Positions 1 to 35,140 of a stretch of DNA of 35,140 bases are shown in pieces (the first letter of the stretch is position 1; each line of letters starts with the position of its first letter). The stretch spans positions 1-35,140 of the IMG/VR virus record IMGVR_UViG_3300044673_000115; one strand, given 5' to 3'. The stretch comes from a virus. A program made the translations under genes and the position numbers. The notes under the pieces were generated by a model. It was not told where the DNA came from and searched no databases. It saw only the letters and a program-made list of their open reading frames with translations.

Positions 1-126
1 TCGGACCGTATAGTTGCCGGATAGGGTAGCGCTTGCCGCCCTTGAGATAGTTGACCCGGACGTAGATGCCGGCCTTGCCCGTATTGCGGCCGTATGTTGG
101 CCGGGCAATGAACGTACCAACGGCGG
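1..126. repeat. Terminal direct repeat, copy 1 (circularisation overlap)
   Basis: Bases 1-126 are identical to 35007-35132. The minor tail Z gene is in frame across the join, so this is the overlap of a circular or circularly permuted contig and not a biological duplication. Removing one copy gives about 35,006 bp. Confidence 0.95.
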
Positions 127-463
127 TGAGCCGCCGGCCACGGATGACCTCAACGGAGGCGCCGGGTTGACGGGAGCTATGACGGCCGCCAAAGAGGATG
201 AGAGGTATGCGGCGGCCTGAGGCGGTGAGCTTGGCGGAGAATTTGTTGGCGGCCGCGCTTGCCTTGTTGCTCACGGTTATGGCGTCACGGACCGGCGTGG
301 CTTGAATGTTGTAAAGCTCCCGGATTGTCCGGGAGGCAAAGGTCCGGCTTGAGAGCGCAACCCGGTTGACGGCGGCCGCCTCCGCCCTGGGCAATGAACG
401 GACTCGGGCCCGGAGGTCCTCAACTCCTTGGACGTCAACTTGCAACGTGAGGCCGGTGCTCAT
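1..463 (-). CDS. Minor tail protein Z family, N-terminal part (gene continues at the window's right end)
   Basis: ATG at 463 begins MSTGLTLQVDVQGVEDLRAR. Joined to 35006-34861 it gives 202 residues ending LNKAAKELFD. The core has the hallmarks of the prophage minor tail protein Z (lambda gpZ-like) family: IPLILFGGR at about 86-94, GTFIARP at 116-122, and LYGPSIPLMF at 151-160 just past the join. In siphoviruses this family acts at tail completion or the head-proximal tail end. It lies between the chaperone-position genes and the tape measure gene, with four bases separating its ATG from the upstream stop at 468. The family call rests on motifs and gene order; the in-frame junction is seen directly. 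Confidence 0.88.
   Translation of the reverse strand, partial: MSTGLTLQVDVQGVEDLRARVRSLPRAEAAAVNRVALSSRTFASRTIRELYNIQATPVRDAITVSNKASAAANKFSAKLTASGRRIPLILFGGRHSSRQPGASVEVIRGRRLTAVGTFIARPTYGRNTGKAGIYVRVNYLKGGKRYPIRQLYGP
121..136. repeat. Palindrome CGGCGG-tgag-CCGCCG at the contig break
   Basis: Perfect 6-bp arms with a 4-nt loop inside the minor tail Z gene. The contig's right end stops in this element with the loop inverted. On the minus strand that version puts TGA in the reading frame, whereas the version here keeps it open. The end is therefore best read as a fold-back or loop-flip artefact of assembly or amplification. Confidence 0.75.
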
Positions 464-467
464 TGTT

Positions 468-683
468 TCAATGGTCCTTTTTCGGATTCAAAAATTGGGC
501 CTTGCGCTTGCGGAATAGTTGGCGGATTGCCATAAGTTGCGTTGGCTTGTTGAGATATTCCCGCTCCGTGATGACAAAGGCCCCGTTGTCCCAATCCTCG
601 AGGTATTCAAAAAGCGGAGCATAGTGACGGAGCGCCGCCCTTATACGCTCCGCCGGTACAACCTCGCCATTGTCAGCATCCAT
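468..683 (-). CDS. Tail-assembly chaperone position, second ORF (T-like)
   Basis: 71 residues from ATG 683 (MDADNGEVVPAERIRAALRH), charged and helical with a basic C-terminus. A GGAG/AGGGAG purine tract just upstream would allow independent initiation. The same frame stays open upstream through 7 T residues (minus strand) and overlaps the end of the 749-1243 gene in the -1 frame. Two ORFs between tail tube and tape measure, the second in -1, is the classic G/GT chaperone arrangement, so it may also be made as a C-terminal extension of the upstream protein by frameshifting near CCCTTAG at 749. Function is assigned from position only. Confidence 0.6.
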   Translation of the reverse strand: MDADNGEVVPAERIRAALRHYAPLFEYLEDWDNGAFVITEREYLNKPTQLMAIRQLFRKRKAQFLNPKKDH

Positions 684-748
684 TACTCCCTCTCCGGGCC
701 CGAGCTTGTCAAGGAGGCCCGGAGAAAAAAAGGCGTCAAGGGCGAGGA

Positions 749-1243
749 CTAAGGGTAGAGCGGTCCCTCCTCCTTGGCCGGCGTCACGGTGCCGTCCGGC
801 GCCGTGGTCTCAGGCATGGCCGGCGAGGCGTCAAGGGTCGTATCCGGCCGGAGCGCTCGGACCAACTCGGGGATATAAGGCGCAATGACGGTGAGGGCAT
901 GGTCCGAGAGTCCCTTGGCCTTGCCATAGCCCTCAATATCGGTGAGGTCATAGAGCGGCTCCACGAGCTTGCCGTTGCTCATCCGCAAGTTGCGCCAACC
1001 CTTGAGACCATACTTGACTCTCAAGGAGTTGAGGAGCACGGGGTCAACCGTGATATTGACGGCCGGCTTTCCGTCCGGCCCGGTCACGGTGAGGGTCTTG
1101 GTGCATTTGGAAATGATGTAATTATTGACGGAGTGCGGGATGACGCCAAGCTCCCAAGTGACTTGGTGCTCCGGCGGCGTGTCCCGGTCATCCTCGAGGA
1201 CGTACTCCCGGACCTCCTCCGGGTTGATTGCATAGATACGCAT
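749..1243 (-). CDS. Tail-assembly chaperone candidate (G-like)
   Basis: 164 residues beginning MRIYAINPEEVREYVLEDDR, with AGGAGGA six bases before the ATG at 1243. It is acidic at the N-terminus (EDDRDTPPEHQ). The middle contains VDPVLLNSLRVKYGLKGWRN, and the C-terminal tail, rich in Thr, Pro and Ala, ends EEGPLYP. It directly follows the tail tube gene and precedes the T-like frame, the slot that encodes the chaperone coating the tape measure during tail assembly in lambda-like phages. I see no decisive motif, so the role comes from gene order, size and the -1 neighbour. Confidence 0.6.
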   Translation of the reverse strand: MRIYAINPEEVREYVLEDDRDTPPEHQVTWELGVIPHSVNNYIISKCTKTLTVTGPDGKPAVNITVDPVLLNSLRVKYGLKGWRNLRMSNGKLVEPLYDLTDIEGYGKAKGLSDHALTVIAPYIPELVRALRPDTTLDASPAMPETTAPDGTVTPAKEEGPLYP

Positions 1244-1263
1244 ATTGCTCCTCCTGGTTGTGC

Positions 1264-2466
1264 TTACGTGAAAAGGAATTGGTGAGAGTCATTGCCGGCG
1301 TTGGAGTTAAACTTGAGCCCAACCGTGTCATCCAAGAAAATATCCCGGCCGCTTTCCTTGGGGTCTTGTACCTGAGTCTTGGGCGCATAAAAGTAGAATT
1401 TGACCCCAACCGTGGAGCCAAACTCAACTCCCGTCACGGCCTCCGTGGCGTTGACAACGGTGCTCTCAATGTCAAACGTGGAGACCGTCTCGGCCTCGAA
1501 TTGCGCCGAGCCCATGGGGTCACGGTCTCCGGCAACAAAGCCCTTGATTGCGCCCACGCTCCGGCCGTCCTCACGGATAGCAACCTTGCCGTTGAGAGCA
1601 TACTCAAACTTTGAGATAACGGGAGAGGCAAAGCCGGCAATGACAACCTTTTGGTTGTGCCAACGTTCCGGCTTGACGGCGTTGGTGCCCACGGCCGGCA
1701 TGGCAACCTCCGTGGCCGCCGTGAACGTGCCGAGCATTTCAAAGGCGAAAACCGGGTACCCGCCGGCGCCAACCTTGAGGGAGACGGTGCCCAGGCAACC
1801 GGCCATTTGACGGTAGCGGCCGTCCAAGTTCATGTCCATGGTGACGGACTTGCCCGGTCCCGGATAGTTGGCGCTTGCCGCGTCCGAAACGAGCGAAAAG
1901 AGGAGAGAGCCGCCCCGCGTCACGGTCCCGGTTGCGCCCGTGCCGGCGCCGGCCGTAAAGACCGGCGTGGGGTCCGTGGCGTATCCGGTGCCGGGGTTGG
2001 TGATAAAGACGGCCACAACCACGCCGCCCACGGCAATGGCCTTGCCGGTCGCGCCGGTGCCGCCGCCGCCGGTGAAAGTGACGTCAAAGCTCGAGGAGTA
2101 GCCCGTCCCGCCGGCGGTGACTTGCACCTCCGAAATGGAATTGGACGCGGCAACCGTGCAAATGAATTGGCACGCCTCGAGCAAGGCGGCAAGCGCCTTG
2201 AATCCGGCCGTGGTCTTGACGCCTGAGGCGCCCGAGCCCGGACCCTTGGCCTCAACCTCAAAGGAAATCATGCGATAGCGCTTTCCGATGACGTCCGGCC
2301 GCTTGTCCAAGGTGCTCGTGGCCACAAGGCGCTTGAGCTTCTCGAGGTTGGGCTCTTGCTTGAGGTTCATGACCTCGAGGTAGTCATTGGCCGCAACGTT
2401 GACAACGGCGGTGCCCTGGGTGGACTCTTGGCCCACAAGGAGGGTCTGCTTTCTTACGAGTTTCAT
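1264..2466 (-). CDS. Major tail tube protein with inserted Gly-rich GTGY repeats
   Basis: 400 residues; AAGGAG lies upstream of ATG 2466. The N-terminus (MKLVRKQTLLVGQESTQGTA, then NDYLEVMNLKQEPN and KRYRMISFEVEAKG) and the C-terminal half (VISKFEYALNGKVAIREDGR) follow the layout of phage tail tube proteins, and position matches lambda gpV. Residues about 111-185 hold two diverged repeats: GGTGYSSSFDVTFTGGGGTG and PGTGYATDPTPVFTAGAGTG. This type of Gly/Thr module recurs in phage surface proteins and probably decorates the tube's outer face. The insert explains why the protein is much longer than typical tube proteins of about 150-250 residues. Confidence 0.8.
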   Translation of the reverse strand: MKLVRKQTLLVGQESTQGTAVVNVAANDYLEVMNLKQEPNLEKLKRLVATSTLDKRPDVIGKRYRMISFEVEAKGPGSGASGVKTTAGFKALAALLEACQFICTVAASNSISEVQVTAGGTGYSSSFDVTFTGGGGTGATGKAIAVGGVVVAVFITNPGTGYATDPTPVFTAGAGTGATGTVTRGGSLLFSLVSDAASANYPGPGKSVTMDMNLDGRYRQMAGCLGTVSLKVGAGGYPVFAFEMLGTFTAATEVAMPAVGTNAVKPERWHNQKVVIAGFASPVISKFEYALNGKVAIREDGRSVGAIKGFVAGDRDPMGSAQFEAETVSTFDIESTVVNATEAVTGVEFGSTVGVKFYFYAPKTQVQDPKESGRDIFLDDTVGLKFNSNAGNDSHQFLFT

Positions 2467-2496
2467 TGGTTGGACTCCTTAGTAGATTTGGTCACG

Positions 2497-2985
2497 TTAG
2501 CTTTCCCGCCACTTTGCGGTCCTATAAAATACGGTGATATTCACGAGCGCCCCTCCCTCGAGGCGGTCCAACGGGCTCCCGTCCTCCGAGGTCTTGACAA
2601 TCACAATTTCGTCCCCCTCCTCCACGGCATCCGCGCCGTGAGGCTTGAGCCAAGAGGTGCCGGCATCCAGGTCAAAGCCAATGGCCTTGTAGACGTCCGC
2701 AATGGCTTTCTCAAGGACGTCATGAGGCGTGGCGCCTGGGTCAACCAATATCATGATTTCAACGGCAAGGGCTTGGTCGCTCGAGGCGGTCCGTGCGGTT
2801 AGCTCCCCGGTGAATCTATTGCGAGAGCGGCGCACGTTGAGGCAAGGCAACTCCGTGGTTGAAATGGCATCTTGCCGCGCCAAGAATACGCGGCCGCCAA
2901 AATCCGTGTAATAGTTCGGCGCCCCGGTTATGGTTGCAAGCCGGGAGATGAGAGCGTTGAGAATATCCAGGCGCTTGACGCTCAT
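2497..2985 (-). CDS. Tail terminator (gpU-like) candidate
   Basis: 162 residues starting MSVKRLDILNALISRLATIT at ATG 2985. The long N-terminal helix, then LPCLNVRRSRNRF, AVEIMILVDPGA, and a C-terminal strand VNITVFYRTAKW fit the alpha/beta layout of siphovirus tail terminator or minor tail U proteins, which cap the tube and join it to the head. It sits between the connector gene (2988-3290) and the tail tube gene, as in lambda FII-Z-U-V-type clusters. Fold is inferred from pattern and position. Confidence 0.65.
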   Translation of the reverse strand: MSVKRLDILNALISRLATITGAPNYYTDFGGRVFLARQDAISTTELPCLNVRRSRNRFTGELTARTASSDQALAVEIMILVDPGATPHDVLEKAIADVYKAIGFDLDAGTSWLKPHGADAVEEGDEIVIVKTSEDGSPLDRLEGGALVNITVFYRTAKWRES

Positions 2986-2987
2986 GC

Positions 2988-3290
2988 TCAGCTTTGGAGG
3001 AGTCCGAGGTATACGAGGGCGGTGCCGGCGTGGTCTATTGTAAACTCGGCAACCTTATACTCTACGTTGTCAACGTGAAACGTGGAGGAGCGTGACAAGC
3101 TTGGGACGTCAACGGCCGCGCATTTTAGGAGCATCCCCTCCGAGCTAATCCGGGAGCCGCCCACGGTTGCAAGCTCCCCTCCTATCTCCACAATTGCCTT
3201 GATTGACACAACGGGGACGCCGGGCGCCGCCTCGTAGTCCACGGCGGCGCCAAAGCGTTCCATGACTGTTGCTATGGGAAAGCCGGCCAC
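2988..3290 (-). CDS. Head-tail joining protein (FII-like) candidate
   Basis: 100 residues, MAGFPIATVMERFGAAVDYE, followed by an all-beta pattern (VPVVSIKAIVEIGGE, GMLLKCAAVDVPSLSRSSTF, VEYKVAEFTIDHAGTALVYL). The size and short N-terminal helix plus beta-barrel pattern match lambda gpFII-like head completion proteins, which bind beneath the portal and adapt it to the tail. The gene is packed between a 75-residue ORF and the tail terminator with gaps of 2-3 bases. The family call is from size, pattern and position. Confidence 0.6.
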   Translation of the reverse strand: MAGFPIATVMERFGAAVDYEAAPGVPVVSIKAIVEIGGELATVGGSRISSEGMLLKCAAVDVPSLSRSSTFHVDNVEYKVAEFTIDHAGTALVYLGLLQS

Positions 3291-3293
3291 GGT

Positions 3294-3521
3294 CTACTTG
3301 CTCTCCGGCTCGGGCTTGTCCCCCTTGGTCATCTTCTTGTATTCCTCCTCCGAGAGCGGCGTGGCCTTGCCCATGTTGAGGAGCGTGGCGGCGTCCTGTT
3401 CGGTGATGCCCTTGGCGCCCGGCTTGCCAATGGCAAGCGGCGTACCCTCCGCAACGTGCCCCCGGCTCGTGTTCACGTTACGAGTCACGAGGACAAAGTT
3501 GATTTCCTTGGTATCTTTCAC
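3294..3521 (-). CDS. Small hypothetical structural-region protein
   Basis: 75 residues: MKDTKEINFVLVTRNVNTSR, then RGHVAEGTPLAIGKPGAKGI and ITEQDAATLLNMGKATPLSE, with a charged tail. A first strand, a Gly-rich turn and a helix of the EQDAATLLNMG type recall small phage proteins found next to capsid genes, some LEM/HeH-like. GGAGG lies upstream of ATG 3521. It follows the capsid gene and precedes the connector gene, so a minor head or connector accessory role is possible. I cannot assign a function. Confidence 0.6.
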   Translation of the reverse strand: MKDTKEINFVLVTRNVNTSRGHVAEGTPLAIGKPGAKGITEQDAATLLNMGKATPLSEEEYKKMTKGDKPEPESK

Positions 3522-3553
3522 GGTGCAACCTCCTTGTTGGTGAGCTTATAATT

Positions 3554-3581
3554 GGGAGCGGAGGGTATTCTCTCCGCTCCC
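3554..3581 (-). other. Strong stem-loop between capsid and connector genes
   Basis: Perfect 10-bp arms GGGAGCGGAG (3554-3563) and CTCCGCTCCC (3572-3581) with an 8-nt loop, in the 99-bp gap after the capsid stop. No U tract follows on either strand, so it is not a standard intrinsic terminator. A transcript-stabilising or attenuating element that raises capsid expression over downstream genes is the likely role. Confidence 0.6.
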
Positions 3582-3620
3582 GTTGGTTGACGGTGTTGCG
3601 TTGGACTATGACCTCACGGC

Positions 3621-5720
3621 TTAGGTCGTGAGGGCATCTTGCATGGCCGAGAAGCTCTCGGGATGACGGAGCGCAACGTCATAGTCCATCATCTCGCGGA
3701 TACGCAAGGTCCCGGCGGCCCCGCCGGTATACGGGTCCACGAGAATGTCCAGGACTCCCCAAAAGGCAAGGATGAGGTCGCTCCAATTGCCAAAGATAAT
3801 GGCGGAGCAAACCCCATTCGAGGTGCCTTTGGTGAGGTTGGACGGCACGGCGTTGGAAACGAGTCCGGGGTATCCGTTGAGCGGAGTGTTGCCGGCGCGG
3901 GTATCCCAAACCCGCTCGGCGTTGCTCGTGGCGTCAACAAAGACCTTTTTGAGCTTGCCACGGGCCTTGGCGTTGGTGAGATAGGCCAAGCTCCCAAAGT
4001 CCGCGTTGTCAATCGCAACCTCGCTCTCGAGGTCAACGATATGGGACCACGCCGGCGCCAAGCCGTTGGTCCCGCCGGCCACGGAGCCGATGCCCGAGGT
4101 GGAGAGGATGCCGGTTGGTGCGTTGCCCGTGCCGGTGCCGGCAATCGCCCCGGCCTCAACGGCAACCTGGAGCGCCTTGGCAAGCTCGAGCGTCACCCAA
4201 GCGTCAATCCCAACGTTGCTCTGCATGAGGAGACGCCGGGAAATGTCCGTGAAAGCGCCAAGGGTCTTGGGACGGAGTTGGATAGCCTCAAAGACCTGGT
4301 TGCTCTCCGAGACTGAGCCGTTTTCAGCAACATAGCTCCCGCTCGAGGCCGTGGCATGACGCGGAACGTCCACTTGCCCGGTGAGACCCTCCCACATAGT
4401 CACGCCGAGGCTCGAGAGGACAAGCCGGTTGCGGAGGACGTCAATGAGAGAGAAAACGTTGGTCTGCACGGTGTAGCCGCCGGCGGACGCCGTACCCACG
4501 AGGAGGTCTCGGGTATTGACCCCCATGGACTCGAGCGCACGGATGACGGCCGGCGTCAACTCCATGGCGGAGCGCTGGACCTCGTAGGGGAGGGAGATGC
4601 GGTTGGCCTCGTTCGCGCTCCGGCCGGGGATGCGCTCGGCAATCCGCTTGCCGGTGGCCTCAAGGACCTCCCGCTCAAACGGAGCATTGCGCCAATCCTG
4701 GGCGCCGGCCGCAATGAGGGCGCGGGAAATGGAGAAAAGCTTGGCCTCCTTGGCGTTCATGCCAATGGCCGAGGCCGGCTCCTCGAGCGGCTCCCCGTCC
4801 GTGACCTTGGAGAAAATCATGCCACGAAACTGAGCCGGCTCAATGTCGAGGTCCACGGCGTCCTTGAGCATACGGCCCATGGCTTCGGTGCCGCCCTGGA
4901 TACGGGAGCCAAACTTGTTGGCAAGCGCCTCAAGCTCCCGCTTGTTTTCCGCCCTGAGGGCGGCTTTCTGTTCTTCGGTCATAGCGGTGATTCCTTTGAT
5001 TGTGATTTGTTCGGACCGGGAGGGAGCTGAGGCGCCAAGGCCGGTCTCATCCTTGGCGGCTTGTTTTGCAATCTCATTGCGGACAAACTCCAAGAGCGTC
5101 TCATTGGAGGCGTTGGCCGGGAGGCCAAGCTCATCCATGAGCGCCCGGAGCTTGTCAGCGTTGGAGGAGCGGACAATGCTAAGCTCATCCGCGCCAATGG
5201 GAGTCAAGGAGACCTCCTTGAGTTTCCAGGCGGTTGAGACCTTGAGCGGCCCCTTGTAGCTCTTGCCGTTGACCACAACCTCCGCCTTGTCCTCAATCCA
5301 CGTAGAGGCAAGGACAACATACCCAACGGAGAGGTCCGTGAGGTGCCCCTCTCTCACCAAGGTCTCGGCCTCCACGGCATCCTCCGTGGAGGCAAAGGAG
5401 AGCGTTGCAACCATACGGTCCCCCTCCGCTCGGAAATTCGTGAGGGAGCCAAGGACGCTCCCAACCTCCGTGCGGTCGTGGGAGTTGAGGAGGGGGACTT
5501 GAGTGCGCCCCTCCGGCAACTGCATCCCGTCCATGAGCAAGACCTCATCCACAATGGCCCAACGGTCATAATCCACAACCTTGGCCGGGCTCTCGGAGGC
5601 AATGATGACGTCCACGGTGCGCTTTTCAGCGTTGAACGTGGACGGCATGGCGGCGAGGTTGCGGGTATGCGGTTGCGCCGCAAAGAGTTCCCGGAGTTGC
5701 TCAAACTTGGTCTTGGTCAT
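3621..5720 (-). CDS. Prohead protease fused to HK97-fold major capsid protein
   Basis: 699 residues. Residues about 30-185 are an HK97-family (U35) prohead protease: VDVIIASESP, LLNSHDRTEVGSVLGS with His81, and LVREGHLTDLSVGYVVLAS with Ser131 as the expected nucleophile. A linker and scaffold-like helix rich in Ala, Glu and Lys follows at about 205-390. The HK97-type coat domain runs from about 395 to 695 (QTNVFSLIDVLRNRLVLSSL, TDISRRLLMQSNVGIDAWV, AIAGTGTGNAPTGILST, DPYTGGAAGTLRIREMMDYD). The protease presumably cleaves itself and the scaffold segment away during maturation. Many phages keep the two genes separate; natural fusions are known. AGAGGA precedes the ATG and the gene follows portal as expected. 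I see no frameshift. Confidence 0.93.
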   Translation of the reverse strand: MTKTKFEQLRELFAAQPHTRNLAAMPSTFNAEKRTVDVIIASESPAKVVDYDRWAIVDEVLLMDGMQLPEGRTQVPLLNSHDRTEVGSVLGSLTNFRAEGDRMVATLSFASTEDAVEAETLVREGHLTDLSVGYVVLASTWIEDKAEVVVNGKSYKGPLKVSTAWKLKEVSLTPIGADELSIVRSSNADKLRALMDELGLPANASNETLLEFVRNEIAKQAAKDETGLGASAPSRSEQITIKGITAMTEEQKAALRAENKRELEALANKFGSRIQGGTEAMGRMLKDAVDLDIEPAQFRGMIFSKVTDGEPLEEPASAIGMNAKEAKLFSISRALIAAGAQDWRNAPFEREVLEATGKRIAERIPGRSANEANRISLPYEVQRSAMELTPAVIRALESMGVNTRDLLVGTASAGGYTVQTNVFSLIDVLRNRLVLSSLGVTMWEGLTGQVDVPRHATASSGSYVAENGSVSESNQVFEAIQLRPKTLGAFTDISRRLLMQSNVGIDAWVTLELAKALQVAVEAGAIAGTGTGNAPTGILSTSGIGSVAGGTNGLAPAWSHIVDLESEVAIDNADFGSLAYLTNAKARGKLKKVFVDATSNAERVWDTRAGNTPLNGYPGLVSNAVPSNLTKGTSNGVCSAIIFGNWSDLILAFWGVLDILVDPYTGGAAGTLRIREMMDYDVALRHPESFSAMQDALTT

Positions 5721-5732
5721 GTTCGCGTCCTC

Positions 5733-7316
5733 TTACTTGTTTTCTGCATTGTTGGAATTGTTGGGCCCGTCCTGGGCGGCCGGCGTAGGCTCAGGCGGCT
5801 CCCCATAGTCAAGCTTGAGCCCATACTTGGCCGCAAGCTTGGCATCCTCAGCACATTCCCGGAAAATCTCCTCCGGGTCATCCCCGCGCTCAAGGATTGT
5901 GCCGGACAAGGAGACAATCTTGGCGCGGAGCATGAGGAGCCGGGCTTGGGCATCATTGCGCGGGTCTACCCAATCCCAACGGCGGCCGATGAAATACGGC
6001 TTGTTGTAGCGGTCAAAGTCTCGCATTGAGCCCACGGAGACGGCGCCGGAGAGCATGGCCATGCCGAGCCACGCCGCAAAGATAGGCTCTTTGACGGCCT
6101 CAATGTAGTCCTCTTGGAACATGAGCCAAGTCTCCCGCTCGTCAAGAGTCCCTTGGCGGATAGAGGAGTAGTTGACGTCCGTGAGGTCCGAAAAGAGGGC
6201 ATGATAGGAGACGTCCAAGCCTGAGGCAATCTCACGGCCAATGGCCTTGGTGAAAGGCTCATGAGCCTGGCTCGGGTATGACGGGTCAAACGGAGTAAAT
6301 TGCTTGTTACCAATGTCCTCAATGGAGCCGGGCTCGAAACCGGAGACAATGTTGCCGGCGGAGTCCTTGCCCGTGCCCATGTACGGAGCCTCTCCGGCCA
6401 TGCCCGTGGTATTCGGCGGCGTACTGAGAAAGCCCATTTTTGAGGCGGCAACTCGAGCGGCAAAGAGGGCGGCCTCCTCCATGGCGGAGAGCATCCGCAA
6501 CCGGAGCATGGTTGACGCCAACCACGGCACGCCTCGAGTCTGGAAAGCTCTCTCCTTGTCATACCAATGGATGATTTCGGCGGCCGAGATGCGCTCGTGC
6601 TTTCCGGCAATGCTCGTGCCGCCGTATTCCACGGGAGTCAATGAGGTGCGGAGATAGTAGGCAACCGGCCGGCGGAATGAGTCAACCTCCACGCCGAGGA
6701 TTACGTGGTTGCCGTTCGGGAGCTTTGCGTTGTAGGTATGGTCCAGGAGGTCCGGCTCGAGGACTTGGACGGCCATGCCATACTTGTTGGACTTGGCCGT
6801 GACAAGCCGGGCGAGGATTTCCCCGTCCCGGACCAAGTGGGTTGCAAGCAAGTGGTCCACTTGCCGGGCGGAGGCGTTCCCCTGGACGGTATAGTGCCGG
6901 GCCTTGGTCCAATCCTCATGAGCCTCCCGGATACTCACGTTGGCCATTTCATCCGGCTCTCCGTTGGGCTTGGTCACTTTCATTCTCAGCTTGAAACCAA
7001 ACGGGCCCGGAATGTTCTTGCGGACCATGCGGACGAATTTCTTGCCAAGCTCCGTGTTGTTGGTGAGGTCTCGGGCCTTGGCTCGGAGCGTTGAAAGGCT
7101 CTCATAAATGTCTTGGTCCGCCGAGGTATCCGAGGGCCTCCAATCGGAATTCAACCTATTAGTGACTCCGCCGGAGTAGCGGCGCGTACTGAGCGCCACG
7201 GCGTTCCTCATGCCGGCGTTGTATCCCTCCTCAAAACTTGGACCGGAGACGGCGGCGCCGCCCTTGGTCCCAAGGAGCGGCGTGAGGATTTTTCCTATGC
7301 GCTCGGAGAGTTTCAT
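5733..7316 (-). CDS. Portal protein, lambda gpB type
   Basis: 527 residues starting MKLSERIGKILTPLLGTKGG, close to the length of lambda gpB. Recognisable lambda-type portal blocks are RKNIPGPFGFKLRMKV at about 110-125, HLVRDGEILARLV, VQVLEPDLLDHTYN, GVEVDSFRRPVAYYL, the ISAAEIIHWYDKERAFQTRG block near 245-265, and SDLTDVNYSSIRQGTLDERE near 380. It forms the dodecameric channel at the packaging vertex. The ATG overlaps the upstream gene's stop (ATGA at 7313-7316), and the protease-capsid gene follows 12 bases downstream. Confidence 0.93.
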   Translation of the reverse strand: MKLSERIGKILTPLLGTKGGAAVSGPSFEEGYNAGMRNAVALSTRRYSGGVTNRLNSDWRPSDTSADQDIYESLSTLRAKARDLTNNTELGKKFVRMVRKNIPGPFGFKLRMKVTKPNGEPDEMANVSIREAHEDWTKARHYTVQGNASARQVDHLLATHLVRDGEILARLVTAKSNKYGMAVQVLEPDLLDHTYNAKLPNGNHVILGVEVDSFRRPVAYYLRTSLTPVEYGGTSIAGKHERISAAEIIHWYDKERAFQTRGVPWLASTMLRLRMLSAMEEAALFAARVAASKMGFLSTPPNTTGMAGEAPYMGTGKDSAGNIVSGFEPGSIEDIGNKQFTPFDPSYPSQAHEPFTKAIGREIASGLDVSYHALFSDLTDVNYSSIRQGTLDERETWLMFQEDYIEAVKEPIFAAWLGMAMLSGAVSVGSMRDFDRYNKPYFIGRRWDWVDPRNDAQARLLMLRAKIVSLSGTILERGDDPEEIFRECAEDAKLAAKYGLKLDYGEPPEPTPAAQDGPNNSNNAENK

Positions 7317-7879
7317 TGCACGGGGTCCGGCGTGTAGAGGATTTTGGGCGCGGGCTCTCCACGCTCAATGGCCGCCTTGCGCTCCTCAGCTATCACAAGA
7401 GCGTCATAGTGGTGGTAGGCTTCGGTGAGTTCCTTGAGCGTCAAGAGCGTTATTGATTGCATACCGTTTGGCGTGCTCACTTGCATTTCCGAATAATCGG
7501 AGACGGCGCGGCCCGAGAGCGTCTCGAGGAGAGCGTCCCGGATTTTCATGAGTGCGGTGCGAGAGTCTACTCCGTCTCCCATGGCCGCAACGTTCTCAAG
7601 GATTGTCACGTTGCCGGCCGCCACGGTGTAGCGGTCCGAGCCCTTGGTCACGTAGATGACGTAGCGGTGCAAGCCTGGGACAAAGTTGGCCGTTGCGGTT
7701 GGAGTCGCGGAGAAAGTGTAGGTATTGCCGGCGCCGGAGGCCGTGAGGGAAATCTTATTGGAGGGTCCCACAATGTCAAGCTTGGCCGTGTATCCGGCCG
7801 CGCTCGAATACTCGGGTATCTCTTGGACAATCTGCAAGGTATCTCCCGCTCGGAGCGTTGCGGGGACGGAGCTTTGCAT
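7313..7879 (-). CDS. Ig-like domain fused to gpW-like head-tail joining domain
   Basis: 188 residues; GAGG lies six bases before ATG 7879. Residues about 1-97 are a beta-sandwich-like region (LRAGDTLQIVQEIPEYSSA, GYTAKLDIVGPSNKISLTAS, VPGLHRYVIYVTKGSDRYTV). Residues about 110-188 resemble lambda gpW: ALLETLSGRAVSDYSEM, NGMQSITLLTLKELTEAY and a basic tail, compared with the gpW pattern L-x-D-L-x-T-G-x-x-V ... DGRRVEFTATSVSDLKKYI. It lies between terminase and portal exactly as gpW does (A-W-B order). gpW itself is only 68 residues, so the N-terminal domain is an addition, perhaps exposed at the neck. Confidence 0.7.
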   Translation of the reverse strand: MQSSVPATLRAGDTLQIVQEIPEYSSAAGYTAKLDIVGPSNKISLTASGAGNTYTFSATPTATANFVPGLHRYVIYVTKGSDRYTVAAGNVTILENVAAMGDGVDSRTALMKIRDALLETLSGRAVSDYSEMQVSTPNGMQSITLLTLKELTEAYHHYDALVIAEERKAAIERGEPAPKILYTPDPVQ

Positions 7880-7978
7880 GGTTCCCTCGTGCGGTCGAAT
7901 AAAGGCGGCGGCCGATTACAACGGCGCAACCGGCCGCCTATCCTCATGGGAGAGGCGTGGACCGTTGACGGCCCTTGC

Positions 7979-8030
7979 CGTAATATGTTACGAATACAAG
8001 TTGGCACAATCTACGTCAAACTACGTCAAA
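7979..8030 (-). promoter_or_regulatory. Tandem TTTGACGTAG repeat with promoter-like hexamers and a CGTAA-N4-TTACG dyad
   Basis: On the minus strand two exact adjacent copies of the 10-mer TTTGACGTAG occupy 8030-8021 and 8020-8011, each carrying TTGACG. From the second (8019-8014) a 17-bp spacer leads to TATTCG (7996-7991), a weak -10. The dyad CGTAA-TATG-TTACG overlaps and follows at 7979-7992. The element lies in the 171-bp gap between the ribbon-helix-helix-like gene and the gpW/portal/capsid block. It could be a head-gene promoter with an operator bound by the adjacent small protein. The repeats are seen directly; the promoter and regulator roles are inferred. Confidence 0.5.
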
Positions 8031-8050
8031 ATTGGCGATACAATACGGGC

Positions 8051-8296
8051 CTATTGCCATGATTTCGCAAAGTTGCTCCCGGCCCGTTTTCTCCTCGTGG
8101 CGCCTGGCTCATCCGGCTTTTGCGAGTCCCGGACCTCCACGGTGAACGTGACAACCTCACGGAGTTCCACGGCCTTGAGACGCTCAAGAATTTTGTTGAC
8201 CACGGCGGAGGGGGAGATATTAAGCGCCCGGCTTATCTCCTCAACTTTCTTGGCGTTTTCCTCCGTGAGTTGGTAGCGTGTAGGCAAGAGGTCCAT
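8051..8296 (-). CDS. Ribbon-helix-helix-like small DNA-binding protein
   Basis: 81 residues from ATG 8296: MDLLPTRYQLTEENAKKVEE, then ISRALNISPSAVVNKILERL. A short strand (RYQLT), a helix (ENAKKVEEISRAL), a turn (NISPS) and a second helix (AVVNKILERLKAV) match the CopG/Arc ribbon-helix-helix pattern. The C-terminus is basic (RRKRAGSNFAKSWQ). It starts five bases after the TerL stop, and GGTGA five bases upstream can serve as ribosome site. A longer frame to 8518 overlaps TerL out of frame and is unlikely. The adjacent tandem 10-mer is a plausible operator for self-regulation. Confidence 0.65.
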   Translation of the reverse strand: MDLLPTRYQLTEENAKKVEEISRALNISPSAVVNKILERLKAVELREVVTFTVEVRDSQKPDEPGATRRKRAGSNFAKSWQ

Positions 8297-8300
8297 GACG

Positions 8301-10187
8301 TCACCAAGAGCTTGAGAAATTCCCGCGCCGGCGCGGAGGTTGCGGAGGAGGCGGAGGCTCAGGCTTGCGTTGCGATTGTGCCGGCCGGCCGGACTTGCTT
8401 GCGGCGGCCATTTCCAACTCCTGGGCGGACTCCTTGAGGCGGTCCTTGAGAGCGTCAAAGTCCGGTCCAAGGATTGTAATGGCGGCAACGTTGAGCACGT
8501 AGCAATCCAAGACCTCATTGCGGCGGTTGGGCTTGAGTACCCATTGGAGTTGTGGGTACCCGCTCGGCGTTTTTATGATTACTCTTTTTTCCGCCGTGAG
8601 TTGGTCAAAAAAGTCCCGGTTGGTTCTGTCATGAAAGTGCATAAAGCCGCCGGGGTACGGTTGGTCCGGCTCTCGTGTCAAGGTGAGGCGGTCGTATATC
8701 CGGGCCTTGATTGCGTCTACGCCGAGCCGCGCAAAACGGGCTTGGTATTTTTTCTCATACTTGACCTCAATGACAAAAGGCCGCTTGTTGCCGGACTCGC
8801 CCTTGGTTGCAAAGAAGCGCCGGCGTTGACGGCTCTTGACGTAGGTGTAGACGGCATCCGTGGAGTAGCCTGAGTCAATGCAAACGCAAGCCAACCCATG
8901 ACTCGAAAACGCCGGGAGGGAGAGGCCGCTCTCGTGCTTGTATTCCTTGGCAAGAAATTTGTCCAACTCCTCCCAAGTGCTCGGGCGCTCCGGTGAACCA
9001 TAGATTATGCGGCGGTCAATGAGCCAACTTTCAAACTCCTTGCCCCAACCTACCACTATGACCTCGAGGCGCTCCGCCTGGACGTCCACGCCGGCCGTCA
9101 TGACCAAGACCTCCGCCGGCACCTTGGGCTCAGGCGGCATCATGTACGCCTCGAGGCGTGCAAGCAAGCTCCCCTCCTCAATCTCGTAGCTCTTTTCCTC
9201 CACGAAAGTCTCACCAAGGCGTTGGTTGATAAATACCCGCAAGGTCTCCCGGTTGCGCTTGGCCTTGAGAAAATCCGTGACCAACTCGGACCAACCGGAA
9301 AAAGGTGAGATGAGTTCTGAGATATGAAAGCCGGCATGATGCCGGACGCTCGGGTTGCTCTTGCGCCATTCACCTTGCCGGACCATGCCGGTCTTGTAGC
9401 GTTCGTCAATCGGTTTCTTGCAATTCTCGCACGGGTAATGGATGCCCGAGCCGGTCTCCTTGTCAAAGCGGAGGTATGAGGTGCCAAGCTCCCGGAATTG
9501 GCTCGAGTCATTGAAAAGGAGGACTTGCTTGTGGCCGCAAAAAGGACAAGGGACAAAAAAGTGGCGTTGGTCGCTCTCAAAAAAACGTGACTCAATGCGA
9601 GAGAGCCCCCGGATTGTGGGCGTGGATACGGTGCATATTTTCCGGGCGTGATAGGTGTAGGTGATAGTCCTATTGCGTGCAAGCTCAACCTGGTCTCCCT
9701 CCTCGCCGGCGGTTGGCTCGTAGCCGTCCAAGTCATCCAGGAAAGCCCGTTGGATTGTCTTGCGGCGGAATCCGGCGGCCGAGGTTGCGCCTATCATGTA
9801 AATGGTTGAGCCGTGGCCGCGTTTATACAAAATGTTGCTATCCTTGGATTTCGTGGCCGGGAATTTCTCAGCAAGCCCCTCCGTGTCCCGTATCATGGTC
9901 TCAAGGTGGTCCTTGGACCATTCCTTAGCGTCCGCAATTGTTGGTTGGACCAACAACATGGGTCCGGGGTCCATGGCCATGAAAAAGCCTATTGGGTTAT
10001 CAATGGCCGCAAGGGTCCCGCCGGTACGTGCCGCTTTCATTACGGAAATATCAATGACGCTCGGCTCATTGAAAGCGTCCATGATTTCCCTTTGATACTC
10101 AGCCGCCGCCGTGGACCAATTCCCGCTCTCCGCGCTTAGCTCTTGGCTCAACTTTCTTTTTGCGTCCGCCCATTGGGAGACCGTCAT
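8301..10187 (-). CDS. Terminase large subunit, lambda gpA type
   Basis: 628 residues from ATG 10187 (MTVSQWADAKRKLSQELSAE), chosen because SGNWSTAAAEYQREIMDAF matches the gpA N-terminal pattern; the frame extends further only as low-complexity sequence overlapping TerS. The ATPase half has a divergent Walker A region, VMKAARTGG (49-57), and Walker B-like FLDDLDGYE (149-157). CPFCGHKQ (214-221) and CENC (253-256) form the zinc-finger-like pair of gpA proteins. AGVDVQAERLEVIVVGW near 385 begins the cos-cleaving nuclease domain, with CIDSGYSTDAVYTY further on. The C-terminus is Pro-rich. It packages DNA into proheads with TerS. It overlaps terS by about 90 bases. Confidence 0.92.
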   Translation of the reverse strand: MTVSQWADAKRKLSQELSAESGNWSTAAAEYQREIMDAFNEPSVIDISVMKAARTGGTLAAIDNPIGFFMAMDPGPMLLVQPTIADAKEWSKDHLETMIRDTEGLAEKFPATKSKDSNILYKRGHGSTIYMIGATSAAGFRRKTIQRAFLDDLDGYEPTAGEEGDQVELARNRTITYTYHARKICTVSTPTIRGLSRIESRFFESDQRHFFVPCPFCGHKQVLLFNDSSQFRELGTSYLRFDKETGSGIHYPCENCKKPIDERYKTGMVRQGEWRKSNPSVRHHAGFHISELISPFSGWSELVTDFLKAKRNRETLRVFINQRLGETFVEEKSYEIEEGSLLARLEAYMMPPEPKVPAEVLVMTAGVDVQAERLEVIVVGWGKEFESWLIDRRIIYGSPERPSTWEELDKFLAKEYKHESGLSLPAFSSHGLACVCIDSGYSTDAVYTYVKSRQRRRFFATKGESGNKRPFVIEVKYEKKYQARFARLGVDAIKARIYDRLTLTREPDQPYPGGFMHFHDRTNRDFFDQLTAEKRVIIKTPSGYPQLQWVLKPNRRNEVLDCYVLNVAAITILGPDFDALKDRLKESAQELEMAAASKSGRPAQSQRKPEPPPPPQPPRRRGNFSSSW

Positions 10188-10737
10188 CTTGGGCGGCGGC
10201 GTCCATATTTGAAAGGACCTCTTGAGCAATGCTCTCAAACTGTCCCAACCTCTCAAGCTCGTGGGGTATCTCGGAGAGGTCAATGAGTAGCTTGCGGACT
10301 GTTCCATCCAAGTATCCCTCAATCTCTTTGTTGGAAAATTCACGGGCAACCTTTTTGGGGAGCCCGAGGAGGATTGACCTTGCGGACTGTATTGCCGGCT
10401 CAATCGCACGTTGGACAATATCCAAGCCAACGGCGTCTCCCCGTTGCTTGGCGAGGCGCTCCTCGAGGATTTCCGCCTTGGCCCTCGCAATCCTAAGCTC
10501 AGCATTTTGGAGCGCCGTGCCGGTCCCGGTTGCGGCCTCCTCCGCTTGCTTGGAGAGCCGGGCAATGTACCACTTGAGGCAATCTACGAGGTCGTATTGG
10601 CCTCGCCCCAGGCGCGGCAAGCCCTCCTTTTTGGCCAAGATATTTACCCAACGGTCCGTCACCTTGTAGCCAACGGAGTCAAAGGCGGCCACGAGTTCCG
10701 GGAGCGTAACTACAATTTTTTTGGTTCGCTTGGCCAT
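10099..10737 (-). CDS. Terminase small subunit, lambda Nu1-like
   Basis: 212 residues: MAKRTKKIVVTLPELVAAFD, then SVGYKVTDRWVNILAKKEGL and PRLGRGQYDLVDCLKWYIARL, a winged-helix Nu1-type DNA-binding domain at about 8-60. An Ala/Glu/Arg-rich coiled-coil segment (LQNAELRIARAKAEILEERL) and LDIVQRAIEPAIQSARSILL follow, typical of phage TerS proteins. It recognises the packaging site, expected in the adjacent 459-bp gene-free stretch. TerL begins inside its 3' end. Confidence 0.87.
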   Translation of the reverse strand: MAKRTKKIVVTLPELVAAFDSVGYKVTDRWVNILAKKEGLPRLGRGQYDLVDCLKWYIARLSKQAEEAATGTGTALQNAELRIARAKAEILEERLAKQRGDAVGLDIVQRAIEPAIQSARSILLGLPKKVAREFSNKEIEGYLDGTVRKLLIDLSEIPHELERLGQFESIAQEVLSNMDAAAQDDGLPMGGRKKKVEPRAKRGERELVHGGG

Positions 10738-10876
10738 GCGTCAAAGCGGTTGAAAGTGCCGTGAATTCTCAGCAATCCGCAAAAGCCTCAAATGCGGAAT
10801 AGAAGTGCCTCGAATTTTGCACGGATTATGCGTAAATCTTGCGGCTTTCCGGTACCCGCATTGGAGGCGTCCGGGA

Positions 10877-10912
10877 GGACCCGCAAGCCGGGAGGGGTCC
10901 CGCATTTTTTTT
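10877..10912 (+). terminator. Plus-strand intrinsic terminator candidate
   Basis: GGACCC (10877-10882) and GGGTCC (10895-10900) form a 6-bp stem with a 12-nt loop, followed after CGCA by eight Ts (10905-10912). No plus-strand gene lies upstream, so it may stop antisense transcription into the control DNA ahead of terS, or simply be part of the packaging site. Confidence 0.45.
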
Positions 10913-11008
10913 GAGAGCCGTGAGACGTTGCAATTGTTGACTTGCGTTTGGATTTTTCGCGCCGCGCTATATTGTGCCCGTGCCCTCCCACGCTCCGAGA
11001 GCGGCGGC

Positions 11009-11037
11009 ATATAATAAGCTGAGCCACGCATGGCCAA
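11009..11037 (-). promoter_or_regulatory. Possible promoter ahead of terS
   Basis: On the minus strand TTGGCC (11037-11032) is followed by TATTAT (11016-11011, 15-bp spacer) or TTATAT (11014-11009, 17-bp spacer). This is the most AT-rich spot of the terS-upstream gap and would start transcription of the packaging and head genes. Matches are partial. Confidence 0.3.
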
Positions 11038-11196
11038 GCGGAGGGTGCCTTGCCCTTGTGCATCGGTGCAATAGCAAGGAGTTGCGTATTGCATAAGCCT
11101 TGCGGTTGTGCGGCGGACGGTGCCCGAGTCCGCTTGCCCGGAGTTCTGTAAGGGGTGCCCTTGCAATCCGGGCCAAGTGAGTTGCGTGGCCATAGG

Positions 11197-11376
11197 TTAG
11201 CGGGGAGGGTTGGCCGTTCCGGTGAGGATACGGATGAGCCGCACGGCAAGGAGGAGGAGGAGGGCCATGGTCAACGTGCAAAGGATTGCCGCCGCCCACG
11301 GCCCTTGGTTGTCCGCCTCGTGCAATGCACGGCCGAGCGTGTCCGGTTGTTGGGTCCGCGCCTGGGAGTTGCTCAC
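11197..11376 (-). CDS. Small single-span membrane protein
   Basis: 59 residues starting at GTG 11376, whose GTGA overlaps the stop of the upstream gene (11373-11375). It begins VSNSQARTQQPDTLGRALHE, then has a hydrophobic span AAAILCTLTMALLLLLAV (about 28-45) followed by RLIR. The short soluble N-terminus with a positive cluster after the span suggests an N-out, C-in topology. It is the last gene of the early-type block before the terS gap. The overlap and membrane span support it as real. Function unknown. Confidence 0.6.
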   Translation of the reverse strand: MSNSQARTQQPDTLGRALHEADNQGPWAAAILCTLTMALLLLLAVRLIRILTGTANPPR

Positions 11377-11906
11377 GGCTTGCCCTCCTTGCTTGCGCGG
11401 ATGCGCCCGAGTTCATAAGCCTCCCGCAAGGCGGTGATTTCTCCGTGCCCCCGCTTTACGTTCTCGTTCCATATCTCGCAAAGCCTCTCCACGAGTCCGT
11501 CCCCGGTCTCCGCCTCAGGATAGCGGCCCGGCTTTTCCTCCTTGAAGATTGCCGAGAGCCTCAACCCGGCAACAATGCCGCGCCGTATGTCCGCCCTCAT
11601 CCAATTGGGCGTCTCCCGGTCCGGCGCCGTGCTCTCCTTGGCCAAGCGGTCAACCTCCTCCGCAATAGCAATCTCCGCGCTCGTGCCCTCAAGCGTCCGG
11701 GAGTGATACATGACAAGCGCCTCCCGGTCCAAGATGACAAAGCGCTCCATGAGGCGGTTGGCTTTCAGTTTCCAATCTTCAATCTTGCCGGCCTCGAGGC
11801 AATCAAACGGCTCCCCGAGCCCCATGCCTCGAGCAACCCAAAGCGTCCGTTGCATCTCGTAGAGCGCCTCCGCCATGGCGTATATCTCTCTCTCCCGGAT
11901 TGTCAT
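11373..11906 (-). CDS. Hypothetical helical protein
   Basis: 177 residues, MTIREREIYAMAEALYEMQR, rich in Glu, Arg and Ala and mostly helical by pattern. Recognisable stretches are KANRLMERFVILDREALVMY and TPNWMRADIRRGIVAGLRLS. GGAGG lies five bases before the ATG, which overlaps the upstream stop (ATGA at 11903-11906). No catalytic or DNA-binding motif is recognisable. As part of the tightly overlapping early-type block it may be a host-takeover or regulatory accessory protein, but this is a guess from position. Confidence 0.65.
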   Translation of the reverse strand: MTIREREIYAMAEALYEMQRTLWVARGMGLGEPFDCLEAGKIEDWKLKANRLMERFVILDREALVMYHSRTLEGTSAEIAIAEEVDRLAKESTAPDRETPNWMRADIRRGIVAGLRLSAIFKEEKPGRYPEAETGDGLVERLCEIWNENVKRGHGEITALREAYELGRIRASKEGKP

Positions 11907-12199
11907 TTTGTCCTCCTCTCGTTTTTCTTGTACGTCCGCCGGACCAATTGCCCGTTGCGGAGCCTCTCGTAGATACGGCCGTTGGCATCCATGAGAAACT
12001 CAGGAAAATCTTTTGATTGCACCAAGCCAAAGCCTACCCGCCAACGTGGGAAAAGCTTGCCGTCTACTCGGACCATGCCCTCAGGCGTGCCGGCGTCCGC
12101 CGGTTGGTTGCGTGTCTCGAGCACGGGAGCGCCTTGCACCTCAACGGCCGCCTCCTTATGCGTGACCTCTTGGGCCTCTCGTTTGTTCGTGTCGCTCAT
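11903..12199 (-). CDS. Hypothetical protein
   Basis: 98 residues. The N-terminal half is polar and probably disordered (MSDTNKREAQEVTHKEAAVE, PADAGTPEGMVR). The C-terminal half is compact and basic (DGKLFPRWRVGFGLVQSKD, MDANGRIYERLRNGQLVRRT) and ends KKNERRTK. The compact part resembles a small beta domain that could bind nucleic acid. Both ends overlap neighbours by four bases (ATGA), which supports coupled translation. I do not recognise a family. Confidence 0.6.
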   Translation of the reverse strand: MSDTNKREAQEVTHKEAAVEVQGAPVLETRNQPADAGTPEGMVRVDGKLFPRWRVGFGLVQSKDFPEFLMDANGRIYERLRNGQLVRRTYKKNERRTK

Positions 12200-12621
12200 A
12201 TCTCAACCTCTCCGTTGTAGTACCATATCCCTTGCCTCCCCTTTGCGGGGACCGGCGTGACAAGCTTGAGGTCCGTGAGGATGAGACCGTGGCGTTGGAC
12301 GGCGCCGCAATCAATCAAAGCGGCGGCCGAGTCCTCAGGCTTGAGCAAGCGGACCTCTTGGACGGTTACGGCGCAAAGAATCCTCCCCCGCTCATAGAAT
12401 CCCTTGCCGCCGGTGAAAGCCTCCGTTGGTAGATACTCCACGGCCGAGCGCCACGCCTGAGCGTCCCAAGCTTGGCCGGCGTGGATGAGCAAGCGCTTGC
12501 CCTCGAGGGAGCGGAGCCGGTCATGGGTCCGGGTTTCAATCGTTTTCCAACCCCAGGCAATCCAAGAGGCCCACGGTTGCCAAAGCGTCAAGACCGGGAT
12601 GCCTTGCCGTTGGACAGTCAC
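12196..12621 (-). CDS. ASCH-domain protein
   Basis: 141 residues from GTG 12621. I prefer this to TTG 12633 because GGAGGA precedes it and its GTGA overlaps the HNH stop. The signature VLTLWQPWASWIAWGWKTIE followed by TRTHDR (about 10-35) and KRLLIHAGQAWD (42-53) are hallmarks of the ASCH fold, a PUA-like beta-barrel that binds RNA or modified nucleotides; some members are N4-acetylcytidine amidohydrolases. The later strands (GRILCAVTVQEVRLL, QGIWYYNGEVEI) complete the barrel. In a phage it may act in RNA or modified-base metabolism; the substrate cannot be told from sequence. Confidence 0.85.
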   Translation of the reverse strand: MTVQRQGIPVLTLWQPWASWIAWGWKTIETRTHDRLRSLEGKRLLIHAGQAWDAQAWRSAVEYLPTEAFTGGKGFYERGRILCAVTVQEVRLLKPEDSAAALIDCGAVQRHGLILTDLKLVTPVPAKGRQGIWYYNGEVEI

Positions 12622-13274
12622 GCTCTCCTCCAATTCTCGGCTTGCTCCTCGAGGAGAGCCCGAGCCGTCCGCTTGGCCCGTACATAAATCTCCCCGCTCT
12701 CATGCCGGTAGTATTCAAAGCGGCCCTCAATACTGCAAAGCTTGTCAAGATAGCGCCGAGCCGTGTTGGCCGGGTCAATGCCTACTTTCTCCGCGCCGCC
12801 ATTACGGACGTCCGAGGCCGAGAGGGTCCCGTGCCGTCTCAAGATGCGGCGGACCCAACGGCGGAAAGCCGGCTCCGCCTCTTGGTTTTTCTTCATCTCG
12901 GGAGAACATACCAAAAGACGCTCGTTTTTCTCTACGTCCAAGCCTGAAATCTTGCGTTTCCGCTCTCCCCCGGCCACTTTTCCCCCCTCCGTATCTCTCT
13001 CACATATAGAACGCATTTTTGCCTCCCCGTAGGTGCCTTTTTTGCCCCGTCCTCGCGGGTTTTTCTTGGTGTTGCACGAGCGGCAAAGCGCCACGAGGTT
13101 GGCCGGGTCATTGTTGTTTGGGTTGTTGTCCCAATGGTCCAAGACCGGGCGGCCGAGGTCTCCGGCGCATTTCGGGTTATCCAGGCCGAGCCTGGGCCCA
13201 AAGCATTTCCCGGCTTGGTCCTGTATTTTCTTCTCGAGGATATAGCGGACAAGAGAGGGATGCGGCCGGCTCAT
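12618..13274 (-). CDS. HNH endonuclease with C-terminal winged-helix-like region
   Basis: 218 residues from ATG 13274 with GGAGG five bases upstream. Residues about 24-70 form the HNH zinc-binding core: Cys24, Cys36, LDHWDNNPNNNDPANL (His47, Asn60) and LCRSCNTKKNPR (Cys64, Cys67). A charged linker follows. Residues about 128-205 look like a winged helix (FRRWVRRILRRHGTLSASDV, IDPANTARRYLDKLCSIEG, FEYYRHESGEIYVRAKR). HNH proteins in phages can assist terminase at cos, repair or home into DNA. It lies about 2 kb upstream of terS, so a packaging role is possible but unproven. It ends in a GTGA overlap with the ASCH gene. Confidence 0.85.
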   Translation of the reverse strand: MSRPHPSLVRYILEKKIQDQAGKCFGPRLGLDNPKCAGDLGRPVLDHWDNNPNNNDPANLVALCRSCNTKKNPRGRGKKGTYGEAKMRSICERDTEGGKVAGGERKRKISGLDVEKNERLLVCSPEMKKNQEAEPAFRRWVRRILRRHGTLSASDVRNGGAEKVGIDPANTARRYLDKLCSIEGRFEYYRHESGEIYVRAKRTARALLEEQAENWRRA

Positions 13275-13978
13275 GCAATCCTCCCTTGCCTCAAGAGCTT
13301 GGGCTCAATCCTTGAGCGCCATACTTGGCGGAAAACCGTGCGGAGTTTTTTTGGGTCCGTGACCTCGTGACCCTTGTTGCGTATCGCCCTCGCATAGTCG
13401 CCTTGGACGTCCTGGGTCAACTCGAGGAGCGTGTACGCCACGGAATTTGATATTTTGCCCTCGTAGAATAGGTCACGGAGGCCGGGATGCAAGTTGGCAA
13501 GGCGGAGGTGATGACTCAAACGGCGGTCCGTCAATTCCAACTTGAGCTTGACGAAATCCACGGAGGCGCCCACGCTCCAAAGCTCCGTAAGCGCCGCCGA
13601 GTAGTCAAGAGGGTGCAAGTGGTTCCGCTCGGCCAAGTTGTCCACAATCGACGCCTGGTACGCCTCAACCTCCGTGGCGTATTCCCTAAAGATTGCCCGG
13701 ACATGGCCGAGCTTGGAGCTACGAGCCGCACGGAGACGGCGTTGGCCTATGACTACGGTGTAGGCGTATCCTCCGCTCTCCGCTTTTTCCTCCGGCGTGT
13801 TGCGCCGAACCACAATGGGAAACGTCAAGCCGCGCCGAGAGAGCGCAATGGCAAGGTCCGTGTCCGTGGTCCGGCGGATGCGAGGCTCCCAACTCCGCCG
13901 GCGGTCCTGGATGAGCGCCGTTGGCAAGAGCCAAACTTGCGCCGCGCCCGGTCTTGATTGTGTCCACGCCATTGTCAT
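13271..13978 (-). CDS. ParB-like (ParB/Spo0J/KorB) protein
   Basis: 235 residues. The N-terminal part has the ParB pattern: VWLLPTALIQDRRRSWEPRI, LAIALSRRGLTFPIVVRR, YTVVIGQRRLRAARSSKLGH (the GxRR-type box) and VDNLAERNHLHPLDYSAAL. A helix-turn-helix segment (VKLKLELTDRRLSHHLRLAN) and LRDLFYEGKISNSVAYTLLE follow. In plasmids the family binds centromere-like sites as a CTP switch; in phages ParB-like proteins also occur as regulators or nucleases. No ParA ATPase is visible, so active partition is unlikely. It shares a transcription unit with the PAPS-reductase-like gene. ATGA overlaps occur at both ends. Confidence 0.87.
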   Translation of the reverse strand: MTMAWTQSRPGAAQVWLLPTALIQDRRRSWEPRIRRTTDTDLAIALSRRGLTFPIVVRRNTPEEKAESGGYAYTVVIGQRRLRAARSSKLGHVRAIFREYATEVEAYQASIVDNLAERNHLHPLDYSAALTELWSVGASVDFVKLKLELTDRRLSHHLRLANLHPGLRDLFYEGKISNSVAYTLLELTQDVQGDYARAIRNKGHEVTDPKKLRTVFRQVWRSRIEPKLLRQGRIA

Positions 13979-14178
13979 GCCCTCCGGTATTGGCCGCTCT
14001 CCGAGGGATGCTCACGGACCACGTTGGAAAACTTGAAAAGCTCTTGGTCCGTGCACATATCCATTGTCCGGCCGGGGTTGAGACGGCGCCGGCGGAGGAC
14101 CTTAGGTGCGAGGATAGCGCCGTTGGCGAGTTGGCGGCGGACGCCGTTGGGGTAGTTCTGAGAGACGCTCTTGCCCAT
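13975..14178 (-). CDS. Small basic hypothetical protein
   Basis: 67 residues from ATG 14178, chosen because AAGGAG precedes it at good spacing; a longer frame to 14274 lacks such a site. It begins MGKSVSQNYPNGVRRQLANG, with an Arg-rich middle (KVLRRRRLNPGRTMDMCTDQ) and a helical end (ELFKFSNVVREH). The basic patch suggests nucleic-acid binding. Its stop overlaps the ParB-like start (ATGA at 13975-13978), so the two are probably co-translated. No family recognised. Confidence 0.6.
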   Translation of the reverse strand: MGKSVSQNYPNGVRRQLANGAILAPKVLRRRRLNPGRTMDMCTDQELFKFSNVVREHPSESGQYRRA

Positions 14179-14222
14179 GGTTGTCTCCTTTTGCTTGTGT
14201 CCTTGGTGAGTATAGTTGCGGC

Positions 14223-14522
14223 TCAGTAGCCCAACTCCTTGGTTGGGTCCTTGTAATAGTATCCCGTGGCGCAATTGCCGCCAATTGGCGTCCCCCGGTC
14301 GTGGAGGACGGTATGGGCCTCCATGAATATCCGCGTATCAATCCGCCGGAAACGGTTGCCGGGCGCTCCGTTCCACAAGTTGAGAATCTCGGAGAGGGGT
14401 ATTGGGCGGCGCTCCGTTATTGTCCCCCGCTCATACTGAGCTTTCAGCATCTTGAGGAGATGCTCAGCAAGCTCCTCCGGGGTCACGCCTGGGCGTGGCT
14501 TGGTATCTCTTGCGGTGCTCAT
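14223..14522 (-). CDS. Probable winged-helix DNA-binding protein
   Basis: 99 residues, MSTARDTKPRPGVTPEELAE. The C-terminal two thirds read as a winged helix: IPLSEILNLWNGAPGNRF, then RIDTRIFMEAHTVLHDRGTP and IGGNCATGYYYKDPTKEL, where a recognition helix ends in RG-x-PI and the wing is G-x-x-x-GYYY. This pattern occurs in phage regulators and replication-organiser proteins. It is encoded just after a 110-residue hypothetical gene with a 4-base overlap. A regulatory or origin-binding role is inferred; no repressor dimerisation or peptidase domain is present. Confidence 0.6.
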   Translation of the reverse strand: MSTARDTKPRPGVTPEELAEHLLKMLKAQYERGTITERRPIPLSEILNLWNGAPGNRFRRIDTRIFMEAHTVLHDRGTPIGGNCATGYYYKDPTKELGY

Positions 14523-14851
14523 GCTCGGGCCTCGTGGCGTGGGTCATTAAAAGGCCGGCTTTCGGCAAGGCGTTGGAAGTCAGGCAAGTGGCAAAGCTCA
14601 TATATGTCATCATGGACCACGCCGGCCTCATCCGTGACAATATCCGAGGCCACAACCTCCGCGCCGGCAATGTTGCAAACATATTGCCGCGTGTTCCCCG
14701 TTACATAGTGCCTATTAAACTCATCCACGAGACGCTCGTAGAGCCCGTAGGCAATAAAAATCGTATTCGGCCGATTGACGCGGAGGCGCCAAGCCTCCTT
14801 TGTTGCCGTGTCCATCTTGGCAATGATAGACTCAAGAATTTTGTGGCCCAT
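14519..14851 (-). CDS. Hypothetical protein
   Basis: 110 residues, MGHKILESIIAKMDTATKEA. An alternating alpha/beta pattern follows: WRLRVNRPNTIFIAYGLYER, HYVTGNTRQYVCNIAGAEVV and DEAGVVHDDIYELCHLPDF. GGAGAGGAGC lies just before the ATG, which sits 20 bases inside the end of the PAPS-reductase-like gene. There is no membrane segment and no recognisable catalytic motif. Its location between the reductase-like and winged-helix genes makes it a candidate partner of either. Confidence 0.6.
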   Translation of the reverse strand: MGHKILESIIAKMDTATKEAWRLRVNRPNTIFIAYGLYERLVDEFNRHYVTGNTRQYVCNIAGAEVVASDIVTDEAGVVHDDIYELCHLPDFQRLAESRPFNDPRHEARA

Positions 14852-15530
14852 GCTCCTCTCCGGCTTTCAATTCGTTTCCCAATTGTGGGTCAAAGGCTTG
14901 GTATACAAAATCGCAACCAATTGCCAAGTCTTTATGCGTCCCCACGTTCGTGTCAAGTTCGTCAAGAAAGCGTCCATTGATACAAGAGCGCCCAAGGAGC
15001 CGCTCCAATTTGGCCATGCGTTGAAAAGCCTCAGGAAAGTCCAAGCGTATTTTGTTCCAATACCCGGCTCCGCCCTTGACGCAACCAATACAATTGTTGT
15101 TGTTGTACCCAAGCCTATACATGGCCGGGAGTTCAATGCCATTGCGCTCAATTAGCCCTACGCAATCCGCCTTGGTGAGTCCGCGCTCAATGAGAGGGAA
15201 ACGAGCCGAGACCTCCGGGAATGACTTGCAAAAGCGCTCGGCCCTGTCTTGCTCCTCGAGTGTATACCCAAGATATTGGACGTCATCAACCTCTTGGAAT
15301 TTCAACCGGACCCGCTTCTTGAGTTCTACCGTGCATTTGGCTCCTCCGGGTCCATTTATATACCGCTCCTTTTCGATGACTTGGAAATGGTCACTATATT
15401 TATCCGCTTTCAACGTGACAATTGGCCGCCCAAGCCATTTCTCAACGTCAATGGCAAAGCGGTCATTGTCCAAGTGCTCCCCGCCAATGTAAATGCGGAC
15501 CAAGATAGCCTTGGGCACAAGCCAACCCAC
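14832..15530 (-). CDS. PAPS-reductase-like protein lacking an N-terminal PP-loop
   Basis: 232 residues from GTG 15530; GTG 15518 is an alternative and neither has a good ribosome site. The body matches phage phosphoadenosine-phosphosulfate-reductase-family proteins: IGGEHLDNDRFAIDVEKWLG (16-34), ERYINGPGGAKCTVELKKRV (55-74), LGYTLEEQDRAERF, GLTKADCVGLIERNGIELP and LGYNNNNCIGCVKGGAGYWN (140-159) with Cys147 and Cys150. The nucleotide-binding SGGxDS loop that should precede the first block is missing, because the frame upstream is non-coding in character to a TAG. Either the protein is a truncated or repurposed member, or its N-terminus lies in the overlapping frame 15410-15616 and is joined by a -1 shift or sequence error. 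Confidence 0.75.
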   Translation of the reverse strand: MGWLVPKAILVRIYIGGEHLDNDRFAIDVEKWLGRPIVTLKADKYSDHFQVIEKERYINGPGGAKCTVELKKRVRLKFQEVDDVQYLGYTLEEQDRAERFCKSFPEVSARFPLIERGLTKADCVGLIERNGIELPAMYRLGYNNNNCIGCVKGGAGYWNKIRLDFPEAFQRMAKLERLLGRSCINGRFLDELDTNVGTHKDLAIGCDFVYQAFDPQLGNELKAGEEHGPQNS

Positions 15531-15616
15531 AACGGCCGAGTTGGGCTCCCCTTCTTGTGCTCCCGGATTTCCGCAAGTATCGCGGCGGCAAGGTCCGCGC
15601 CCGAGGTGCCGGTCAT
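15410..15616 (-). CDS. Short ORF overlapping the PAPS-reductase-like gene
   Basis: 68 residues from ATG 15616, whose ATGA overlaps the upstream stop (15613-15615), matching the arrangement of its neighbours. The first 30 residues (MTGTSGADLAAAILAEIREH, then KKGSPTRPLW) read like protein, but the remainder lies antiphase to the well-conserved reductase frame and looks non-coding. It is therefore either a small gene ending in an overlap or the true N-terminus of the reductase read through a -1 shift around 15540-15560 (AAGAAGGGGAG). TSGAD is only faintly PP-loop-like. Confidence 0.35.
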   Translation of the reverse strand: MTGTSGADLAAAILAEIREHKKGSPTRPLWVGLCPRLSWSAFTLAGSTWTMTALPLTLRNGLGGQLSR

Positions 15617-15801
15617 GGTCTCGGCGCTCCGTGCGCCTCTACGTGGCGCTCGGCCCGGCATCCGGCGGCGATACTTGGGACAATCATATAGCCCCAAACG
15701 AGTCCGAAAAGGAAAACGGCCGCAACCACTATGAGCCGCTCCCCGCGCCGGTGGCGCTTGTAGACTTGGTAGGTCTCTCCGGGTCTCATTTCTCCGTCCA
15801 T
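15613..15801 (-). CDS. Small single-span membrane protein
   Basis: 62 residues from ATG 15801, with GAGAGG nine bases upstream; TTG 15807 is the alternative. A basic N-terminus (MRPGETYQVYKRHRRGER) is followed by one hydrophobic span, LIVVAAVFLFGLVWGYMIV (about 23-41), and a short polar tail. The charge pattern predicts the N-terminus in the cytoplasm. It could be a small inner-membrane host-takeover or superinfection factor, but nothing specific supports a function. Confidence 0.55.
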   Translation of the reverse strand: MDGEMRPGETYQVYKRHRRGERLIVVAAVFLFGLVWGYMIVPSIAAGCRAERHVEAHGAPRP

Positions 15802-15816
15802 GGTCAACGTCCTCTC

Positions 15817-16302
15817 TCAATAGGTGGTTGGAAAGTCTTGCGCGCCGCGCCGGCCAATCGGCGGAGGGCTTGCCTCGCTCCTGGGCTCATGCGTGGGCTT
15901 GCTCTTGCGGTGCTCATAATGGCCGGCAACGGCTTGGTTGCTCCATACATATCCGGCGGCCTCTCGAGCGCCAAAGTGAGTCAACTCAACTCCGCCAAGG
16001 TATTTGCCCCCCATGAATTCATTGTAATGGGCGCTTATGACTCCCAACCCCTCGAGGTGCTCCACGGCGCCCAGGATAGCGTTGCGGATTACTCGGGCGT
16101 CCGCCCTCATCTCATAGAGGCTTGAGTCCGGCCGCTTTGAATTGGTTGGGAGCGGAGGTTCCACGAGGCTCCCGGCGGCAAGGGCCACTTGCCAAAGCTC
16201 AACGGAGTCAAGCCGGCCCGGCGTGGCGGTCCCCGGTAGGTTGCTCCGGTAGAGTTGAAAGTAGATGACGTCCGCCAAGGTTCGCAACGGGTAGACGGTC
16301 AC
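15817..16302 (-). CDS. Hypothetical protein with possible winged-helix core
   Basis: 161 residues from GTG 16302, whose GTGA overlaps the upstream stop and which GGAG precedes. It begins VTVYPLRTLADVIYFQLYRS. The central segment (ARVIRNAILGAVEHLEGLGV, then ISAHYNEFMGGKYLGGVELT) has a helix-turn-helix plus wing appearance. The C-terminal 35 residues are polar and basic (EHRKSKPTHEPRSEASPPP), probably disordered. No known family is recognised. DNA binding is a weak inference. Confidence 0.55.
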   Translation of the reverse strand: MTVYPLRTLADVIYFQLYRSNLPGTATPGRLDSVELWQVALAAGSLVEPPLPTNSKRPDSSLYEMRADARVIRNAILGAVEHLEGLGVISAHYNEFMGGKYLGGVELTHFGAREAAGYVWSNQAVAGHYEHRKSKPTHEPRSEASPPPIGRRGAQDFPTTY

Positions 16303-16580
16303 GGCTTGGTCTCCTCAAACTCAAGGGCGAGTTGATAGTAGAGCTTTTGGGCCTCCTCTTCCCGCTCCACGCCGTCAATGGCCGGGCCCCGCTCCACTTT
16401 CTTGACTCCGGCCTCAACCACGGCGTCCGGCGTCCGTATGTACGCTCCGTCCTGGTCATCATGGTCCTCCGCTCGGAGGTCTTGGATACGGGCCACGGCA
16501 AGCGCAATGGCGCGGCTCGGGAGGGTTGCCAAGATTTCGATTTTCTCGTGCTGAAAGTGGACCGTGTAGAGGTACATCAT
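16299..16580 (-). CDS. Hypothetical protein
   Basis: 93 residues from ATG 16580, whose ATGA overlaps the upstream stop; a longer frame to 16721 lies over the upstream gene and is unlikely. It begins MMYLYTVHFQHEKIEILATL, then PSRAIALAVARIQDLRAED, a beta-alpha pattern seen in small phage proteins, and ends in an acidic helix (EREEEAQKLYYQLALEFEET). The next gene's GTG overlaps its TGA. Function unknown. Confidence 0.6.
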   Translation of the reverse strand: MMYLYTVHFQHEKIEILATLPSRAIALAVARIQDLRAEDHDDQDGAYIRTPDAVVEAGVKKVERGPAIDGVEREEEAQKLYYQLALEFEETKP

Positions 16581-16834
16581 GACGTTTTCCCCTTGGCTAT
16601 GATATTGAGATTGACCTCTTGGCTCTCTGGATTGTCTTGGAGGTAGACGCTCAGCATTGAGGCGTATTCCTTGGCCGATAGCGGCCGGACCGTCACGAGG
16701 GCCCAAAGGTTGCCGTCCCAAGTCTCCTCAATGAATTCCCGGACCTCCTCCGATGACTCCGCCAACAAATAGGTGACGGCGTACCCGGCGCCCTCCGTGG
16801 GCTCTTGTGGATGCCGTAGCTCAAACCAAGTCAC
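16577..16834 (-). CDS. Hypothetical acidic protein
   Basis: 85 residues from GTG 16834 (GTGA overlap with the upstream stop; GGAGG six bases before it). It begins VTWFELRHPQEPTEGAGYAV, followed by YLLAESSEEVREFIEETWDG and LWALVTVRPLSAKEYASML. The strand-helix-strand layout and small acidic size resemble early phage accessory proteins, some of which are inhibitors of host enzymes, but no family is recognised. Confidence 0.6.
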   Translation of the reverse strand: MTWFELRHPQEPTEGAGYAVTYLLAESSEEVREFIEETWDGNLWALVTVRPLSAKEYASMLSVYLQDNPESQEVNLNIIAKGKTS

Positions 16835-17280
16835 TTTTGTCCTCCCTCGTGGAGCACGTAGGTCCCGTCCGCAATTCCCTCGTGGAATTCCTTGAGGGCG
16901 ATAGTGACAAAGCCTTGACGGTTGCGGCCGGTGGAGGCGGAGCGGTCATTGGGTATGGGGTTGGGCCATGATACTCTCGAGGCCGTGACCTTGGAGAGCG
17001 TCAACGTGGCAAGAGTAGGCGCAAAAAGGTAGCTTTGGCCGGCGGCAACCGGCACGGAGGGGAGGGGTCCGATATTTGCGGACCTCCTGGGCCTTGCAAG
17101 GAGGCGCTCAATGGATTTGAGGCTTTCTCGGGCCTCAGCAACCAAGCCGCGCAATTGAGCGTTGCGGAGCTTGGAGTAGGCACGCCGGCGCTCCCTGTAT
17201 ATCCTCCCAAACTCTTGACGCATTGCCTCAATGGAGAGGCCGGTGCGGCAACCATGCTCTATGACTTGCTCCACGGTCAT
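16831..17280 (-). CDS. First gene of the minus-strand block, hypothetical
   Basis: 149 residues from ATG 17280, chosen over 17331 because GGAGGG stands eight bases upstream. The N-terminal 70 residues are helical and basic (MTVEQVIEHGCRTGLSIEAM, RQEFGRIYRERRRAYSKLRN, ESLKSIERLLARPRR) with a helix-turn-helix flavour around GLSIEAMRQEFG. The C-terminal part is beta-like (SYLFAPTLATLTLSKVTASR, FVTIALKEFHEG). As the promoter-proximal gene it would be expressed first. A regulatory role is possible but unproven. Confidence 0.6.
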   Translation of the reverse strand: MTVEQVIEHGCRTGLSIEAMRQEFGRIYRERRRAYSKLRNAQLRGLVAEARESLKSIERLLARPRRSANIGPLPSVPVAAGQSYLFAPTLATLTLSKVTASRVSWPNPIPNDRSASTGRNRQGFVTIALKEFHEGIADGTYVLHEGGQK

Positions 17281-17332
17281 GGCTATTTCCCTCCCTCGAG
17301 GAGCACGTACAACGGATAGAGGGGGGAGCAAT

Positions 17333-17350
17333 ATACCGTGTTTCCGGTAT
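17333..17350 (-). promoter_or_regulatory. Operator-like dyad over the minus-strand leader
   Basis: ATACCG (17333-17338) and CGGTAT (17345-17350) form a perfect 6-bp dyad with a 6-nt spacer, about 50 bases upstream of the first minus-strand gene. On the minus strand CGGTAT runs into ACCG.. and TATATT-like DNA, so the site could overlap the -10 of the main leftward promoter. No strong -35 is visible. Confidence 0.4.
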
Positions 17351-17420
17351 TGCCCAGGAGGGCACGGATTTGGATATTGCGAGGGAGGAGGAGCGCTATA
17401 TGGGTTGGGCTAAAAAAGAA

Positions 17421-17496
17421 ACCGGTTGCAAGTCCTACCCCTTGAGGGGAGCTTGTAGAGTTTCCGACAATGGGCGTGACGGAGCAAGCAACCGGT
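17421..17496. repeat. Inverted repeat ACCGGTTGC ... GCAACCGGT
   Basis: Perfect 9-bp arms at 17421-17429 and 17488-17496, separated by 58 bp. The left arm overlaps the palindrome AACCGGTT. Paired sites at this spacing are typical of operators bound cooperatively by one dimeric regulator, although a long hairpin is also possible. Confidence 0.55.
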
Positions 17497-17531
17497 CCGC
17501 TTTCAATCTCTCGAGGCATGGTAACAAGTCC

Positions 17532-17565
17532 CCTAAAATGGAAAAAGACTCTTTTAGGAGAGTCT
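17532..17565 (+). promoter_or_regulatory. Two mutually exclusive stem-loops
   Basis: CCTAAAA (17532-17538) can pair with TTTTAGG (17552-17558), and AGACTCT (17546-17552) can pair with AGAGTCT (17559-17565). The partners overlap, so only one hairpin can form at a time. Together with the T9 tract 150 bases downstream this has the look of an attenuator or other RNA switch in a plus-strand leader. The pairing is seen in sequence; the role is inferred. Confidence 0.4.
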
Positions 17566-17620
17566 CTCGGGGTATCCTGTTACTACCCAACCGCAACATG
17601 GGTTACGGTTTTAGCAAAAT

Positions 17621-17646
17621 AGCATATATTATCGGAAATATATGCT
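17621..17646. promoter_or_regulatory. 26-bp AT-rich palindrome AGCATATAT-N8-ATATATGCT
   Basis: Perfect 9-bp arms at 17621-17629 and 17638-17646 around TATCGGAA, flanked by AAAAT and TTTTC that nearly extend the symmetry. It is embedded in a short AT-rich island in a roughly 60 percent GC genome. Promoter-like hexamers overlap it on the plus strand (TTACGG, then TATATT with a 16-bp spacer). It is a strong candidate operator or origin element. Confidence 0.5.
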
Positions 17647-17693
17647 TTTCACTATGTCGGGAAACTCTACGCCGTAAACCTACAAAAAGTCCT

Positions 17694-17725
17694 CCTCATT
17701 GTCAAGAGGTAACGGGTTTTTTTTT
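17694..17725 (+). terminator. Weak plus-strand terminator or attenuator
   Basis: A short CCTC/GAGG stem (17694-17697 with 17706-17709) is followed seven bases later by nine Ts (17717-17725). The stem is weak, but the T tract is the longest in the region. It could end a leader transcript starting near 17650. Confidence 0.3.
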
Positions 17726-17768
17726 CGTGCTTTCCGTCATGGCGCCGGCCGGTTCAAGTCCTTATCTT

Positions 17769-17796
17769 TTGAGCATCTCTCTTTTTGAGGGATAAA
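17769..17796 (+). promoter_or_regulatory. Possible plus-strand promoter
   Basis: TTGAGC (17769-17774), a 16-bp spacer and GATAAA (17791-17796) lie about 60 bases before the first plus-strand gene, which has GAGGAGG upstream of its ATG. Hexamer matches are moderate. Confidence 0.35.
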
Positions 17797-17854
17797 GCGG
17801 CTTATAGGCGGAGGCAATACGGAAAGTGCTTGCGGTTGCCTGAGGAGGGGCAAG

Positions 17855-18202
17855 ATGCACAAGTATACCGCTTTGGACCGTTACAAGGCAAGAATTGTCA
17901 ACGGTAACTTGGAGGAGTTCATAGAGGACGTCCAAGCTATCTATACGGGCGAAATGACGTATGACAGACTTGCCTTGCGTTGGGGTATTTTGAACAAGCA
18001 AGGGCTCCCGGTGAGGAAATTGGCCTGGGAGCTTGCCCGGTCTCTCGTGGACGTTGTGATTGTGGCCAAGAGGGAAACCTTGGAGGATTACGAGCTACGC
18101 CTCTCCGCCGCCCGTGAGTCGCTCGAGGCGGAAAGCGTAACGGTCAACAATTTACGGCGCGGCCGGTCCAATGTCCTCCCCTTTGAGCCGCATAGTCGCT
18201 AA
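17855..18202 (+). CDS. Plus-strand gene 1, candidate regulator
   Basis: 115 residues, MHKYTALDRYKARIVNGNLE, with a strong GAGGAGGGG ribosome site. It is mostly helical. The segment IYTGEMTYDRLALRWGIL resembles a helix-turn-helix (TYDRLALRWGI), followed by a helical, coiled-coil-like stretch (LAWELARSLVDVVIVAKRET, LEDYELRLSAARESLEAES) and a basic tail (NNLRRGRS). The divergent position next to a dyad-rich control region is where a phage regulator is expected. No family is recognised, so regulation is inferred from location and pattern. Confidence 0.6.
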   Translation: MHKYTALDRYKARIVNGNLEEFIEDVQAIYTGEMTYDRLALRWGILNKQGLPVRKLAWELARSLVDVVIVAKRETLEDYELRLSAARESLEAESVTVNNLRRGRSNVLPFEPHSR

Positions 18203-18404
18203 GCTCTCGAGGCTCCCAGGCACGGAGTTGGTGAGGCTCCTTGGTCTCTTGGCCAATGAGCGGTCAAACAATTGGCAAATATGTAAAGCGTATCCCCTCC
18301 TCTCCGTTATCGAGGTCCAATTGCTTAGAGACCATTTTGCGGCTTTCTATTTGGAGGTCTCTGAGCTAATAAGCAAACGCCAAGCGGAGCGTTGGGCAAG
18401 TTAA
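18171..18404 (+). CDS. Plus-strand gene 2, hypothetical
   Basis: 77 residues from ATG 18171, overlapping gene 1 by 32 bases in another frame. It begins MSSPLSRIVAKLSRLPGTEL, then VRLLGLLANERSNNWQICKA and LLRDHFAAFYLEVSELISKR. It is helical, basic and Leu-rich. No clear ribosome site precedes the ATG, so expression would rely on coupling to gene 1. The frame ends just before the well-marked start of gene 3. Real but uncharacterised is the most likely reading. Confidence 0.5.
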   Translation: MSSPLSRIVAKLSRLPGTELVRLLGLLANERSNNWQICKAYPLLSVIEVQLLRDHFAAFYLEVSELISKRQAERWAS

Positions 18405-18421
18405 TCACAAGGAGGTCATCC

Positions 18422-18739
18422 ATGCAACCCTCTACTCTCATGTCATTGGCTTTCTATGTCGGCATTTGCGCCGCCGTTGGTCATTGGAATAGATTGCGCG
18501 GGAATAGTTTTGCCGTTGGCTTTGTGCTCAGCTTTGTCACGTTCATTGTGCCGGCTGTGATATTTATTGCTCTCACCAAAAAGAACGATGCAAAGCTCTT
18601 GGAGCGCTCCATTGCCGCCGGCGCCCTCAAGCGTTGCCCGGCGTGTGCTGAGACTATCAAAGCGGAGGCGCTCAAGTGCAAACATTGTGGGAGCGCCGTG
18701 GACGGCACGGTGCATATCCGTCCGCTCGGCAAGCTTTGA
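18422..18739 (+). CDS. Membrane-anchored zinc-ribbon protein
   Basis: 105 residues from ATG 18422, chosen because AAGGAGG lies six bases before it. Two hydrophobic segments occupy about 5-22 (TLMSLAFYVGICAAVG) and 35-54 (VGFVLSFVTFIVPAVIFIAL). A helix then leads into a C-terminal zinc ribbon: CPACAETIKAEALKCKHCGS, with four Cys as CxxC...CxxC in the UPF0547-like pattern. The zinc ribbon should face the cytoplasm. Such proteins are common in bacterial genomes with unknown function. In a phage it could act in superinfection exclusion or membrane association of phage DNA or proteins. It ends before the convergent terminator. Confidence 0.75.
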   Translation: MQPSTLMSLAFYVGICAAVGHWNRLRGNSFAVGFVLSFVTFIVPAVIFIALTKKNDAKLLERSIAAGALKRCPACAETIKAEALKCKHCGSAVDGTVHIRPLGKL

Positions 18740-18760
18740 GCCGTCCACGGCTCCGGCTAT

Positions 18761-18800
18761 AAAAAACCCAAGGCATCCGGGGACCGGCCGGACGCCTTGG
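18761..18800 (-). terminator. Intrinsic terminator ending the minus-strand block
   Basis: On the minus strand CCAAGGC-g-TCCGG (18800-18788) and CCGGA-t-GCCTTGG (18780-18768) form a 12-bp stem with one mismatch, followed by a G and TTTTTT (18766-18761). It lies between the last minus-strand gene and the end of the convergent plus-strand cluster, where a terminator is expected. Confidence 0.85.
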
Positions 18801-18846
18801 AGAACATTGGCGGAGGGATTTACTTGCGGGATGGTTCGGTGGGAGG

Positions 18847-19542
18847 TTAGTGCGGAATTCCTACGAGCCGGGCGCCGGCGAAATAGAACGGAGAGCGGTT
18901 GCCCTCTTTGGGGTCCGTCAACGGCATGATGACGCCGGCGCCGAGCCAACCGATATGAGCGTAGGCACCAACTCCAATGTTGGTGCCATATCCTCCCAAA
19001 ACGTCAAGAGAAAAAAAGGTATTCCAGGAGGCAAGCGGCAACTCATCCCGGACCTTTTCCTTGACGGGGATTGCGAGGCCAAACGGCCGGAGCGCCAAGC
19101 TCCGTATATAAAAGCGGTTGACAGGCGGACCGTATAGCTCAGCGTCAAGGGTCACTTGGGTCCGCGTCTCCGCGCTGAGCGTGTCCTCCCCTTGGTGGAG
19201 TGTCGCCGCCACGGTCACGGTGGACGTATCGGTGCCTCTCCAATGATAGACCGGCGGCTCCCCCGCCTCCGGCGAAATGTAGACCGTATCCGGCGCCGGC
19301 CACGGCCGGCCGGCGAGGCGCTCCAAGACGCGGATGCGCTCAAGCGCCTGGGAATAGGTCACGGAGTCCACGGTGCCCTCCACGGGCTTTGAAATGACGG
19401 GCCCTACGTCAATGGTTGCGGGGACGGTCGTGGCCTCCTCATGCACGGTGGAGCGTCCCCAAAAGAATCCCCCGGCAATCAAGGCGGCCATGACAAGGAT
19501 GACCACGAGGCCAAGGGCGGCATATCCTTTGAGTGAATCCAT
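18847..19542 (-). CDS. Membrane-anchored protein of the lysis region (spanin-like position)
   Basis: 231 residues, MDSLKGYAALGLVVILVMAA, with one N-terminal membrane span (about 9-30) and FFWGRSTVHEEA after it. A helical middle (SVTYSQALERIRVLERLAGR) is followed by beta-rich segments (YHWRGTDTSTVTVAATLHQG, LDAELYGPPVNRFYIRSLAL). The C-terminal third is Gly/aromatic-rich with alternating strands (FFSLDVLGGYGTNIGVGAYA, HIGWLGAGVIMPL), like an outer-membrane-facing domain. The outline resembles DUF6808-type phage proteins. As the last gene after the holin-like and DUF5675 genes it may bridge the envelope like a spanin; this is inferred. Confidence 0.55.
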   Translation of the reverse strand: MDSLKGYAALGLVVILVMAALIAGGFFWGRSTVHEEATTVPATIDVGPVISKPVEGTVDSVTYSQALERIRVLERLAGRPWPAPDTVYISPEAGEPPVYHWRGTDTSTVTVAATLHQGEDTLSAETRTQVTLDAELYGPPVNRFYIRSLALRPFGLAIPVKEKVRDELPLASWNTFFSLDVLGGYGTNIGVGAYAHIGWLGAGVIMPLTDPKEGNRSPFYFAGARLVGIPH

Positions 19543-19551
19543 ACAAACCTC

Positions 19552-19992
19552 CTAAAAAAGTGAGTCAATAACGGACAACGTTAGGCCCTCCCCGCTCAGT
19601 ATCGGAGCGGCGAGGAGCGGGTAGATGCGGTCATAGGCAAGCTTTGAGTTGAGAAGCTCGGACGCTCCGCCGTCCCATATTGCGTGGGCGGTGTCCGCCA
19701 CTAAAATGCAACCGTCCGTTTCCGTCTCCCGGTTGCCTGGATGCAACAAAATGAAATCAAAGCCGGGCACGTTTTGAACGTGGAGCAAGTCGTGGCCATA
19801 TCGCGGTGTGAATTTCGGAGACTTGTGAAAGCCAACCGGATAGTCCCCCGCCGGTATCCGGGTCTCCCCCTTGAGCTTGACGTCCCGGTATTCATCCTCC
19901 AAGGTGAAACATAGAAACTTGCCATTGAGGCAAAGCAAGCCCAGGGTATCCACGGCCGAGGACTTGAAACGTATCAATTGAGCGTATTGCAT
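19552..19992 (-). CDS. DUF5675-family protein, candidate cell-wall hydrolase or endolysin
   Basis: 146 residues from ATG 19992 with AAAAGGA upstream. The family pattern is clear: GKFLCFTLEDEYRDVKLKGE, TRIPAGDYPVGFHKSPKF, LLHVQNVPGFDFILLHPGNR, TDGCILVAD and a late YDRIYPLL. His within ILLHPGN and Cys within DGCI recall the HxxG ... GC arrangement of L,D-transpeptidase-like enzymes. DUF5675 proteins are frequent beside phage lysis genes, and a peptidoglycan-directed role is the usual inference. It lies between a holin-like gene and an envelope-anchored protein gene, downstream of a terminator. Confidence 0.75.
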   Translation of the reverse strand: MQYAQLIRFKSSAVDTLGLLCLNGKFLCFTLEDEYRDVKLKGETRIPAGDYPVGFHKSPKFTPRYGHDLLHVQNVPGFDFILLHPGNRETETDGCILVADTAHAIWDGGASELLNSKLAYDRIYPLLAAPILSGEGLTLSVIDSLF

Positions 19993-20021
19993 GGCGTTCC
20001 TTTTGCGCTTGTGAGAGGGTC

Positions 20022-20064
20022 AAAAAAAGTGGGCTCCGGCGCCGGAGGCGTGCAACCGGAGCCC
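20022..20064 (-). terminator. Strong intrinsic terminator between holin-like and DUF5675 genes
   Basis: GGGCTCCGG (20031-20039) and CCGGAGCCC (20056-20064) form a perfect 9-bp stem; on the minus strand AC and then seven Ts (20028-20022) follow. It would cut tail-operon transcription before the last two genes, so these need read-through or their own promoter. Confidence 0.85.
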
Positions 20065-20066
20065 TT

Positions 20067-20101
20067 GCCATGGTCCGTGGGGAGGCGCCACGGGAGCCAT
20101 G
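20067..20101 (-). other. Second hairpin next to the terminator
   Basis: CCATGG and CCGTGG (20067-20080) pair with CCACGG and CCATGG (20088-20102, with a gag bulge). No T tract directly follows. It stands immediately upstream of the 20022-20064 terminator on the minus strand and may strengthen pausing or protect the 3' end of the upstream mRNA. Confidence 0.5.
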
Positions 20102-20104
20102 GAC

Positions 20105-20548
20105 TCAGCCGCCGCTTGGCGGCTTAGCGGCGCGGGTCACGAAAGACCCGGTGCCGTTGAGTGCCGAGTTGCCAACGTAGGCCGTCATAAAAACCGTCCA
20201 AACGGCAAAGCCTGAGACCGGCCACATATCCGTTGGCGAGGTTTTCCAAAGCAACATGAGCGCCCCGATATTGGCCACAATGGCCGAGACCGTTTGGCCC
20301 ATGTTGGTGAGGAGATAGGCGCCGAGCCCCTCCGCAATGGAGCCTCTCGTGAATCCCTTGGCCCAATGGCCGAGCATCCCGAGGGCGAGGACCCCAAAGT
20401 AGATGACGGGAGGGAAAAACGGGAGGACCGGCTCCGTGGCCGGCGGCGTCTCCGGTTGCGCCATGGCAAACGCCACGGCAACCAAGAGCATGAGGAGGAG
20501 GGCCACGAGGTAGCGGCCGCGCTCCGTGAGGTTACGTACCTGAATCAT
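20105..20548 (-). CDS. Holin-like multi-span membrane protein
   Basis: 147 residues from ATG 20548, with AGAGGT six bases upstream; a longer frame to 20632 overlaps the upstream gene. A signal-like first span, YLVALLLMLLVAVAFAMAQ (about 13-31), is followed by an acidic Pro-rich loop and further hydrophobic stretches at FFPPVIYFGVLALGMLGHW, VSAIVANIGALMLLW and GFAVWTVFMTAYVG. Three or four spans, small size and a location just before DUF5675 fit a holin. The N-terminal span may be a cleavable signal or an anchor. No family match is recognised. Confidence 0.55.
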   Translation of the reverse strand: MIQVRNLTERGRYLVALLLMLLVAVAFAMAQPETPPATEPVLPFFPPVIYFGVLALGMLGHWAKGFTRGSIAEGLGAYLLTNMGQTVSAIVANIGALMLLWKTSPTDMWPVSGFAVWTVFMTAYVGNSALNGTGSFVTRAAKPPSGG

Positions 20549-20582
20549 AGAGACCTCTTTGGTTGGTGAGTTGTTCGGTTGA

Positions 20583-20891
20583 TTATATTCTCGGAGAGAC
20601 CAAAAAGCTACTTGTATCCGAGAGGTAGACAATGCCGCCCAACGTGACGGCCGCTTGGAAATAGTAGACGCCGGGGACGTCCAACGTATCCGCGTCCGTG
20701 ATGTATTCGAGCTCTCCGTCCGTTCCGTCCCCCCTGAGCGCCGGCGTCAAGGTGAGCCTTTTGCCATTGGGCTTGCGGAGGTAAAACGTGAGCGCCGTGG
20801 CGGCGGATATGTTCACAATGTCGCGGCTCTCATTGCGGACCGTTGTGTAAAGTGGCAAGATTGAGCCGGCGCGGACCGTGTTGGCGCTCAT
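20583..20891 (-). CDS. Ig-like BppU-N-type tail or adhesin domain protein
   Basis: 102 residues from ATG 20891, chosen because GGAGG precedes it eight bases upstream. The whole protein is one beta-sandwich: GSILPLYTTVRNESRDIVNI, ALTFYLRKPNGKRLTLTPAL, DGTDGELEYITDADTLDVPG and VYYFQAAVTLGGIVYLSDTS. The L-R-KPNG ... DGTDGE-x-x-Y ... L-x-VPG-x-YYFQ pattern is typical of small phage receptor-binding or baseplate Ig-like domains (BppU N-terminal type). It probably forms an accessory of the tail tip or capsid surface. It overlaps the preceding small ORF by four bases. Confidence 0.65.
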   Translation of the reverse strand: MSANTVRAGSILPLYTTVRNESRDIVNISAATALTFYLRKPNGKRLTLTPALRGDGTDGELEYITDADTLDVPGVYYFQAAVTLGGIVYLSDTSSFLVSPRI

Positions 20892-21043
20892 TTGCTTTTC
20901 CTCCAAGGGAATGTCTTGGCAAGAGTTATGAATGATATAAGCCGGACGGTCGTGGAGTAGACGTTGGCCCATATCCCCAAGCTATTGGAGACAGTTGTGG
21001 AGCATACGTAGGCGCTCCCAATGCTATGTTGGCCGGGCATCAT
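20888..21043 (-). CDS. Short coupled ORF
   Basis: 51 residues starting at the ATG pair at 21043/21040 (MMPGQHSIGSAYVCSTTVSN) and ending KTFPWRKSK. Its start overlaps the stop of the 21040-21396 gene (ATGA) and its own stop overlaps the start of the 20583-20891 gene (ATGA). That double overlap, otherwise seen only between real genes here, is the main support. It has a modest hydrophobic stretch (VRLISFITLA) and a basic end. It may be a tiny lysis or membrane peptide; the ribosome site of the following gene lies inside it. Confidence 0.45.
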   Translation of the reverse strand: MMPGQHSIGSAYVCSTTVSNSLGIWANVYSTTVRLISFITLAKTFPWRKSK

Positions 21044-21396
21044 TTGGAGTGCGCCCTCCGCATTTTGTCCTCGAAATCCGAGAAGCGCTCCCGCGTCACT
21101 TGCTCCTCCACGGCGTCCCGGACCATGTTCTTGGTCTCCTTGGTATTCCTGGCTATCTCTTGCAAGACCTCCGTTTGCGCGGTCATGAGTTCGGAGAGCT
21201 TGTTGAGCGTGGCGCGGTCAACCATGACAACCTCCGTGGACTGAGCGCCGGGCTCCTTGGCGCTCCCCGTCATCCGTGTCACGGTTGTCAAGAGGTCCCC
21301 CAATGAGTTGAGGGAGATAGGCAAGAGGAGCATGGCAAGCGCCGCAATCTTGAGATGCGGAGGGAGGTTGCTGAGGTGGTCCGAGAGCTTGGGCAT
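21040..21396 (-). CDS. Membrane protein with cytoplasmic-type coiled coil
   Basis: 118 residues from ATG 21396 (MPKLSDHLSNLPPHLKIAAL); the longer start at 21456 overlaps the GH18 gene. One hydrophobic span (IAALAMLLLPISLNSLGDLL, about 17-36) is followed by a helical, charged region with heptad-like spacing (LNKLSELMTAQTEVLQEIAR, TKETKNMVRDAVEEQVTRER). One span plus a coiled coil fits an inner-membrane spanin or a holin accessory. It opens the lysis-type segment right after the tail genes. Confidence 0.55.
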   Translation of the reverse strand: MPKLSDHLSNLPPHLKIAALAMLLLPISLNSLGDLLTTVTRMTGSAKEPGAQSTEVVMVDRATLNKLSELMTAQTEVLQEIARNTKETKNMVRDAVEEQVTRERFSDFEDKMRRAHSK

Positions 21397-21436
21397 TGGA
21401 GTCTTTCGGTTGTGGTTGTGGTTGGCGTGGGCGCCG

Positions 21437-24400
21437 TTACCGTACAACGGCGCCATAGTATTCCACGTAATCCCATACCGTAACCTTGCTATAATGGTCC
21501 GCCGAATAGGTCAGCGTCCCGAAAACCGGCTCCGCTCCGGCGGAGATAGCGGGGAGGTTGGTGGTGAGGGTCTTAGTGCCGGCCAACGTGGCCACGTTGC
21601 CGGAGATTGTGTAGACGTTAAACGTCACGGAGGTCCTCGAGACTGTAAACTCCGCCCGGTACCAAGTGCTTGCCGCCTGGATACAAATACCTTGGCGAGT
21701 CTTGTTGGTTCCGTCACAAGTCACGGCGTAGATTGAATCCGCGCCGGTTGCGGCCTTGTTCCCCCATTCAAGCATAATTTGGACAACGTTGGTGTCCGGC
21801 GTGGCCACGCCACGGTTGGAGCCATTGACGTCACCTTGAGAAATGCCGGCAATACTCACGAGAGAGTCCAACGTGGACGGCGTGAGCATCCCAACCCGGA
21901 ACGTCCAACCAACCGGCAAGGCGCTCCCAAAATCTCGGGTAGGACTTGCGCCTTGGCCCGTGTTGGAGGAGATGCGATAGGTGAGCCCCTTGGCCTTGGT
22001 TCGGTCCGCCATGTTGTTGGAGTCTGAGAGGACGTAGAGGTAGCCAAAGCGGTTGGTATCCGCAAGGCCAAAGTCCGGGTTGCCCCATTGCCCATAAGTC
22101 CCGGCCGCTCCGCTCCCCACGGCTTGCACGTTCCAACTCATGCCGCCCAAGAGACCGGCATCCGTGGAGGTGGTCCCGTTGATTGCGCCGATATGATGTA
22201 TGAGGTCATCATGGAAACCGGACCACGTTGACAATGACGGCGGCCCCCCTGAGTTCATGCCAACCCTTGCCGAGTCTACCACTTGCCCCAATGATTTCCC
22301 GCCAAGGGTCGTGGCGGCTCCGGTGGTCCCGAGCGTGTAGGTATCTTGGCCATTGACGGCCGTTGTTTTTGTCACGGTGACGTTGGCGCCGGCGGCAATG
22401 ATTTCTTTCATGGGCGCTTGGTCAATGCTCAGCAAGCCGTTGGTGACGCTCAAGGGAGCGTTGACTCCCGTGACAAGCGCCGGCGGTCCGCCCAGGCTCC
22501 CAATGGCAACGGCATTGGAGTCATAGCCGCGCTTGTAGAACGTTGAGCCCACGAGCCCAAAGTTGTACGTCCCAGGCGTGAACGGTGCAACCAATTGGTC
22601 CGGTGAGCTAAGCTCCCGGAGCGTGAGTTGGGACCGGAGCGCCGTGCTCGTGCGGAAATCCGGCGCCGCCGCCGCCATGGCGCGGAATTCATTGCGAGTG
22701 CCCTTGGCTCTTATGGTCGTATCCTGGGCAATTGCCTTGGTCGTGAATTTACGGAAAGCCGTGTACCCGCTCGAGCCGTTGGCATTTTCCGCCGAGACCC
22801 TCCAATAGTAGACCGTGCTATTGGAGAGATTTGAGTATAGATATACCGTGTCCAAGATTGCCGGCGTGTAGGTCCATTGGGCTCCGGTCGTGGAGTCCCC
22901 AATGCGGACTTGCAAGGTGTAGCTTGCGGCCGAGTCTACCTTGGACCACTTGAGGGAATCCGTGGTATTGGCCCCGGTAGCGTTGGCCGTGGGCTTGAGC
23001 AACGTTGGGGGGAGCGGCGTGCTCAGCGTCAAGTTGGCGGTCGTGAAACTTGAGGCGCTTGAGATGCTTGCGTGGCCGGTCGTGCTCGTGCTCGTGACCC
23101 GCCAATAGCGGACTTGCCCGTAGCCCAAGGGGTTGGCATTGTCAATGAGGCTCGTGTCCGTTGTCGCTCCAAAGACCGTGACGGTGCCGGCCGAGAAAGC
23201 GGAGGAGCTTGAGACCTCGAGCGTATAGCTCACGGCGTTGGTTGCCTTGCGCCATTTGTAAGTCCGGCTCAGGCGGTCAATGCCGGTGCCGCTTGGAGAG
23301 AGGAGCACGGCCGTCCCTGGAATGACGGGCACAATGCCGCCGCCCACGGCCGCCTTGACGGCATCCGAGAGGGGTTGCTTTTGCCCGGCCGGCGCCGAGT
23401 TTACCCAACCGTCATAGAGGTTGTAGATGAAAACGCCGCCAATGGCCGAGTCCGCCGCCCATTTCACCTTGAGCGGGATGCTTTGCGGGTCATCATAGGA
23501 AATATAGTATTGCGAGACGGCGGAGCCGCCGAGGCGCGGATAGGTCCCTTGATACTGCAAAAAAGGCACGCCGGCCTCTTGGACCCAATGGTAGCCCTCA
23601 GGATGCGCCGCAAGTTGCGTCAAGACCTCCGCATAGGTGCCATAGGTGAAAATATTGCCCGTCCTGAGGTCCCCCGGCTTTTTCGGGAGGTCCGTGCCGC
23701 CGCCGGCAACCCAGGAATAGAACGGTATACCAAGACTCATCTTGGCGGCCGGGAATCCGTCATGAATCCAACCGTATTGTCCCCCTCCCCCGCCGGTCTT
23801 GACGTTCCCGGTTGGGTTGTGATTCTCGAGGCTCCAATAGTTGAGCGTTGCCGGGTATTCATTGGGAGCGTCATGCAAGGGAGAGTTGAGCCACGCCGTT
23901 GACCCGCTCATAAAGTCGTATGTCATCATTTGAGCGTTGTCAATGTAGGAGTTGAGCAAGTCATAGCTCCCGTAGGGACGGTAGGCGCTTGCATCATTCC
24001 AAGCGCCCATTGCGATTGTGAGCCGGGCATTGGGGATGACGGCGTTGAGCCGGCGGCGGAGGATACGCAAGCCTCTCATATAGTTGGGCCCGTTCGTGGG
24101 GTGCTCGAGGTCCACGTTGGCGCCGTCAATGTTCCAACGGGCGCAAAACGCCGCCACGGAGCCGGCCCAAGCCTCTGTCTTAGCTGAGTCCGCAAAAAGG
24201 TAGTTCATGCGCCCGGCGTCCGCGCCATAGATGCCGCCCACGCATAGGGTAAATTTATTTCCGGCGGCGTGCACGGCGTCAATGAGTTGTTTGAGCGGCG
24301 GATTGCTCGGCGTGGCCGGGTAGGCAAGGCTCCCGCAATTCGAGGTCCCCCCTCCCCAAACCATGTAGAGAGAGTCATTGGGACGGGTCACGAGACCAAA

Positions 24401-25582
24401 ATAGGGCGCCGTGCTCGTGTCCACGGCCGCCGCAAAGTAGATGACGTCATTGATATAGGAGAAATCCACGAGGCTTGGCGCCATTTGGCAAATGCCCCAT
24501 ACCGGGTAATAGGCCGAAACATAGAGCCCGGTGACGGCCGTGGCGTTGGTGACGGCAATTTGGACGGTATCCGTATACGATACATTGAGCGTGTCATCTT
24601 GGAGCTTGGCATAGATATACTTATTGCCGGCCGTCAAGAATTTAATGGCACGAGCAAACGCCGCCCCGTAGGTCTTGACGCCGCCGGCCTGGATGCTTGT
24701 AGAGTCCAAGAGCATGAAATTGGAGCGGCTCCCCGTGGAGTCAAGGTAGAGCCACGCCTTGCGAAAGCCAAAGGAGTCCGTTGCGCTCAAGTTGAAAGTG
24801 AACGTTTTGCCGGTGTCGGACCCGGTTGGCGAGGAGGAGACCGCCCCCTTGGGTCCGTAGAGGTCGCGGACGGACGGCGGCGGAGCCTGAGAGCCCGGCC
24901 GGCTTATAGTGAGGTCATCGAAAGCAAAGGAGGTGGATTGCGTCCGTGCGCCAATCCATACGTAGGCGCCGCCGGCAAGGCTCGAGGCGTAGCGGGAGTC
25001 ACGCCAACCCATTTTTTTGACGCCGTTGTAGCGTCCCTCAATGGAATCCCCCATTTTCCAAAGCTCAACCGTGTCATTGACGGCCCAAGGCGTGAATTGA
25101 GCGCCGGCCGCCGCGTTGGGAAACTCAAACGGCGTGGCCGTCCCCGTGTAGCGCCCCACGCAAAAGTCAATCCAATTGACGTTCCAAGAGGTTGCCGTGA
25201 CGGCGCAAAAGACTCCCGTGGCGGAGGTATCCTTGGAATTGGCAAGGATTATGAGACCGTCCCAGGAGGTAGGGTACGCGGTTGGCTTTCGGGCAATGCG
25301 ATACTTGACCCTCAGCGTATCCGCGCTCCAAAGCTTATTCCAGGCATTGAGCACGAGCTTGCCGGTGCCGGATACGTTGACGGGTTGCGCCACGCCGTTG
25401 CCGCCAATGAGCGTCACCTTAAACTCTCCGGGGTTGCCGGTGACGGCCACGAAACTATCCGGCGGAGACGTCAACGTGGTCACGCCTTGCCCCTCCGTGC
25501 CGGAGAACGTTTTGGGCGCCTGGGCCTCGAGGCCGGCGGCAAAGATGAGGATGAGGATTGCAACGGCAAAAAGCTTTTTCAT
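21437..25582 (-). CDS. Large secreted-type tail protein with GH18 (chitinase-family) domain and FN3 repeats
   Basis: 1381 residues; GGAGG precedes the ATG. Residues 1-22 are a textbook signal peptide (MKKLFAVAILILIFAAGLEA, QA). Then a jelly-roll-like domain (about 25-228), an Ig-like domain (235-348), and a GH18 barrel (352-748): GLYVSAYYPVWG, KFTLCVGG (SxGG-like), DGANVDLE (Asp486, Asp491, catalytic Glu493; the usual DxxDxDxE has Asn489 in its second Asp), QMMTYDFMSG and GGVFIYNLYDGW. Two FN3-like domains follow (about 757-965, each with YYWRVS- or RYWRVTS-type strands). The C-terminus is fibre-like. GH18 enzymes cleave beta-1,4-GlcNAc linkages in chitin, glycans or peptidoglycan. It follows tail genes, so it probably acts at the host surface. 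Confidence 0.85.
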   Translation of the reverse strand: MKKLFAVAILILIFAAGLEAQAPKTFSGTEGQGVTTLTSPPDSFVAVTGNPGEFKVTLIGGNGVAQPVNVSGTGKLVLNAWNKLWSADTLRVKYRIARKPTAYPTSWDGLIILANSKDTSATGVFCAVTATSWNVNWIDFCVGRYTGTATPFEFPNAAAGAQFTPWAVNDTVELWKMGDSIEGRYNGVKKMGWRDSRYASSLAGGAYVWIGARTQSTSFAFDDLTISRPGSQAPPPSVRDLYGPKGAVSSSPTGSDTGKTFTFNLSATDSFGFRKAWLYLDSTGSRSNFMLLDSTSIQAGGVKTYGAAFARAIKFLTAGNKYIYAKLQDDTLNVSYTDTVQIAVTNATAVTGLYVSAYYPVWGICQMAPSLVDFSYINDVIYFAAAVDTSTAPYFGLVTRPNDSLYMVWGGGTSNCGSLAYPATPSNPPLKQLIDAVHAAGNKFTLCVGGIYGADAGRMNYLFADSAKTEAWAGSVAAFCARWNIDGANVDLEHPTNGPNYMRGLRILRRRLNAVIPNARLTIAMGAWNDASAYRPYGSYDLLNSYIDNAQMMTYDFMSGSTAWLNSPLHDAPNEYPATLNYWSLENHNPTGNVKTGGGGGQYGWIHDGFPAAKMSLGIPFYSWVAGGGTDLPKKPGDLRTGNIFTYGTYAEVLTQLAAHPEGYHWVQEAGVPFLQYQGTYPRLGGSAVSQYYISYDDPQSIPLKVKWAADSAIGGVFIYNLYDGWVNSAPAGQKQPLSDAVKAAVGGGIVPVIPGTAVLLSPSGTGIDRLSRTYKWRKATNAVSYTLEVSSSSAFSAGTVTVFGATTDTSLIDNANPLGYGQVRYWRVTSTSTTGHASISSASSFTTANLTLSTPLPPTLLKPTANATGANTTDSLKWSKVDSAASYTLQVRIGDSTTGAQWTYTPAILDTVYLYSNLSNSTVYYWRVSAENANGSSGYTAFRKFTTKAIAQDTTIRAKGTRNEFRAMAAAAPDFRTSTALRSQLTLRELSSPDQLVAPFTPGTYNFGLVGSTFYKRGYDSNAVAIGSLGGPPALVTGVNAPLSVTNGLLSIDQAPMKEIIAAGANVTVTKTTAVNGQDTYTLGTTGAATTLGGKSLGQVVDSARVGMNSGGPPSLSTWSGFHDDLIHHIGAINGTTSTDAGLLGGMSWNVQAVGSGAAGTYGQWGNPDFGLADTNRFGYLYVLSDSNNMADRTKAKGLTYRISSNTGQGASPTRDFGSALPVGWTFRVGMLTPSTLDSLVSIAGISQGDVNGSNRGVATPDTNVVQIMLEWGNKAATGADSIYAVTCDGTNKTRQGICIQAASTWYRAEFTVSRTSVTFNVYTISGNVATLAGTKTLTTNLPAISAGAEPVFGTLTYSADHYSKVTVWDYVEYYGAVVR

Positions 25583-25583
25583 G

Positions 25584-26921
25584 CTACGGCCTCCATATTA
25601 GTGGAATGACAACCAAGAGACTATCTTGCTCTCCGTCCGCATTGGACCGGATTTTGAGCTTGCCGGCTTGGACTGAGGAGACGTATGGCGTACCAATGAC
25701 GGTCTTGCTCGTTTGATAAACGGGAGCGCCGAAAATCCACGAGGGCGCAATGCGATTGTCCACAATGTCCAAGGTGTCCCCTCTCAGCATCCCGGAGAAA
25801 TAAAGCTCAAGGCTCTTGGAGATTGTGGAATAGTCCGAGGAGTCCGCAAAAGGCGCCTTGAGCGTTGGGGATAGGTCTTGCCGGAGGAGCGTGCCGTCCT
25901 CAACCTTGGAGGAGTTGACGGCCGCCGTTGCAAGCTTGGGTTGCGTCACGCCGAGGTCCGCCAACTGAGTTGTCCCCACGGAGGAGCTTGCCATATCCGC
26001 GCCTTGTAAGGTGCCGTCCAATACGGCGTTGCTTGTCACTTTCCCGGTGCCAATCGTAGGGTTGGGGTAGTTCCCGGCAAGGTCCCCGCCGGCCGGCCCG
26101 TATGGCGTGGCGGCGGAGTCCGCGTTGCGTGCATAAGGCGCCTTGAATGAGGAGGCCGCTTTGCTCGAGGTGAGCGCCCCGTCCGGTATCTTCGAGCCTG
26201 GGACGGAGTTGGTTGCAAGCTTGTTGGAGTCCACGCCGGCCGTGGCAACGTCAAGGGTCGTGGTCGCTCCCGTTGGGTTGGTGACGGTGATGCTCCCGCC
26301 GGACTGTATGGCGGAAATGGACCCGCCGCCTCCGCCGCCGGCCGTGAGCGTCACGGTGTCCCGGCCGTTGGTAGAGATAGAGGCGCCGCCGGCGCCCACG
26401 AGCGTCACGTTGTCCGTCAAACCGTTGAGCCTACGGAGGAGGTTGCCGGCCTTGACGTCCTTGCTCGTGAGGGAGGAGTCCTTGACGGTCGCGGAGTCCG
26501 CCACGTTGGCGGCGAGAGTTGGGTTGGGGAACGTCCCGGAGAGGACTCCGCCGGCCGCGCCGGTTGGGCTTGCGCTCGTGACGGAGATAGTTATGGCCCC
26601 AGGAGCGTGGGAGAGCGTGACGTTGGTGCCGGCCGTGAGGGCCTTATATTCCCACGCCGTCCCGGCCGCGTTGACGCCTACCACGTAATTGGCGGAGCCG
26701 AGGCTCGAGAGGCCGCCAATGGACCAAGCGCCGGTTGAGATACTCCACGAGAGCGGCAACGTGCAAAGCGGAGAGCGTGCCGCCCAACCGTAGCGGGTAG
26801 GCGTGCCGCCGAGGTTGGAGTAGACGGAGTATTGGTTGACCTTGGGCCCCGGTTGAGCGTGGCCGGCGGCCGTTGCCACAAGAAGCAAGGCGGCCAAGAG
26901 TGCGCGGGTTGCGGCGTTCAT
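25584..26921 (-). CDS. Fibre-like protein with signal peptide and GNYPNPTI-type repeats
   Basis: 445 residues from ATG 26921 (AAGGA upstream). The N-terminus MNAATRALLAALLLVATAAG ends HAQP, a signal peptide with a likely cleavage after AHAQ-type residues. Low-complexity beta-rich repeats follow: GGVLSGTFPNPTLAAN (about 140) and GGDLAGNYPNPTIGTG (about 295), a motif common in Bacteroidota surface and phage fibre proteins. Other repeats are LTSKDVKAGNLLRR, SSVGTTQLADLGVTQPKLA and SSKVEDGTLLRQDL. It probably forms a trimeric fibre stalk with the GH18 protein encoded two bases downstream. The secretion signal is unusual for a virion protein. Confidence 0.7.
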   Translation of the reverse strand: MNAATRALLAALLLVATAAGHAQPGPKVNQYSVYSNLGGTPTRYGWAARSPLCTLPLSWSISTGAWSIGGLSSLGSANYVVGVNAAGTAWEYKALTAGTNVTLSHAPGAITISVTSASPTGAAGGVLSGTFPNPTLAANVADSATVKDSSLTSKDVKAGNLLRRLNGLTDNVTLVGAGGASISTNGRDTVTLTAGGGGGGSISAIQSGGSITVTNPTGATTTLDVATAGVDSNKLATNSVPGSKIPDGALTSSKAASSFKAPYARNADSAATPYGPAGGDLAGNYPNPTIGTGKVTSNAVLDGTLQGADMASSSVGTTQLADLGVTQPKLATAAVNSSKVEDGTLLRQDLSPTLKAPFADSSDYSTISKSLELYFSGMLRGDTLDIVDNRIAPSWIFGAPVYQTSKTVIGTPYVSSVQAGKLKIRSNADGEQDSLLVVIPLIWRP

Positions 26922-26941
26922 GTTCTTTGGTCCTTTTTGAT

Positions 26942-27559
26942 TTATGCCCATTTGTAAACGTGGAGGACAATGCGGCGGTCTACGCTCTCCTCCGTGTTGC
27001 TACGGACGTCCACGTAGCCGTTGCCAACCTCAGAAATAAAGAGGGCCCCGAGCGGCGGCGAGTAATTGGCCGAGGGGTCCGCTTGGTCATTGAGACCCCA
27101 GGCCGGGAGGACGCGGCCGGTTGCGCTGAGCCCCGCAATGGAGACTCTCGTATAGGACCCTTGCCCTCCGGGGTCAACTCCCACGAGGACGGCCTCTACG
27201 TATGAGCCCTCCACAATCTTCTTGAGCCTCGTGAGTTGGTCCGCCGTGAGGACTTGCGCCATGCGATACTCTTTCCCGGCGAGGTTTTTCACGGTTGCGG
27301 TCGTGCCCTCCTGGGCCCGTTGGACGGTGAGCACGTTGCCGGAAATCCCCGTGACCCGGACCAATTCCTTGTTGGGGTCATCCACGGGGTCCGGGTAGTC
27401 CGTGACGTTCCAAAAAAGGAGCGTGAAAGCTCCCTCACTTGCCACGGAGGGGAGCTTGGCAACCTCGCCCGGCACGAGAGAGATTGCGGTTGCGAGGTGG
27501 TCATACCCGCCGGAGACGGCAACCCGGCCAAAGTTGCGGAATGGGTCTACAAGGCTCAT
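26942..27559 (-). CDS. Tail tip accessory protein
   Basis: 205 residues, MSLVDPFRNFGRVAVSGGYD. The segment KELVRVTGISGNVLTVQRAQ, then EGTTATVKNLAGKEYRMAQV, is a small beta module widespread in phage minor tail and fibre-adaptor proteins (sequence of the V-x-G-x-x-GN-x-LTV-x-RAQEGT type). A second part (GALFISEVGNGYVDVRSNTE) is all-beta. It lies between the 264-residue tail protein gene and the fibre gene, so an adaptor between tip and fibre is the likely role. Confidence 0.7.
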   Translation of the reverse strand: MSLVDPFRNFGRVAVSGGYDHLATAISLVPGEVAKLPSVASEGAFTLLFWNVTDYPDPVDDPNKELVRVTGISGNVLTVQRAQEGTTATVKNLAGKEYRMAQVLTADQLTRLKKIVEGSYVEAVLVGVDPGGQGSYTRVSIAGLSATGRVLPAWGLNDQADPSANYSPPLGALFISEVGNGYVDVRSNTEESVDRRIVLHVYKWA

Positions 27560-27561
27560 GT

Positions 27562-28356
27562 CTATCCTATCTCAAAAAACTTGAAATTGAGGGTTGCTAC
27601 TTGGTTGAGGTGGTAGCCTATCACCTCTATGGGGTCCTCCGTATTCTCAAAATAGACGTAATAGACGGCCGTATCCGTGTCCGTAAGGAATAGCGGCCGG
27701 AGGTCCCCACGGACAACCGTGCCGAAAAAGAATTGGAGGCCGGTCTTGCTAAGCTCGGAGAGAGCGTTGCCGCCCTTGAAACCAAACGAGAGACGGCGGC
27801 GGCCGTCCGTGAGTTGAGACTTGCGGAGCGTCCCGTCCAATGCCTCCGTCTCAATGGTCTTGAATCTCTTGCCAACGGACTTGTAGGGCAATGAGTACGG
27901 CGTGCCCAGGTCCGTATCTCGCCCAATCATGGCAAGGCCCACGTATGGGATAGTCCCGTTGAGCGTTTGGAATAGGAGACGAAAGTATTGGTTGGACGTA
28001 TCGGCAAAGCTGAAAATCCACGGGTCCGGCGGATAGCCGCTTGCATTACTGTCAAAGAGCGTGGTTGCCACGGCAAAGTCCGCCGTTGTGGAGCGTTGAA
28101 AGAGGACGCGGCCGCCGTTGTCCACAACGTCAATGAGGTTGTGCCTATGCAAAGCCAACATATTTTTTTGCGCCATGCCAAACCACGCCGGCACGGCAAA
28201 GCTTAGGTAGGCCCCGTCCGTGGCGGTTGCCGGTTTCCATAGCTTGCTTGGGTTGTAGTCAAGGAGGTTGGAGAGAGGATAGAGCGGGTCACTACCCACG
28301 GACGCGGTTGGCGTCATGGCGTTGAGGTCTGCGGAAAATAGCTTGACGTTGCCCAT
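27562..28356 (-). CDS. Minor tail protein with discoidin-like beta-sandwich
   Basis: 264 residues, MGNVKLFSADLNAMTPTASV. SNLLDYNPSKLWKPATATDG, AYLSFAVPAWFGMAQKNMLA and LHRHNLIDVVDNGGRVLFQR follow the pattern of galactose-binding-like (F5/8 type C-like) tail domains that begin 'sNLLd ... W.s' and place a ligand face. The C-terminal half is beta-rich (LSFGFKGGNALSELSKTG, AVYYVYFENTEDPIEVIG). Its ATG overlaps the stop of the 1538-residue gene (TAATG), and GGAGG lies within that gene's last codons. Possibly a receptor- or glycan-binding tip component. Confidence 0.65.
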   Translation of the reverse strand: MGNVKLFSADLNAMTPTASVGSDPLYPLSNLLDYNPSKLWKPATATDGAYLSFAVPAWFGMAQKNMLALHRHNLIDVVDNGGRVLFQRSTTADFAVATTLFDSNASGYPPDPWIFSFADTSNQYFRLLFQTLNGTIPYVGLAMIGRDTDLGTPYSLPYKSVGKRFKTIETEALDGTLRKSQLTDGRRRLSFGFKGGNALSELSKTGLQFFFGTVVRGDLRPLFLTDTDTAVYYVYFENTEDPIEVIGYHLNQVATLNFKFFEIG

Positions 28357-31300
28357 TATATCAAAACCTCCACTTTCATGTTGCCGGTGGATGAGTAGGA
28401 TACGCCATAAATGGGCCCGGAGAGTGTCATGGGAATTTGGGTGCCCACAATGTTGGCGCTCAGCTTGTCAAAAAGCTCATAGTGAAAGTAGGGTATCAAT
28501 CCGAGGTCCACGGCATAGAGGTCATGCCCTACCTTGAAAAATTGCCATGCCTGGTATGCAAGGTCTTGCAAGGCGCTCGTGGGAATGTAGGGAGAGTCAA
28601 TAGTGACAACCCGCTTGGGAGCAAAGACCGGCACATTGAAAGCCACGCCGTTGAAAGTCACGGTTGCCGAGCCGTTGGAGACTGAGACCAACTCGGCCTT
28701 GGGTGAATACTCACGGACCTTGCGGACGTTCCGCGCCTCCGATATGGTCACGCTCAGCGTGGCGCCGCTTGTCACGGGAGTCCCGTTGCTATCCGCCCGG
28801 CGGAATACGTAGACTTGCTTGTTGACGGAGACCTTGCCAATGAGTTGCCACGGAGAGAGGAGCTTGCGGATTGCCGGCGTGACCATGAGCCCCTCGAAAT
28901 CCGCCATTGGCACCATGGGGACCACTTGGACGCCGTATTGGTATAGCTTGACTCCCTCGTAGTTGACGTAGCTCGTGGCGTTGTTTTGGTCCAAGAGGTA
29001 GAGCCGGGAGTTGGCGTAGACCATTTGGTTGAGTCTCGTGAGGATGCCAACATGGACGGCCGTGGCCACATTGGCAATGGCGGAGTATACCGTCAAGCCC
29101 GTCACGAGGTCCATTGTGAGGTAAATTGTGGCGTCCGTTGGAGAATAGTACGCCGTCCCGGCAACCCCCGTGGCGTCATTTGTGTCCAAGACCGTTGTGG
29201 CGCCCGTGGATGCGTCCGTATGCGATTGCAAAAGCAAGTCCCCGGTCCCCGCCTGGGCGGCGAAATAGTAGACCACGCCCTCCGCTTGGTTGTAGGCTTG
29301 CACGCGATAGTCGTATATACCGGCGGTTTTTTCCCCGCCGTCCGTCCATACGCCGGAGGCGTTTACCGTATATTCCCGGTAGGCGTGGAGCCCGGCGTTG
29401 TTGTAGACCCTAAAGCGCACGGCGCCGCTCGTGGTCCCAGGCGTCCGCAAATACATGAAATAATTGCGGATGCCGTTGCCGGTCGTGTAGCCCAGGAGCG
29501 TCCCGGTCGTGATTTGAGTTGCGGAGAGCGCCGTGCCGTCCGCAACGGAGCCGTCTACAAACTTGAAACGGCCCTTGTCCGTGGCGTCACTTTCCTCAGT
29601 ATAGAGGACGCCATACTTGTAGGCGCCGGAGGTGTATTGATAGTCATACAGTTGGACGGAGTAATGCGTGGGCCCAATGGCCAAGCCGGCGCTGAGGTTG
29701 AGGTTGGAGAGCGTCAACCGATAGAGGTTGCCGCTCCCGTATATCCAAAGATGCCCGTTGCGAGAGTTATACATGAGCTTTTCCACGCTCCCGGTTGGGA
29801 TTGTGGCGAGGAGCTTATACTCTCCGGTTGAGAATTCTCTCCGGTATACCTTGGCGTCAACGGAAATAAAGAGGTCCGTGCCGTCCGTCTCAATGGCATC
29901 TTTGGCGCCAATCACAACTCCGTCATTGCCGGGCGGCGTGTCAAGATACGAGACCCGCTTGGCTCCGTTATAAGTTGAGAATTCGAGGGTATCATAGACT
30001 TGAGACGTTGCCCCGAGTTGCCGGTAGAGCTTGGTGAGGAGGGAGCGCACGCTCGAGTCCTTATACCAACGGCGAGGGAGCTTGGCGCCGTAGTTGATTA
30101 TTAGGAGGTCATCCACGTAGGCGGAGGCGCCGGAGGGCATGGTGGAGAGGTTGCAATAGAGCGTAATGCGCTCCGTGTCGCCCGTGGAGTTGTCCACGTT
30201 GCCAATAGTGTTGTTGCCGTTGCTCAGCGTTTTCCAGGCGCCGGCGTCAAGCTTGGCTCTCCTCGTGCCTCCGTTGTATTCATACGTGAGGGTATGGACG
30301 CCCGGCTTGAGCACGTAGCCGCTTATATTGGCGTCCGTCACGTAGGCGTCCAAAATGGTTGGTAGGATGAGCCCGTCATTGCCGGCGCCGTCCGCGTTCA
30401 CTTTGACGGGCTTGCAACTCACCAACTCGGCCGGGATGCGGTTGCCGAGGTCCTCCAAGGCGTAGGCCATGAGCGCAACCTTGTCCGTTAGCTCCTCAGC
30501 GTCCGCGCCTGGGCGGTCAACAAAGCCCGAGAAAAGAGGCACCTTGTCCGTGGCGCCTACGAGTTCCGCCTCTACTTTCATCTCAATGAGGTCCTCCCCC
30601 TTGGCGGCCGTGAGCTTGGTGAGCCACTTGTCTTGGAGGTAGGTCTCAATTTGTTGGCGCTCATCCATGGAGAGGACCCGGTTGTATACGATGACCTCAA
30701 ATAAGTCCCCGGAGAAAGGATACGCGCCCGTATCGGAGGCGCCAACGGTGAGGTTGGTTGCCGTGTCGTTTATAACGTTCACGCCGCCGGCGCCCACGGA
30801 TTGCTCCGCCCCGTTTTGAAAGAATCTCAAGCGGCCGCCGTCAAACGTGACGGCGAGAGAATAGACGGCGCCGGAGACCGGCACGGCGCCGGCCGGTGCG
30901 CCCGTTGGCGTTCCGGCCGTTTGGCGCTCGAAATAGCGGGTTGAGGCCGTTTGATAGTAGAGGTGCCAACCCTCAACCGGCGCCGCGATTTTCTCCTTGG
31001 CCAAGATGCGCCGATATGTCGTGTCCACGGTGTTGAGCTTGGCCATGACCATGATAGTGAAAGGCGCCGTGCCCAGGAATTCGAGGACGTCCCCCCCATA
31101 GAGGTAGTCATCCGTCCCGTCAAAGCGGACTCCGGGGAGCCCGTTTTGCACGTTGGTCTTGTAAAGAGGCCGCATTGCGGCATTGGCTTGCGTGACGTTG
31201 TAGCCGGAGGGGGAGCTATCCGTCCACGTTGTCACGGCGGCGCCGTCCGCAAGCCCGGTTATTGCATCCGCCTTGAGCCACAAGGAGAGGCCGGGCAAGG

Positions 31301-32972
31301 CGTTTGGCTCCATGCTCCGTGCAACGGAAATGGCATATTTGTCCTTGAGGTATTTTTCAACCCCTTGGCGCTCAGCTTCGGAGAGCGTCCGCGTGTAGAT
31401 TATGACCTCCGCAATATCTCCGTCCCAATGTTGATTCGCATTGAAACGCCGGCCGAGTACCTTTTGGCCTTGGCCGGAGTAGGCGTTGGCCGCCGTCAGC
31501 ATCGGAGGGACCCAAGAGCCATTTTTGTAGAAAGCATTGTTGGCCGGGCTTGCGCCGTTCCGTGCATATTCGTAGATAAACCACTTTTGGCAAGTATCCG
31601 CTTGGGCTTGCGCCGTATAGACGCCGGGTATGATTGCCTCCAAAAGCGCCGGGCTTGCATTTATCTCGAATTGCACGGCGTTGGCCGCGTTGTCTTGGCC
31701 CAGGAGCGTGGCGCGGACGGTATCCGAATTGGAGCGGCATACAAAGAAAACCGTGCAATTGTCCCCTATGCTCAGCCCTCCGCCAATGAGGAGCGCCGTA
31801 TTGTTGGCCGGCGCAAAACGGACGGCCGGCAATCCATTGATTGCATCGGTGACGTAGGTTGGCCGATTGCTCCCCGTGTTGGAGCCGTTGAATCCGTTGC
31901 CGCTCGAGTCTTGCCACAAGCTCACGAGGTCCCCGTTGGCGAGTCCGGCAATGGCATCCGCCTTGAGCCACAACCCAAGGCCGCTCAACATATCCGGCGT
32001 CAAGCCCTTGGTGAGAGATAGCGCATATTTGTCCGCGTAGAAATACTCCAAGCCTACCCGCTCGGCGTCCGTTAGGCTCCGGTTATACATGAGGATTGCG
32101 GCATGGTCCCCTTGCAACGGCGAGGGTCCAACCTCCGTGGCCCCTATACGGCAAGAGCTTGCGTTGTCAATCATGGAGTAGGTTGACGCAAGACCCGCGC
32201 CTTGCTCGGCGCCGTTCAAAAAGAGCCGCATTGTGGAGCCGTCATAGGTGACGGTGAGGAGGTACCAACGTCCGGGGATGAGCGGAGGACCGGCCGGGGA
32301 GACGGAGCCGTTGTTGTTGAGGTAGCGGATAAAATAGGTCCCGGCGTAGGCGCAATAGAGGAGCCAACCGTCATAGGGCGGCGCCTCGTTTCTTTTCTGG
32401 ATGAGCCGGTTGTTGGTTGGGTTGGCGCTCGGGTTGACCAAGACCATGAACGTGAACGGCGCCCGGCCCTCGAGGCCGAGCTTGTCCCCAAGGGTGAGGT
32501 TGTCATTGGAGTCAAAACGGAGGACCGGCTTGCCGTTGACAATGCCAACCTTGTAGGTTGGCTTGTTGGCCGCAGTGGATTGCGTGGCGTGGTTGCCGTT
32601 CCCCGAGAGGTCCAACCATTCGGAGACGGCTCCGCCGTCCGCAACGTTTTGCACGTTGTCCGCCTCGAGCCATAGCGTCAAGCCGGGTATCCGGTTGGGT
32701 GCAATAGTGTTGGTGTTGAGGTACGTGGCCTCCATGTATTGAATCCCACGAGGAGCAAAGGCGTGCTTGTCCACGCTCAGCGTCCCCGGCTCATACTCCA
32801 CTTTGCTTGAGATTTCCGGCATGGCGGCCACGCGGTCCGTAATCTCTTGCCAAGCGCCGTATCCAATCGCGGCGCCCATGCCAACAATCTTGCGGAGATA
32901 GTAGCGTATGCGGACGTCCTTGAGCGCCCCAAGGGCAAGGCGGAGGTATGTTGTGCTCGGCGTTTGTTTCAT
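28356..32972 (-). CDS. Tail hub-like tip protein carrying three LamG-like domains
   Basis: 1538 residues. The start (MKQTPSTTYLRLALGALKDV) and MEATYLNTNTIAPN (80-93), then KVPLFSGFVDRPGADAEELT near 820 and DKVALMAYALEDLGNRIPAE, and the end (YHYELFDKLSANIVG, GPIYGVSYSSTGNMKVEVLI) have the pattern of siphovirus tail hub proteins. Between them are three concanavalin/LamG-type repeats: about 96-318 (IPGLTLWLEADNVQN, WLDLSGNGNHAT), 330-550 (LSGLGLWLKADAIAG, WQDSSGNGFNGS) and 559-784 (LPGLSLWLKADAITG, WTDSSPSGYNVT), each ending near a D-x-ER-x-x-(L/V)E-x-x-(Y/F) helix. The repeats sit inside the hub's first domain and would project as sugar-binding lobes. It follows the tape measure gene (TAATG overlap). 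Confidence 0.78.
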   Translation of the reverse strand: MKQTPSTTYLRLALGALKDVRIRYYLRKIVGMGAAIGYGAWQEITDRVAAMPEISSKVEYEPGTLSVDKHAFAPRGIQYMEATYLNTNTIAPNRIPGLTLWLEADNVQNVADGGAVSEWLDLSGNGNHATQSTAANKPTYKVGIVNGKPVLRFDSNDNLTLGDKLGLEGRAPFTFMVLVNPSANPTNNRLIQKRNEAPPYDGWLLYCAYAGTYFIRYLNNNGSVSPAGPPLIPGRWYLLTVTYDGSTMRLFLNGAEQGAGLASTYSMIDNASSCRIGATEVGPSPLQGDHAAILMYNRSLTDAERVGLEYFYADKYALSLTKGLTPDMLSGLGLWLKADAIAGLANGDLVSLWQDSSGNGFNGSNTGSNRPTYVTDAINGLPAVRFAPANNTALLIGGGLSIGDNCTVFFVCRSNSDTVRATLLGQDNAANAVQFEINASPALLEAIIPGVYTAQAQADTCQKWFIYEYARNGASPANNAFYKNGSWVPPMLTAANAYSGQGQKVLGRRFNANQHWDGDIAEVIIYTRTLSEAERQGVEKYLKDKYAISVARSMEPNALPGLSLWLKADAITGLADGAAVTTWTDSSPSGYNVTQANAAMRPLYKTNVQNGLPGVRFDGTDDYLYGGDVLEFLGTAPFTIMVMAKLNTVDTTYRRILAKEKIAAPVEGWHLYYQTASTRYFERQTAGTPTGAPAGAVPVSGAVYSLAVTFDGGRLRFFQNGAEQSVGAGGVNVINDTATNLTVGASDTGAYPFSGDLFEVIVYNRVLSMDERQQIETYLQDKWLTKLTAAKGEDLIEMKVEAELVGATDKVPLFSGFVDRPGADAEELTDKVALMAYALEDLGNRIPAELVSCKPVKVNADGAGNDGLILPTILDAYVTDANISGYVLKPGVHTLTYEYNGGTRRAKLDAGAWKTLSNGNNTIGNVDNSTGDTERITLYCNLSTMPSGASAYVDDLLIINYGAKLPRRWYKDSSVRSLLTKLYRQLGATSQVYDTLEFSTYNGAKRVSYLDTPPGNDGVVIGAKDAIETDGTDLFISVDAKVYRREFSTGEYKLLATIPTGSVEKLMYNSRNGHLWIYGSGNLYRLTLSNLNLSAGLAIGPTHYSVQLYDYQYTSGAYKYGVLYTEESDATDKGRFKFVDGSVADGTALSATQITTGTLLGYTTGNGIRNYFMYLRTPGTTSGAVRFRVYNNAGLHAYREYTVNASGVWTDGGEKTAGIYDYRVQAYNQAEGVVYYFAAQAGTGDLLLQSHTDASTGATTVLDTNDATGVAGTAYYSPTDATIYLTMDLVTGLTVYSAIANVATAVHVGILTRLNQMVYANSRLYLLDQNNATSYVNYEGVKLYQYGVQVVPMVPMADFEGLMVTPAIRKLLSPWQLIGKVSVNKQVYVFRRADSNGTPVTSGATLSVTISEARNVRKVREYSPKAELVSVSNGSATVTFNGVAFNVPVFAPKRVVTIDSPYIPTSALQDLAYQAWQFFKVGHDLYAVDLGLIPYFHYELFDKLSANIVGTQIPMTLSGPIYGVSYSSTGNMKVEVLI

Positions 32973-34861
32973 TACGAGAAAGCCATGCGGCTCCGGTTGT
33001 CCCTCAAGAGTTCCGTTGCGGATTGCCCGGTTTCCCGGAGCTTGGCCTTGACGGCCTCAATGACCCAATCCGGCGAGGAGACCGGACCGTAAAAGTTGAA
33101 CGTGAGGCCGCCGCCCGAGCCCGAGAGGGCTTGTTGCAAGTCCGCCTCTTGGCGCTCCGTTCGTACTGTCTCCCCTCCCCTCACAAGTATTGGGAATTCC
33201 TTGGACGGCGGTGCATCATAGTACGTGGCTCCTCCGCCGCCTGGGACCGTGCCGCCCTCGTGGAATTCGGAGAGGATAGCTCTTGCGGTCTCGAGCACGG
33301 CGAAAGCGGCCGTGATTTTCGGGAGGTCTTGCAAGAGAGAGAGACCAAAGGAGAGCGTTGACTTGGCAATGGCGGCCGCCTCGTAGGCCAATATCATGGA
33401 CTCCACGGCGTCAATGATGCCGCTCGTGATTGCTTGGAGCCACTTTTTGAGCGCTCCCTCCGAGCCTGAAAAAGCCGCTTGCAACCCTATCTTGAGCGCC
33501 GAGGTATACGATTGCATTGCCGAGGTTGCAAAGTCGTATTGTATTTGCATATCCTCACGTATGGCCTCCAATGCCTCCTCCATGCCTGAGGGTATATCCT
33601 CCTTGACTCCCTTGACAACTATACGGGAATACATGAGCGCTTTCATGCCGGCGGAGTCCCAACCCTTTTGGAGCTTGTCTAAAATTGGGAGTTGCGTGGA
33701 AAGTCCGCTATTCATAAGCGCCATTGTTGCCTCTTGGTCCTCTCGGGCGGCGTTGAGGTCCTTTTGGGCGGCGGCCGTCTCGGCAAGCTTGGCCTGGTAC
33801 GCGGCGGAGCCAAAGGTGAGGTTGTTGAGTTCGGACGCAAGCGCCTTGTATCGCTCCTCAAGCTCCTTGATTGACCCGGCTTGCGCCGTAGCCTCCTCCG
33901 CTCCCTCCCGGCCAAACTTGTTGACCACGGCGCCGGCGGCGGCGGCCTCCTTGGAAACGCCTTGGAACGCCTCGAGGGCGGCCGTGCCGTAGGTCTCGGA
34001 GAGTTCCATGCCTTTTTCAACGGCGTCTTGCAATACCGTGCTCGTGGTCACGCCGAGAGCGTTCATACCTTTTTCAATCCAGGCAAGCGGCGAGAGGATA
34101 GAGGCAAAGAGCGTGGCAAAGGCGCCCTTGAGCGCATTGATTGAAACGAGCAAGCCACGCCCCACAATCTCCGTCAAGACAGAAAGCGCCGGCGTGAGGG
34201 ATGAGATGACCTCCTTGGCCGTGTCCCCCAGGAGTTCCTTGAGGTTTCCAAACTCATTTCGGATTATGGCCATTTGCCCGGCGGCGGTCTTGCCCTCGTT
34301 TGTAGCAAAGTCCCCAAACTTGGTATTTATCTCCGTCAAGACAATGGAGAGCCGCTCCCCCTCATCCTTGGCGCCCTTGGTGGAGATGCCATACCGGCCG
34401 AGTGCATCCGAGCCGGCCACGGTCTTGCCAATCAGCATGGCGGCGCTCTCGGCGTCCATTTGGAGGCCGGTTGCGAGGTCCAACGTTGCCTTGGTGAGAG
34501 GGTTGAGCGCCGTGCCGGTTATCCCGGTCATGGCCACGAGCGTTGCTTGCAAGCCGGCAATGAGGTCATCGTCATAGACCGTAATCTTGGCAAGCTCCTT
34601 GGCATAGTTGGCCATTGATGCCCTCGTGGCGTCTCCCTCTACTCCGGCATTGCGTAGCGCCTGGGCAAGCCGGGCTTGGAGTTTCTCGGCCTCATTGGAC
34701 TCCGCAATGAAATCGGAAATTGCCGCCACGGAGAAAGCGCCAACCACGGCGGTCTTGAGAGTGTTGAGGCTCGTGGAGGCGTTGCCCAGGAATCCGTTGA
34801 GGGTCTTGGTTGCCTCATCTCGGAGGGACAAAATATACTCTATGTCGCGGTTGCCGGTCAT
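32972..34861 (-). CDS. Tail tape measure protein
   Basis: 629 residues: MTGNRDIEYILSLRDEATKT, then NAEKLQ-type helical N-terminus, LAKITVYDDDLIAGLQATLV, SAAMLIGKTVAGSDALGRYG, and a hydrophobic middle (ALSVLTEIVGRGLLVSINAL, AFATLFASILSPLAWIEKGM). Next come an Ala/Glu-rich helical segment (about 290-480), the membrane-like segments AITSGIIDAVESMILAYEAA and LSFGLSLLQDLPKITAAFA, and a Gly-rich tail (GGTVPGGGGATYYDAPPSKE, LVRGGETVRTERQ). Length sets tail length; at about 0.15 nm per residue the tail would be near 95 nm. Position between minor tail Z and the hub-like gene is standard. Confidence 0.88.
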   Translation of the reverse strand: MTGNRDIEYILSLRDEATKTLNGFLGNASTSLNTLKTAVVGAFSVAAISDFIAESNEAEKLQARLAQALRNAGVEGDATRASMANYAKELAKITVYDDDLIAGLQATLVAMTGITGTALNPLTKATLDLATGLQMDAESAAMLIGKTVAGSDALGRYGISTKGAKDEGERLSIVLTEINTKFGDFATNEGKTAAGQMAIIRNEFGNLKELLGDTAKEVISSLTPALSVLTEIVGRGLLVSINALKGAFATLFASILSPLAWIEKGMNALGVTTSTVLQDAVEKGMELSETYGTAALEAFQGVSKEAAAAGAVVNKFGREGAEEATAQAGSIKELEERYKALASELNNLTFGSAAYQAKLAETAAAQKDLNAAREDQEATMALMNSGLSTQLPILDKLQKGWDSAGMKALMYSRIVVKGVKEDIPSGMEEALEAIREDMQIQYDFATSAMQSYTSALKIGLQAAFSGSEGALKKWLQAITSGIIDAVESMILAYEAAAIAKSTLSFGLSLLQDLPKITAAFAVLETARAILSEFHEGGTVPGGGGATYYDAPPSKEFPILVRGGETVRTERQEADLQQALSGSGGGLTFNFYGPVSSPDWVIEAVKAKLRETGQSATELLRDNRSRMAFS

Positions 34862-35140
34862 TAGTCAAAAAGCTCCTTTGCGGCCTTGTTGAGTGCGCGG
34901 CTCCGTACCATGTCCATGGCGCGGTCAATCTCAATGGGGAAACGCTCAGCAACAAACGCCTCAAGCCTGGGCTTCATCCGCAAGCCGCCAAACATGAGCG
35001 GAATACTCGGACCGTATAGTTGCCGGATAGGGTAGCGCTTGCCGCCCTTGAGATAGTTGACCCGGACGTAGATGCCGGCCTTGCCCGTATTGCGGCCGTA
35101 TGTTGGCCGGGCAATGAACGTACCAACGGCGGCTCACCGC
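34861..35140 (-). CDS. Minor tail protein Z family, C-terminal part
   Basis: Remainder of the junction-spanning gene. Reading leftward from 35006 it encodes ..GPSIPLMFGGLRMKPRLE and then a C-terminal helix rich in Arg, Lys and Glu, ending KAAKELFD. Its TAA overlaps the tape-measure ATG (TAATG at 34859-34863), so the two genes are translationally coupled. Bases above 35006 repeat the start of the window, and 35133-35140 look artefactual because they introduce an in-frame TGA. Confidence 0.88.
35007..35132. repeat. Terminal direct repeat, copy 2
   Basis: Exact copy of bases 1-126. The last eight bases (35133-35140, ctcaccgc) depart from the matching 127-134 (tgagccgc). The four bases that differ are the loop of the palindrome at 121-136 read in the opposite orientation. 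Confidence 0.95.

What the first reader, a model, noticed from the sequence alone, without database searches (positions are those of the whole stretch)
21437..26921. Signal peptides on two large tail-cluster proteins, one a GH18 enzyme
Tail fibres normally assemble in the cytoplasm, yet both the GH18 protein and its neighbour start with clear Sec-type signal peptides and lie directly after tail genes. They may be exported and act on the infected cell's envelope or on neighbours, or be attached to virions from outside after lysis. The GH18 Asn for the second Asp of DxxDxDxE leaves Glu493 in place, so activity is plausible. This combination could be a secreted glycan-degrading system.
Basis: partly seen in the sequence, partly recalled or inferred. 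Interest (0 to 1): 0.65.

Follow-up and report, generated by a model that had tools for sequence, protein, structure and literature searches.

The report
Secretion-tagged phage tail fibre and glycanase
Two large proteins at the end of this phage's tail operon, one with a sugar-cutting GH18 domain, carry genuine-looking bacterial export tags; in cultured phages with the same layout, such export-tagged proteins were found in the virus particle, which suggests that some tailed phages send their fibres out of the cytoplasm before they join the virion.

Summary
The 445-aa (25584-26921) and 1381-aa GH18 (21437-25582) genes follow the tail-tip genes in a packed late operon, have good ribosome sites, and begin with Sec/SPase-I-type signal peptides. 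Both have Gln after a plausible cleavage site (GHA|Q, LEA|Q), as in the 'Bacteroidetes Q-rule'. GH18 is real (PF00704, 3.5e-22), with Glu493 and MxYD present and Asn489 replacing Asp.

It is not a one-off. Signal peptides, mostly Q-type, recur on fibre-like proteins in diverse phage contigs. Decisively, in Cellulophaga phages phi10:1, phi19:1 and phi18:3 the last three or four tail genes, lyases included, carry them, and the deposited records assign those proteins to the virion by MS/MS. There the signal-bearing N-terminus is conserved while bodies are swapped, and one lyase body also sits on signal-less tail proteins of podophages.

Best explanation (about 0.57): tail fibre/depolymerase proteins exported by Sec, cleaved, and joined to the virion outside the cytoplasm. 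A purely secreted enzyme remains the main rival. Virion presence and cleavage are untested for this phage. Signal peptides on flavophage lyases and Q-rule proteins in Porphyromonas phages were noted before; I found no published link to virion proteomics in the open-access library searched.

The parts
25584..26921 (-). 445-aa fibre-like protein with N-terminal signal peptide
   Evidence: ORF; weak PHROG tail-fibre hits; fibre-repeat matches in phages; signal-peptide score
26856..26921 (-). signal peptide MNAATRALLAALLLVATAAGHA, proposed cut before Gln
   Evidence: sequence; the cut site is inferred from the Q-rule, the scorer preferred four residues earlier
26931..26935 (-). AAGGA ribosome-binding site of the 445-aa gene
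   Evidence: sequence
26517..26552 (-). fibre repeat GGVLSGTFPNPT
   Evidence: sequence
26055..26090 (-). fibre repeat GGDLAGNYPNPT
   Evidence: sequence
21437..25582 (-). 1381-aa protein: signal peptide, N-terminal domain without a family match, GH18, two Ig/Fn3-like domains (weak matches), fibre-like C-terminal part
25523..25582 (-). signal peptide MKKLFAVAILILIFAAGLEA, proposed cut before Gln
   Evidence: sequence; the cut site is inferred, the scorer preferred two residues later (before Pro)
25590..25594 (-). GGAGG ribosome-binding site of the GH18 gene
   Evidence: sequence
23414..24298 (-). GH18 catalytic domain (PF00704)
   Evidence: E 3.5e-22;
24104..24127 (-). GH18 motif DGANVDLE (Asn489, Glu493)
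   Evidence: sequence
26942..27559 (-). 205-aa tail-fibre N-terminal-type protein just upstream
   Evidence: phrog_8469 tail fibre 1.1e-7
27562..28356 (-). 264-aa tail-module protein
   Evidence: position; phrog_8610 E 0.002
28356..32972 (-). 1538-aa tail tip protein with three LamG domains
   Evidence: PF13385 9.9e-40, phrog_10356 virion structural
32972..34861 (-). probable tape-measure protein (629 aa)
   Evidence: position and sequence character; no significant family hit
21040..21396 (-). membrane protein, holin-like, directly downstream
   Evidence: phrog_7198 holin E 0.009, weak
18847..19542 (-). membrane-anchored late protein, spanin-like by position and topology only
   Evidence: N-terminal hydrophobic segment; no significant family hit

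Best explanation
The two proteins are tail fibre/depolymerase-type proteins of the virion that reach it by way of the host's Sec pathway. They are translated late from the tail operon, exported across the inner membrane, and cut by signal peptidase I so that an N-terminal Gln is exposed, in a diderm host that follows the Q-rule (Bacteroidota or a similar lineage). They fold outside the cytoplasm and are docked onto tails when holin and spanin action brings virions and periplasmic contents together. The GH18 domain then works as a virion-borne, possibly also free, enzyme on a GlcNAc-containing surface glycan, with the 445-aa protein as a companion fibre. Shown here: signal peptides, Gln, operon position, fibre and GH18 sequence features, and the virion assignment of analogous proteins in cultured phages. 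Inferred: export, cleavage, docking and activity in this phage.
For: (1) Both signal peptides, with Gln following; the Q-rule is described in PMC5837995 (Q-value 71% on average in Bacteroidetes; also high in some others, e.g. Ignavibacterium album 77%). (2) Packed operon with the tail genes: gaps of 20 and 1 bp, codon usage like the core genes, no excess of promoters or terminators. (3) Cellulophaga phi10:1: gp091-gp094, annotated structural from experimental MS/MS, all carry Q-type signal peptides, and none of the eight other virion proteins checked does. Replicated in phi19:1 gp101-gp103, with gp104 weaker and without Gln, and phi18:3 gp085-gp087. Several homologues are annotated pectate lyases, i.e. 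glycan-degrading. (4) There the signal plus the first 42 or about 132 residues are conserved (93-95%) while bodies differ, and one lyase body (44-49% identity over about 657 aa) sits on signal-less tail proteins of phi17:2 and phi14:2: the signal-bearing N-terminus behaves like a fibre anchor. (5) 11 of 12 distinct signals have Gln at +1; for 10 of 11, chance is about 3e-11 even with three sites allowed each. (6) Survey of 80 IMG/VR loci: 6/68 fibre-motif ORFs with a signal against 5/299 other large ORFs (p = 0.007), most with Gln, in contigs with portal, capsid, terminase, baseplate or endolysin genes.
Against: The window proteins have no detectable sequence kinship with the Cellulophaga proteins, so the parallel is one of architecture. 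MS/MS detection does not show cleavage, and contamination of virion preparations by abundant exported proteins cannot be excluded from the records. The host is unknown. Two cultured Bacteroidota phages (11b, B40-8) have no such signals on the tail proteins checked, so the feature is patchy. The window has another possible receptor-binding protein (1538 aa, LamG). AlphaFold2 models without alignments were useless.
Confidence: 0.57

Rival explanations
1. Free secreted enzymes: both proteins are exported but never become virion parts. They act in the periplasm or outside, degrading peptidoglycan or exopolysaccharide to help lysis and spread, or coating the cell against superinfection.
For: The signal peptides themselves; position next to a holin-like gene; phi10:1 gp095 pectate lyase has a signal but is not recorded as virion-associated; precedents of phage-secreted enzymes such as the Kayvirus Tgl (PMC7150955); an SGNH hydrolase with a signal next to a tail fibre in L002.
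Against: Fibre-type repeats in the 445-aa protein; the same class of protein is recorded in virions of three phages; a lone secreted enzyme needs no fibre companion.
Confidence: 0.25
2. The hydrophobic N-termini are not processed signals: they are uncleaved hydrophobic anchors for virion docking, or relics of host genes.
For: MS/MS does not show cleavage; N-terminal conservation in Cellulophaga phages would also fit an anchor.
Against: Unrelated signal sequences share n/h/c architecture and Gln at a signal-peptidase site (11 of 12; about 12 of 19 in the survey), which an anchor would not need.
Confidence: 0.11
3. Auxiliary or lysogenic-conversion chitinase that feeds or protects the host.
For: A prophage-encoded chitinase that supports host growth is known (PMC11788074).
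Against: No integrase or repressor found in the genes scanned; genes lie inside the late tail operon with core-like codon usage.
Confidence: 0.05

Closest known systems
Tail-end virion proteins of Cellulophaga phages phi10:1, phi19:1, phi18:3 (Assiduviridae, Pachyviridae)
   Same: Consecutive genes at the end of the tail module; Q-type signal peptides; glycan-degrading domains; recorded as virion proteins by MS/MS in the deposited annotation
   Different: Pectate-lyase bodies rather than GH18; no sequence similarity found to the window proteins; cultured Bacteroidota hosts
Lyases with signal peptides in flavophages Ingeline and Nekkels (PMC8776804)
   Same: Large tail-cluster polysaccharide-degrading proteins with signal peptides
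   Different: That paper mentions the signals in one sentence and does not link them to virion assembly in the passages read
Q-rule proteins of Porphyromonas gingivalis phages (PMC10367356)
   Same: Phage-encoded proteins with Q-rule signal peptides
   Different: Unknown function; proposed to modify the host outer membrane
Bdellovibrio mosaic adhesive trimer (MAT) fibres (PMC10769870)
   Different: Bacterial, act in predation, not on virions
GH18 chitinases / N-acetylglucosaminidases
   Same: PF00704 match, catalytic Glu, MxYD
   Different: Asn at the second Asp of DxxDxDxE; fused to fibre-like parts in a phage

Membership tests
GH18 (PF00704) | Profile match above the curated cut-off | tested here: met
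   79.9 bits against 29.6
GH18 (PF00704) | Catalytic Glu of DxxDxDxE | tested here: met
   Glu493
GH18 (PF00704) | All three Asp of DxxDxDxE (needed for canonical chitinases, not for membership of the fold family) | tested here: not met
   Asn489 for the second Asp; 0 of 16 Pseudomonadota GH18 motifs sampled had Asn there. From memory, some active GH18 peptidoglycan hydrolases and di-N-acetylchitobiase carry Asn here; not verified, so activity is plausible but unproven
GH18 (PF00704) | Downstream MxYD motif | tested here: met
   QMMTYDFM
Sec/SPase I substrate | n-, h- and c-region with small residue at -1 | tested here: met
   home-made scorer, not SignalP
Q-rule substrate | Gln at +1 after cleavage | tested here: inconclusive
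   Gln follows a plausible site in both, but the scorer placed the cuts 2-4 residues away; cleavage not demonstrated
Cellulophaga-type signal-bearing tail cluster | Late position after tail genes, consecutive signal-bearing genes, glycan-degrading domain | tested here: met
Cellulophaga-type signal-bearing tail cluster | Sequence homology of the proteins | tested here: not met
   No match of the GH18 protein in phages; the 445-aa protein matches only fibre repeats elsewhere
Cellulophaga-type signal-bearing tail cluster | Presence in the virion | not testable with these tools
   No isolate or proteome of this phage
Virion-associated depolymerase | Glycan-degrading activity on the virion | not testable with these tools
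   Needs assay
Bdellovibrio MAT fibre | Conserved beta-rich domain of about 130 aa after the signal peptide, trimeric fibre | not tested
   Known from PMC10769870

The most novel reading that the evidence does not exclude
Some tailed phages of diderm, Q-rule hosts make their receptor-binding and glycan-degrading fibres outside the cytoplasm: fibres are exported by Sec, N-terminally cleaved and cyclised, and docked onto tails during lysis, with the signal-bearing N-terminus serving as an exchangeable cassette to which different enzyme bodies (lyases, GH18, esterases) are joined.
Probability: 0.45. Interest if true: 0.86.

Novelty: new variant of a known kind. Interest (0 to 1): 0.72.

Why it matters
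Tail fibres of dsDNA phages are taught as cytoplasmic products. If fibres are exported first, assembly must finish in the periplasm or after lysis, which changes how host-range determinants are made and could let one cell's fibres dress other virions. The question can be tested directly in cultured Cellulophaga phages.

Tried and rejected
No relatives of the GH18 protein, its C-terminal part, the 205-aa or the tip protein in viral contigs, of the GH18 domain in genome contigs, or of the GH18 protein in phages; the GH18 domain had only 24-26% matches on six plasmids. Host identification by terminase failed: viral hits at most 52% identity, and one genome hit, a Micavibrio MAG, at 36%. A DNA-pattern scan for GH18-like motifs in viral contigs gave 13 hits without MxYD, taken as chance. 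AlphaFold2 on single sequences gave pLDDT 31-32 and was not used. Coordinate slip: I first used 26920 instead of 26921 as the start; corrected. A moron/AMG origin was rejected on operon structure and codon usage.

Full report
What the window is. The window is a 35140-base virus record. Its two ends share about 134 bases at 97% identity (sequences), so it is probably a complete, circular or circularly permuted genome although the collection classes it as linear. The recognised genes lie on the minus strand: terminase, portal, capsid/protease fusion, tail terminator, then, across the joint, a probable tape-measure protein, a 1538-aa tip protein with three LamG domains, a 264-aa and a 205-aa tail-module protein, the two genes in question, and a lysis-type region with a holin-like membrane protein.

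Check of the observation. The 445-aa gene starts at 26921 behind AAGGA, and the 1381-aa gene at 25582 behind GGAGG. Both begin with a short positive n-region, a hydrophobic core and a small-residue cleavage region. My scorer, trained on 24 signal peptides that I wrote from memory, puts both at or near the range of known signals and far above the 99th percentile of internal segments. It is not SignalP and it set the cuts a few residues off the Gln sites I propose. No ATG start bypasses the signal; in the GH18 gene GTG codons 34 and 56 are weak bypass candidates. GH18 is confirmed with E = 3.5e-22 over residues 429-723. The motif is DGANVDLE with Glu493, and MxYD follows. The Asn is a real departure: 0 of 16 GH18 motifs from Pseudomonadota genomes had it. 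Activity is therefore plausible, not established.

Are the genes part of the tail operon? Gaps are 2, 20 and 1 bp between the 264-, 205-, 445- and 1381-aa genes, codon usage of the last two correlates with the core structural genes at 0.89 and 0.97, and promoter or terminator matches do not exceed shuffles. A recently added moron is unlikely. The 445-aa protein has GGxLxGxYPNPT fibre repeats, weak PHROG tail-fibre hits and repeat-level matches to tail fibres of other phages; a stretch 60% identical over 47 residues lies in a signal-less 1100-aa tail protein of another phage contig.

Is it a pattern? I searched IMG/VR for the fibre motif GDLxG[TNK][YF]PNPT and scored the N-termini of 80 loci. 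Most fibre proteins have no signal, and a minority have strong ones. With a uniform rule, 6 of 68 motif ORFs against 5 of 299 other ORFs of 200 aa or more scored positive (Fisher p = 0.007), and several of the other positives lie beside fibre genes. Of 19 signal-positive ORFs, 11 have Gln exactly at +1 and one more with the cut moved by two residues, although the score ignored the residues after the cut. The contigs are real phages: portal and endolysin beside the 1283-aa S74 fibre in L086; capsid and head-tail adaptor in the contig of L065; terminase in those of L060 and L093; baseplate genes in that of L027. Other enzymes appear with signals too, such as an SGNH/GDSL hydrolase in L002.

The decisive comparison. 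Cellulophaga phages were sequenced with virion MS/MS, and the deposited records mark which proteins were found. In phi10:1, gp091 to gp094 are structural from experimental MS/MS and all four carry signals followed by Gln (SA|QT, FG|QN, SA|QT, NA|QT); the eight other virion proteins I checked (head, connector, tail) do not. The next gene, a pectate lyase, has a signal but no virion mark. phi19:1 gp101-gp104 (gp104 weaker, no Gln) and phi18:3 gp085-gp087 repeat the pattern, and the homologous genes of phi19:3, phi46:3, phi13:2, Ingeline and Nekkels carry the same kind of signals. The lyases among them degrade glycans, which makes them functional parallels of the GH18 protein. In phi14:2, a phage of the same host species analysed in the same way, none of the seven tail-region MS proteins checked has a clear signal. 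Outside Cellulophaga, Flavobacterium phage 11b and Bacteroides phage B40-8 lack such signals on the tail proteins checked, so the trait is patchy even in Bacteroidota phages.

What the N-terminus does. Between phi10:1 gp094 and phi13:2 gp087 the first 42 residues are 93% identical and the bodies unrelated. Between phi10:1 gp093 and Nekkels gp54 the first 132 residues are 95% identical and the rest differs. In phi46:3 gp081 the gp093 lyase body (93% identical) follows a gp094-type signal. The same body, at 44-49% identity over about 657 residues, is part of signal-less tail proteins of phi17:2 and phi14:2. That is how fibre anchors behave: a kept N-terminus with swapped bodies. Gln at +1 in 11 of 12 distinct signals argues for actual cleavage by a Q-rule signal peptidase; for 10 of 11 the chance probability is about 3e-11 with three sites allowed each, ignoring relatedness.

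Mechanism. I take the window's two proteins as members of this wider class by architecture, not by descent, since no homology to the Cellulophaga proteins was found. The steps shown are the signals, the Gln, the operon and the domains here, and the virion assignment there. The steps inferred are export, cleavage, periplasmic folding, docking at lysis, and glycan cleavage by GH18. The main alternative is that the proteins are exported and stay free.

Novelty. Signal peptides on lyases of Ingeline and Nekkels were mentioned in one sentence (PMC8776804), and Q-rule signals in Porphyromonas phages were described for proteins of unknown function (PMC10367356). The Bacteroidetes Q-rule itself is PMC5837995; high Q-values also occur outside Bacteroidetes, so it does not fix the host. 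I found no paper in the open-access library that joins signals, virion proteomics and N-terminal module swapping; the original Cellulophaga proteomics paper is not held, so prior discussion there cannot be excluded.

Noticed in passing
window 1-134 and 35007-35140: Ends overlap by about 134 bases at 97% identity, so the record is probably a complete circular or circularly permuted genome although classed as linear.
   Followed up: partly
window 3621-5720: Capsid protein fused with a head-maturation protease in one 699-aa gene (phrog_617, 3.2e-95).
   Followed up: no
window 28356-32972: Tip protein with three LamG domains inserted, a second candidate receptor-binding protein.
   Followed up: no
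window 26942-27559: A stand-alone 205-aa tail-fibre N-terminal-type protein precedes the signal-bearing fibre, as if a fibre gene had been split into anchor and body.
   Followed up: no
L002 6782-7450: SGNH/GDSL hydrolase with a signal peptide directly behind a 1100-aa tail protein.
   Followed up: partly
L165 11438-17707 (contig of L093): Small-terminase-like gene, then three consecutive proteins with signal-like N-termini including a 938-aa fibre-like one, then the large terminase: an unusual place for fibres.
   Followed up: no
L172 47388-48878 (phi10:1 gp095): Pectate lyase with a signal peptide next to MS-confirmed neighbours but itself not marked as virion protein, while the gene in the same place in phi19:1 (gp104) is.
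   Followed up: no
window 13271-13978: ParB-like protein without a recognised ParA in a 35-kb phage without a recognised integrase.
   Followed up: no
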